Notes under the pieces: generated by a model
The model's database searches: none
The model's input: the letters and a program-made list of their open reading frames with translations, nothing else
What the model was told of the DNA's origin: nothing
Position numbers and translations under genes: made by a program
Assembly: GCA_015056265.1 (NCBI GenBank)
Contig: SVGR01000006.1
Coordinates: 1-45,616 of the forward strand
Direction of reading: 5' to 3'
Length of the DNA stretch: 45,616 nt
Source of the DNA: Clostridiales bacterium
GTDB lineage: Bacteria; Bacillota; Clostridia; Christensenellales; Aristaeellaceae
Shown here: in pieces, positions 1 through 45,616 of the stretch
Position numbering within the stretch: the first letter of the stretch is position 1
Layout: each line of letters begins with the position of its first letter

Positions 1-361
1 CGTGATATTTTCCCTGGCTGGCAAAGCAATAGGAGCAATTGAGATTGCAGGTGTGGGCCACGTGCAGGCACAGGGCCTTGATGACGGTGGGCCGCTTTTT
101 GAAATCAAAGGCCAGGTCTTCATAGATATCTTCGGAAAAGAGCTTCTTTTCCTCAATCAGCTGGGCCACGTCATCCAGGCATTCTTCCACATCCTGGGCG
201 GTTACGCCGTGCTTGACGGTGATGTCAGCAATGATTTCTTCCCTGGTCTTTTCCTTATACAGGGCGATGATATCATAGGCCACTTCATCCACCGCGTGAA
301 CGGAGCCGGAAGCGGTATCCAGAACGATATTGTAGCCATTCAATTGATACTGATGAACCAT
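1..361 (-). CDS. scfB: SCIFF radical SAM maturase, N-terminal part (cut by window edge)
   Basis: Only the first 120 residues are inside the window; the gene continues off the left edge. The visible part begins MVHQYQLNGYNIVLD, an N-terminal region like the peptide-recognition (RRE-like) segment of SCIFF maturases, and then reaches the radical SAM cluster motif CNLNCSYCF (CxxxCxxC), which should bind the S-adenosylmethionine-cleaving 4Fe-4S cluster. Enzymes of this family install thioether (ranthipeptide) crosslinks in the six-cysteine SCIFF peptide, which is encoded immediately upstream on the same strand. The start at 361 has a GGAGGATAAT ribosome binding site. A hairpin with a T run lies between the two genes, so this enzyme is probably made at a lower level than its substrate. 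The family call is firm because motif and neighbour agree; downstream auxiliary-cluster cysteines cannot be seen here. Confidence 0.93.
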   Translation of the reverse strand, partial: MVHQYQLNGYNIVLDTASGSVHAVDEVAYDIIALYKEKTREEIIADITVKHGVTAQDVEECLDDVAQLIEEKKLFSEDIYEDLAFDFKKRPTVIKALCLHVAHTCNLNCSYCFASQGKYH

Positions 362-385
362 ATTATCCTCCGTATATATCAAGAA

Positions 386-410
386 AAATGCCGCCACTGC
401 GGCGGCATTT
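386..410 (-). terminator. attenuator hairpin between scfA and scfB
   Basis: Perfect inverted repeat with 10-bp arms (386-395 and 401-410) and a 5-nt loop. Read on the minus strand it is followed by TTTTTCTT. It lies after the scfA stop and just before the scfB ribosome binding site, so it probably terminates most transcripts and sets a high precursor-to-enzyme ratio. Confidence 0.8.
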
Positions 411-425
411 CCTGAAAACAGTGAA

Positions 426-572
426 TTACTTATTCTTGTTTTCGCACTTCTGGTTGGCCACGCCGCAGGAGGTCTTGCAGGCGGACTGGCAGGAAGTCTG
501 GCATTCGCCGCAGCCACCGGTCACGGTGCTCTTCTGCAGATCACGGGTGTTGATGGTCTGAATCCTCTTCAT
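426..572 (-). CDS. scfA: SCIFF ranthipeptide precursor (six cysteines in forty-five)
   Basis: A 48-residue peptide beginning MKRIQTINTRDLQKS, with six cysteines at positions 21, 24, 28, 32, 36 and 43, the defining pattern of the SCIFF family. The N-terminal leader (about residues 1-18) should be recognised by the maturase ScfB, and the Cys-rich core then receives thioether bonds from cysteine sulfur to side-chain carbons. It is among the most conserved peptide genes of Clostridia; its physiological role is not settled. The start at 572 has a GGAGAG ribosome binding site and a strong promoter. The gene is short and easily missed, but sequence, length and the adjacent maturase make the identification very secure. 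Confidence 0.96.
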   Translation of the reverse strand: MKRIQTINTRDLQKSTVTGGCGECQTSCQSACKTSCGVANQKCENKNK

Positions 573-623
573 AATGATCTCTCCTTTTATTGAAGGCCGT
601 CTGGCGGCCCATCAACTCCAAAT

Positions 624-652
624 AGTATAGCATGGGCGATCATTCTTGTCAA
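624..652 (-). promoter_or_regulatory. sigma-A type promoter of scfA
   Basis: On the minus strand a perfect -35 TTGACA (647-652) and a near-perfect -10 TATACT (624-629) are separated by exactly 17 bp. The start of the transcript can fold into a short hairpin (GGCCG/CGGCC, about 597-611). The promoter is among the closest to consensus in the window, which fits high expression of the SCIFF peptide. Confidence 0.85.
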
Positions 653-703
653 ACCCTGGGGCAGAGGAAAAACAAAATTTCCCCAATTTCCTTCCCTTCG
701 CCC

Positions 704-732
704 TTTTCAAAGAGAAAAAGAAACGCTATACT
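704..732 (+). promoter_or_regulatory. probable promoter of the ABC exporter operon
   Basis: -10 TATACT at 727-732, with a weak -35 (TTTTCA, 704-709) at 17-bp spacing, 36 bp before the TTG start at 768. The -10 is good and the -35 poor, so this is a moderate call. It diverges from the scfA promoter. Confidence 0.55.
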
Positions 733-767
733 ATGGAGGACGGCACGAAGGGGAGGGAGAAATAGAT

Positions 768-2498
768 TTGAAGTATTTGCTGAAACTGATGAAAAAATAC
801 CGGCTTCAGGGGGTGCTGGCGCCGCTTTTTAAGATGCTGGAGGCCATTTTTGATCTGATGGTGCCTCTGGTTGTGGCCCGGATGATTGATGTGGGCATTG
901 CCACGGGGGATATGGGCTATATTCTTGCCCAGTGCGGCCTGATGGTGCTGATGGCGCTGGTGGGGTTATTGTGCAGTTTTACCGCCCAGTATTTTTCCGC
1001 CCGGGCGGCCATCGGCGTTTCCTGCGGCTTGAGGCGGATGCTCTTTGATCATATTCAAGGCCTGGGCTTTGCGGAAACGGATACCCTGGGCAAGAGCACC
1101 CTGCTCACCCGCATCACCAGCGATGTAAACCAGGTGCAAAACGGGGTGAATATGTTCCTGCGCCTGTTTTTGCGTTCTCCCTTTATCGTATTTGGGGCCA
1201 TGGTGATGGCCTTTGCTATCGACAGCCGCATCGCCTGGATTTTTGTTATTGGCATTGCGGTGCTGTCTGTGATCGTATTCGGCGTGATGCGCTGGACGAG
1301 CCCCCTGTACAAAAAGATCCAGGCACGGCTGGACCGGGTGACCGGCGCCGCCCGGGAGAATCTGTCCGGCGTGCGGGTGATCAGGGCCTTTGGCCGGGAG
1401 GAAGCGGAAACACAGGCCTTTTCCGACGCCAATGAAAGCCTGGTGGGCCTGCAGCTGCCGGTGAGCCGCATATCCGCCCTGATGAATCCGCTGACCTTTG
1501 TAGTGGTGAATTTGTGCATTGCCGCCATTTTGCTGGCAGGCGGACGGCAGGTGGACGGTGGGCTTTTGCTCAGCGGCGATATGATTGCCCTGGTCAATTA
1601 TATGAGTCAGATCCTGGTGGAATTGGTAAAGCTGGCCAACCTGATCGTTACCCTCAGTAAGGCCGCCGCCAGCGCCCGGCGGGTGGGAGAAATCCTGGAT
1701 ACGCCTTCTGCCATGGCGTTTCCGGAAAATGGATGCAAAACGCCTCAAGGGAATGTGGCGGTGCGCTTTGATAGGGTGCATCTTTCCTATGCCGGGGCTG
1801 GTGACGAAAGCCTCTCTGATATTTCCTTCACCGCCCTTCGGGGCCAGACCATCGGCGTCATCGGCGGTACCGGCAGCGGAAAATCCAGTCTGGTTCATCT
1901 GATTCCCCGGTTTTATGACGCCACTGCCGGCAGCGTGACGCTGCTTGGCAGCGATATCAAGGCTTGGGAAAAAGAAGCGCTGCGCAAGCGTGTGTCCGTA
2001 GTAATGCAGAAGGCCCAGCTGTTCAAGGGCACCATCCGTTCCAATCTTTTGTGGGGCAATGGGGAGGCCGGGGAGGAGGAGCTGTGGAGCGCCCTGGAAA
2101 TTGCTCAGGCGGCAGAGTTTGTTCGGGAAAAGAAGGCAGGGCTGGATGAGCCTGTGGAGCAGGGGGGACGCAATCTCTCCGGCGGCCAGCGCCAGCGGCT
2201 GACCATTGCCCGGGCGTTGGTGGGCAAGCCGGATATCTTGATCCTGGATGACGCCGCCTCTGCCCTGGACTATGCCACCGACGCCGCTCTGCGCCGGGCG
2301 CTGCGGACGCTGCCCAAGGATATGACCGTGTTCATCGTTTCCCAGCGTACCTCCAGCCTGATGCATGCCGATCAGATCATCGTATTGGATGACGGCGAAA
2401 TCGCGGGCATCGGTGATCATGAAGCGCTGCTGCAGGGCTGCGATGTTTACCGCGAAATTCATGAAAGTCAGTTCCAGGAAGGGGGCAAGCAGGCATGA
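768..2498 (+). CDS. ABC exporter half-transporter, subunit with degenerate Walker B
   Basis: A 576-residue type IV ABC exporter half: six transmembrane helices (about residues 15-310) followed by a nucleotide-binding domain with Walker A GGTGSGKSS (about 366), signature LSGGQRQR (about 470) and Walker B ILILDDAASALD. The position after the Walker B aspartate is Asp495 rather than the catalytic Glu. This is the mark of the non-catalytic subunit of heterodimeric exporters such as BmrC/BmrD or TM287/TM288. The start is TTG at 768, placed 9-10 nt after an AGGGGAGGGA ribosome binding site; the first in-frame ATG (MKKYRL) would remove seven conserved-looking residues. It overlaps the next gene by ATGA. 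The substrate (drug, lipid or peptide) cannot be told from sequence. Nothing ties it firmly to the SCIFF peptide beyond proximity on the opposite strand. Confidence 0.9.
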   Translation: MKYLLKLMKKYRLQGVLAPLFKMLEAIFDLMVPLVVARMIDVGIATGDMGYILAQCGLMVLMALVGLLCSFTAQYFSARAAIGVSCGLRRMLFDHIQGLGFAETDTLGKSTLLTRITSDVNQVQNGVNMFLRLFLRSPFIVFGAMVMAFAIDSRIAWIFVIGIAVLSVIVFGVMRWTSPLYKKIQARLDRVTGAARENLSGVRVIRAFGREEAETQAFSDANESLVGLQLPVSRISALMNPLTFVVVNLCIAAILLAGGRQVDGGLLLSGDMIALVNYMSQILVELVKLANLIVTLSKAAASARRVGEILDTPSAMAFPENGCKTPQGNVAVRFDRVHLSYAGAGDESLSDISFTALRGQTIGVIGGTGSGKSSLVHLIPRFYDATAGSVTLLGSDIKAWEKEALRKRVSVVMQKAQLFKGTIRSNLLWGNGEAGEEELWSALEIAQAAEFVREKKAGLDEPVEQGGRNLSGGQRQRLTIARALVGKPDILILDDAASALDYATDAALRRALRTLPKDMTVFIVSQRTSSLMHADQIIVLDDGEIAGIGDHEALLQGCDVYREIHESQFQEGGKQA

Positions 2499-4273
2499 GC
2501 GGGGAAAAAGATGCTTTTCTGAAGAAAAAAATGAAAAATGCCGACGCTCTGCCCCGGGTGCTGCGGCGTATCCGGCCCTATCGGCCCTATGTGGCTCTCA
2601 GCCTCTTCTGCGCGCTGATCCAGGTGGCGGCGGCGCTGCTGATCCCCATTCTCTGCGGCCGGGCAATCGATTATATGGTGGGAGCGGGGCAGGTGGATTT
2701 TGCCGCCATCATCCGCTGCCTTGTGCTGATTCTGGCGATTACCGGCCTGTCTGCCGTGGCCCAGTGGGTGCTTTCTGCCTGCAATCACCGGATTGCCTTC
2801 CTGGTTTCCAGGGATCTGCGCAATGACGCCATGGCAAAGATCCAGAAGCTGCCCCTTTCCTATCTGGATGCCCATCCCTCCGGGGATCTGGTAAGCCGGC
2901 TGATTGCCGATGTGGACGCTTTTTCCGATGGGCTGCTGATGGGCTTTACCCAGCTGTTCACCGGGGTGCTGACCATCGTGGGCACCTTGGGCATCATGCT
3001 GGCGCTGAATGTGGCCATTACATTGATTGTGGTAGTGCTCACGCCCCTGTCCCTGTTCGTTGCCGCCTTTATCGCCCGGCGCACCCATCGGTATTTCCAG
3101 GGCCAGGCCCGGGTGCGGGGCAGCCAGACTGCCCTCATCAACGAATGGATGGAGGGTCAGGAAGTGGTGAAGGCCTTCGGGCACGAGGATGAAAGCCTGC
3201 AGGCGTTTGATGAAATGAATGAAGAATTGGGCAAGGTAAGCCTGAAAGCGGTGTTCTTTTCCAGCCTCACCAATCCCTCCACCCGGCTGGTAAACAATAT
3301 CATTTATGCGGTGGTGGGCCTGGTCAGCGCTGTTTTTGCGGTGCAGGGAAAGGTGAGCATCGGGGATATGAGCGTATTCCTCAGCTATGCCAGCCAGTAT
3401 GCCAAGCCTTTCAACGAAATTTCCGGGGTCATCACGGAAATGCAGAATGCCCTGGCCTGTGCCGGGCGGATTTTTGAACTGCTGGATGAGAAGGAAGAGA
3501 TTCCCGACGCCGAAGGGGCGCAGGATGCGGTCAGCGACGGCCATGTGGAGCTGAAGGACGTATCCTTCCGCTATGAGGCCGACCGGCCGTTGATCGAGGA
3601 TTTCAGCCTGGATGTGCATCCCGGCCAGCGCATTGCTATCGTGGGCCCCACCGGCTGCGGAAAGACCACCCTGATCAATCTTCTGATGCGCTTTTACGAT
3701 GTGGACGGGGGCAGCATCCGGGTGAAGGATACCGATATCCGGAATTGGAAACGGCATGCGCTTCGGGGAAATTATGGCATGGTGCTGCAGGATACCTGGC
3801 TGAAGAAGGGCACCGTCAGAGAAAATATTGCCTACGGTAAGCCGGATGCGGCGGAGGAAGAGATCATCGCCGCTGCCAAGGCTGCCCATGCCCATTCCTT
3901 CATCCGCCGTCTTCCCAAGGGGTACGATACGGAAATCACCGAAAATGGAGGCAATCTCAGCCAGGGCCAGCGGCAGCTTCTGTGCATTGCCCGGGTGATG
4001 CTGGCGCTGCCTCCCATGCTGATATTGGATGAGGCCACCAGCAGCATCGATACCCGCACGGAAATTCGCATCCAGGCGGCATTCCACGCCATGATGCAGG
4101 GAAGAACCAGCTTCATCGTGGCCCATCGCCTGTCCACCATCCGGAAGGCAGATGTGATTCTGGTGATGCAAAGCGGCCATATCGTGGAAGCGGGCAGCCA
4201 CGAACAGCTGATGAAAAAGCAGGGATTCTACGCCCATCTCTACAACAGCCAGTTCGCCGGTGCAGAAACCTGA
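2495..4273 (+). CDS. ABC exporter half-transporter, catalytic Walker B subunit
   Basis: A 592-residue partner of the preceding gene, translationally coupled through an ATGA overlap. It has six transmembrane helices and then a nucleotide-binding domain with Walker A GPTGCGKTT, a non-canonical signature LSQGQRQ, and Walker B LILDEATSSID with the catalytic Glu513 intact. In a heterodimer its LSQGQ signature faces the degenerate Walker B of subunit 1, forming the inactive site, while its own Glu faces the canonical LSGGQ of subunit 1, forming the active site. That complementarity is good evidence that the two proteins work as one asymmetric pump in the cytoplasmic membrane. The operon ends at a bidirectional terminator. 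Confidence 0.92.
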   Translation: MSGEKDAFLKKKMKNADALPRVLRRIRPYRPYVALSLFCALIQVAAALLIPILCGRAIDYMVGAGQVDFAAIIRCLVLILAITGLSAVAQWVLSACNHRIAFLVSRDLRNDAMAKIQKLPLSYLDAHPSGDLVSRLIADVDAFSDGLLMGFTQLFTGVLTIVGTLGIMLALNVAITLIVVVLTPLSLFVAAFIARRTHRYFQGQARVRGSQTALINEWMEGQEVVKAFGHEDESLQAFDEMNEELGKVSLKAVFFSSLTNPSTRLVNNIIYAVVGLVSAVFAVQGKVSIGDMSVFLSYASQYAKPFNEISGVITEMQNALACAGRIFELLDEKEEIPDAEGAQDAVSDGHVELKDVSFRYEADRPLIEDFSLDVHPGQRIAIVGPTGCGKTTLINLLMRFYDVDGGSIRVKDTDIRNWKRHALRGNYGMVLQDTWLKKGTVRENIAYGKPDAAEEEIIAAAKAAHAHSFIRRLPKGYDTEITENGGNLSQGQRQLLCIARVMLALPPMLILDEATSSIDTRTEIRIQAAFHAMMQGRTSFIVAHRLSTIRKADVILVMQSGHIVEAGSHEQLMKKQGFYAHLYNSQFAGAET

Positions 4274-4286
4274 TATGCAAAAAAAT

Positions 4287-4318
4287 GAGCCGGGACGAAG
4301 AATCGCCCCGGCTCTTTT
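4287..4318. terminator. bidirectional terminator between ABC exporter and SASP genes
   Basis: GAGCCGGG (4287-4294) pairs with CCCGGCTC (4307-4314) and is followed by TTTT on the plus strand. Upstream a run of seven A provides the T run for the converging minus-strand SASP transcript. Confidence 0.85.
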
Positions 4319-4327
4319 CAACCGGCG

Positions 4328-4555
4328 TTATTTGCCGCTCATCTGGCGTTCCTGCTGTTCGATCATGCGCTTGACCATGTAGCCGCCGATATAGCCGGCC
4401 TGACGGGAGGGCAGATCGCCGTTATAGCCCTGCTTGAGGTTGATGCCCAGTTCGCTGGCAATTTCATACTTCATGTTGTCCAGAGCGGCGCGGGCTTCGG
4501 GCACGTTCACACGGTTGGAATTGCTGGAAGAAGCATTGTTGTTGGCATTATACAT
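4328..4555 (-). CDS. alpha/beta-type small acid-soluble spore protein
   Basis: 75 residues. After a short Asn/Ser-rich head it carries the two conserved SASP segments: VPEARAALDNMKYEIASELGI, which contains the GPR germination-protease cleavage context (EIA followed by SE), and NLKQGYNGDLPSRQAGYIGGYMVKRMIE. These proteins coat and protect DNA in the dormant spore and are degraded to amino acids on germination. The start at 4555 has a CAGGAGTG ribosome binding site. I could not find a convincing sigma-G promoter directly upstream, so co-transcription with the upstream SASP gene is possible. It shows that the organism, or a recent ancestor, sporulates. Confidence 0.96.
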   Translation of the reverse strand: MYNANNNASSSNSNRVNVPEARAALDNMKYEIASELGINLKQGYNGDLPSRQAGYIGGYMVKRMIEQQERQMSGK

Positions 4556-4652
4556 GACAAATCACTCCTGTTTCTTTTTTGATTGGGAAGAGAAGCGGAT
4601 TGGAAAGGAAAGGATCCTTTTCAACCGGCTTCCGGAAGGGAAAGACGGGTAT

Positions 4653-4871
4653 TTACTGCTTGCCCGCCATCTGCTTTTCTGCCTGTTCGATCAGGCGCTT
4701 GACCATGTAGCCGCCCACGTATCCGTTTTCGCGGCTGCTCAGATCGCCGTTGTAGCCCTGCTTGAAATTGATGCCCAGTTCCCGGGCAATTTCAAATTTC
4801 ATATTGTCCAGGGCCGCCTTGGCTTCGGGCACATTGATTTGATTGCCCGATTGATTGCCGGATTGATTCAT
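4653..4871 (-). CDS. alpha/beta-type small acid-soluble spore protein
   Basis: 72 residues, a clear paralogue of the adjacent gene, with the same two conserved blocks (VPEAKAALDNMKFEIARELGI and the GYNGDLSSRENGYVGGYMVKRLIE region). The start is set at 4871 (MNQSGNQ) because a strong AAGGAGGTG ribosome binding site lies 7-8 nt upstream; the frame stays open further upstream, but that stretch has no ribosome binding site and no SASP similarity. The two paralogues are 97 bp apart on the same strand, a typical tandem SASP arrangement. Role: DNA-binding spore protectant, nutrient store for outgrowth. Confidence 0.96.
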   Translation of the reverse strand: MNQSGNQSGNQINVPEAKAALDNMKFEIARELGINFKQGYNGDLSSRENGYVGGYMVKRLIEQAEKQMAGKQ

Positions 4872-5002
4872 TGCTGCTTCACCTCCTTCATCAAGGTCAA
4901 TGCTATTGTGGCCCGCAGAAATTTTTTTACCCTGGCATTTTGTTGCAGGGATGGAAAGGCCCAGAAGATACATGCCAGCCGAGAAATATTTCGGAAAAAG
5001 GC

Positions 5003-5031
5003 TTGCATTTTTTGAAAAAATCCTGTACAAT
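5003..5031 (+). promoter_or_regulatory. promoter of xpt
   Basis: -35 TTGCAT (5003-5008) and -10 TACAAT (5026-5031) with 17-bp spacing. Its predicted start is just upstream of the PurBox-like site. The 236-bp gap 4872-5107 holds this promoter, the operator and the SASP leader region; no other gene is seen in it. Confidence 0.75.
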
Positions 5032-5049
5032 AAGCCTGTATTGCTCGAA

Positions 5050-5062
5050 AATGTTCGGATTT
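5050..5062. promoter_or_regulatory. PurBox-like PurR operator
   Basis: The minus-strand sequence AAATCCGAACATT fits the Bacillus-type PurBox consensus AWWWCCGAACWWT at every position. It lies just downstream of the xpt -10 element. A second, weak half (AAATCCTGTACAA, 5018-5030) overlaps the promoter; known PurR sites are usually paired. Regulation by a PRPP-responsive PurR repressor is inferred. No guanine riboswitch is present instead. Confidence 0.6.
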
Positions 5063-5107
5063 TTCCGGAAAAGGAAAAATGCCGGTCAGATGGGAGGCGC
5101 AGTATCG

Positions 5108-5686
5108 ATGAAAGAGCTTCGGGAAGCCATCCGGATGCATGGCGTGGGCCTGGGCCAGGATGTGGTGAAGGTGGATATGTTCCTCAATCACAGGATCGAT
5201 ACGGCGCTTCTTTTCCGTATGGGGGAAGAGTTTGCCGCCCGTTTCCGGTCAGAAGAGCCCACGGTGGTTTTGACGGTGGAGGCGTCCGGCATCGCCATGG
5301 CAGTGGCGGCGGCCCATCATCTTTCCGATATCCCTGTGGTTTTCGCCAAAAAGGGCGCCACGGTGGTGCAGTCCCCCGATGTGGCCCAGGCCAAGGTATA
5401 TTCCTTCACCCATAAACGGGAAAACGTCATCCGGGTGGATAAAAAATATCTGCCCAAGGGCAGCCGCGTGCTGATCATCGATGATTTCCTGGCGGATGGC
5501 CAGGCGGTTCAGGGCATGATGGCCCTGTGCGCCCAGATGGATTGCGAAGTGGTGGGCGTGGGCATCGCGGTGGAAAAGGGCTTCATGCCCGGCGGGAAAA
5601 ATCTGCGGGCCATGGGGGTCAATCTTCAGTCTTTGGCAATCGTTACCGGCATTGAGGATGGAAAGATCCTGCTGGAAAACGATTGA
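5108..5686 (+). CDS. xpt: xanthine phosphoribosyltransferase
   Basis: 192 residues, the usual Xpt length. It converts xanthine and PRPP to XMP in purine salvage. Diagnostic features are VKVDMFLNHRID near the N-terminus, the base- and phosphate-binding segment TVEASGIAMAVAAA, and the PRPP-binding loop VLIIDDFLADGQAVQGM. All match Bacillus-type Xpt closely. The start at 5108 is preceded by a GGGAGGCG ribosome binding site. It is followed after 46 bp by a BMP-family nucleoside importer, so transport and salvage are linked: imported guanosine or xanthosine would be cleaved to the base and recaptured here. The upstream PurBox-like operator supports purine control. Cytoplasmic; confidence is high. 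Confidence 0.94.
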   Translation: MKELREAIRMHGVGLGQDVVKVDMFLNHRIDTALLFRMGEEFAARFRSEEPTVVLTVEASGIAMAVAAAHHLSDIPVVFAKKGATVVQSPDVAQAKVYSFTHKRENVIRVDKKYLPKGSRVLIIDDFLADGQAVQGMMALCAQMDCEVVGVGIAVEKGFMPGGKNLRAMGVNLQSLAIVTGIEDGKILLEND

Positions 5687-5732
5687 TCCAATAGAAAAAT
5701 TATCCATGGGAAATTTGGAGGAGGAAAAACCA

Positions 5733-6932
5733 ATGAAAAAGTTTGCTGCTCTGCTGATGGTTCTGGCTCTGTGCATGGCCAGCCTGCCCGTGATGGCCGA
5801 ATCTGCTGATCTGTCCAACGTGAAGCTGGGCGTGATCCTGCTGCATGACGAAGACTCCACCTATGATCTTAACTTCATCAACGGCGTTCTGGAAGCCGCG
5901 GAAACCCTGGGCCTGTCTGAAGAACAGGTGATCATGATGCGCAACATTCCCGAATCCGATGCTTGCTACGAAGCCGCTCTGGAACTGGTGGATGAAGGCT
6001 GCAACCTGATTTTCGCCAACTCCTTCGGTCATGAATCCTTCATGATTAAGGCTGCCAAGGAATGCCCCGAAGTGGAATTCTGCCATGCTACCGGCACCAA
6101 GGCCCATACCGAAGGGCTGTCCAATTTCCACAACGCTTTCGCTGCCATCTATGAAGGCCGTTACCTGGCTGGTATCGCTGCCGGCATGAAACTGAACGAA
6201 ATCAAGGCCGCCGGCAACCTCAAGGGCGAAGTTCCCATGATGGGCTACGTTGGCGCTTTCCCCTATGCCGAAGTTATCTCTGGTTACACCTCCTTCTATC
6301 TGGGCGCCAAGTCCGTTTGCCCCGATGTGCAGATGAAGGTGCAGTTCACCGGTTCCTGGTATGACTACAATGCTGAAAACGCTGCCGCTACCGCTCTGAT
6401 CGGCGTTGGCTGCGATCTGATCTCCCAGCATGCTGACTCCATGGGCGCTCCCACCGCTTGCGAAGACGCCGGCATCCCCAACGTTTCCTACAATGGCTCC
6501 ACCGTGGAAAACTGCCCCAACACCTTCATCGTTTCTTCCCGCATCAATTGGGCTCCCTACTTTGAATACATTGTGAACCAGGTCGCCGCTGGAGAAGCCA
6601 TTGCTGCTGACTGGACCGGCACCATCGCCACCGGCTCCGTGGTTCTGACCGATGTGAACGAAAAGGCCGCTGCTGCCGGCACCATTGAAGCCATCGAAGC
6701 TGCCAAGGCTGCTTTCATCAACGGCGAAATCAAGGTGTTCGATACCGCTGCTGATAACTTCATTCTGGTGGGCGGCGCCAAGCTGGAATCCTACATTGCT
6801 GACGTGGATGACATGGGCGACTATATCCCCGAAACTGAAGTTGTGTTCGAAGGCTTCTTCCATGAATCCGAGTTCCGCTCTGCTCCCTACTTCGATGTGA
6901 AGCTGGACGGCATCGAACTGCTGAATAACTAA
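5733..6932 (+). CDS. BMP-family nucleoside-binding protein
   Basis: 399 residues: an N-terminal signal peptide (MKKFAALLMVLALCMASLPVMA) and then a BmpA/Med/PnrA-type type I periplasmic-binding fold, opening with the strand KLGVILLHDEDSTYDLNF. Family members bind purine nucleosides and deliver them to a dedicated ABC importer, here encoded directly downstream. The only cysteine in the signal peptide (C14) is preceded by Leu-Ala-Leu, not a proper lipobox, so cleavage at VMA-ES by signal peptidase I looks more likely. The start at 5733 has a GGAGGAGG ribosome binding site. Codon use (AAC, GAA, CTG, GCC/GCT) is strikingly more uniform than in neighbours, suggesting very high expression. Confidence 0.9.
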   Translation: MKKFAALLMVLALCMASLPVMAESADLSNVKLGVILLHDEDSTYDLNFINGVLEAAETLGLSEEQVIMMRNIPESDACYEAALELVDEGCNLIFANSFGHESFMIKAAKECPEVEFCHATGTKAHTEGLSNFHNAFAAIYEGRYLAGIAAGMKLNEIKAAGNLKGEVPMMGYVGAFPYAEVISGYTSFYLGAKSVCPDVQMKVQFTGSWYDYNAENAAATALIGVGCDLISQHADSMGAPTACEDAGIPNVSYNGSTVENCPNTFIVSSRINWAPYFEYIVNQVAAGEAIAADWTGTIATGSVVLTDVNEKAAAAGTIEAIEAAKAAFINGEIKVFDTAADNFILVGGAKLESYIADVDDMGDYIPETEVVFEGFFHESEFRSAPYFDVKLDGIELLNN

Positions 6933-6961
6933 TTTCAATGATTCGGGCATCAAAGCCCATC

Positions 6962-7001
6962 GGCTTGGGCTGTCGCTCTTTCGGGGGTGGCAGCCCAAGC
7001 C
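6962..7001 (+). terminator. hairpin after the nucleoside-binding protein gene
   Basis: Perfect 11-bp stem GGCTTGGGCTG/CAGCCCAAGCC with an 18-nt loop, followed by CTTTCAAT rather than a T run. It sits between binding-protein and ATPase genes. Such hairpins usually stabilise the upstream message or partly terminate transcription, giving excess binding protein over membrane parts. Confidence 0.65.
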
Positions 7002-7033
7002 CTTTCAATCTCTGAAAATACGGAGGATGCAGC

Positions 7034-8779
7034 GTGGAAAATAACATTGCATTGAGCATGCGGAACGTCACCAAACGGTTTGGCAAAGTTGTTGCCAATC
7101 ATAATGTGAATCTGGATGTGTACCAGGGAGAAATTCTGGCCATCCTGGGGGAAAACGGCTGCGGCAAAACCACGCTGATGAACATGATCGCTGGCATCTA
7201 TTTCCCGGATGAAGGCAAAATTTTCAAGGATGGCCGGGAAGTGGTCATCCGCTCTCCCAAGGATGCTTTTAATCTGAAAATCGGCATGATTCATCAGCAT
7301 TTTAAGCTGGTGGATTTGTTTACCGCCTCTGAAAACATTGTGCTGGGCGTGGATGAAAAGGGCCGGCACAATTTGAAAGACGTCAATTCCCAGGTTTCTC
7401 AGATTGCTGAGAAATATGGTTTTCATATCGATCCCCAGAAAAAAATCTATGATATGTCCGTTTCCGAAAAGCAGACGGTGGAAATCATCAAGGTGCTTTA
7501 TCGGGGCGCTGATATTCTGATCCTGGACGAGCCCACCGCTGTGCTCACGCCCCAGGAAATTGATCGTCTCTTCCAGGTGCTGCGCCGCATGAAGGAAGAC
7601 GGAAAATCCATCATCATCATCACCCATAAGCTGCACGAAGTGCTGTCCATTTCCGATCGGGTGGCCATCCTGCGCAAGGGTGAGCATATCGCCACCGTGG
7701 ATACTCGGGACGCTACCGAAGGAAGCCTGACGGAAATGATGGTGGGCAAGAAAATTACGCTGGATATTGACCGCAGCCAGCCCGTGAACCCTCAGCCCCG
7801 GCTGGAGGTGAAGGGCCTCAATTGCCGCAATGCGGAAGGCGTGCAGGTGCTGCATGACGTTTCCTTTTCCGCCAATAGCGGGGAAATCCTGGGCATCGCC
7901 GGCATTGCCGGCAGCGGCCAGAAGGAATTGCTGGAGGCCATTGCCGGGCTGCAGCTGCTGGATAGCGGGGAAGTCATTTTTCATAATCCGAAAAAGGATA
8001 AGCCTGTTACCTTTTTCCATAAATCCATGCGTCGGGTAAAGGAATTGGCCGCTGAAGATGCGTTCAAAACCCCTGATGGCGCCGCTGTTTCTTTTGACGG
8101 CATGTCTACCGGTCAGATTCGCAAGCTGGTCACTTCCGGGGAAGTGCTTTTCAAGGAAGATGAAGTGATGGATCTGCGGGGCCGCACGCCGCTGGAGATC
8201 CGTTCCCTGGGCGTTCGCCTTTCCTTTGTGCCGGAGGATCGTTTGGGTATGGGTTTGGTTGGCAGTATGGGCATTACCGATAATATGATGCTGCGCAGCT
8301 ACCGCAAGGGCCATGCCGGTTTCCTGAACCGGAAAAAGCCCCGGGCTCTGGCGGAGGAAATTATTAAGGAGCTGGAAGTGGCTACCCCCGGCGTCAATAC
8401 CCCGGTGCGCAGACTTTCCGGCGGCAATGTGCAGAAGGTGCTGGTGGGCCGGGAGATTGCCTTTGCCCCCAAGGTACTGATGGCCGCCTATCCTGTGCGC
8501 GGGCTGGATATCAATTCTTCCTATACCATCTATCATTTGCTGAACCGGCAAAAGGAAAATGGCGTGGCCGTCATTTTTGTGGGCGAGGATCTGGATGTGT
8601 TACTGGCCTTGTGCGACAGGATCATGGTCATCAATTCCGGCCGGGTCACCGGATTGGTGGATGCACGCACAATTACAAAGGAAGAAGTGGGCCTGCTGAT
8701 GACCCAAACGGAAGACGCCAGGAAAGAGCCCGAATCCTTCAACGAGATCCTTACTTCTTTACAGGAGGATAAGCAATGA
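7034..8779 (+). CDS. nucleoside ABC importer, tandem ATPase subunit
   Basis: 581 residues with two nucleotide-binding domains in one chain, as in RbsA/NupO/BMP-type importers. Domain 1 has Walker A GENGCGKTT, an SVSEKQ signature and Walker B ILILDEPTAVLTPQE. Domain 2 has the family's degenerate Walker A GIAGSGQKE, an LSGGNVQKVLVGRE signature and PVRGLD. It energises the two permeases encoded next. The family is normally about 500-520 residues; here an insertion of roughly 70 residues (about 314-385) lies inside domain 2 before the SFVPEDR segment. The start is GTG at 7034 with GGAGG seven bases upstream. It overlaps the next gene by ATGA. Confidence 0.92.
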   Translation: MENNIALSMRNVTKRFGKVVANHNVNLDVYQGEILAILGENGCGKTTLMNMIAGIYFPDEGKIFKDGREVVIRSPKDAFNLKIGMIHQHFKLVDLFTASENIVLGVDEKGRHNLKDVNSQVSQIAEKYGFHIDPQKKIYDMSVSEKQTVEIIKVLYRGADILILDEPTAVLTPQEIDRLFQVLRRMKEDGKSIIIITHKLHEVLSISDRVAILRKGEHIATVDTRDATEGSLTEMMVGKKITLDIDRSQPVNPQPRLEVKGLNCRNAEGVQVLHDVSFSANSGEILGIAGIAGSGQKELLEAIAGLQLLDSGEVIFHNPKKDKPVTFFHKSMRRVKELAAEDAFKTPDGAAVSFDGMSTGQIRKLVTSGEVLFKEDEVMDLRGRTPLEIRSLGVRLSFVPEDRLGMGLVGSMGITDNMMLRSYRKGHAGFLNRKKPRALAEEIIKELEVATPGVNTPVRRLSGGNVQKVLVGREIAFAPKVLMAAYPVRGLDINSSYTIYHLLNRQKENGVAVIFVGEDLDVLLALCDRIMVINSGRVTGLVDARTITKEEVGLLMTQTEDARKEPESFNEILTSLQEDKQ

Positions 8780-9927
8780 GCGCAATCACCAAGAAAACGG
8801 GGCATGAGCCGCTGTTTCACCTGACGAAGCGGGCCGCCTTTCCCGGCTGGGCTGCATGGATTGTTCGCCTGCTGGCCATTGCGGTGGGCTTCATCGTCTG
8901 CGGCCTGGTTGCCTATATCCTGATTGAAGATAACAATAAAAAGCCCCGGGATCTGATTGAATTTTTTGAAAAATTCATCACCAGCTTCTATAACGGCTCC
9001 TTTAAGCTGAATGCATCCGCCGCCCGGAAATACAACCGCATATGGGAATTCTTCCGGGATACGGCCATTCTGCAGTGTATTGCCCTGGCGGTTACCCCGG
9101 CTTTCCGCATGCGCTTTTGGAATATCGGCGCCGAGGGGCAGACCTTGGTGGGCGCCCTGGCAGCCATCGGCGTGGCCTTCTATCTGGGGGGCCAGATGCC
9201 GGAATGGGCGCTGCTTTTGTTGATGCTGTTGGCGGCGCTGATCTTCTCTGGCATCTGGGCGGTGATCCCTTCCCTGTTCAAGGCAAAATGGGATACCAAT
9301 GAAACGCTGTTCACCCTGATGATGAACTATGTGGCTTTCTATGTGGTGGACTTTTTCCTGAAGATCTGGGTGCCTACGGATTCTTCTCTGGATGCCCTGC
9401 CTCACGGCGCGCTGCCCGTCATTTCCAATAATTATCTGTTTATCATTCTGGTGGCCGCCGTGCTCACCATTGTCACTTTCGTTTATCTGCGCTATACCAA
9501 GCATGGCTACGAAATCTCCGTGGTGGGCGAAAGTACCCGCACCGCTCAGTACAGCGGCATCAATGTAAAAAAGGTGATTATCCGCACCATGCTGGTCAGC
9601 GGCCTCATCTGCGGTATTACCGGCTTCCTCTTCGCCGGCAAGGATAACACCATCACCACCACCTCCATCGGCGGCCAGGGTTTTACGGCGATTATCGTTT
9701 CCTGGATGGGTTACTTTAATCCGCTGATGATGCTCTTCTCTTCCGCCCTGGTTACCATCCTCAACCGCGGCAAAATCTCTACGGATTTTGGTGTGAAGGG
9801 CGCTTATGAAGATGTGTTTGTGGGCATTGTGCTGTTCTTCGTCATTGCCTGCGAATTCTTTATCCACTATAAGGTCACCATGCGTAAATTCCATACCGCA
9901 ACCAAAGAGAAGGAGGCGGTCAAATGA
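8776..9927 (+). CDS. nucleoside ABC importer permease (NupP/RbsC-like)
   Basis: 383 residues, a multi-pass permease of the branched-chain/ribose/BMP type. Conserved elements include FRMRFWNIGAEGQTLVGALAA in the first half, characteristic of the YufP/NupP-like subunit, and ISVVGESTRTAQYSGINV in the cytoplasmic coupling loop, which contacts the ATPase. There is an N-terminal cytosolic stretch before the first helix and a basic tail. Start and stop overlap both neighbours (ATGA at each end), showing tight translational coupling in the transporter operon. Confidence 0.9.
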   Translation: MSAITKKTGHEPLFHLTKRAAFPGWAAWIVRLLAIAVGFIVCGLVAYILIEDNNKKPRDLIEFFEKFITSFYNGSFKLNASAARKYNRIWEFFRDTAILQCIALAVTPAFRMRFWNIGAEGQTLVGALAAIGVAFYLGGQMPEWALLLLMLLAALIFSGIWAVIPSLFKAKWDTNETLFTLMMNYVAFYVVDFFLKIWVPTDSSLDALPHGALPVISNNYLFIILVAAVLTIVTFVYLRYTKHGYEISVVGESTRTAQYSGINVKKVIIRTMLVSGLICGITGFLFAGKDNTITTTSIGGQGFTAIIVSWMGYFNPLMMLFSSALVTILNRGKISTDFGVKGAYEDVFVGIVLFFVIACEFFIHYKVTMRKFHTATKEKEAVK

Positions 9928-10883
9928 ATGCTTGGCTGAATTTTGCTATTTCTTCCCTGGGCTTCGGCGCCATCTTTATGTATGGCGCCACCGGCGAAAT
10001 CCTGACGGAGAAAGCCGGTCATCTGAATCTGGGCATTCCCGGCATCATGTGCATGGGCGGCGCCGGCGGCTGTCTGGCGCTGTGCCTGGTAGCGCCGCTG
10101 AATCTGCCGGGCTTCCTGATCATCCTGGCCGGGATTCTGGGCGCCGTGCTCTTTGGCATGCTCACCGGACTGATTTACAGCTTCCTCACCATCACTCTGC
10201 GCGCCAACCAGAATGTGACCGGCCTGGCTTTGACCACCTTTGGCGCCGGGCTCAGCCGCGTGCTCTTTGGCGTTAAGGCCATGAATCATGCCACTTATCT
10301 GAAGTTCAGCCGTGAATTGTTCCGTCAGCCCTTTGCCAGCCGAACGGATGAACTGCAGAAGCTGGGTGTCCTGTTTTTTCTGGCGCTGGTGATCTGCGGG
10401 GTGGCGTCCTGGGTGCTGCTGCGCACCAAGACGGGCCTGCGGCTGCGCTCCATCGGTGAAAACCCCGGCACGGCGGACGCCGTGGGCGTAAATGTTACCC
10501 GGTATAAGTATATTGCCACGTTGATTGGCGCCGGCATTGCGGCCCTGGGCGGCTTCTACAGCATTATTGACTTTGAAGCATCCAATGAAGCCTATAAGAA
10601 TCTGGAAGAATACGGATGGCTTTCTGTGGCGCTGGTGATTTTCTCCCTGTGGCGGCCCCACCTGGCCATCATCGGTTCCATCGTTTTTGGCTTCCTGTAT
10701 CGCTGTGCCAGCCAGCTGACCATGCTGGGCGGCATATTCTCTGTCATGACGGCCCAGTCCCTCCTGAAGATGCTGCCCTATGTGGTAACGATTGTGGTGC
10801 TGATCATTTCCAGCATCAGCAAAAAACGGGAAAATCAGCCCCCCATGAGCTTGGGATTGCCATATTTCAGAGAAGAAAGATAA
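9924..10883 (+). CDS. nucleoside ABC importer permease (NupQ-like)
   Basis: 319 residues, the second permease of the BMP importer. It opens with the family pattern GATGEILTEKAGHLNLGIPGIMCMGG and carries the coupling-loop sequence LRSIGENPGTADAVGVNVTRYK. About eight to ten hydrophobic helices are visible. With the preceding permease it forms the heterodimeric membrane channel. The operon ends ten bases later at a strong terminator. Confidence 0.9.
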   Translation: MNAWLNFAISSLGFGAIFMYGATGEILTEKAGHLNLGIPGIMCMGGAGGCLALCLVAPLNLPGFLIILAGILGAVLFGMLTGLIYSFLTITLRANQNVTGLALTTFGAGLSRVLFGVKAMNHATYLKFSRELFRQPFASRTDELQKLGVLFFLALVICGVASWVLLRTKTGLRLRSIGENPGTADAVGVNVTRYKYIATLIGAGIAALGGFYSIIDFEASNEAYKNLEEYGWLSVALVIFSLWRPHLAIIGSIVFGFLYRCASQLTMLGGIFSVMTAQSLLKMLPYVVTIVVLIISSISKKRENQPPMSLGLPYFREER

Positions 10884-10892
10884 AGCATACCA

Positions 10893-10927
10893 TTGCCGCC
10901 GGGAGCAATCCCGACGGTAATTTTTTT
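10893..10927 (+). terminator. intrinsic terminator of the purine importer operon
   Basis: 12-bp stem (10893-10904 with 10909-10920; one mismatch, one G-T pair), GCAA tetraloop, then seven T. Confidence 0.9.
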
Positions 10928-10954
10928 GTGCGGGTAATATACAGAATTTTCCAT

Positions 10955-10990
10955 TTTTCCCTTGACGCAAGGGAAAAGGCAGGATAGAAT
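10955..10990 (+). promoter_or_regulatory. promoter with an overlapping perfect palindrome (operator)
   Basis: -35 TTGACG (10962-10967) and -10 TAGAAT (10985-10990) at 17-bp spacing. The -35 is embedded in a perfect palindrome with 10-bp arms, TTTTCCCTTG-ACG-CAAGGGAAAA (10955-10977). A dimeric repressor bound there would block RNA polymerase. The regulator is not identifiable in the window. Confidence 0.7.
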
Positions 10991-11058
10991 AAATTGGGAC
11001 AAAATGCGGGGCGGAAGGCCCGGCACGGCCTGGTATCAGATAAAAGGAAGTAAATAAT

Positions 11059-11895
11059 ATGCAATTGATTGAGAATAAACGGCTGGATGAAGAGCGGGCG
11101 CTGTACGGTGTCAGGGACGCCCTGGTGCGGGAATGCACCTTTGACGGCCCGGCGGATGGAGAAAGCGCCTTCAAGGAATGCCGGAATATTGAAGTGGAAA
11201 ATTGCTTTTTCAATCTGCGCTATCCCTTCTGGCATGTGCAGGGACTGAAAATTTCGGATTGTGAAATGACGCATCTTTGCCGGGCGGCGTTGTGGTACAG
11301 CGATGAAATTGAAATCAAAAATACCCAGCTGCACGGTATCAAGGCCCTCAGGGAATGCGGAAAAATCCGGATGCAAGATTGCGATATCATTTCCCCGGAA
11401 TTCGGCTGGTTTTCCCATGAAATTGAAATGCAGGATTGCACCGCCGAAAGCGAATACTTCATGCTGCGGGCGAAGGATCTTTCCTTCAAAAATCTGCAGT
11501 TCAAGGGCAAATATTCCTTCCAGTATGTTGAAAACGCCGTATTTGAAAACTGCATTCTGGACACCAAAGACGCCTTCTGGCATGCGAAAAATGTGCTGGT
11601 GAAAAATTGCGTGGTGAAGGGAGAATACCTGGCCTGGTACTGCGAAAACGTCACCTTTGATCACTGCCTTATTTCCGGCACCCAGCCCCTGTGTTACTGC
11701 AAGGGATTGAAGCTGATTGATTGTGAAATGCGGGGGGCGGATTTTGCCTTTGAAAAGAGCGAGGTGGAAGCCACCCTCACCGCCCCCGTCATCAGTATTA
11801 AGAATCCCGCTTCCGGCAGCATCTCCCTGCCGGGCAATTGCGAAATCATTCGGGACGATCCTGCATCCAGAGGGGAAGTATATTTTACTGCGTAA
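11059..11895 (+). CDS. DUF3737 family protein, right-handed beta-helix
   Basis: 278 residues built from repeated short strands of the type IxxCxFxxxxxFWxVxNxxIxDC, for example ENCFFNLRYPFWHVQG, ENCILDTKDAFWHAKN and KNCVVKGEYLAWYCEN, typical of a parallel beta-helix. It matches what I know of the DUF3737 family, widespread in gut Bacillota. Its function is unknown; the fold resembles pectate-lyase-like solenoids, but no catalytic residues are evident. There is no signal peptide, so it should be cytoplasmic. It has its own promoter with a palindromic operator and its own terminator, hence is independently regulated. Cysteine and tryptophan content is high for a cytoplasmic protein. Confidence 0.85.
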   Translation: MQLIENKRLDEERALYGVRDALVRECTFDGPADGESAFKECRNIEVENCFFNLRYPFWHVQGLKISDCEMTHLCRAALWYSDEIEIKNTQLHGIKALRECGKIRMQDCDIISPEFGWFSHEIEMQDCTAESEYFMLRAKDLSFKNLQFKGKYSFQYVENAVFENCILDTKDAFWHAKNVLVKNCVVKGEYLAWYCENVTFDHCLISGTQPLCYCKGLKLIDCEMRGADFAFEKSEVEATLTAPVISIKNPASGSISLPGNCEIIRDDPASRGEVYFTA

Positions 11896-11898
11896 GCC

Positions 11899-11930
11899 AA
11901 AGGGATGGCCAGGGCGCCGTCCCCTTTTTT
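11899..11930 (+). terminator. terminator between the DUF3737 and nitroreductase genes
   Basis: AAAGGGATGGC (11899-11909) pairs with GCCGT-C-CCCTTT (11916-11927; one bulged C), followed by further T to 11930. The nitroreductase ribosome binding site starts right after it, so its transcript must come from read-through unless a promoter is hidden inside the DUF3737 gene. Confidence 0.7.
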
Positions 11931-11945
11931 GAAAGGATGACCCCT

Positions 11946-12674
11946 ATGAATGAAGTGATCCGCCAACTAAGGAACCGCAAATCCGTCCGGGTATTTGAGG
12001 AAAGGGAAATTCCGGCAGAGGCAAAGGAAGCCATCCTGCTGGCCGCCGTGGGCGCCCCCACCGCCGGCAATCAGCAACTCTATACCATCATCGATGTGAC
12101 CGATCAGAAGCTAAAGGATCATCTTTCCCAATCCTGCGATCATCAGCCCTTTATCGCTGACGCTGAATTGGTGCTGATTTTTTGCGCTGATTGCCGCAAA
12201 TGGTATCGTGCCTTTGCATGCGGCGGATGTCAGCCCCGCCATCCCGGAGTAGGGGATCTGATGCTTGCGGTGTCGGATGCCACCATCGCTGCCCAGAATG
12301 CGGTAACGGCGGCGGAGAGCCTGGGGATCGGCAGCTGCTACATCGGGGATATCATGGAAAACTGCGAAATTCATCGGCAGATGCTGCGCTTGCCCGCATT
12401 TGTATTTCCCTGCTGCATGGTGGTCTTTGGTTATCCCACTGCTCAGCAGCAGGCGCGGAAAAAGCCCCTGCGGGTGGAAATGGCCCATATCGTTCATGAA
12501 AACGGATACCGGGATATGGATGGGACGGAACTTGCGGAAATGCTGGCCTATAAGGCGGGGGAGCGGCCCTACGAGGAGTGGCTGGCGGCTTTCTGCAACC
12601 GCAAATACAATTCCGATTTCTCCCGGGAAATGACCCGGTCCGTTGCCCAATATCTGAAGGATTTCGAAGAATAA
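11946..12674 (+). CDS. nitroreductase family flavoprotein (NfrA/NfsA-like)
   Basis: 242 residues. The N-terminus NEVIRQLRNRKSVRVFEEREIP and the FMN-binding segment GAPTAGNQQLYTIID are typical of the nitroreductase superfamily. The C-terminal extension ending around NRKYNSDFSREMTRSVAQYLKDF resembles the NADPH-dependent FRP/NfrA subgroup. Such enzymes use FMN and NAD(P)H to reduce quinones, flavins or nitro compounds; the natural substrate is not predictable. Start set at ATG 11946, ten bases after a GAAAGGA ribosome binding site; an in-frame ATG at 11937 overlaps that site and is too close. Cytoplasmic. Confidence 0.88.
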   Translation: MNEVIRQLRNRKSVRVFEEREIPAEAKEAILLAAVGAPTAGNQQLYTIIDVTDQKLKDHLSQSCDHQPFIADAELVLIFCADCRKWYRAFACGGCQPRHPGVGDLMLAVSDATIAAQNAVTAAESLGIGSCYIGDIMENCEIHRQMLRLPAFVFPCCMVVFGYPTAQQQARKKPLRVEMAHIVHENGYRDMDGTELAEMLAYKAGERPYEEWLAAFCNRKYNSDFSREMTRSVAQYLKDFEE

Positions 12675-12696
12675 CAGGAAACAAAAACATGTTTGC

Positions 12697-12735
12697 AGGG
12701 CCTGTGCATCCGGTGATGCGCAGGCCTGTTTTTGC
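12697..12735 (+). terminator. intrinsic terminator after the nitroreductase gene
   Basis: A 12-13-bp stem around the loop CGGT (CAGGGCCTGTGCATC against GATGCGCAGGCCTG, with G-T pairs), then TTTTT. It isolates the carbohydrate locus from upstream transcription. Confidence 0.85.
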
Positions 12736-12997
12736 ATGAATACAGAATAATTGTTCATTTCGAAAATTTCGAAATAAAGTAAAAAAGAAAAGATAAGATG
12801 TTATGTTTTGGAAAAACCGAAATAAAAACGAAAATAAAAGGGGTAAATCGGCAATTTATTGTAATATATGAAAAAAACATGCCCATATATCACATATCTA
12901 TGCCGAATGATATTGACGAATAATCAAAAAAATGTTTTAATAAATATATGGTAATTCATCATTCTGATATAGACAAAGAAAAAATGGGGTATGGGAT
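12736..12997 (+). promoter_or_regulatory. AT-rich regulatory region of the carbohydrate locus
   Basis: A non-coding stretch much richer in A/T than the rest of the window. It contains a perfect palindrome at 12757-12775 (ATTTCGAAA-A-TTTCGAAAT) and a well-spaced promoter: -35 TTGACG (12913-12918), 17 bp, -10 TTTAAT (12936-12941). The palindrome lies about 140 bp upstream of this promoter, but the A/T-rich sequence allows other start sites nearer to it. No open frame or RNA gene is seen. The ArsR-type regulator encoded at 31463 is the natural candidate to bind here. Confidence 0.65.
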
Positions 12998-15847
12998 ATG
13001 CGGATTGGATTGAAATCGGTCACATGGCTCTTGGCGGCGCTGCTGTGCCTGATGCTGGTTCCTGCAGCGGGGCTGGGCGAGACGGTGGAGGAGCTGTATT
13101 TAGCCCGCTCTAACGGGGACGATTATGCTGCCTATCTCCATGCCCTGGAGGGTGCGCCCGCCATTTCGGGGCGGACGGATCTGTATGCCGCTCCCGAGGG
13201 CGTTGCCCTGACGGAGGGTCAATCCTTTTCCTTTACGGTGACGGTGGAAGAGGATGTGTTTGCCTATCCGGTGATTACCTATGCCATGACCGGCAACAAT
13301 ATCCTGGATAACGTCTATTCCCTGCTTGTGGACGGCCAATCCCCCTATGCGGAATGCACGGCCTTGTCTCTGGACGCCTGGTGGAGCGCTCCCGACACCT
13401 TTGAAAAGGATCGCTACGGCAACGAAGTGGTCAGCATGCCGGTGAAGGAAATGGGCGTTTATGAATCCCGGCTCTACGGCAAGGCCGGCCTGTACAGCAA
13501 GGGCATGGGGTTGATGCTTACCGCCGGAACGCATGAGATTACACTTGCCTGCAAGGAAGGGCCCTTTGCACTCTACGCCTTCTCCCTGGCAGGGGAAATC
13601 GTGCCTGGGGAGGGCAGGCAGGGCCAATTGCAAAAGGGCGCTGCCATTGCAATCCAGGCGGAAAAGATGCCCCTGCGCAATAACCCCAATGTGCGGGCGG
13701 CCGCCGATTATGATATGGCGCTTACCCCCTACAGCAGCGATAAAAAAGTGATCAATTATGTGGAGGATATCTCCTATCGCTATCCCGGGGATATGATTAC
13801 CTATACCTTTACCGTAGAGGAGGAAGGGGATTACGCCCTGGGGCTGCATATGCGCCAGGCGGACCACGCCAATTTCCCTGTTTTCCGCACCTTCTATGTA
13901 GATGGCTGTATTCCCTCTCCCGATTTTGATAATGTGCAGCTTACCTATTCCCTGGGCTTTGGCAATCAGTCCGTGCTGGACGGGGAAGGTAAGCCGGCCC
14001 TTGTGCATCTCACTGCCGGGGAGCATACCCTTACCATTCAGACCAGCCTGGATCCCCTGCGTCCTGCCATTCAGATGCTCACCTTGATTTCCGATGAAAT
14101 GGCGGCGCTGGCTCTGGATATTACCAAAATCACCGGCGGCAATACCGATTTCTTCCGGGATTTCAATCTGGCAGATTTTGATTTTCATATCGCTGAGGAT
14201 ATGGAAAAGTGGATCAGCGAACTGAAAATGGTGCGTAGCGAGCTGCAGGCCATTGCCGGCAGCAATGGCCGCATTGGCTTCCTCAGCAGCCTGGATGTGG
14301 CCCTGGAGCAATTGGAGCTGCTGGCCCTGGAGCCGGATAATCTGCCCAAGAAGCTCAATCAGTTCACCCAGGGATCCTCTTCCGTGCGCTCTTTCCTGGT
14401 ATCCACCGCGGAAGAGCTGGGCAAGAGCCCCATGGGCCTGGACAGCATCCATTTTTATACCGATAAGGGCCAGCTGCCCCAGGGTCCCGGTCTGTTCCCC
14501 GCCATTGGCGCCGGCATTTCCCGGTTCTTTGCCTCCTTCGGCGATCAGGGCTACACCGCCGGCCTCAATGAGGAAGCGGGCGTTTTGCAGGTGTGGGTCA
14601 ATCGTCCCCGCCAGTATCTGGAGATTCTGCAGCGCATGGCGGATACTTCCTTCACCCCCCAGACCGGCGTGAAGGTGGAATTTTCCATCATGCCCGATGA
14701 AAGCAAGCTGGTGCTGGCTAATGCCTCCGGCAGCGCACCGGATGTGGCCTTGGGGGTATCTACCGGCCGCACCTATGATCTGGCGGTGCGCGGGGCGCTG
14801 ATGGATCTGCGCGGCTATAACAATTTCAAGGAAGTGGGGCGCCAGTTCCCGGCGGGCCTTTTGATTCCCGGGGTGTGCAATGATGGGATCTATGCCCTGC
14901 CTGAAACCTTCAATTTCTATGTGCTCTTCTACCGCAAGGATATCCTGGATAATATCGGGGTGGAAGTGCCGGACAGCTATGAGGACGTGCTGAAAATGCT
15001 GCCTACGCTCCATCGTTTTGGCCTCAATTTCAATAATTTTGTGGCCAATGCCGTGGGGTATAAGAGCTTTTCCATCACCACCCCCTATATCTTCCAGACC
15101 GGCGGCAAATTATACGAGGATGGCAATATCAAAATTCTGCTGGATGAGGAGGCGGCAATCCAAGGGCTGGAACTGCTCACGGAAAGCTTCATCGTCTACG
15201 ATATGGATTATGAAATCAATTCCTTCTATCAGTCCTTCCGGGACGGCACCCTGCCCATCGGCACCGCCAATTACGGCATGTACAATCTGCTGATGAATGC
15301 CGCGCCTGAGCTGACCGACCGGTGGGGCATTGCCCTCTATCCCGGCGTCACTGATGAAAACGGCGTGGTGCAGCGCTGGACCAGCGGGGCGGAGCAGAGC
15401 TGCTTCATCTTCTCCAATACGGAAATGCCCGACGCCTCCTGGCAATTCCTCACCTGGTGGATGAGTGAAGAAACCCAGACGGAATTTGCCTTCACGCTGC
15501 AATCCACCCTGGGCAATGAATACTTGTGGAACAGCGCCAATCGGCAGGCCTTCCTCAATTCCCCCTGGCCCACTGAGCATAAAAAGATCATTGCAGAGCA
15601 AATGGAATGGATCTATGAGGCGCCCCGCATCCCCGGCAACTACATGGTGGAGCGGGAAATCTCCAATGCGATCAATGCGGTGTGCCTGGAGGGGGATAAC
15701 CTGCGTGCCGCCCTGGACGAGGCCATCAAGCGCATCGACCGGGAAGTGGAAAGAAAGCTGGAGGAATTCGGCTGGATCAAGGATGGAGAATTGGTTGTTT
15801 CCTTTAAGGTACCTGATCTGGATACGGTGAGGGGGTGGCTGGAATGA
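12998..15847 (+). CDS. giant extracellular solute-binding protein with N-terminal carbohydrate-binding-like region
   Basis: 949 residues. After a signal peptide (to about [10 protein letters not shown]) come two beta-rich segments (about 35-210 and 215-370) with patterns of carbohydrate-binding modules, for example the repeated tensile-strand motif [19 protein letters not shown] mostly helical linker follows (about 385-480). The last 420 residues, starting near [20 protein letters not shown], form a family 1 sugar-binding protein with typical motifs ([23 protein letters not shown]). Ordinary sugar-binding proteins have about 430 residues, so the 525-residue extension is unusual. No lipobox is present. 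Its stop overlaps the next permease start (ATGA). Role: capture of a large or polymeric glycan at the cell surface for import; the substrate is inferred only from neighbours. Confidence 0.85.
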
Positions 15848-16761
15848 GCGAAAGAAAAGAAGCGGTAAAGCGCATCAAGGGGCCAAAGAGTATTCGGGCG
15901 GCTTACGCCTTTGTAGCCCCCTACGTGCTGCTGTTCTCCCTGTTCATTGTGGTGCCGGTGGTCATCGCCATCGCCCTTTCCTTCACCAATTTCAATACCA
16001 TTCAGATGCCGGATTTCGTGGGCTTCATGAACTATGTGAATCTGCTCACCCGGGATTCCATCTTCATGCAGTATGTGCTGCCCAATACCATTCTTTTTGC
16101 CATCATCGTGGGGCCGGGGGGCTATTTGCTCTCCTTCTTTCTGGCCTGGTGCCTCAGCCAGGTATCCAAGGGCCCCCGTACGGTACTGGCGCTTTTGATT
16201 TATTCTCCCTCTATGACCAGCGGCGTGGCCATGACGGTGGTATGGCGCATCCTCTTCAGCGGCGATGAGCGGGGATATCTGAACGCAATGCTGCTGAATC
16301 TGGGCTGGATATCGGAGCCTATTGCCTTCCTCCAATCCACTGAATACCTGATGCCGGTGATGATCGTCGTGGCCCTGTGGTCTTCCATGGGCGTGGGCTT
16401 CCTGGCCATGCTGGCGGGCATGATGAACATCGACGAAACCATGTATGAGGCCGGGGAAATTGACGGCATTCGCAATCGCCTGCAGGAAGTATTCTATATC
16501 ACCATTCCCCTGATGAAGCCGCAGATGCTTTTCGGTCTGGTGATGGCAGTGGTCAACACCTTCCAGGTGGGCTATATCGGCGTATCCCTGTCCGGGGCCA
16601 ATCCCACCCCCCAGTATGCCGGCCAATTGATCGTCAATCTGATCGAGGATTACGGCTTCATCCGCTATGAAATGGGCTATGCTTCTGCGGCGTCTGTGGT
16701 GCTGCTGCTGCTCATCTATATCATTACCAAGCAATCGGGCAAGATTTTCAAGGAAGATTAA
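15844..16761 (+). CDS. sugar ABC importer permease, MalF-like (permease 1)
   Basis: 305 residues with six or so membrane helices and the ATPase-coupling EAA loop [26 protein letters not shown]. It belongs to the MalF/UgpA class of carbohydrate importer permeases. ATG at 15844 overlaps the stop of the binding-protein gene and is preceded by GAGGGGG, so it is preferred over an in-frame GTG nine bases earlier. A MalG-type partner is not adjacent; one of the permeases at 22018 or 25934 must serve. No ATPase is encoded nearby. Confidence 0.88.
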
Positions 16762-16778
16762 GAAAGGGGGAAGCGGCC

Positions 16779-18806
16779 ATGAAACGGATGACCATCTTGC
16801 TGGCCCTGCTGCTTTTGCTTGCTGCCCTTCCCCTGGAAGGACTGGCGGCGGAAGCGCCCTACTATACCTTTACCCAGACCTATACCGGCCGTTCCGCCTA
16901 TTCTCCGGATGGGTATCTGCCGGATAAAACCTTTATGGATTTCGGCGAGGACGCCCTCAAGCGCCCGGCGGATCTGTTTGTATCCGATGAATGGGGCCTG
17001 TTCATCTCCGACGAGGGGAACAAGCGGGTGGTGCATGCCACCCTGGACGGCGAACTGATCAAAATTATCGGCGATAAAAAGGTATTCAAGCAGCCTGCGG
17101 GCATTTTCGTCAAGCATGGCAAGCTGTATGTGGCGGATGTAAAGCAGGAGCAGGTGCTGATCTTCGATGTGGAGAGCGGTGAAAAGATTTTCACCCTGGA
17201 GCATCCCGGCACCGCCCTTTACGGCGTGAAGGCCGCTTTCAAGCCCCTGGCTGTGGCGGTGGATGATGCCGGGGCCATGTATGTCATCAGTAAGGGCAAT
17301 ACCAATGGCATCGCCCAGTTCAGCGCTGACGGCGTGTTCCTGGGCTATTTCGGCGCCAATACCACCGAGCTTTCCCTGATGGAAAAGCTCAAGCGCCTTA
17401 CCTACAGCAAGGAGCAATTGGCCCAGCTCAAGCGGAATGTGCCTGCTACCCCCACCAATCTTGCCATGGATGAAAGGGGACTGGTGTATACCGTCACTAC
17501 CGGCGCCGAGGGCGTGAAAAAGCTGAGCATGAGCGGCCTGAACATCATGGAGGAAACCCGCTGGGGCTTCACCAATGGGGTGGACGTGGCCGTTGGCGCC
17601 CAGGAAACCATTTTTGTGGTTAATGAACAGGGCTATATCATGGAGTATTCCCGGGACGGCCGGGTGCTGTTCCATTTCGGCGGCCAGGATATTGACCGTA
17701 CCCGCACCGGTTTGTTTGTCAATACGGTGGCAATTGATGTGGACGGCGAGGGCCGGGTCTATGCCCTGGATCGGGAAAAAGCCCTGGTACAGCGGTTTGA
17801 AATCACTGAATACGCCAAGCTGGTGCATCAGGCGCTGAGCCTGTACCAGGAGGGCCTCTATGCCCAGAGCCGGGAGCCCTGGGAAAAGGTGGCCCGGATG
17901 AACAGCATGTTTGACTATGCCCAGATGGGCCTGGGCAAGGCGTATTACAAGCTGGAAATGTATGATGAAGCCCTGGCTGCCTTCCGCCGGGGCGGGGATA
18001 AGGAAGGGTACTCCGATGCCTATTGGGAAGTGCGCAATGTGTGGCTGCAGGATAATGTGCTGCTGCTCATCGGCGGTATTGCGCTGCTGGTATTCCTCAA
18101 ATGGCTGTGGAAGCTGCTCAAGAAGAAGGTGGGGCCCGTGGCGGCGTTTGCGGCTGTGCTGCATCGGGTATTTGATCGGAAGCTGATCCGCGAAATCCGG
18201 TTTATGACCTATTTCCCCCGCAACCCTGCGGATGCCTATTACGGCCTGAAGCATGAAAAGAAGGTATCGGTGCTGTCCGCTACCCTCCTGTATCTGGCGC
18301 TGTTCCTCATCTATATGGTGAATAAATACGCCAGCGGCTTCCTCTTCAAGGGGATTATGGACGGCCGATATGAGGTGGCCACGGATGTTGCACTGGTTTT
18401 CGGCGGGCTGCTTTTGTTCCTGGTGGCCTGCAATCTGATCTGCTCCATCCGGGAGGGCGAGGGCACGTTCAAGCAGATGTACTGCGGCCTGGCCTATGCC
18501 CTGACCCCCTTCATTCTGCTCAAGCCCATTGCCTTTGCCGCTTCTTTTGTGCTTACCTATAACGAAGCCTTCATCATCACCTGCATTGATATCATCGCCC
18601 TGATGGGCTGCCTGGTGCTGATTGTGATGATGGTAAAGCAATTGCAGAATTATTCCTTCCGGGAAACCATCGTATCGCTGCTGCTGACGCTGTTTACCAT
18701 GCTGATGATCATCATTGCCCTGGTAATTGCCATGGCCCTGGTGGTGCAGCTGTGGGAATTCCTTTCCGGCGTGTGGAAGGAGGCCAAATTCTACAATGAA
18801 CATTAA
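16779..18806 (+). CDS. exported NHL-repeat / TPR / Yip1 membrane protein
   Basis: 675 residues with an unusual domain chain. Signal peptide (to LEGLAA-E); an NHL-like beta-propeller (about 40-345) with repeats such as RPADLFVSDEWGLFISDEGNKRVV and QPAGIFVKHGKLYVADVKQEQVLIF; a TPR-like helical segment (about 350-415, SLYQEGLYAQSREPWEKVARM and YKLEMYDEALAAFRRGG); a transmembrane helix (about 425-445); then a Yip1-type membrane domain with about five helices (470-665). The propeller and TPR should face outside and the Yip1 part lie in the membrane. It sits between importer genes, so I infer a scaffold or gating partner of the import complex. The function is unknown. A GAAAGGGGG ribosome binding site supports the start. 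Confidence 0.8.
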   Translation: MKRMTILLALLLLLAALPLEGLAAEAPYYTFTQTYTGRSAYSPDGYLPDKTFMDFGEDALKRPADLFVSDEWGLFISDEGNKRVVHATLDGELIKIIGDKKVFKQPAGIFVKHGKLYVADVKQEQVLIFDVESGEKIFTLEHPGTALYGVKAAFKPLAVAVDDAGAMYVISKGNTNGIAQFSADGVFLGYFGANTTELSLMEKLKRLTYSKEQLAQLKRNVPATPTNLAMDERGLVYTVTTGAEGVKKLSMSGLNIMEETRWGFTNGVDVAVGAQETIFVVNEQGYIMEYSRDGRVLFHFGGQDIDRTRTGLFVNTVAIDVDGEGRVYALDREKALVQRFEITEYAKLVHQALSLYQEGLYAQSREPWEKVARMNSMFDYAQMGLGKAYYKLEMYDEALAAFRRGGDKEGYSDAYWEVRNVWLQDNVLLLIGGIALLVFLKWLWKLLKKKVGPVAAFAAVLHRVFDRKLIREIRFMTYFPRNPADAYYGLKHEKKVSVLSATLLYLALFLIYMVNKYASGFLFKGIMDGRYEVATDVALVFGGLLLFLVACNLICSIREGEGTFKQMYCGLAYALTPFILLKPIAFAASFVLTYNEAFIITCIDIIALMGCLVLIVMMVKQLQNYSFRETIVSLLLTLFTMLMIIIALVIAMALVVQLWEFLSGVWKEAKFYNEH

Positions 18807-20973
18807 GAAAATTGCGGGGCTGATGCTGCTTTTGCTGCTGCTGCCTTTGGCAGGTTTGGCAGAGGAGTACACGGTGGAAAATGATGCGCTGATTCTTTCC
18901 ATCGATACGGAGAATCTGGCCCTGACCCTGACCCATAAGGAAACAGGCCACGGATTGCCCGGCCAGGTGAGCACCGCCGGCATTTCCTCCAAGGAATGGA
19001 AAGGACTGCTGGGCAATGTGTTTGCCCTGGACGTATCCAGCGGCACTTCCACATCCACCAAGCGGGTGGATTTCACCAATGCGCCCTATGAAATGCGGCT
19101 GGAAAAGCTGGAAAACGGCGTGGACGCCTATGTGGATTTCACCCAGCATTGCCAGCGTATCCGGCTGGAGATCCGCTTGGAAGCGGACGGCATTTCCATC
19201 ACTGCTCCTGCGGATGGATTTGAAGAGTATACGATCGAAGATGAAGCGGGCCAGGTGGTCAATGAGGGCACCAGCCTGTGCGGGCTGTATCTGCTGCCTG
19301 CTTTCGGCGCCACGGAATTGGATACCCATGCCGGCTACATCTTTGTGCCCGAGGCCGCCGGCGCCATCATTAATTTCAGCGATGGGGAAGGGGTGGGCAC
19401 CACACCCTTTGCCAAACGCCTCTACGGGGGCAATGTGGGCGTGGATAATGCCGTGGTCAATGTCAGCACCAGCGCCTATGTTAATACCAATCTGAGCCGT
19501 CCGGCGGAAATGGTAACCATGCCGGTATTCGGTATGGCCTATACCGATCTGGGCCTGGGTTGGTTGGGACTGGTGGAAAAGGGCGATGAGGCGGCGGAAA
19601 TCAAGGCCTATCCCGGCGGCGTCATCACCAAGTACAACTGGACCGGCGCATATTTTGTCATCCGGGAAGAATACATCCGCCAGACCACACGTTCCATGGG
19701 CCTGCGCGCCCGGGAAACGAACGGCAACATCCGGGATATGAAGGTGCGTTTCTACCTCTTATCCGGAGAAGATGCTAATTATGTTGGCATGGCCAAGAAA
19801 TACCGGGCTATCCTGGAGGCCCAGGGCGCCCTGAAGAACGCAGATACCGCCTATCGGCCCCGGATCGAATTCCTGGGCGCCGAAAATGAAAAATTCTTGC
19901 TATGGGATCAGCTGGTGATCATGACCGGCATCGGTCATGCCCGGGATATCCTGGAGGACGCCCGTCAAGCAGGCATGAGCGCGCCCCTTGCGGTGTACCG
20001 GGGATGGCAGACCGGCGGCCTGAGCCAAAGCCTTGGCAGCGGCAGCGTTGCCCTGGAAAAGGCCCTGGGCAGCCGGGAGGAGCTGGCAGCGCTGCAGCAG
20101 CAGATCGTGCAGGACGGGGGCGTCTTCCTCATGGAAATGGATCCCGTCATGGCCCATACCGAACGCACCTATAACATGCGGCTGGATATCGTTCGCTCCA
20201 TTGGTCAGACCATTGCCCAGGTATACGTGGGCGGCGAAAGATATGCCAATTTCTACTATCTCACGCCTCCCCGTTCGGCAGAAATCATGAAGGATTATGC
20301 CCAGCAGTATCGGGCGGATTTCCGGGGCCTGTCCCTGGCCACGTTGCCCAGCACGCTCTTTTCCTACTATTCTGCCGGCAGCAATTATACCCGGGGCCAG
20401 ACGCTGGATATGTACTGCAGCGCCCTGGAATCCATGGAAGGGATGACCCTGGCACTGCAGAATCCCCTGGCGGCGTACTTCCCCTACATGGATATCTATC
20501 TGGATATGCCCCTTGGCACCACCAGCTATTCCTTCCTGTCGGCGGAGGTGCCCTTCCTGCCTTTGGTGCTCAGCGGCCATGTGCCCTATTACGGCCCCTG
20601 GAACAATTTTGATTCTAATCAGCAGCGGCAATTGCTCAAGATGGTGGAATACGGGGCCTATCCTTCCTATCTGATCACCCAGGAGGATGTGCAGAAGCTG
20701 GCCTACACCAATTCCAGCAATGTGTTCTCCGCATCCTGGGATGTGATGAAGGATATCGTGCTGGCTGCCGATGAAAAGATTGCTGATCTGTGGGCGGCCA
20801 TTGGGGACAGACAGATGAAAAATCATCAATTGCTGTCCGATGAAGCGGTGCTGGTCACCTGGGGCGATGATGTGCAGGTGCTGGTCAATTACGGAAGCCG
20901 GCCCTTCCAATATGAAGGGCTGCAGGTGGGGCCCCTGGATTATCTGGTGATGAAAGGAGGGAAAGCGGAATGA
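18796..20973 (+). CDS. DUF5696-type exported protein, possible cryptic glycosidase
   Basis: 725 residues, start ATG 18796 overlapping the previous stop by 11 bp. Signal peptide to PLAGLA-EE. The N-terminal half is a large beta-sandwich (strands such as DALILSIDTENLALTLTHKETG), and the C-terminal half (about 380-640) has alternating strand/helix character like a TIM barrel. The combination recalls GH36/GH97/GH101-like glycosidases. An acidic residue, Asp449 in FLMEMDPV at the end of a predicted strand, is a candidate nucleophile, but this is inference. The family (DUF5696 as I recognise it) recurs with Yip1 proteins and sugar permeases in Paenibacillus and Clostridia. No membrane anchor is seen beyond the signal peptide. 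Confidence 0.72.
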   Translation: MNIKKIAGLMLLLLLLPLAGLAEEYTVENDALILSIDTENLALTLTHKETGHGLPGQVSTAGISSKEWKGLLGNVFALDVSSGTSTSTKRVDFTNAPYEMRLEKLENGVDAYVDFTQHCQRIRLEIRLEADGISITAPADGFEEYTIEDEAGQVVNEGTSLCGLYLLPAFGATELDTHAGYIFVPEAAGAIINFSDGEGVGTTPFAKRLYGGNVGVDNAVVNVSTSAYVNTNLSRPAEMVTMPVFGMAYTDLGLGWLGLVEKGDEAAEIKAYPGGVITKYNWTGAYFVIREEYIRQTTRSMGLRARETNGNIRDMKVRFYLLSGEDANYVGMAKKYRAILEAQGALKNADTAYRPRIEFLGAENEKFLLWDQLVIMTGIGHARDILEDARQAGMSAPLAVYRGWQTGGLSQSLGSGSVALEKALGSREELAALQQQIVQDGGVFLMEMDPVMAHTERTYNMRLDIVRSIGQTIAQVYVGGERYANFYYLTPPRSAEIMKDYAQQYRADFRGLSLATLPSTLFSYYSAGSNYTRGQTLDMYCSALESMEGMTLALQNPLAAYFPYMDIYLDMPLGTTSYSFLSAEVPFLPLVLSGHVPYYGPWNNFDSNQQRQLLKMVEYGAYPSYLITQEDVQKLAYTNSSNVFSASWDVMKDIVLAADEKIADLWAAIGDRQMKNHQLLSDEAVLVTWGDDVQVLVNYGSRPFQYEGLQVGPLDYLVMKGGKAE

Positions 20974-22031
20974 GCCAGCTGAAGGCTGAAAAAAAGAGTC
21001 GCCTGAAAAAAGACGCCGGTCATGCCGGGGCTGACTGTCGGCCCGCCGCTGCCTCCCGTCCGGTAATCCATCTTCCCCGGCTGGGATTGGTTGCCCGCCG
21101 GGAAATCAAGGGGTATGTATTCCTGCTGCCCTGGCTGATCGGTTTTTTGCTGTTCTTCGCCCTGCCTCTGGTTCAATCGGTGATTTACAGCCTCCATTCT
21201 GTGAAAATGACTGCTTCCGGGCGGAAGATGAGCTATGTGGGCTTTGAGAATTTCAATTATATCTTCACCAAGGATACCGTCTTTACTGGCTTGATCACCT
21301 CCTTCTACAGCGACACCATCCTGCGCCTGGCTGTGATCCTGGTATTCTCCCTGGTGATCGCTATGATGCTCAATCAGCCCCTGCGAGGCAAGGGCATTTT
21401 CCGCACCATCTTCTTCCTGCCCATCGTGGTGGTATCCGGCCCTGTTTTGCAGCGGCTGGTGGATGAAGGGGCCACCACCGTGCCCCTGATCGAATCCTAT
21501 GGTATTTCCGCTATCGTATCGGAGATGCTGCCCCCCATGCTGGCCGATCCCCTGTCCAGCCTCTTTTCCCAGATGATTCTGGTACTGTGGTATTCCGGCG
21601 TGCCCATTCTGATATATCTTACCGGACTGCAGAAGATTGACCGCTCCATTTACGAGGCGGCCCTTATCGACGGCGCCGGGGGATGGGTGGTGTTCTGGAA
21701 GATCACGCTGCCCTCCCTCCGGTCCATGATCCTCATCAACGGGGTATACACCCTGGTGTTCCTGGCCACCAGCGGCCTGAACAATGTGATGACGGAAATT
21801 GACAACCGCATGTTTGGCAGCGCCCCCTCCGGCGGTTACGGCATTGCCTCTGCTATGGCCTGGGTGTATACCTTGACCTTGGCGCTGGGCCTGCTGATCC
21901 TCTTCCTGATTACCCGGGAACGCAAGCGCAAGGAAGTGGAACTGGTAAAAACCAAGGAACAGGTGCGGGTGGAAAAACTGCATGCACAGCGGGCCGCCGC
22001 CCGGAAAGGAGGCCGCCATGAAAAGCGATAA
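20970..22031 (+). CDS. sugar ABC importer permease, MalF-like (permease 2)
   Basis: 353 residues. A basic, Ala-rich cytosolic N-terminus of about 45 residues precedes GYVFLLPWLIGFLLFFALPLVQSV, the usual first helix of MalF-type sugar permeases. The coupling loop EAALIDGAGGWVVFWKITLPSLRSM is canonical. The C-terminus ends in a long basic tail (TRERKRKEVELVKTKE). ATGA overlap with the DUF5696 gene and overlap with the next permease show translational coupling. It forms a pair with the 22018 permease. Confidence 0.9.
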   Translation: MSQLKAEKKSRLKKDAGHAGADCRPAAASRPVIHLPRLGLVARREIKGYVFLLPWLIGFLLFFALPLVQSVIYSLHSVKMTASGRKMSYVGFENFNYIFTKDTVFTGLITSFYSDTILRLAVILVFSLVIAMMLNQPLRGKGIFRTIFFLPIVVVSGPVLQRLVDEGATTVPLIESYGISAIVSEMLPPMLADPLSSLFSQMILVLWYSGVPILIYLTGLQKIDRSIYEAALIDGAGGWVVFWKITLPSLRSMILINGVYTLVFLATSGLNNVMTEIDNRMFGSAPSGGYGIASAMAWVYTLTLALGLLILFLITRERKRKEVELVKTKEQVRVEKLHAQRAAARKGGRHEKR

Positions 22032-22998
22032 ACTGCACAATGCCAAGGCGGCCGTGAAGAGTAAGCTGCTGGGCGGTAATGAACGGCTGGGCCTGATTGC
22101 AAAGACGCTGCTGTATGTGATGCTGATCTCTCTGAGCTTTGTATTTGTCTATCCCATTCTGCACATGGGTATTACCAGCCTCAAATCTCTGACGGATCTG
22201 CTGGATCCTTCTGTGCAGTGGCTGCCCCATCAATTGTCCATTGATAACTATACCAAGGCTTTGGATGTGATGGGCTTCCAGCATCATTTCTGGGATACCC
22301 TGGCGGTCAGCTTCCTGCCTGCCCTGTCCCAGACCATATCCTGCGCTCTGGCCGGGTACGCCTTTGCCCGGTTCCGGTTTAAGGGCAAGAATTTCTGGAT
22401 GGCCTGTGTGCTGCTCACTTTCATCGTGCCCTTCCCGGTGCTGATGGTGCCCACCTATCTTTTGCATTCTGATTACGGTACTCTCTATAGCCTGTGGACC
22501 ATGCTGCTGCCCGCCATGACGGGCCAGGGCCTGCGCTCTGCTATCTTCATTTTGATTTACCGCGCTTTCTATGAGCAGACCCCTGCCTCCCTGGATGAAG
22601 CGGCCCGGGTGGACGGCGCCAGTGAATCCCGGGTGTTCTTCACCATCGGCATTCCTCTGGGGCTGCCCGCCATGCTGACAACATTCCTGTTCTCCTTCGT
22701 ATGGTACTGGAATGAAACCTACATGACCAATCTGCTGATGGTCAATCCCACCGCCGATAAGGCCAATGCCCTGTCCACCCTGCTGATGGAACTGAGCAAA
22801 TTTGAGGACAGTTATAAGGCCTATCTGCAGAAGGCTGGGGGCTGGGCCGCCGGTATGGGCAGCGCCACCTCCATTCAGAACGAGGCCGTCACCATGGCCG
22901 GTACCATCCTGACCATCTTCCCCCTGCTGATCATCTACTTCTGTCTGCAGCGTTACTTCACTGAGGCCATTGATCGCAGCGGTATCACCGGGGAGTGA
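22018..22998 (+). CDS. sugar ABC importer permease, MalG-like (permease 3)
   Basis: 326 residues, MalG/UgpE class, with the EAA loop DEAARVDGASESRVFFTIGIPLGLPAM and the typical C-terminal end RYFTEAIDRSGITG. The start at 22018 follows a GGAAAGGAGG ribosome binding site and overlaps the previous gene by 14 bp. An insertion around YKAYLQKAGGWAAGMGSATS lies in the last periplasmic loop. Partner of permease 2; substrate unknown but shared with the locus. Confidence 0.9.
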   Translation: MKSDKLHNAKAAVKSKLLGGNERLGLIAKTLLYVMLISLSFVFVYPILHMGITSLKSLTDLLDPSVQWLPHQLSIDNYTKALDVMGFQHHFWDTLAVSFLPALSQTISCALAGYAFARFRFKGKNFWMACVLLTFIVPFPVLMVPTYLLHSDYGTLYSLWTMLLPAMTGQGLRSAIFILIYRAFYEQTPASLDEAARVDGASESRVFFTIGIPLGLPAMLTTFLFSFVWYWNETYMTNLLMVNPTADKANALSTLLMELSKFEDSYKAYLQKAGGWAAGMGSATSIQNEAVTMAGTILTIFPLLIIYFCLQRYFTEAIDRSGITGE

Positions 22999-23000
22999 TG

Positions 23001-23162
23001 GTGCGAAGCTCAGGCTTCAGGCCATACGGCTTCGGGCGTCTTTTCCGCCCTGCCGTTGCTTCTCTCCGGTCTACGTAGCGCTGCTACGCCTCCCTCCGTT
23101 CAGCTTAGGCAGGACGAAAAATCCATCCCGAATCCGGGCGGCCTTCAGCCTTCGCTTCGCAC
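23001..23162. repeat. intergenic inverted-repeat element
   Basis: A 162-bp segment bounded by 23-nt inverted arms: GTGCGAAGCTCAGGC... at 23001-23023 and its imperfect reverse complement at 23140-23162 (19 of 23 match). Inside is a small perfect hairpin CGTAGC-GCT-GCTACG. The element fills most of the gap after permease 3. It has no open frame of its own and looks like a MITE or REP-like palindromic element. Whether copies exist elsewhere cannot be seen here. Confidence 0.6.
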
Positions 23163-23224
23163 GGGGCGCATGAGGAAAGAAAAAGGGAAAAAGGTTTTCT
23201 CTGATTGAAGAAAGGTGAAAAAAT

Positions 23225-24328
23225 ATGTTCCGGAAGGTGATTGCAATGTGTCTGACCATGGCGGCCATGTTTGCCGCGTTCCCCGCCCAGGGGGAAAGTA
23301 TTCTCAACTGGGAAGACGATGCCGTAACCATCTTTGCCGGTGGCGGGGCCTATCCCCGGATGTATCAGCTCAAGGATGGCACGCTGCTGTGTGGTTTTGA
23401 CGCGTCCCTGGGCGGGCCCAATGCCCGCATTGCCGTCAGTCGCTCCACCGATGGGGGCCGCACCTGGACCTATCCCAAGGTGGCGGCGGAAAAGAAAGGT
23501 TTCGACTGCGCCAATGCCAACTTTATTCAACTGGAGAACGGCGATATTCTGCTGGCGTACCGGGCCATCAAGGGCGGAGAAAAGATTGACGCCAAGTTGC
23601 TTTGCTCCATTAGCCATGATAATGGCCTGACCTGGGAACTTCATTCCACCATCATTGAGACCTACGGCTCCGGCGGCGTGTGGGAACCTCACTTCATTAT
23701 GATCGACGGGAAAGTGGCCGTTTTTTACGCCAATGATTCCGAAAGCGCCATGGGTAAGACCGGATTGCAGAATATTGAATTCAAATTGCTGGAGGAGAAG
23801 GGCTGGAGCGGCCGGCACATTGCCTCCCACGGCAATCGCACCGGCTCCCGGGACGGCATGCCGGTGGTGGATCGTCTCTCCGACGGCCGGTATGTGATGG
23901 TGGTGGAGGCAAATGACTTCCCCGATTATGTGTTCGTCACGCAGATCAAATTCTCTCCCGATGGGCTGGATTGGTCTGAACCGCTTAAAACCATTTACAC
24001 CCCCGTGAAGAAGGGGGCGGGCAAGAAGGCCGGTGCCCCTTACATTGTGGTGCTGCCTGGCGATATTCTGGTGGTATCCTTCCAGACGGATGAGGATGCT
24101 ACCGGCAGTGGCGATGGAGTGTCCACCATGAAGGTGATTTATTCCACTGACCTGGGTGAAACCTGGTCTGATCCCTTCACGCCCTTCCCGGTGCCTGATG
24201 GAAAATCCGCCATTTGGAACGGCATGTATTGGGCCAATGATCAATTGTTTGCCCTGACCAGTGCCAATTATCCCGTGGGCGGCATCTTTGCCCGCATTGC
24301 TACCCTGAATGCCCCGGAGGCGGAATGA
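23225..24328 (+). CDS. exported sialidase-superfold glycosidase, GH93-like
   Basis: 367 residues. Signal peptide to FPAQG-ES, then a six-bladed propeller with Asp-box motifs SRSTDGGRTW, SISHDNGLTW and YSTDLGETW. The opening AYPRMYQLKDGTLLCGFD resembles GH93 exo-arabinanases (YPR followed by a strand) more than GH33 sialidases, whose FRIP/YRIP arginine motif is not present. Candidate acidic residues include the Glu in VWEPHFIM and that in VVEANDFPD. Given three GH43 genes nearby, an arabinan- or arabinoside-degrading exo-enzyme is the best inference; a generic BNR-repeat enzyme is the alternative. The ribosome binding site AAGAAAGGTG precedes ATG 23225. Confidence 0.68.
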   Translation: MFRKVIAMCLTMAAMFAAFPAQGESILNWEDDAVTIFAGGGAYPRMYQLKDGTLLCGFDASLGGPNARIAVSRSTDGGRTWTYPKVAAEKKGFDCANANFIQLENGDILLAYRAIKGGEKIDAKLLCSISHDNGLTWELHSTIIETYGSGGVWEPHFIMIDGKVAVFYANDSESAMGKTGLQNIEFKLLEEKGWSGRHIASHGNRTGSRDGMPVVDRLSDGRYVMVVEANDFPDYVFVTQIKFSPDGLDWSEPLKTIYTPVKKGAGKKAGAPYIVVLPGDILVVSFQTDEDATGSGDGVSTMKVIYSTDLGETWSDPFTPFPVPDGKSAIWNGMYWANDQLFALTSANYPVGGIFARIATLNAPEAE

Positions 24329-24381
24329 CAAACGGTATCTTGCAGACAACAGGCGGTGCGTTGCCCGGCGTCTGCCTCGGA

Positions 24382-24387
24382 TATAAT
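24382..24387 (+). promoter_or_regulatory. possible internal promoter (-10) of the second binding-protein gene
   Basis: A consensus TATAAT lies 20 bp before the start codon of the highly biased binding-protein gene. The best -35 candidates (TTGCCC or GTTGCC around 24360-24366) have short spacing, so the call is tentative. It is followed by the strong ribosome binding site AAGGAGG. Confidence 0.4.
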
Positions 24388-24407
24388 AAACAAGGAGGAA
24401 AGTATCC

Positions 24408-25757
24408 ATGAAAAAACTGCTTTCTATGCTGTTGGTTCTGGTAATGGCCTTGGGCGTGCTGCCCGTTGCCATGGCCGAAGAAGGCCTGGAACCCATGACC
24501 ACCGAAGAAATCACCCTGACCGTGGCCCACTGGGGCCAGGCCGAAGCCGGCGAACCCGAAGTGGTTCAGGCGCTGATTGCTCAGTTTGAAGAAGCCTATC
24601 CCAACATCAATGTTGAATTTTTGAACATCGATCAGAACTCCTGGGATGCTACCCTGAACAACCTGGCCAGCAACGGCAATCTGCCCGATGTGTTCTGGGT
24701 ATTCTCCGTCAGCGCCGCCGTGGCCAACGAATGGGCCCTGGAACTGACTGATTTCTATGCCAAGGATCCCGACGCCAAGGAACTGTTCCCCACCATGGTG
24801 GAAGGCTCCAAGATCGGCGGTAAGAACTATTCCTATCCCGCCGTGCTGTTCCCCCATATGATGTACATGAACACCACCCTGTTTGAACAGTACAACGTGG
24901 AACTGCCCGCTGTGGATTGGACCTGGGATGATTATGTGGAACTGGCTGAAGAGCTGTCCCATCCCGAAGAATTCAACTTCGGCGTATCCAACCCCCTGTT
25001 TGTTGACCTGCTGCCCGCCGCCATCAACGGCAACCAGGGCAAGTTCGGCTGGGATGGCGAAGCCTATCACTTCGACGAAGCCTGGATCGAAGCCGTGGAA
25101 CTGCGCGCTGAAATGATCAACAACAAGATCTGCGAATGGATGACCGCTGAAGAAAAGGAAGCCGTCCTGGGCGATCCCGGCGCTTGGCCTCCCGGAGCCG
25201 GCCGCACCGCTATGCACATCGACTGGCCCTGGACCCTGGCCCAGTTCCAGACCTTCCGCAAGGAAGAAACCGGCTGCGAATGGGTGTATTATCCCCTGCC
25301 CATGGGTGAAGGCAAAGGCGAACTGGCCATCGTTGACAACGGCATCATCTCTGCCTCCACCGAACATCCCCGTGAAGCTTGGGAACTGGCCAAGTGGATG
25401 AGCTGGGGCCCCCAGGCCGCTCTGAAGCGTCAGGAAACCTATCGCGCTCTGGGCTATGCCGTATCCCGTATGCCCGTGGTCTCCACCCCCGAAGTGTGGC
25501 AGGATCTGTATGATAACTGCACCGAGGATCTGAAGCCCTTCTTCGAAGGCGTGCTGACCCGCGGCGTTAACTTCGTGCCCTCCAACTGGCCCGTGTGCCC
25601 CGGCTGGAGCGAAATCGAATCCTACTACAACAGCAACGATATCGATGGCAAGATCCTGCGCGGCGAAATCGAAGCTGCTGACGTGGCGGAAGAACTGGAA
25701 ACCGTGGCCAACAATGCCCGTGATGCCTGGCTGGCCAACAATCTGCCCGAAGATTAA
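24408..25757 (+). CDS. extracellular sugar-binding protein, family 1
   Basis: 449 residues. Signal peptide MKKLLSMLLVLVMALGVLPVAMA-EE without any cysteine, then a standard carbohydrate ABC importer binding protein: ITLTVAHWGQ strand, NINVEFLNIDQNSWDATL, NGNLPDVFWV, and many exposed aromatic residues. Codon use is strongly restricted (AAC, GAA, CTG, GCC, CCC), unlike the neighbouring permeases, suggesting abundant expression like the nucleoside-binding protein. It has its own strong ribosome binding site and perhaps promoter. It is followed by a hairpin and then a single permease. Retention at the cell surface without a lipid anchor is unexplained. Confidence 0.92.
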   Translation: MKKLLSMLLVLVMALGVLPVAMAEEGLEPMTTEEITLTVAHWGQAEAGEPEVVQALIAQFEEAYPNINVEFLNIDQNSWDATLNNLASNGNLPDVFWVFSVSAAVANEWALELTDFYAKDPDAKELFPTMVEGSKIGGKNYSYPAVLFPHMMYMNTTLFEQYNVELPAVDWTWDDYVELAEELSHPEEFNFGVSNPLFVDLLPAAINGNQGKFGWDGEAYHFDEAWIEAVELRAEMINNKICEWMTAEEKEAVLGDPGAWPPGAGRTAMHIDWPWTLAQFQTFRKEETGCEWVYYPLPMGEGKGELAIVDNGIISASTEHPREAWELAKWMSWGPQAALKRQETYRALGYAVSRMPVVSTPEVWQDLYDNCTEDLKPFFEGVLTRGVNFVPSNWPVCPGWSEIESYYNSNDIDGKILRGEIEAADVAEELETVANNARDAWLANNLPED

Positions 25758-25781
25758 TTCGTTTCCCCTGTAACGAAAATG

Positions 25782-25809
25782 GGGGAGATGCGACGCACCG
25801 CATCTCCCC
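25782..25809 (+). terminator. hairpin after the second binding-protein gene
   Basis: Perfect 11-bp stem GGGGAGATGCG/CGCATCTCCCC with a 6-nt loop, followed by TCCTTCC, not a clean T run. Probably stabilises the upstream mRNA or partly terminates transcription, keeping permease expression below that of the binding protein. Confidence 0.6.
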
Positions 25810-25823
25810 TCCTTCCCGGGATT

Positions 25824-25906
25824 AAGAGAATCCAGAATCAAGAATTAAGCAATGAATAGTCACCGGCACGGAAATGCGCCATTAATTTTTCATTCTGCAT
25901 TCTTTA
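25824..25906. repeat. heptad-built imperfect inverted repeat element, copy 1
   Basis: Arms 25824-25848 and 25882-25906 (20 of 25 positions complementary) flank a 33-nt centre. Each arm is a run of seven-base units of the AGAATNC type: AGAATCC-AGAATCA-AGAATTA on the left and AGAATGC-AGAATGA-AAAATTA on the right (reverse complement). It ends just before the ribosome binding site of permease 4. Compare the related element at 34181-34318. Confidence 0.6.
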
Positions 25907-25933
25907 TTTTTATCATGAAAGGCGGACGATTCC

Positions 25934-26797
25934 ATGCGCAGGTCCCGATTCAATCCCAAAGGTTTTCATCTCAATCAGATTCCCATGTTTCTGGTGCTGG
26001 TGCCCCTGGCGCTGTTCATGAGCCTGCCCATCGTATTTATCATCAATCATGCCTTCAAGCCCATTGAGGAATTGTTTGCCTTCCCGCCCAAATTCCTGGT
26101 AAACAATCCCAGCCTGGATAATTTCACCAAGCTGATCCGCCAGGCCAGCGCCGGGGGCATTTCCATCAGCCGCTATATCTTTAACAGCTTGATTGTCACC
26201 CTGTCGGTGGTATTTTTGAGCATAGTGTTTTCCTCTATGTCCGCCTTCGCCTTGAGTAAGCTGCGCTTCCGGGGAAAGAAGACGCTGATGGAAGTGAACA
26301 ATCTGGCGATGATGTTCGTACCCGTGGCGGTGATCATTCCCCGGTATCTGCTGATTGATAAGCTGGGCATGATCAACACCTATTTTTCTCATATCCTGCC
26401 TCTGCTTGCCATGCCGGTGGGTATGTTCCTGGTGAAACAGTTCACCGATCAGGTGCCTGATTCCCTGATTGAGGCGGCGGTGGTGGATGGGGCCGGATAT
26501 TTCACGGTATACCGCAAGATCATCCTGCCCATGATCCGCCCGGCCATTGCCACCGTGGCTATTTTGGCATTCCAGTCGGTGTGGAATAATACGGAAACAT
26601 CCATCATGTTTACCAACCGGGAAAATATGCGCACTCTCACTTTCTATATGAATACCCTGGCCAGTAATACCAATGCCGTGGCCGGGCAGGGCATTGCCGC
26701 GGCTGCATCGCTGATTATGTTCTTGCCCAATCTGATCCTGTTCATCTGCATGCAGAGCAAGGTAATGAATACCATGGCCCATTCCGGCCTGAAATAA
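25934..26797 (+). CDS. sugar ABC importer permease, MalG-like (permease 4)
   Basis: 287 residues, MalG class, with an IPMFLVLVPLALFMSLPIVFIINHAFKP first helix and the EAA coupling loop EAAVVDGAGYFTVYRKIILPMIRPA. The end QSKVMNTMAHSGLK is typical of the class. It has no adjacent MalF partner; the likely one is permease 1 (15844), nine kilobases upstream, which also lacks a partner. The start at 25934 follows GAAAGGCGG. A strong terminator follows. Confidence 0.88.
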   Translation: MRRSRFNPKGFHLNQIPMFLVLVPLALFMSLPIVFIINHAFKPIEELFAFPPKFLVNNPSLDNFTKLIRQASAGGISISRYIFNSLIVTLSVVFLSIVFSSMSAFALSKLRFRGKKTLMEVNNLAMMFVPVAVIIPRYLLIDKLGMINTYFSHILPLLAMPVGMFLVKQFTDQVPDSLIEAAVVDGAGYFTVYRKIILPMIRPAIATVAILAFQSVWNNTETSIMFTNRENMRTLTFYMNTLASNTNAVAGQGIAAAASLIMFLPNLILFICMQSKVMNTMAHSGLK

Positions 26798-26802
26798 AAA
26801 AT

Positions 26803-26828
26803 AAAAGCCTGCGCAGCCGCAGGCTTTT
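26803..26828 (+). terminator. intrinsic terminator after permease 4
   Basis: Perfect 11-bp stem AAAAGCCTGCG/CGCAGGCTTTT with a CAGC loop. The next gene starts only 40 bp later with no clear promoter between, so this probably acts as an attenuator separating transporter from enzyme genes. Confidence 0.85.
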
Positions 26829-26867
26829 GTGGCGTTCGAAAGCATATTTATTCTGCGGAGGGAACCG

Positions 26868-29144
26868 ATGAAAAAAATGATTGCCTTATTGCTGCTTACT
26901 TCCTGTCTGATGGGCAGCGCCCTGGGGGAAAGCTATTCCAATCCCATCCTGCTTAAAAATTCAATGGGCCAGGTAATGGATGCTGCCGATCCTTATGTAT
27001 TTCGGTTCAACGGCATGTATTATCTCTATTCTACCGGGGCAGCAGAAATCCGCTGCTATCAATCCCGGGATCTGGTCAATTGGGAGTATATGGGCCACTG
27101 CACTCAGGGCGGTAAAGTAAACATTGCTTACGCGCCGGAAGTGTTTTATTGGCGGGGGGATTTTTATATGATCACCTCTCCCATGGGGAACGGCCATTAT
27201 ATCCTCAAGAGCGATAGCCCCCTGGGGCCCTTTGAACCGGCAACGGGCAATTTTGGCTATTCTATTGATGGATCTCTCTTTGCCCTGGATAATGGGGAAC
27301 TGTGGATGTTCTGCCTGGAGGGCAATTCCATCAAGCAGACAAAGATCAATGAAAATACCCTGAAGCCTGAAGGCGTGAAAATTGCCACCGGCGCCAATCT
27401 GAAGGGCTGGACGGAAGGGCCTGGGCTGATCCGCCGGGGGGAATGGAATTATCTCACCTTCTGCGGCAATCATTATCTTTCCACCGGCTATCGGGTGGCC
27501 TGGGCCAGCCGGAAGGGAGAGCCCGTCGGCCAGTATACCCAGCGCCAGGAATCTACCCTGCTGATTAACAGCGAATACGGCACTCAAAACGGCGGCCTGG
27601 GCCATTCCAGCAATTTCTTCGGCCCTGATTTGGAATCGATTTATACCTCCTATCATTGCCACAGCGTTTATGGTAACGGCCATACCCGTTATTATTGTCT
27701 GGATCGGCTGCTGACCAACGGGGGTATGATGTATTCCACCGGTCCTTCTGCCGATAATATGCCCGTCCCGGAAATGCCGGAAGCATACGGCGATCTGCAG
27801 GCTGACGCCGGCCATTTCATCGAAAATGATCAGGGATATTTTGCTGCAGTGCAGCCGGCGTCCCGGTTCACCCAGGAATGCAGTTTTATCCTGAACGGGG
27901 GCATGGCTGCCTGGAAGATGGGCAGCCGGGGGGGCGAAAATGCCATGATCACCGTAGATGGGGAGCAAATTGCCTTTGTGGTGGGTCATGAGGCGCAAAC
28001 CACTGCCACGCTTCCCGAATTGGGGCGTCAGGGCCGCATCCATATTCTGCGCATTGAGCATACCCCGGAAAAAATGTATGTGTCCATCGATTCCATGCAG
28101 GTGCTGACGGTGGATAATCCCGGCGTTACTGCCGATACGGTGGGCGCTTTCAAGACGGAGGGGGCGAATTATTCCTTTATCGCCCATACCGGCCGGGCCT
28201 TGGGGGATGGGGATTATACAGCCGTGAAATCCCTGCCCGGCAAATTTGCCGCTGTCCATGCTTTGGATGGCAGCGAAATGAGGGTTGCAGATACCGGAGA
28301 ACAGGAAGAAATGGCGGCGGTGCTGGGCAGTGCATCCTACAACGTGCGGGTGCAGAAAGCAGGAAAGTACCGTTTCGATCTTACCGTGTCCACCCTGGAT
28401 GCGGGCAAGGAAATCACCATCACCCTGGGAGATACCGCCATGACCTGCGCCGTTCCCTCCTATGGGGGAAAGAAAAAAGCGGCGTTTTTCACCTTTGCAA
28501 CGCCGGAAATTCAGCTGCCCCAAGGGGATCATAAACTGACCATCAGCGGCCAGGATGTGACCATCAGAATGGCGGAGGCATTCCTCAGTGCAGATATGGA
28601 GGATCGAACCTGGGATCTTTCCAAGGGCGATAAGAAGGGCTTGACGCCCCTTGGCTTCTTCTCTCCCAAGAATGGGGCCATATCCATTGCCGCCAACAAG
28701 TGTGGCTATGTGACCGTGGGCAAGGCGGGATGCACCGATTACGAAATGCGGGTGAAATTCCTCATCCCCAGGGCAGGAAGCGGGACAAGCGGTTTCTTCC
28801 TGCGGGGCACCCACGTTTCTTATTTCGATAATGCTATGAAGGATAGCTTCTACGGCTATTCTGTGGCAGTATCTCCCTTGGGGCTGAATGTGCGCCGCAT
28901 CCGCTATGGGGCGGTGGGCAGCACGGAATTCTGCTCCGTTAAGGAATGGGCGAATCAGGAGGCAGGAGAATTGATCCTGCGTGCCGAAGGAAACTGTATC
29001 AGCATATTCCTGCCCGGTATGGAAACGCCCATCCTGACACTGGAAGATGCCGACGCCTTTACCCATGGCATGTGCGGCCTGTTCAGCACCGGAAAAGAAT
29101 TGACTGTTACTGAAATGAGCGTACGTCCTTTGGAGGATAAATGA
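26868..29144 (+). CDS. exported GH43-type glycosidase with C-terminal modules (GH43 A)
   Basis: 758 residues. Signal peptide, then a five-bladed GH43 catalytic domain (about 25-320) with the expected acidic triad: Asp41 in AADPYVF (base), Asp134 in SIDGSLF, and Glu183 in WTEGPGL (acid). About 430 further residues include beta-sandwich segments and a C-terminal jelly-roll (DYEMRVKFLIP ... GTSGFFLRGT ... GLNVRRIRYGAVG), probably carbohydrate binding. The signal peptide contains LLTSC, a possible lipobox, but also an ALG-ES signal peptidase I site, so anchoring is uncertain. Likely an arabinofuranosidase, xylosidase or related exo-enzyme. Start 26868 with GGAGGG upstream. ATGA overlap with its paralogue GH43 B. 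Confidence 0.85.
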   Translation: MKKMIALLLLTSCLMGSALGESYSNPILLKNSMGQVMDAADPYVFRFNGMYYLYSTGAAEIRCYQSRDLVNWEYMGHCTQGGKVNIAYAPEVFYWRGDFYMITSPMGNGHYILKSDSPLGPFEPATGNFGYSIDGSLFALDNGELWMFCLEGNSIKQTKINENTLKPEGVKIATGANLKGWTEGPGLIRRGEWNYLTFCGNHYLSTGYRVAWASRKGEPVGQYTQRQESTLLINSEYGTQNGGLGHSSNFFGPDLESIYTSYHCHSVYGNGHTRYYCLDRLLTNGGMMYSTGPSADNMPVPEMPEAYGDLQADAGHFIENDQGYFAAVQPASRFTQECSFILNGGMAAWKMGSRGGENAMITVDGEQIAFVVGHEAQTTATLPELGRQGRIHILRIEHTPEKMYVSIDSMQVLTVDNPGVTADTVGAFKTEGANYSFIAHTGRALGDGDYTAVKSLPGKFAAVHALDGSEMRVADTGEQEEMAAVLGSASYNVRVQKAGKYRFDLTVSTLDAGKEITITLGDTAMTCAVPSYGGKKKAAFFTFATPEIQLPQGDHKLTISGQDVTIRMAEAFLSADMEDRTWDLSKGDKKGLTPLGFFSPKNGAISIAANKCGYVTVGKAGCTDYEMRVKFLIPRAGSGTSGFFLRGTHVSYFDNAMKDSFYGYSVAVSPLGLNVRRIRYGAVGSTEFCSVKEWANQEAGELILRAEGNCISIFLPGMETPILTLEDADAFTHGMCGLFSTGKELTVTEMSVRPLEDK

Positions 29145-31450
29145 TGAAAAAATGGATGATAATCCTGCTGGTGACGGCCCTTATGCTGCCTGGGGCGGCC
29201 ATGGGTGAGGAAAGAACCTATCAGAATCCCATGACGGTGCCGGGCCAGCATGCCCCTATCAATTCCGGCACCACGGATGATTACGGCATTGGCGATCCTT
29301 TTATCATGCGCTATAACGGCCGGTATTATCTGTATCCCTCCTCCTGTGAGGAAAGGGTGCGGGTATTTGAAAGCGTCAATCTGATCGATTGGGAATACAA
29401 GGGCTATTGCACGGTGCATGACGATGTGTATTTCGCCTATGCGCCGGAGGTGGTATACTGGCAGGGGGATTTTTATATGGTCACCTCTCCCAGTGGGAAT
29501 GGCCATTATATTCTCAAGAGCGAAAGCCCCTTGGGCCCCTTCCTGCCGGTGACGGGCAATTTTGGCTATTCCATTGACGGATCCTTTTTTGTGAAGGATG
29601 ATGGGCAGCTGCTTTTGCTCTTTCCCAACGGCCAATCCATCCACCAGACGGAACTGGATGAAAAGACCATGCTTCCCATCGGCGGGAAGATCAATACCGG
29701 CGCCACCCTCAAGCATTGGACGGAGGGCCCCGGCCTGTTCCGGCGGGGGGAATGGTATTATCTCACCTTTACCGGCAATCACGTCTGCTCCACCGGCTAT
29801 CAGGTGGCCTGGGCGAGCAAAAAGGGCGGCCCTCTGGGCAATTTCAACCAGAATGCCGATTCCACATTGCTGATTAACAGCGTCTTTGGGGATGATTTCC
29901 ACGGCCTGGGTCATTCCAGCAATTTCATCGGCCCGGATATGGATTCCTATTATACTGCATATCACAATCTGGTGTCCCTGGCGGGTCCGGCCCGGCGGTA
30001 TAATCTGGATCGGCTGTTCACCAATGGCGGCCTGCTCTATACCACCGGCCCCACCAATTTTTCCATGCCGCTCCCCAATATGCCGGATGTATACGGCTGG
30101 ATGGATGGGGATAAGGGGCATTTTGCCGAAAATGAGCAGGGCTATTTTGCTTCTGTTCCGGCTGCTTCGCGCTTTACCCAGGAATGCAATTTTGCCCTGA
30201 CCGGCGGAATGGCCATATGGCAGCTGGGGGAAAAGGACGAAAAAACGGTGCAATTGATCACCGACGGAAATACCCTGACCCTCATGCAAGGGGATCAGCA
30301 ATTGGCTTCTGTCAAAGTGCCCGTCTTGGGCCAGCCGGGCCGCAATCATACCCTGCGGATCGAATGTACCGATGAAATATTCTATGCGTATATCGATTCC
30401 ATGCGGTTGATTACCCTGAAAAATCCCGGCTTTACCGCAAAGGAAATAGGTGCCCTGAAAGGGGAGGGCGTCTCCTATTCATTCCTGGGCTGCACTGCCC
30501 AGGCCTTGGGCTCATCTGACGATCTGGCGGTAAAGGCCATTCCCGGCAGCTTCCAGGCCGTGCATGCCCTAAACCGGGGCGAAATGGAAGAAATGATTGT
30601 CGGCAAACAGGAAGAAAAGGCCCTGCTGATGACCCGGGCGGCCTATCCTGTGCAGGTGGGCGCTGAAGGACTGTACTGTTTTGATTTCACGGTATCCCCC
30701 CAGGATGCCGGAAAGAGGATCACCCTGTATCTGGATGGGGAAGCCCTGATGGAAACGATCATTCCGGCCTATACGGGCAAGCGGAAGGCCGATCTGTTCA
30801 CCTTTACCACTGCCCCTGTTTCCCTGACCCAGGGCAGCCATACCCTGGAGATTGCCGCTGAAGGGGCGCTGATGAAGGAAATTACCGCCTTCCTTTTCCA
30901 GGAAACAGTTGCTTTTGACAGCGATTTTACCAAGAAGGCCTTCCGTCAGACTTATCTCACCTACGGCAATTTTTCCCAGACAAATACCAAAGGCATCCTG
31001 AAAAACAAGGCCAATAAATCCGGCTTTGCCCTCTTCGGCCAGGAGGGGAATACCGATTACGAAATGTATGTGCGCTTTGAAATTCCCGCCAACGGCCTGG
31101 GAAACAGCGGCATCATCCTGCGGGTGACCGATCTTTCCTGGTATGACGCCCAGGTGGAGGAAAGTTTCTTTGGCTACAGCCTGTCCCTGAGCAAGATCGG
31201 ATTGAATGTGCGCCGTATCCGCTATGGAGCGGCGGGCAATACGGATTTTGTCTCCGTTCCTGCATGGAAGGATGCAAAAGAAGGGGAACTGATCATCCGT
31301 GCCCAGGGCAGCAGAATCACCATTTCTCTGCCGGACGGCAAGGAACTGCTCTCCTTTGAGGATGCGGATCCCTTCACGCACGGTAAGTTTGGTTTCTTCA
31401 GCACCGGTAAGGAACTGACGGTGTTGGAACTGAACGTAAAGCCGCTGTAA
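29141..31450 (+). CDS. exported GH43-type glycosidase with C-terminal modules (GH43 B)
   Basis: 769 residues, a tandem paralogue of GH43 A along its entire length. Signal peptide to PGAAMG-EE; catalytic residues Asp52 (GIGDPFIM), Asp146 (SIDGSFF) and Glu195 (WTEGPGL). Shared blocks such as YFAYAPEVVYWQGDFYMVTSP and the C-terminal YGLNVRRIRYG-like module confirm duplication. Coupled to GH43 A by start/stop overlap and followed after 12 bp by the regulator gene. It probably acts on a related but not identical linkage or chain length of the same glycan. Confidence 0.86.
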   Translation: MMKKWMIILLVTALMLPGAAMGEERTYQNPMTVPGQHAPINSGTTDDYGIGDPFIMRYNGRYYLYPSSCEERVRVFESVNLIDWEYKGYCTVHDDVYFAYAPEVVYWQGDFYMVTSPSGNGHYILKSESPLGPFLPVTGNFGYSIDGSFFVKDDGQLLLLFPNGQSIHQTELDEKTMLPIGGKINTGATLKHWTEGPGLFRRGEWYYLTFTGNHVCSTGYQVAWASKKGGPLGNFNQNADSTLLINSVFGDDFHGLGHSSNFIGPDMDSYYTAYHNLVSLAGPARRYNLDRLFTNGGLLYTTGPTNFSMPLPNMPDVYGWMDGDKGHFAENEQGYFASVPAASRFTQECNFALTGGMAIWQLGEKDEKTVQLITDGNTLTLMQGDQQLASVKVPVLGQPGRNHTLRIECTDEIFYAYIDSMRLITLKNPGFTAKEIGALKGEGVSYSFLGCTAQALGSSDDLAVKAIPGSFQAVHALNRGEMEEMIVGKQEEKALLMTRAAYPVQVGAEGLYCFDFTVSPQDAGKRITLYLDGEALMETIIPAYTGKRKADLFTFTTAPVSLTQGSHTLEIAAEGALMKEITAFLFQETVAFDSDFTKKAFRQTYLTYGNFSQTNTKGILKNKANKSGFALFGQEGNTDYEMYVRFEIPANGLGNSGIILRVTDLSWYDAQVEESFFGYSLSLSKIGLNVRRIRYGAAGNTDFVSVPAWKDAKEGELIIRAQGSRITISLPDGKELLSFEDADPFTHGKFGFFSTGKELTVLELNVKPL

Positions 31451-31462
31451 GGGGAGGCGCGT

Positions 31463-32416
31463 ATGAAGAATCTGGAACTGAATCTGGAAGATCCGCAGCG
31501 GCTATGTGCCGTGGCCAAGGCTCTTGGATCGGAAGTGCGCATCCGCATCATGCAGTTGCTCAATGAATGCAGCATGAATATTGTGGAATTGGCCCAGCGA
31601 CTGAATGTTCCCATCTCCACCGTCAGCAATAACATCGTGATTCTGGAAGAGGCGGATCTGATCCGTACCGAACGGCAAAACGGCGTTCGGGGCGTAATGA
31701 AATTATGCAGCCGGAAAAAGGATAACATTTTTATTAACCTGGGAAAGGCTGCCCCAGACCGGGTGGAATCCATGTTTCAAGTAATGCCCATCGGCCAGTA
31801 TTCTGATTGCTGGGCAGAGCCTGTCTGCGGCCTGGTGAACAGTACCAATATCATCGGAAGAATGGATGATCCCACGATTTTCTACGATCCAGATCGGGTG
31901 AATGCCCAGCTGTTGTGGTTCCGAAAGGGTTATGTGGAATATCGCTTTAGCCGCCAGGCCCTGACGGATCATTTTGTCACCTGTCTGGAGGTGAGCTTTG
32001 AGGCCTGCTCTGAAGCCCCTAATTACCGCAAGGACTGGCCCAGCGATATTTCCGTTTGGATCAATGAGGTGGAATTGGGCACCTGGCAGTGCCCGGGGGA
32101 TTTTGGCGGGCGCAGAGGCCGCTACTCCCCGGATTTCTGGCCCCTTTCTTCCACCCAATACGGCCTGCTTAAGCACTGGAAGGTGGATGACAAGGGCTGC
32201 ATGCTGGATGATCAGCGCATATCCGATGTGACGCTGGATCAGCTGCATTTGGAGGACAAGCCCTACATCAGTTTGCGCATCGGCATCCGGGAGGATGCTT
32301 TGCACCAGGGAGGCATCAACCTCTTTGGAGAAAAATTCGGCGATTACAATCAGGCAATTATTATGCGGCTGGATTGCATGAAAAAATCCGGCAACGAAGG
32401 GAGAAATGAACAATGA
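31463..32416 (+). CDS. ArsR-type regulator with a large C-terminal sensor-like domain
   Basis: 317 residues. The first 80 form a winged helix-turn-helix of the ArsR type (LCAVAKALGSEVRIRIMQLL ... ELAQRLNVPISTVSNNIVILEEADLIRTER). The remaining 230 residues are not an ArsR metal site; they are beta-rich with many Trp, Tyr and Phe (for example ISVWINEVELGTWQCPGDFGGRRGRYSPDFWP) and look like a ligand-binding sandwich. Similar long ArsR-like regulators accompany glycosidase genes in Paenibacillus and Clostridia, as far as I know. I infer a one-component sugar sensor controlling this locus, with the 12757-12775 palindrome as candidate site. GGGGAGGCG precedes the start; ATGA overlap with the GH2 gene. 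Confidence 0.8.
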   Translation: MKNLELNLEDPQRLCAVAKALGSEVRIRIMQLLNECSMNIVELAQRLNVPISTVSNNIVILEEADLIRTERQNGVRGVMKLCSRKKDNIFINLGKAAPDRVESMFQVMPIGQYSDCWAEPVCGLVNSTNIIGRMDDPTIFYDPDRVNAQLLWFRKGYVEYRFSRQALTDHFVTCLEVSFEACSEAPNYRKDWPSDISVWINEVELGTWQCPGDFGGRRGRYSPDFWPLSSTQYGLLKHWKVDDKGCMLDDQRISDVTLDQLHLEDKPYISLRIGIREDALHQGGINLFGEKFGDYNQAIIMRLDCMKKSGNEGRNEQ

Positions 32417-34173
32417 ACACGATTATGCGGCCTGAGCATCCCCGGCCCGATCGGGTGCGTGCCCAGTGGAAAACCCTCAACGGCGAATGGGCCTTTGCCT
32501 TCGACCGGGAAAAGATGGGCAGGAAGGAAAAATGGCAGAAGGAAGGAAATTTTGATCTGAAAATCCAGGTGCCCTTCTGCTATCAGAGCCAGCTTTCCGG
32601 CATCAACAGCCAGGAGCATTGCGATGTGGTCTGGTATGCCCGGGATGTGGAAATACCGGAGGATATGCTGTCTCAGCGTCAGCTTTTACACTTTGGCGCC
32701 GTGGATTATAAGGCGGATGTGTGGCTGGACGGCCAGTATCTGGGGGGCCATGAGGGCGGCTACACCCCCTTTACCTTTGATATTACTGACGTGACCGATG
32801 GCCAGAAGGGCCCCTTCCGGCTGGTGGTGCGCTGCGAAGATCGGCTGGATTTTGATCAGCCCCGGGGCAAGCAGTCCTTCCGTCCCGAGCCCTTTGAATG
32901 CTGGTATACCCCTGTTACCGGTATCTGGCAGAGTGTATGGCTGGAAGGCGTGGGGGAATATTATCCCCAGGATTTCCGCCTGACCCCCCATATTGAAACT
33001 GCTTCTCTGAAAGCAGAAATATCTTTAAATGAACTGCCCAAGAACGCCTCCCTCCGCCTTACCGCCTCCTTCAAGGGCGATCTGGTGTGCAGCCAGGAAA
33101 TCAAGGTGACCACCGATCGGCTGATCCAGACGGAATTGTATCTGCGCCATAATGAGCGGCTGGAGGGCATCCATATGTGGTGGCCCCATCATCCTGCCCT
33201 GTATGATCTGAAGATTGAAACCATTGTGGATGGCGAAGTGGTCGACTGCGTAGATACCTATTTCGGCATGCGGAAGATCGGCATCGTTAACGGTTATATT
33301 ACCCTGAATAATTCTGTGCTGTATCAGCGGCTGATCCTGGATCAGGGCTATTGGCCGGATGGGCTGCTCACCGCCCCCAGCGATGAGGCCCTGAAAAAGG
33401 ATGTGGAGCTGACCCTGAAGATGGGCTACAACGGCGCCCGGAAGCATCAGAAATTTGAGGATCCCCGGTATCTGTACTGGGCGGATCATCTGGGCCTGCT
33501 GGTCTGGGGCGAATTGCCCAGCGCCTATTGGCTGAGGGATTCCCAAAAGCGCAATATGATGCGGGATCTGTCCGAAGCCATTCGCCGGGATTATAATCAT
33601 CCCTGCCTGATCGCCTGGGTGCCCCTCAATGAAAGCTGGGGCGTGCCCTTTATCGAGGATCAGGAAGAGGCCCAGCAGCTGAACGACGCCCTTTATCATA
33701 TGGTGCATTCTCTGGACGGCACCCGCTTTGTATCCGGCAATGACGGCTGGGAGCAGGCGGAAACGGATATTGTGACGGTTCATGATTATACCGCCTGGCC
33801 GGAGCAGCTGAAGAAGGAATATGAGGATATCGATTCTATCCATCACGGCAATCCTGGCAGCAGTCGTATCGTCACCGCGGCGGGCTATGATAATATGGGC
33901 AAGCCCATGCTGCTCACCGAATACGGCGGCATCGCCATGCAGAAGGACGCCGGCGGGGACAATTGGGGCTACAATGGCGCCGTGAAGGATGAAGAAAGCT
34001 TCTTCAAGCGCTTTGAAGCCATCACCCAGGCCTTCAAGCATATGCCCGGCTTCCAGGGCTATTGCTATACCCAGCTGACCGATGTATTCCAGGAAGTGAA
34101 CGGCCTGCTGGATATGGACCGTAATCCCAAGATGGATCTGGACGAAGTGAGAAGGATCAATCTGCAGCGGTAA
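32413..34173 (+). CDS. glycoside hydrolase family 2 enzyme, cytoplasmic
   Basis: 586 residues with the GH2 order: sugar-binding jelly-roll (about 10-190, including PRPDRVRAQWKTLNGEWAFAFD), immunoglobulin-like domain (about 190-285), and TIM barrel (about 285-586) with acid/base Glu407 in VPLNESWG and nucleophile Glu503 in LLTEYGGIA. It stops right after the barrel, shorter than LacZ. There is no signal peptide, so it acts on imported oligosaccharide. Family 2 covers beta-galactosidase, beta-glucuronidase, beta-mannosidase and arabinosidases; substrate specificity is not readable. Start overlaps the regulator stop. Confidence 0.9.
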   Translation: MNTIMRPEHPRPDRVRAQWKTLNGEWAFAFDREKMGRKEKWQKEGNFDLKIQVPFCYQSQLSGINSQEHCDVVWYARDVEIPEDMLSQRQLLHFGAVDYKADVWLDGQYLGGHEGGYTPFTFDITDVTDGQKGPFRLVVRCEDRLDFDQPRGKQSFRPEPFECWYTPVTGIWQSVWLEGVGEYYPQDFRLTPHIETASLKAEISLNELPKNASLRLTASFKGDLVCSQEIKVTTDRLIQTELYLRHNERLEGIHMWWPHHPALYDLKIETIVDGEVVDCVDTYFGMRKIGIVNGYITLNNSVLYQRLILDQGYWPDGLLTAPSDEALKKDVELTLKMGYNGARKHQKFEDPRYLYWADHLGLLVWGELPSAYWLRDSQKRNMMRDLSEAIRRDYNHPCLIAWVPLNESWGVPFIEDQEEAQQLNDALYHMVHSLDGTRFVSGNDGWEQAETDIVTVHDYTAWPEQLKKEYEDIDSIHHGNPGSSRIVTAAGYDNMGKPMLLTEYGGIAMQKDAGGDNWGYNGAVKDEESFFKRFEAITQAFKHMPGFQGYCYTQLTDVFQEVNGLLDMDRNPKMDLDEVRRINLQR

Positions 34174-34180
34174 AAGAATC

Positions 34181-34318
34181 ATTCGGAATTCGGAATACGA
34201 AATGCGGAATTTGGATGCGGGGGTCAATATGCGTTCTTCTGCTTTTTGATGGAAAAGGTGAAAGGAACGATATTGGGACGGTATCATTATGCTGCATTGC
34301 GGATTTCGAATTCCGAAT
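34181..34318. repeat. heptad-built imperfect inverted repeat element, copy 2
   Basis: The left arm begins at 34181 with units ATTCGGA-ATTCGGA-ATACGAA-ATGCGGA-ATTTGGA. The right arm, 34294-34318, read in reverse complement is ATTCGGAATTCG followed by AAATCCGCAATGC. The arms pair perfectly for 12 bases and then differ by exactly one seven-base unit. The element fills the gap from just after the GH2 stop to just before the GH43 C ribosome binding site. Its unit resembles copy 1 at 25824-25906. Confidence 0.65.
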
Positions 34319-34338
34319 TTTTATGGAGGAAATGAGCA

Positions 34339-36579
34339 ATGAATCATCGGTACATCAGCAATCCCCATGAGGAACTGACCGATCTGTGGCACGGAAAAGA
34401 ACTGGGCGATCCCTTCATGATGCGCTTTGACGGCAAGATCTATCTCTATCCCTCCGGGGCCCATATGCCGGAAAAGGAAAATATCGGCATCAAGTGCTGG
34501 GTGACGGAGGATATGGTGAATTTCACCTATTGCGGCTATGTGGCCACCGATCCCCGGATCAACTGCGCCTATGCCCCGGAGGTATGCTATAACGCCGGAA
34601 AATTCTATATGGTCACATCCCCCTATGGCAGCGGCCATTACCTGCTGCGCTCCGATAGCCCCCTGGGCCCCTTCGAGATCATCAGCGAGAATTTCGGCCA
34701 CACCATTGACGGCAGCATTTTCGTGGATGACGACGGCAACAGCTATTTTTACCGGGCGGGGCACGAGGGCATCCATGTGCATCAAATGTCCGCCCCCGAT
34801 CAGATCGAACTGAAGAATAGAATCCTGGACGTTACCTTCCTCAAGCACTGGACGGAGGGGCCCATGGTGATCAAGCGGGATGGTCGGTATTTCCTCACCA
34901 ATACGGGCAATCATACCTGTTCCAAGGGCTATCATGTGGATTATTTCGTTTCCCATGAAGGACCGGACCGGGGATACAAGGCCATGAAGGAACAGCAATT
35001 GCTGCTGGAAACCCGGGATGAATATCATACCTTGGGCCATTCCTCCTCCTGCATCGGCCCGGATATGGATACCTACTATATCGCCTATCATAAGAATGTG
35101 CTGAACGAATGGAACCGCCCCGATCACCGGTCCTTGAACATTGACCGGCTGTATTTCAACGGCGACCGGATGTACACCAATGCCACCTGGTGGCCCCAGG
35201 AAACCCCGGTGCTGCCCATCTGCACCAGCCGGGATGGGGAAGGCCTGATCGGGGAAGAAAAGGGCTTGTTCCTGCCCGAAATGGCGGGGGATACTTATAC
35301 CACCGAAATCAGCATCACCCTGGAAAAAGAACAGGGCGGCGCGTATTTCTCCCTGGCGGGGGAAAAGGGCGCCTGCTTCATGATGGACCGCCAGGGGGAT
35401 TGGCAGTGCCGCATTCTGGATGCCCAAGGGGAAAAGCATTATGAGGGGCATCTTTGCAAGGCCATCGATCCTGCCGCTCTTAATACCCTGCGGGTATCCC
35501 TGCGGAAGGGCAATCTGGTTTTGTATATGAACGGGCTGGAAATTCTGCGCACCATGACCGCCCTTTCCGGCGGTAAAATCGGCGTTACTCATGGGGTGAA
35601 GCCGGGATTCATTGGTTTTTCCCATGTGGCCCAGGGAAGCCACGAGGGCATGGCCCGGAAGGCCGTTCCCGGCGCCTGGGACGCCATTCATTGCCTGGAG
35701 GCCGACGTACTTTCTGAAGAAGGGGAGTTGGGCTGCGCCGGGCTGTCCCTGGAAAAGGGCAAGTGCTATCATTACCCCGTCAGCGTGTGGAAGACAGGAA
35801 AATATCATATGCTGATCACCATGAAGGCCCGGCGAGAGGCAGTGACGCTGCAGGTGAACGGCAAGGAAATGTGTGCCCAGCCCGTCCATACCGCCGATGA
35901 TCAGGGTATGGAAAAGCGGTATCTTGGGGTGGTGGAACTGACCGAGGGAGATGGGGAAATCGCCCTCCGGGCCCAGGATGATTGTGTGATCGACCGCATC
36001 TATTTCCAGGAGGCGGATGATTTCGCCCCCGCCCAGGTGATTGCTGGCGGCAAGGATGTAACGGAGGGCGGGCTGAACGTGATCGGCCACAAGGCCCGGC
36101 TGAGCATGATTCCCAAGGTTACGGGATTCACCTGCGCCGAAGGTTACGGCGAGGGGTATTTTGGGGGTAACTGGCGGGATTACCAGGTGAAGGCAGTGCT
36201 GCATATGGACCCCGCCACCCGGGATGCCACGGCGGGCATTGCTCTCCGCAGCCGCCGGGAATCCTGGCATCAGCATCAGGTGGCGGCGGGCCGCATCGCC
36301 TATGTGGTGATGGTGAAGGATGGATTGATCACCCTGAGCAAGCAGTGCTATGATGAAAAGGTGCTGGCCACCGCCGCCTTTGAAATGGCTTATCCCCACG
36401 CGCTGGCCATTATTTGCCAGGTGGAGGGCAGCGAAATCCGCGTCTGGCAGGAGACGGATCTGGGCCGCCGGCTGATGATCCATTACACCGATCCCATGGC
36501 CCTGCCCTGTGGCCGCATCGGCATCGCCGCGGCGGGGGACGGCATTGGCTTTGAAAGCCTGATCGTGGAGGCGCTGTAA
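34339..36579 (+). CDS. intracellular GH43-type glycosidase with C-terminal modules (GH43 C)
   Basis: 746 residues, third paralogue of the GH43 set but lacking a signal peptide (it starts MNHRYISNPHEELTDLW). Catalytic residues are conserved: Asp24 in LGDPFMM, Asp124 in TIDGSIF and Glu173 in WTEGPMV. The C-terminal modules have diverged from A and B but keep the same order, ending in a GIALRSRRESWHQHQV-type sandwich. Because it lacks an export signal, it should act in the cytoplasm together with the GH2 enzyme on imported oligosaccharides. GGAGGAAATGAG provides the ribosome binding site. Confidence 0.86.
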   Translation: MNHRYISNPHEELTDLWHGKELGDPFMMRFDGKIYLYPSGAHMPEKENIGIKCWVTEDMVNFTYCGYVATDPRINCAYAPEVCYNAGKFYMVTSPYGSGHYLLRSDSPLGPFEIISENFGHTIDGSIFVDDDGNSYFYRAGHEGIHVHQMSAPDQIELKNRILDVTFLKHWTEGPMVIKRDGRYFLTNTGNHTCSKGYHVDYFVSHEGPDRGYKAMKEQQLLLETRDEYHTLGHSSSCIGPDMDTYYIAYHKNVLNEWNRPDHRSLNIDRLYFNGDRMYTNATWWPQETPVLPICTSRDGEGLIGEEKGLFLPEMAGDTYTTEISITLEKEQGGAYFSLAGEKGACFMMDRQGDWQCRILDAQGEKHYEGHLCKAIDPAALNTLRVSLRKGNLVLYMNGLEILRTMTALSGGKIGVTHGVKPGFIGFSHVAQGSHEGMARKAVPGAWDAIHCLEADVLSEEGELGCAGLSLEKGKCYHYPVSVWKTGKYHMLITMKARREAVTLQVNGKEMCAQPVHTADDQGMEKRYLGVVELTEGDGEIALRAQDDCVIDRIYFQEADDFAPAQVIAGGKDVTEGGLNVIGHKARLSMIPKVTGFTCAEGYGEGYFGGNWRDYQVKAVLHMDPATRDATAGIALRSRRESWHQHQVAAGRIAYVVMVKDGLITLSKQCYDEKVLATAAFEMAYPHALAIICQVEGSEIRVWQETDLGRRLMIHYTDPMALPCGRIGIAAAGDGIGFESLIVEAL

Positions 36580-36655
36580 TCAAACCGCCCTGCGAGCAGT
36601 AAAAAATGATTCCTATGAGAAAGGGAACGATTAAACAAATTAATCCAACAATGAG

Positions 36656-36701
36656 CAAACGAGCATCCGGTGGTATAGCCGGATGCTCGTTTGTTTATTT
36701 T
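36656..36701. terminator. bidirectional terminator closing the carbohydrate locus
   Basis: Perfect 15-bp stem CAAACGAGCATCCGG/CCGGATGCTCGTTTG (36656-36670, 36679-36693) with an 8-nt loop, followed by TTTATTTT on the plus strand. It lies between the converging GH43 C gene and the minus-strand remnant, and is the longest perfect hairpin in the window. Confidence 0.92.
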
Positions 36702-36925
36702 GCTTTGCCCTTTTCCGGTATCTTTGAATAAATCGGGTAGTTTACACCGCATCCGACGAGGCAGAACATGCCAACAATGATGCCAAGCGCCATGCTGCTA
36801 TCGATGATCTGCATTGCCAAGCACATTCCAGTACCAAAAACAAAGGCAGATATGATGCCGCAAGAATATGCAAAAATGATGGCAGGAGGCTTTGCAAGGT
36901 TGACCGGATTCTTCAACGCCTTGAA
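36695..36925 (-). pseudogene. remnant of a small two-helix membrane protein
   Basis: The reading frame ends ...AIIFAYSCGIISAFVFGTGMCLAMQIIDSSMALGIIVGMFCLVGCGVNYPIYSKI, which closely resembles the small clostridial membrane proteins often labelled dihydropteridine reductase. Full-length relatives have about 30 more residues before this part and a longer C-terminal tail. Here the upstream frame runs into the end of the DUF6171 gene without a plausible start codon or ribosome binding site (only a TTG near 36914-36916), and the C-terminus stops early. I therefore read it as a decayed copy, though a very short functional protein is possible. Confidence 0.5.
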
Positions 36926-36950
36926 TCCCGGCTGCGGGAGCCTTTTCCTT

Positions 36951-37208
36951 TTACCAAAGAGGCGGAACGGCGGGGCAATGAAGCCATGCCTTGGCGGTGC
37001 GCAGCTCCACAAAGCAGCCGCACAGGCCGCAGGTGCCATCATTCAGGTGGGAGCATTCCCGGCATTGGGAAAGCCGCTGGGCCCGGGTTTGGTCATCCGC
37101 CCGTTTTTCTTCGGGCAGCAGGGCGATCAATTCCTGAACGGAGGCAAGCAGGGCCTGCTGATCCGCCATTTCCGACAGCAGGCACTTGCGGCAGAGGGGC
37201 TTTTCCAT
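36951..37208 (-). CDS. DUF6171-like small zinc-ribbon protein
   Basis: 85 residues with paired cysteines CRKC near the N-terminus, CREC in the middle and CGLCGC later, consistent with metal binding. The middle is a helix of about 30 residues. It matches the small DUF6171 family common in Clostridia, of unknown function. The start at 37208 is 3 bp after the U32 gene stop and uses the AGGGGGG inside that gene's last codons as ribosome binding site, so the two are translationally coupled. Cytoplasmic. Confidence 0.75.
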   Translation of the reverse strand: MEKPLCRKCLLSEMADQQALLASVQELIALLPEEKRADDQTRAQRLSQCRECSHLNDGTCGLCGCFVELRTAKAWLHCPAVPPLW

Positions 37209-37211
37209 CCT

Positions 37212-38444
37212 TCAGCCCCCCTGATGATTACGGTTGGGGCCCCGAAGAAAATCACCCTCGGCGGCCTCGTAGGGCAGCGGAATCAGCACTTTCTGCCCAG
37301 CGATAGACACGGTATCCACTTTTTCTCCGGTATCCGCGATGGCAATGCTCTCCACCTGGAAGGGGAGGGAACCGCGGGGGCAGAACAGCTCCAGGGTGTC
37401 CCCCACATAAAAGCGGTTTTTCAGGGCCACCGTGGCCACGCCGTCCTGCCAGCATTCGATGCGGCCCACATATTCCATGCTCTGGGTGAAGCCTGCCGCA
37501 CCGGATGCGGGGGAGGGGGCGCCGTAATAGAAGCCGGTATTGAAGGCGCGGTGACTGGCCTTCTGCAGTTCCGTTTCCAGCTGAGGCACGATTTTTTCAT
37601 AGCATTCCCGGCTTTCCGCCAGGGCATCCAGGGCGTGGCGATAGCAGGAAACCACGGTGGCCACATAATATTCCGTCTTCATCCTTCCTTCAATTTTCAT
37701 GCTCTGGATACCGGCCTGGATCAGCTCCGGCAGGTGGGACAGCATATTGAGATCGTAGGCGGAGAGAAGGTAGGTGCCTCGTGCATCTTCATCCACGGGG
37801 ATGTATTCCCCCGGACGCTTCTTTTCCACCAGGGCATATTCCCAGCGGCAGGGCTGGGCGCAGGCGCCTCGATTGCCGCCCCGGCCGGTGAGATGATCGG
37901 ACAGCATGCAGCGGCCGGAATAACTCATGCACATGGCGCCGTGGACAAAGGCCTCCAGTTCCAGCTCAGCGGGCAATTGCCGCCGCAGATCACGGATACG
38001 GTCCATGGAAAGCTCCCGGGCCAGAACGATGCGTTCCGCTCCCATCTGATGATAAAAGGCGGCGGATTCGGCGTTGAGGGTGTTGGCCTGGGTGGAAATA
38101 TGCAGGTTCAATTGCGGCACATCCCGGCGCAGACGCAAGAATGCCCCCAGATCACTGACCAGGGCGGCATCCACTCCCATTTTACAGGCCTTCCGGGCTG
38201 CGGCGGTGAAGGAATCCATTTCATCCTGGAAAGGCAGGATATTCATGGTGAGATAGAATTTCTTTCCTTGGGCATGCACCAACGCAAGGGCTTCTTCCAA
38301 TTGATCCCAGGTGAAATTGCCCGCATAGGCCCTTAGCCCGAAGGCGGGCAGCGCTCCGTATACCGCATCCGCCCCGAAACGCAGGGCGGCCTTTAATTGG
38401 GCCATGCCCCCGGCGGGGGCCAATAATTCCACAGCAGCGGCCAT
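37212..38444 (-). CDS. U32 peptidase family protein, tRNA hydroxylation (TrhP/YrrN) type
   Basis: 410 residues. N-terminus ELLAPAGGMAQLKAALRFGADAVYGAL and the cysteine cluster CMSYSGRCMLS ... NRGACAQPCRWEY are the hallmarks of the U32 family. These proteins were named collagenase-like peptidases, but characterised members (TrhP, RlhA) hydroxylate RNA bases, using prephenate in the pathway and an Fe-S cluster bound by those cysteines. Wobble uridine hydroxylation of tRNA is therefore the likely role. Start 38444 with AAAGGAA at good distance. It lies downstream of a terminator that follows the acetyltransferase gene. Confidence 0.88.
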   Translation of the reverse strand: MAAAVELLAPAGGMAQLKAALRFGADAVYGALPAFGLRAYAGNFTWDQLEEALALVHAQGKKFYLTMNILPFQDEMDSFTAAARKACKMGVDAALVSDLGAFLRLRRDVPQLNLHISTQANTLNAESAAFYHQMGAERIVLARELSMDRIRDLRRQLPAELELEAFVHGAMCMSYSGRCMLSDHLTGRGGNRGACAQPCRWEYALVEKKRPGEYIPVDEDARGTYLLSAYDLNMLSHLPELIQAGIQSMKIEGRMKTEYYVATVVSCYRHALDALAESRECYEKIVPQLETELQKASHRAFNTGFYYGAPSPASGAAGFTQSMEYVGRIECWQDGVATVALKNRFYVGDTLELFCPRGSLPFQVESIAIADTGEKVDTVSIAGQKVLIPLPYEAAEGDFLRGPNRNHQGG

Positions 38445-38469
38445 AATAATCGTTCCTTTCGTGAAAAAA

Positions 38470-38502
38470 GCCCCCTTTTCCGGCGGTTTCCCGGCAGGGG
38501 GC
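38470..38502 (-). terminator. terminator between acetyltransferase and U32 genes
   Basis: GCCCCCT (38470-38476) pairs with AGGGGGC (38496-38502), with further pairing possible inside; read on the minus strand it is followed by TTTTTT. It lies between the acetyltransferase stop and the U32 start. Confidence 0.8.
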
Positions 38503-38518
38503 CATACATAATTAGGGG

Positions 38519-39319
38519 TTACAGATCCATTCCGGGCAGGGAAGTGATGGTGCGCACGAAAGTGCCGCCCAGCCGCTTCATCAGCGCCACCTGGGGGGCA
38601 TTGCGGCGGAAGATGCGGGTGTACATGTTCACCACGCCCCGTTCCTTGAGCAGATAGCCCGCGGCCCCCAGCAGCTGCTTGGCCAAGCCCTGACGGCGGA
38701 AATCCGATCGGGTATAGATCATCAGCAGGGTGGCATTCACTCCGGTGCCGGAGAACACTGCTTCACACACCGGCTGGCCGCCCCGATAAAAGCCCAGGGC
38801 CATGAAATGCTGCTGCTGCTGCCACAGCTGCAGATAATCCCGGGTGATGGGCTGGATACGCTGGGCATTGATGCGCTGCAGGAAGGCATTCTGGGTGGCC
38901 TCATCGGACAGGGGGACGGAATTGAAGGTCATGCCCATGGGCGCCCGCGGCGTACCCTCGGGCGGGGCAAAACGGAACAGGTCTTCCCCGTCGTCATCCT
39001 TGAAGCCGCAGCTTTCATAGAACCGCAGCATATCCAGATTTTCCGGATCCACCTGGGCATAGAGCCGGGCGGGTAACTGGGGATTGAGGGCCCGGAGCTG
39101 TTCGGCGCGGGCCAGCAGCGCTCCGTACATCAGCGCCCGGGCGGAGGGCTGGGCGTCAATTTGCATAAAGATATGGGAAGGCCGCTCGGGATACATTTCC
39201 CCTTGGAAGAACTGCATCACATAGCCTGTGCCCATCTGAATCTGCTGATCATTGGCCACGAAAAATACATTTTCCGGCGCAACCCCCTGAAAGGGTGCCT
39301 GAGGATGGGTAATTCGCAT
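38519..39319 (-). CDS. GNAT family acetyltransferase with two GNAT-like halves
   Basis: 266 residues. The C-terminal half has a complete acetyl-CoA binding signature, YTRSDFRRQGLAKQLLGAAGYLLKERG, while the N-terminal half looks like a degenerate GNAT fold (QIDAQPSARALMYGALLARAE ... MLRFYESCGFKDDDGE). Double-GNAT proteins modify small molecules or protein N-termini; no substrate can be named. The start is placed at ATG 39319, seven bases after AAGGGG; an upstream in-frame ATG at 39325 touches the ribosome binding site. It follows the GMP-synthetase-like gene by 22 bp on the same strand. Confidence 0.85.
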   Translation of the reverse strand: MRITHPQAPFQGVAPENVFFVANDQQIQMGTGYVMQFFQGEMYPERPSHIFMQIDAQPSARALMYGALLARAEQLRALNPQLPARLYAQVDPENLDMLRFYESCGFKDDDGEDLFRFAPPEGTPRAPMGMTFNSVPLSDEATQNAFLQRINAQRIQPITRDYLQLWQQQQHFMALGFYRGGQPVCEAVFSGTGVNATLLMIYTRSDFRRQGLAKQLLGAAGYLLKERGVVNMYTRIFRRNAPQVALMKRLGGTFVRTITSLPGMDL

Positions 39320-39341
39320 GAACATTCCCCTTGCTTTTGTA

Positions 39342-40793
39342 TTATTGCCATTCTACGCCCGTATAATTGCTGCTGGGCGTCAGATCGTATACCACCCGCT
39401 GCACCTCGGGCTGCTCCCGCATGATCCGTTCTACCACCGTTTCGGTGAGATCATAGGGAAGACGTGCCGCATAGGCCAGGGTACGTTCGCTGGCGTGCAC
39501 CGCACGCAGGGCGATGACAGCGCCTTGCTCCTCTCCGGGCATGGGGCTGAGCACGGCAAAATACTGCCACAGCCTTTTTCCCTGGCCGGAACGGGCAATT
39601 TCACTGCGGAAGATGGCATCCGCAGCCCGCAGGATGCGCAGCCGCTCCGGGGTTACTTCCCCCAGGATGCGCAGGGCCAGGCCGCTGCCGGGAAAGGGCT
39701 GCCGGGAGACGATATCCTGGGGCATGCCCAAGAAATCACCGATCCGGCGGATTTCATCCTTGAACAGTTCCCGCACCGGTTCGATCACCGGGACGGATTC
39801 GCTGAGGACAGGACGGCGTTGCTGGTTTCCGAACATGATATCGTTGAAGCTGGTGCCGCGGATAAGGGCGTTATAGGCTCCCAGCCGCTGCCGTTCCTCC
39901 AGAAGCACCTGTTGCATGGTTTCGCCGATCACCCGGCGTTTTTCATCCGGGCTGGTCACATGTTCCAGGGCAGTGAGGAAGCGATCCTGGGCGTAGACAC
40001 GGATGATATCCATCCCGATGGTATCCCGGTAGAAGGCCATGAAGTCATCCCCTTCATGATCTCTCAACAGCCCGGTATCCACAAAGATGCATTTCAGGCG
40101 GCTGCCCAGGGCCTTGAAGGCCAGCAGGGCGCTGACGCCGCTGTCCAGGCCGCCGGTCATGGCGCAGACGGCGGTGCCGTCTCCAACCACCCGGGCGATT
40201 TCATCCACTGCCCGGGCAACAAAGGCGTCGTCATCCCACCAGGTGGTGCAGCCGCAGATGTTCAGGGCAAAATTCCGCAGCATCAGGGAGCTTTCAGGAT
40301 CGTTTTGCTCTACCTGGAACTGCACCCCGTAAAGGGGCAGGCTGTCGTGGGCATAGCCGATAATCATATCCTGGGAATAGCAGATGGGCCGCAGAACCGG
40401 GGGCAATTGCAGCGCCCGGGCGCATTGAAGCAGCCTTTCGCCGTTTTCCATATTCTCCAGCAGGGGGCAATCGGTATACCGGATGGGGGCCACGGCGCCT
40501 TGCAGCACGCAGGGCCCGGCCTCCCCTTCCAATGCCGTCACCAGCAAAGAGGCCATATCCCCCAGCGCCAGGATGGGCATGCCGGAAAATACCAGCCGGA
40601 AATCCAGTCCCTGAGGCAATTGCTCCCCTTCGCCGCTTACCAGCACGATTCCCATGGGATCCTGATCCCGGATTTCCTCCAGGGTGGAATCCCCGGGCAC
40701 AATTTTGCACAGCACCCTTTCGGAGCGCAGCTTTCTGGTAACGGCCCGGCTGGCAATATCATTAAAGTTCAGTACCAGCACCATATCCCGCAT
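39342..40793 (-). CDS. GMP synthetase-like protein with a degenerate glutaminase domain
   Basis: 483 residues in GuaA layout: N-terminal class I glutamine amidotransferase-like domain (1-180), ATP-pyrophosphatase domain (about 190-365) with the PP-loop TGGLDSG (213-219), and the C-terminal dimerisation domain (PFPGSGLALRILGEVTPERL, final motif NYTGVEWQ). In GuaA the glutaminase needs Cys, His and Glu. Here the nucleophile region reads MPILALGDMAS with no Cys, and the GVQFHPE motif has become GVQFQVEQ, so the His is lost too. It can only use free ammonia or a partner's ammonia, or has a new role. It is too divergent to assign as the cell's main GuaA. Start 40793, after AAAGGAAG. Confidence 0.82.
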   Translation of the reverse strand: MRDMVLVLNFNDIASRAVTRKLRSERVLCKIVPGDSTLEEIRDQDPMGIVLVSGEGEQLPQGLDFRLVFSGMPILALGDMASLLVTALEGEAGPCVLQGAVAPIRYTDCPLLENMENGERLLQCARALQLPPVLRPICYSQDMIIGYAHDSLPLYGVQFQVEQNDPESSLMLRNFALNICGCTTWWDDDAFVARAVDEIARVVGDGTAVCAMTGGLDSGVSALLAFKALGSRLKCIFVDTGLLRDHEGDDFMAFYRDTIGMDIIRVYAQDRFLTALEHVTSPDEKRRVIGETMQQVLLEERQRLGAYNALIRGTSFNDIMFGNQQRRPVLSESVPVIEPVRELFKDEIRRIGDFLGMPQDIVSRQPFPGSGLALRILGEVTPERLRILRAADAIFRSEIARSGQGKRLWQYFAVLSPMPGEEQGAVIALRAVHASERTLAYAARLPYDLTETVVERIMREQPEVQRVVYDLTPSSNYTGVEWQ

Positions 40794-40899
40794 GGGCACA
40801 CTTCCTTTCAAGGAAGAATAGATCTAAGTCAACTATATGCTATTCGCCGTAAATTGGTTTTTTCCTGCAAAGCGGAGGAAGAAAGCCGGGCAAATGCTC

Positions 40900-41820
40900 T
40901 TACGGGGCGGAGGCGGCCAGTGTCTGAACATAGGCGTTCAGAGTGGTCTGGGTGGTAAAATCAGCGATACCAGTAACGTGGAGCCCTTGGGATTTTTGGA
41001 ATTTCTGGATGGCCTCGGTGGTGAGGGCGCCGTATTTGCCAGTGGTGTATTGAGGACTGAGCAGCCCGGCCTTCACCAGCTGCTGCTGCAGAAAGCGCAC
41101 CTTTTCGCCTTCGTTGCCAAAGCGCATAACCATATCAGCCAGATCATATACCGTGCCGTAGCCCAGGATGGACCAGTGATCCAGGGGATAGGCATTACGG
41201 GCCACGGCAGAGGGATTATTGCCCTCCAGGACGTGCACTGTTATATTGCCTTCTTCATCCCGGGTGCAGTATTCCACCATGGCCACATGATTGGTATCTC
41301 CCAGGGCGTTGGTGGAAAAGAACATCCAATCCCCGGGCTGGGGAATATAGCTGTTGGGACGCATGGCCTCCGTTTCGCCCCGGAACCATTGGGCGCCCCA
41401 GGAGGGCACCACGCCCTGGCGGGCGATATAGCGTCCCTGCTTCAGATACCAGTTGCGGCCCACATTGGTGCCGGTGTAATTGGGAAATACTTGATTGAGT
41501 AGCTTGGCGCCGTAGAGCTTGTCCACCTGGTTCACGCACCAGCATAGGTATTCAGCGCACCATTCTGCCGTAGAATCGCCGGACCATGTGCCGTATTTGG
41601 TAACGCCGCTGCGTTCCTCCTGATAGCCCAGTTCGGCCCGGGCCACTTCCAGCAGCCACTGCACATAATCCGGGGTTTCATAGAGGGGCGGAATCACCTG
41701 GCCGTCTGCAGCGGGGGGATCCTGGATAAAGGTGCCTTCTTCTTCCTCTGACAGACCAGAGGGCAATGCAAGCAGGAAGCACAGACACAGGGCAAGCAGG
41801 ACGCGGAGCCTGGAACGCAT
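40900..41820 (-). CDS. exported CHAP-domain cell-wall hydrolase with peptidoglycan-binding domain
   Basis: 306 residues. Signal peptide (LRVLLALCLCFLLALPSGLS), then a CHAP amidase/endopeptidase domain (about 50-215) with the catalytic Cys in AEWCAEYLCWCVNQ and His in TNHVAMVEY, and a C-terminal PG_binding_1 domain (about 225-300: GNEGEKVRFLQQQLVKAGLL ... YGALTTEAIQKFQKSQGL). It should cut peptidoglycan peptides during growth, division or sporulation. Start ATG 41820 with AAAGGAGG ten bases before; an in-frame TTG at 41826 is too near the ribosome binding site. It follows the MucBP/SH3b protein gene in the same direction, so a shared cell-envelope role is likely. Confidence 0.87.
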   Translation of the reverse strand: MRSRLRVLLALCLCFLLALPSGLSEEEEGTFIQDPPAADGQVIPPLYETPDYVQWLLEVARAELGYQEERSGVTKYGTWSGDSTAEWCAEYLCWCVNQVDKLYGAKLLNQVFPNYTGTNVGRNWYLKQGRYIARQGVVPSWGAQWFRGETEAMRPNSYIPQPGDWMFFSTNALGDTNHVAMVEYCTRDEEGNITVHVLEGNNPSAVARNAYPLDHWSILGYGTVYDLADMVMRFGNEGEKVRFLQQQLVKAGLLSPQYTTGKYGALTTEAIQKFQKSQGLHVTGIADFTTQTTLNAYVQTLAASAP

Positions 41821-41856
41821 GGGCAATGATCCTCCTTTATGGGGTGAATGGGAAGC

Positions 41857-41884
41857 GGGGCTGGAAGGCGAACCCTCCAGCCCC
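41857..41884 (-). terminator. intergenic hairpin without a T run
   Basis: GGGGCTGGA (41857-41865) pairs with TCCAGCCCC (41876-41884). It sits between the surface-protein gene and the CHAP gene and lacks a T run on the minus strand, so it is a weak terminator or an mRNA-stability element. Confidence 0.45.
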
Positions 41885-41898
41885 TGGCGGACAGGGCA

Positions 41899-44800
41899 TC
41901 AGGCCTGATTGTCCGGGTTTTGATCGGCGGATTGGGCGGCGCGCCGGCGGCGGACAGGGGCGTCAGCGGCCGGAGCGGAGGGCTGGGCAGATGCTGCGGG
42001 TGTGCCGGCGTAGCGCTGGGTTTCCTGCCGGGGGGCAGGGGTGGGATCCGACGGATCGGGGGCGCGGAGGGGGGCATTCTGCCGGGCACGGGCTTCCAGA
42101 GAGGCCCGATAAGCGTCTGCCTGGCGCTGGGTTACGGGCCGGAAGGGATTGGTGGTGGCGGGAACGCCGGGAGCCGGGGGATTCACCCGGGTGGCTTGGA
42201 CGGGAATGCGGCCGGTCTGCTGCGGGGCGGCATCGGGTGCTTTTCCAAGGCTTACGGGCGTGCGGATCGTCTGCTGAGGCGCAGCGGGGGCACTGCCGTT
42301 AGTTACGGGGAAGCGGCCGGTCTGCTGGGAAGCGGACTGGGGCGGCCGGTAAGCAGCGGTGGGCTGATAGGCCCGGGCTTGGGGATTGTTGGGGGCGGAG
42401 CGCATTTGCGGCTGCTGATTGGCGGTGACAGCCCGATTCTGCCGGGCCTGCTGGGCACGCATGGCCTGCCGGCGGCGCTGTTCATTCTTCCGGTGAACGG
42501 CGTAGGCATAGACGGCCGTGCCGCCGCATGCCAGCACGATCAGCACCACGATCAGCCCCCAGGGGAAGGATTGCTCCTGCGTATTGGCAGAAGGAGGATT
42601 AGCCGTCCAGCTGCCCAGGGGCCCGATGGGGGCGAGATACGCCGTGGGAGAGGGCAGCGGGGTACGAGTGGGCGCCGGGGTGGCCGTAGGCAGCATTTCC
42701 GGATTGGGAGAGGGGGTCAGATAGGGATTGAAGGGCTCATAAGAGGTGCTCAGGGCAGGATTCTGCCAGATTTGCTGGTTATAATCCTCCCAGGATTGCA
42801 GCTGATCCCCGGAATTTACATTGGAATTGACCCCGGAATTGAGGAATTCTTCACTCTGGAAATAGTCATTCAGTTCGGCCTGGGTGAACACCTTGAAATA
42901 TTCGCCGGAGATATAGCCTTCGGTACCGGCCTGATTTACGTGATACCAGGGCTTGCCGTTTTCATCATATACTGTGCCCAGCACCAGGGAGAAGGCGCCG
43001 TTTTCCAGCAGGCGGATGCGCTGGGAATCGACGGAGGGCTGGGAACGCAGGTTCACCTTGCCGCTGTTGCTCTTTACCACGCCGTAGCTGGAGGGGCTGT
43101 TATAGGGATCCTGGATGGCGGGGGTGGGAGCAGGCGTGGCGGTGGGCGCTGTGCCGCGGAGGGATTCTTCGTAAGCATCGGCTTCCGCCTGGCTGAGAAT
43201 ACGCACCTGATCCTGACGGATGTAGCCCCACATGCCGTTGTGCTGCACCAGATGCCAGGCGTTCTGGGCGTCATAGATCTGGCCCTGAACGCTGACGACA
43301 GCGCCGTAGGGCAGCAGCTGCTGGATTTCGCCGCTGACGTCGGGGAAGGTGCGCATGGGCACCCGATCGCCTACGGTCATGGCGTAGCCGTAGATTTGCT
43401 GGGGTTCGGGGGTGGCAGTGGCCTGGGCGTGGATACGATCCAGATATATCCGGGCCTCTTCGCCGGAAATGGGGCGCAGGCAATCATTGGGCATGAAGCC
43501 CCATGCGCCGGTGCGCTGATTTTGCACAGAGGAATAGACCACGCCGTTCACATAGGTCTGGCCTTCCACATACACCAGGGAATCGGCGGTCAGAATCTCC
43601 AGCACGTTTTCATCGCTGTTGCTCACGCCGGTACGCAGCATCTCCTGCCAGCGGGTGGCGGCGTATCCCCGATAGGGCGCCGGGGTCTGGGTGGGGGCCA
43701 AGGTGGGAATCTGCGTGGGGATCAGCGTGGGAACAAGCGTGGGCGCCTGGGTGGGGGCAGGGGTAGGAATATATGGCGGCGTCTGGGTAGGCATGGGAGA
43801 GGGAAGCTGCTGCTGAATGGATTCGCTTTCCTGCTGGGAATAGATGTCCAGGAATTTGGCCATCAGATAGCCTTCGATGCCGTTGATCTGCACGTGATAC
43901 CATTTGGTACCGTCCACGGTCAGGGAGGAGTAGATCCAGGTGCGGGTATTCTTGCTCACCTGACGGATGACGTTATTACCGGTGGCAGGGGTGCGGCGGA
44001 AATTGAGGCCGCCTGCATTGGTCAGGGCCCAGCGGTCAATGGGAGCGCCGTCGGGTACGGGGGTGGGCGCCGGCGTGGGCACCTGCGTGGGGGCCACGGT
44101 ATAATTGAAGAGGGCGGCAATTTCCGCTTCGGTGAGCAGCCGGACCACTGTCTCTTTCAGGAAGCCCGTCTGACCGGCGATTTCCACGTGATACCAGATT
44201 TCGTTCTGATGATTGCGCACCCGGCCCAGGATATGGGCCAGATTGCTGCGATTTACAGTGGCGATGATGCTGGTATCCAGGGCGGTGGAGGGTTCGGAAC
44301 GGAAATTGATGTTATCGCTTTTGGGATAGCAATACCAATCGTTGGGCTCGTAGGAATAGGGGAAGGGAGTGGGGGTGCCGGGCAGGGGCGTGGCGATATA
44401 CTGATAGCGGAAGACCACCTGTTCGGGGGTGAGCGTTCCATCCTGGGAGAGGGTGACGTATTGGGTGTTTTCCCCTGCCAGAGCATAGCCGGGCTGCAGA
44501 TCCAGGGGCTGGGCCTGGATGCCGTTGGGGCCCACATAGCACAGCACCTGCTGGGGAGAGGCCACATGGCGGCCCTCATGATCCAGGAAATAGACCGTCA
44601 CATAGACGTTCACTTCGTTGCGGAAGCGGAATACCACTTCATTGGGATTGGCGGCGCCGTTTGCATCCACCGTCACCCAAACCTCTTCCGGGGAGGCCAG
44701 CTCATAGCCGGCAGGCACCCGGGACATATCCACCTTGATGGCGTAATTGACCCCTTCCACGCAGGTTTCGGTATAGGTGTAGAAGGTGGATTCCCCATCA

Positions 44801-45616
44801 GGGGCCACATAGCGCACCGGCACCAGCGCGATTTTGGGGGCGGGGACATTGGGGCTGTAGCGGTAGTAGAAGATCACCTGGGCAGCGGAGGGACCGTTGT
44901 CATCCACCCGCACTACTTGGTATCCTTCCCCATCCAGCACATAATCAGCCGTCAGATTTTCTGGCTTGGCGTAGATGACCGTATCCTGGCCGTAGGGGCA
45001 GACAATCCATTGTTCTTTGGCTACGGGGCTGTTATCCCGGGAAAGATACAGCACCTGGACAGAAGCGGGGGCGGGGGTGGGCTGGTAGACTTTCTGATAA
45101 TAGAAAATCACTTCGGAGGCGGTGACACCGTATTCATCCAGGGTGATATACTGAATGTTATCGCCCACCAGTTCATAGCCGCTTTGCAGATCATAGGGCG
45201 CGGCCTGCACATAATTGACGCCGGGAACGCAGGTGAAACGGGTGGGAGAGGCCACCTGCTGCATATCCAGAGAATAATAGCGAACGGTGATATTGACGTT
45301 TTCAATCACCGGATCATTGCCTTCCGGCTCCACATATTGATAGAGGAAGACCACTTCGCTCATGTTGGGCTGGCCCATGTTATTCACATCTACGGTGATG
45401 GAAGGCTCGCTGACCAGCACATAGCCGGGGAGCAGATTTTCGGGGGTGGGGAAGATTTCCACCGACTGGCCAGGGGCGCAGGGGACCTGATTATTCATGG
45501 CCACGGGCAGCCCATCATTCATGGAAAGATAGAGCACGGTGATCCGGGCATCCTGGGGAATGAAGGGGGGCTCGGTGGGGGCAGGGGTCTGGGTGGGCAC
45601 GGGGGTGGCGGTGCTG
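41899..45616 (-). CDS. large surface protein with MucBP-like and SH3b repeats, one membrane helix and a cytosolic tail (N-terminus beyond the window)
   Basis: At least 1238 residues; the frame is open to the right edge, so signal peptide and start are missing (an in-frame GTG at 45600 lies inside a TPTPAPT linker and is not the start). In order: five MucBP-like repeats of about 75 residues, each ending in a strand like SEVVFLYQY or SEVIFYYQK; five SH3b-like repeats (NINFRSEPSTA, GLNFRRTPAT, a divergent one near WQEMLRTGVSN, VPMRTFPD, VNLRSQPS) separated by Pro/Thr linkers; one transmembrane helix (WGLIVVLIVLACGGTAVYAYAV) followed by HRKNEQRRR; and a roughly 230-residue cytosolic Gln/Pro/Ala-rich tail with three QQTxRxPV repeats. 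Probably binds cell wall outside and signals or scaffolds inside. Encoded upstream of the CHAP hydrolase. Confidence 0.82.
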   Translation of the reverse strand, partial: STATPVPTQTPAPTEPPFIPQDARITVLYLSMNDGLPVAMNNQVPCAPGQSVEIFPTPENLLPGYVLVSEPSITVDVNNMGQPNMSEVVFLYQYVEPEGNDPVIENVNITVRYYSLDMQQVASPTRFTCVPGVNYVQAAPYDLQSGYELVGDNIQYITLDEYGVTASEVIFYYQKVYQPTPAPASVQVLYLSRDNSPVAKEQWIVCPYGQDTVIYAKPENLTADYVLDGEGYQVVRVDDNGPSAAQVIFYYRYSPNVPAPKIALVPVRYVAPDGESTFYTYTETCVEGVNYAIKVDMSRVPAGYELASPEEVWVTVDANGAANPNEVVFRFRNEVNVYVTVYFLDHEGRHVASPQQVLCYVGPNGIQAQPLDLQPGYALAGENTQYVTLSQDGTLTPEQVVFRYQYIATPLPGTPTPFPYSYEPNDWYCYPKSDNINFRSEPSTALDTSIIATVNRSNLAHILGRVRNHQNEIWYHVEIAGQTGFLKETVVRLLTEAEIAALFNYTVAPTQVPTPAPTPVPDGAPIDRWALTNAGGLNFRRTPATGNNVIRQVSKNTRTWIYSSLTVDGTKWYHVQINGIEGYLMAKFLDIYSQQESESIQQQLPSPMPTQTPPYIPTPAPTQAPTLVPTLIPTQIPTLAPTQTPAPYRGYAATRWQEMLRTGVSNSDENVLEILTADSLVYVEGQTYVNGVVYSSVQNQRTGAWGFMPNDCLRPISGEEARIYLDRIHAQATATPEPQQIYGYAMTVGDRVPMRTFPDVSGEIQQLLPYGAVVSVQGQIYDAQNAWHLVQHNGMWGYIRQDQVRILSQAEADAYEESLRGTAPTATPAPTPAIQDPYNSPSSYGVVKSNSGKVNLRSQPSVDSQRIRLLENGAFSLVLGTVYDENGKPWYHVNQAGTEGYISGEYFKVFTQAELNDYFQSEEFLNSGVNSNVNSGDQLQSWEDYNQQIWQNPALSTSYEPFNPYLTPSPNPEMLPTATPAPTRTPLPSPTAYLAPIGPLGSWTANPPSANTQEQSFPWGLIVVLIVLACGGTAVYAYAVHRKNEQRRRQAMRAQQARQNRAVTANQQPQMRSAPNNPQARAYQPTAAYRPPQSASQQTGRFPVTNGSAPAAPQQTIRTPVSLGKAPDAAPQQTGRIPVQATRVNPPAPGVPATTNPFRPVTQRQADAYRASLEARARQNAPLRAPDPSDPTPAPRQETQRYAGTPAASAQPSAPAADAPVRRRRAAQSADQNPDNQA

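What the first reader, a model, noticed from the sequence alone, without database searches (positions are those of the whole stretch)
12998..22998. Compact module combining a sugar importer with a giant binding protein, an NHL/TPR/Yip1 membrane protein and a DUF5696 protein
Six genes overlap or lie within 20 bp of each other: giant binding protein, MalF-like permease, NHL-TPR-Yip1, DUF5696, MalF-like and MalG-like permeases. Two proteins of unknown function are locked into the middle of an importer operon by start/stop overlaps, implying stoichiometric assembly. I infer a composite surface machine in which the propeller and DUF5696 parts hold or trim a glycan that the long binding protein hands to the permeases. 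Yip1 and DUF5696 next to sugar permeases recur in other Gram-positives as far as I know, but a mechanism is not established. This is my best candidate for an undescribed system.
Basis: partly seen in the sequence, partly recalled or inferred. Interest (0 to 1): 0.75.

Follow-up and report, generated by a model that had tools for sequence, protein, structure and literature searches.

The report
Double sugar-importer cassette with pseudo-glycosidase
The six tightly packed genes are one copy of a widespread but apparently unnamed gene cassette in Gram-positive bacteria that couples two sugar importers to a membrane-anchored propeller protein and to a glycosidase-shaped protein that, in this copy, has lost its catalytic residues, which suggests a dedicated surface machine for catching plant glycans.

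Summary
In detail: six genes at 12998-22998 overlap by 4-14 bp or lie 17 bp apart. They are one of seven paralogous copies in this genome of a cassette conserved in Bacillota: giant binding protein (SBP), MalF1, MalG1, NHL/TPR, Yip1, DUF5696, MalF2, MalG2. The full order occurs in 77 of 80 named loci; contig ends cut the other three. DUF5696 is structurally a relative of GH129/GH101 glycosidases, but the window copy has lost both catalytic residues (T516, Q555), and only 19 of 126 relatives keep both, while four other barrel residues are nearly invariant among them. 'Trimming' is unlikely here; 'holding' is plausible. Best reading: a glycan-capture complex serving two CUT1 importers that use an ATPase encoded elsewhere. 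No paper on DUF5696 was found, nor on the cassette. Physical assembly and substrate are untested.

The parts
12698..12727 (+). terminator-like hairpin (13 pairs, then a T run) that closes the upstream gene; an AT-rich stretch of about 270 bp follows before the operon
   Evidence: 14 terminator-like sites in the region against 11.8 +/- 3.4 in shuffles, so only this longest hairpin is taken seriously; sequence
12998..15847 (+). giant solute-binding protein, 949 aa: signal segment, N-terminal beta region with CBM35-like modules (about residues 60-350, tentative), helical stretch (about 352-475), SBP domain (about 530-925)
   Evidence: mean pLDDT only 66; one N-terminal stretch matches cycloisomaltooligosaccharide glucanotransferase 5x7g at 3.8e-6; SBP part matches Lin1841 5ysb at 1.7e-30
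15835..16761 (+). MalF1 permease, EAA loop EAGEIDG
16779..18806 (+). NHL-TPR-Yip1 protein, 675 aa: signal segment 6-24, NHL/TPR part predicted outside, TM at 421-439, Yip1 domain (481-647) with five TM segments
18796..20973 (+). DUF5696 protein, 725 aa: N-terminal signal or anchor, beta domains and a GH129-like barrel; catalytic positions are T516 and Q555
20970..22031 (+). MalF2 permease, EAA loop EAALIDG (read in the translation)
22018..22998 (+). MalG2 permease, EAA loop EAARVDG
23225..24328 (+). secreted BNR/Asp-box (sialidase-like) protein; the C117 cassette of this genome is also followed by three related BNR proteins
24408..25757 (+). ordinary solute-binding protein (449 aa), likely partner of a permease pair
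25934..26797 (+). MalG1 permease (EAA loop EAAVVDG), moved out of its usual place after MalF1; the same placing is seen in the sister cassette L017
26829..29144 (+). GH43 enzyme
29141..31450 (+). GH43 enzyme with a weak CBM6 match
31463..32416 (+). winged-helix regulator (HTH_20)
32413..34173 (+). GH2 enzyme
34339..36579 (+). GH43 enzyme

Best explanation
The locus is one member of a conserved double CUT1 importer cassette for plant-derived oligosaccharides. SHOWN by sequence or prediction: two permease pairs with EAA coupling loops; a giant SBP; a protein predicted to hold an NHL/TPR part outside the membrane on a Yip1 membrane domain; a DUF5696 protein with a GH129-like predicted fold and, in this copy, no catalytic pair; an ordinary SBP and GH43/GH2 enzymes downstream; no ATPase in the cassette, but UgpC-like ATPases elsewhere in the genome. 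INFERRED: the propeller and DUF5696 sit at the outer face of an importer (most likely MalF2/MalG2) and bind, orient or retain glycan fragments rather than cut them; the CBM-like modules of the giant SBP hold longer or branched fragments for MalF1/MalG1; the ordinary SBP feeds MalF2/MalG2; both importers share the genome's UgpC/MsmX-type ATPase; paralogous cassettes differ in substrate, which would explain seven copies with different neighbouring enzymes.
For: Order conserved in 77 of 80 named loci, the other 3 cut by contig ends. In 44 non-own phylum loci MalF2 is found in 42, MalG2 in 41, NHL in 41 and Yip1 in 39; every locus lacking MalF2, MalG2 or NHL has a contig end within about 1 kb on that side, and 2 of the 5 lacking Yip1 (L089, L090) only score below my threshold, since Pfam finds Yip1 there. 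74 of 83 DUF5696 have Yip1 within 3 kb upstream on the same strand. All 26 DUF5696 genomes of the phylum sample have the giant SBP N-terminal part (in G103 cut by the contig start); 2 of the other 273 have it at full length, both on contigs of about 4 kb that end inside MalF1. Component divergences correlate among divergent cassettes (r 0.82-0.94), and for most components among six cassettes of this one genome. Fold and profile: GH129. Catalytic positions eroded; W404, R533 and N604 kept in 126 of 126 and E618 in 125 of 126 non-own relatives, and all four in the window copy. Two first genes downstream of cassettes: 30 of 112 scanned are SBPs, others include GH26, GH42, GH43, GH10, GH31, GH113 and pectate lyase. 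ATPases elsewhere.
Against: No co-fold or binding result. Pairing of DUF5696 with MalF2/MalG2 is not borne out inside this genome: there its divergence follows MalF1 (r 0.92) better than MalF2 (0.76) or MalG2 (0.48); across all cassettes it is the other way round (0.83 against 0.93 and 0.89). The two halves are separable in some genomes (L213-L215; 22 of 44 phylum loci show no giant SBP nearby), so a single obligate complex is not required. 19 of 126 DUF5696 keep both catalytic residues, so some may be enzymes. The four 'kept' residues vary among the own paralogues: W404 is F in L018 and L019, R533 is P in L016, N604 is T in L015, E618 is A in L016, L018 and L019. A Paenibacillus cellulosilyticus cassette lies among flavin oxidoreductases, with no glycosidase annotated nearby, so the cargo may not always be a glycan.
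Confidence: 0.5

Rival explanations
1. DUF5696 is an active membrane-anchored GH129-like glycosidase that trims the incoming oligosaccharide; the NHL-Yip1 protein is its docking partner.
For: Fold and profile match GH129; the position of NagBb D435 is Asp in 100 of 126 relatives, and 19 of 126 keep both catalytic residues.
Against: The acid/base position is Glu in only 28 of 126 (S 34, D 21, N 13 and others); the window copy has neither residue, and none of the seven own copies has both.
Confidence: 0.2
2. The propeller/Yip1/DUF5696 unit is a sensor: it monitors importer occupancy or extracellular glycan and signals to regulators found nearby.
For: A histidine kinase and a response regulator lie upstream of the Butyrivibrio cassette, on the other strand; a winged-helix regulator lies downstream of the window cassette.
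Against: The regulators seen are of different kinds, and I labelled no regulator in the conserved order (regulators as such were not surveyed); Pfam found no cytoplasmic signalling domain in the window NHL-TPR-Yip1 or DUF5696 proteins.
Confidence: 0.15
3. Ordinary co-regulated neighbours: two importers and independent envelope proteins share an operon without physical or functional assembly.
For: The halves are found apart in some genomes; there is no direct interaction evidence.
Against: Fixed gene order across divergent paralogues and genera, and all 26 DUF5696 genomes of the sample carry the giant SBP even where halves lie apart.
Confidence: 0.15

Closest known systems
CUT1 (MalFGK2-type) sugar ABC importers with a shared MsmX/UgpC ATPase
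   Same: SBP domain, MalF/MalG-like permeases with EAA loops, no ATPase found in the operon
   Different: two permease pairs in one cassette, a giant SBP with CBM-like modules, and extra envelope parts (NHL/TPR, Yip1, DUF5696)
GH129 / GH101 alpha-N-acetylgalactosaminidases (NagBb 5wzn, Zobellia 5opq)
   Same: overall predicted fold (GH129 TM-scores 0.61-0.64 normalised by the query), profile match 3.8e-5, the Trp of the 'GW' motif
   Different: catalytic Asp/Glu pair mostly eroded and absent in the window copy; predicted N-terminal anchor; encoded next to permeases
Gram-positive polysaccharide utilisation loci
   Same: transporter, degradative enzymes and a regulator in one locus
   Different: three papers on such loci or glycobiomes that I term-searched contain neither NHL nor Yip1 in their main text (PMC5320581, PMC10318527, PMC2914790)
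Bacteroidota SusCD with surface glycan-binding proteins (comparison by function only, recalled)
   Same: would place non-catalytic glycan-binding proteins at an importer
   Different: ABC importers instead of a TonB receptor; no homology claimed

Membership tests
CUT1 ABC importer | SBP plus MalF/MalG-type permease pair | tested here: met
CUT1 ABC importer | EAA coupling loop in each permease | tested here: met
   all four window permeases. Elsewhere by regular expression 120/120 MalF1, 103/104 MalG1, 89/128 MalF2, 131/141 MalG2 (the labels include some permeases outside cassettes); three MalF2 printed there and read by eye (L014, L049, L117) carry a Val variant (EVA..EG), other misses were not read
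CUT1 ABC importer | an ATPase of the MsmX/UgpC type available | tested here: met
   two UgpC-like proteins at 49% identity on contig C152; pairing with this cassette not shown
GH129/GH101 glycosidase | overall fold | tested here: met
   predicted model
GH129/GH101 glycosidase | catalytic Asp and Glu (NagBb D435, E478; roles recalled, positions mapped through L177) | tested here: not met
   window T516 and Q555
Gram-positive polysaccharide utilisation locus | transporter, glycosidases and regulator together | tested here: met
Gram-positive polysaccharide utilisation locus | induced by, and needed for growth on, a given glycan | not testable with these tools
   needs growth and expression tests
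Yip1 domain protein | Yip1 domain over the Pfam cut-off, with five TM segments | tested here: met

The most novel reading that the evidence does not exclude
The cassette encodes one composite 'double-barrelled' importer of Bacillota: two different CUT1 permease dimers joined by a Yip1-anchored propeller and a pseudo-glycosidase of GH129 ancestry that acts as a glycan receptor, a Gram-positive functional counterpart of Bacteroidota surface glycan-binding proteins, diversified by paralogy (7 DUF5696 genes here; 22 DUF5696 match rows, fragments included, in genome G082) to match many plant glycans.
Probability: 0.3. Interest if true: 0.8.

Novelty: new variant of a known kind. Interest (0 to 1): 0.6.

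Why it matters
How Gram-positive bacteria capture and hand over complex plant glycans at the cell surface is, to my knowledge, less understood than the Sus systems of Bacteroidota. A fixed eight-gene cassette found in many Bacillota, in several diverged copies in some genomes, with a repurposed glycosidase fold, names concrete proteins to test. It would also give a functional context to DUF5696 and to a bacterial subset of Yip1 proteins, and would help substrate prediction for Paenibacillus, Butyrivibrio and uncultured relatives.

Tried and rejected
An alignment of all seven own DUF5696 was too diverged for a collection scan; a tighter alignment worked. The pdb_via library was not on the machine; I went on with Foldseek alone.

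Idea that the 1574-1575 aa DUF5696 frames in two relatives are fusions with the propeller: rejected, they have an insert and a long C-terminal extension that looks repetitive. Idea that the organism is diderm and the parts periplasmic: no Omp85 found (the genome is 78% complete, so absence is weak), lipoprotein transferase present; taken as monoderm. Idea that MalF2 lacks the EAA loop: an artefact of a strict pattern. RNA families: none at gathering score in the window nor at E 0.05 in 11900-26000. Paper searches gave no listed title on the cassette; 'DUF5696' has 0 papers. Of only the first 5 of 3,274 and 6 of 20 papers were listed.

Rows dropped: three fragment rows over the cut-off and four rows below it, five Yip1 rows below the cut-off. 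Of the nine DUF5696 without Yip1 upstream five start within 511 bases of a contig start, one (G082:C250) has about 1 kb upstream, one is a permuted cassette, and two (G082:C266, G082:C108) were not checked. Of the 25 Yip1 without DUF5696 downstream, one is the permuted cassette, four in G082 and G135 are cassettes cut by contig edges (three show a DUF5696 fragment, the fourth only the NHL/Yip1 frame), and 20 are outside cassettes. Several control stretches are short (down to 4.2 kb) because of contig ends. In one search the flanking-gene list had 115 entries (genes of 900 aa or more and genes on the other strand already left out by the script); I sent 112, leaving out three large ones to stay under the size limit.
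Full report
1. The observation. The six genes exist as described, with overlaps of 4-14 bp and one 17-bp gap. Pfam gives SBP, permease, Yip1 with weak NHL/TPR, DUF5696 and permease domains (MalF2 just under its cut-off). A terminator-like hairpin at 12698-12727 and an AT-rich stretch precede the first gene, so the operon probably starts just before 12998. No RNA family was found at gathering score in the window, nor at E 0.05 in 11900-26000.

2. Paralogues in the same genome. The genome (2.36 Mb, 176 contigs, 78% complete) has seven DUF5696 genes and six Yip1 matches, every one beside a DUF5696. The seventh DUF5696 (L017) also has an NHL/Yip1-like gene upstream, found with the window protein as query though not by Pfam's Yip1. 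Comparing the seven copies (one, L016, is cut by a contig start) gives the common cassette: SBP, MalF1, MalG1, NHL/TPR, Yip1, DUF5696, MalF2, MalG2, with the last pair placed first in two copies, and NHL and Yip1 either fused, as in the window, or split. The window copy and L017 lack MalG1 in its usual place, but both have a MalG1-like gene downstream of an ordinary SBP. These two copies are each other's closest relatives among six in 7 of 8 components, including that MalG1; Yip1 is the exception.

3. Generality. In 299 genomes drawn from the phylum, 26 have DUF5696 over the cut-off, this one included. I fetched the 44 non-own neighbourhoods over the cut-off listed there, at most four per genome, and labelled them with profiles made from the own copies. 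MalF2 was found in 42 of 44, MalG2 in 41, NHL in 41, Yip1 in 39, MalF1 in 23, giant SBP in 22, MalG1 in 22. Loci missing MalF2, MalG2 or NHL have a contig end within about 1 kb on that side; two of the five missing Yip1 (L089, L090) only fall under my score threshold, as Pfam finds Yip1 there. Of the 22 loci without the giant SBP, two are on short contigs and 20 come from seven genomes of two families (f47, f62); 10 of those 20 have at least 7.9 kb of upstream sequence, so the absence is real at least there. A named set of 80 loci, the best of 565 confirmed and mostly Paenibacillus but also Cohnella, Lederbergia, Acetivibrio, Gracilibacillus, Lachnoclostridium and others, shows the full order in 77; the other three are cut by a contig end. 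Two plasmid records, of Butyrivibrio fibrisolvens and Paenibacillus cellulosilyticus, carry the same order in their annotation.

4. Tests against chance. In the 25 other genomes with DUF5696, 74 of 83 DUF5696 matches have Yip1 within 3 kb upstream on the same strand, and 74 of 99 Yip1 matches have DUF5696 downstream. As a control I looked at Yip1 genes outside cassettes: 20 in DUF5696 genomes and 9 in genomes without it. Of these 29 loci 2 had any permease or SBP match, at 24 and 52 bits, against mostly 260-500 bits for permeases in cassettes. The N-terminal part of the giant SBP, searched alone in what its handles show to be the same draw of 299 genomes, occurs in all 26 DUF5696 genomes (in G103 only the part left by a contig start) and at full length in 2 of the other 273, both on contigs of about 4 kb that end inside MalF1. 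Six further genomes have partial matches only. Pairwise divergences of the eight components correlate at 0.82-0.94 over 4155 divergent pairs from 96 cassettes (pairs are not independent, and species relatedness contributes). Within this genome (six cassettes, 15 pairs) the six components other than MalF2 and MalG2 correlate at 0.84-0.94, MalF2 at 0.61-0.81 and MalG2 at 0.33-0.61; for the five component pairs tested 1 to 14 of 720 label permutations reach the observed value.

5. The two halves. In some genomes the cassette is split: L213 has DUF5696, MalF2, MalG2, NHL/Yip1, and L214 and L215 show SBP, MalF1, MalG1 alone in the stretch fetched. Loci such as L053, L056 and L068, without the first half nearby, have a protein of 429-446 aa after MalG2. 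Of 112 proteins scanned from the first two genes downstream of cassettes, 30 are SBPs by Pfam. I infer that the NHL/Yip1/DUF5696 unit belongs with MalF2/MalG2 and an ordinary SBP, and the giant SBP with MalF1/MalG1. The correlations do not settle this: across cassettes DUF5696 follows MalF2 (0.93) and MalG2 (0.89) better than MalF1 (0.83), but about as well the SBP (0.92), and within this genome it follows MalF1 (0.92) better than MalF2 (0.76) and MalG2 (0.48).

6. DUF5696. The AlphaFold2 model of the window protein has mean pLDDT 82 and pTM 0.87. The best PDB matches are GH129 enzymes (5opq 1.5e-31, NagBb 5wzr 2.0e-27), then GH101 and GH36. A sequence profile also finds NagBb at 3.8e-5. Intermediate proteins from the same genus (L177, L178) match DUF5696, DUF6259 and GH101 together (GH101 under its cut-off for L177), and L179, from the same order, also GH129. 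L177 aligns directly with NagBb: its D360 and E403 fall on D435 and E478 by my count in the printed alignment. The roles of these two as nucleophile and acid/base are recalled, because the paper is not held. In 126 non-own DUF5696 sequences (44 phylum and 80 named loci plus L175 and L176, a few duplicated) the Asp position is Asp in 100, the Glu position is Glu in 28, and both are present in 19. W404, R533 and N604 are present in all 126 and E618 in 125. The window copy keeps these four but has T and Q at the catalytic positions. None of the seven own copies has both catalytic residues, and some own paralogues also lose one or more of the four (W404 in L018 and L019, R533 in L016, N604 in L015, E618 in L016, L018 and L019). 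So in most of the family the barrel is conserved more than the chemistry, which fits a binding or scaffold role. That the conserved residues line the pocket is inferred from their place near strand ends, not from inspected coordinates.

7. The other parts. The NHL-TPR-Yip1 protein has a signal segment, an NHL/TPR region predicted outside, one TM helix and five Yip1 helices (hydropathy; topology inferred). DUF5696 has an N-terminal hydrophobic segment in 108 of 131 called genes and the giant SBP in 85 of 106, by crude gene starts. The giant SBP model is of low confidence (pLDDT 66). Its SBP domain resembles Lin1841 and other CUT1 SBPs; one stretch of its N-terminal region matches a cycloisomaltooligosaccharide glucanotransferase at 3.8e-6, in what I recall to be its CBM35 domain. 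EAA loops are present in the four window permeases and in most others. No ATPase was found among the genes of the window cassette; UgpC-like ATPases are elsewhere in the genome.

8. Substrate. Downstream in the window are a BNR protein, an SBP, three GH43, a GH2 and a winged-helix regulator. Elsewhere the neighbours include GH26 (4 of 112), GH42 (3), GH43 (3), GH10 (2), GH31 (2), GH113 (1) and pectate lyase (1) (25 of 84 families were shown). For the window copy an arabinose- or xylose-containing hemicellulose or pectin side chain is the natural guess (inference). A Paenibacillus plasmid cassette sits instead beside flavin oxidoreductases.

9. Literature. DUF5696 occurs in no paper of the library. 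Combined searches for Yip1, NHL, ABC and SBP terms gave no hits or 13 papers that look unrelated by title and abstract start. Passages of PMC12710961, PMC12838199, PMC10318527, PMC2914790, PMC5320581 and PMC8106489 were seen by term search only (PMC12838199 gave no passage). The genes are annotated one by one in public records; I found no account of the cassette as a unit. The library lacks most subscription papers.

10. Verdict. A real, widespread and, as far as searched, undescribed cassette; a variant of CUT1-based glycan uptake with new envelope parts. The mechanism (a receptor or scaffold at a double importer) is inferred, confidence about 0.5.

Noticed in passing
L177 7346-9055, L178 7167-8909, L179 8648-10525: Proteins of about 570-630 aa from related genomes that link DUF5696, DUF6259, GH101 and (L179) GH129; L177 and L178 keep both catalytic residues and no cassette was seen in their stretches: possible active glycosidase family.
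   Followed up: partly
L175 7134-11855, L176 1372-6096: DUF5696 frames of 1574-1575 aa with an insert and a long repetitive-looking C-terminal extension.
   Followed up: partly
L174 (Paenibacillus cellulosilyticus plasmid): Cassette beside a UgpC ATPase gene and several LLM flavin oxidoreductases, suggesting a cargo other than a plant glycan.
   Followed up: no
window 5108-10883: Phosphoribosyltransferase, Bmp/PnrA binding protein, ABC ATPase with two ATPase stretches and two BPD_transp_2 permeases: looks like an ordinary nucleoside importer.
   Followed up: partly
window 768-4273: Two adjacent ABC_membrane/ABC_tran proteins, a likely exporter pair.
   Followed up: no
window 11059-12674: DUF3737 protein with a weak beta-helix match, just upstream of a nitroreductase-like gene.
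   Followed up: no
window 40900-45600, minus strand: Protein of 1233 aa or more with bacterial SH3 domains, next to a CHAP/peptidoglycan-binding protein.
   Followed up: no
genomes G007, G054, G093, G127, G157: Frames of about 250-560 aa that match parts of the N-terminal (CBM-like) region of the giant SBP, with no full-length match; all in one family (f15).
   Followed up: no
L016 7808-11392: Three tandem BNR-type proteins downstream of another cassette of the same genome.
   Followed up: no
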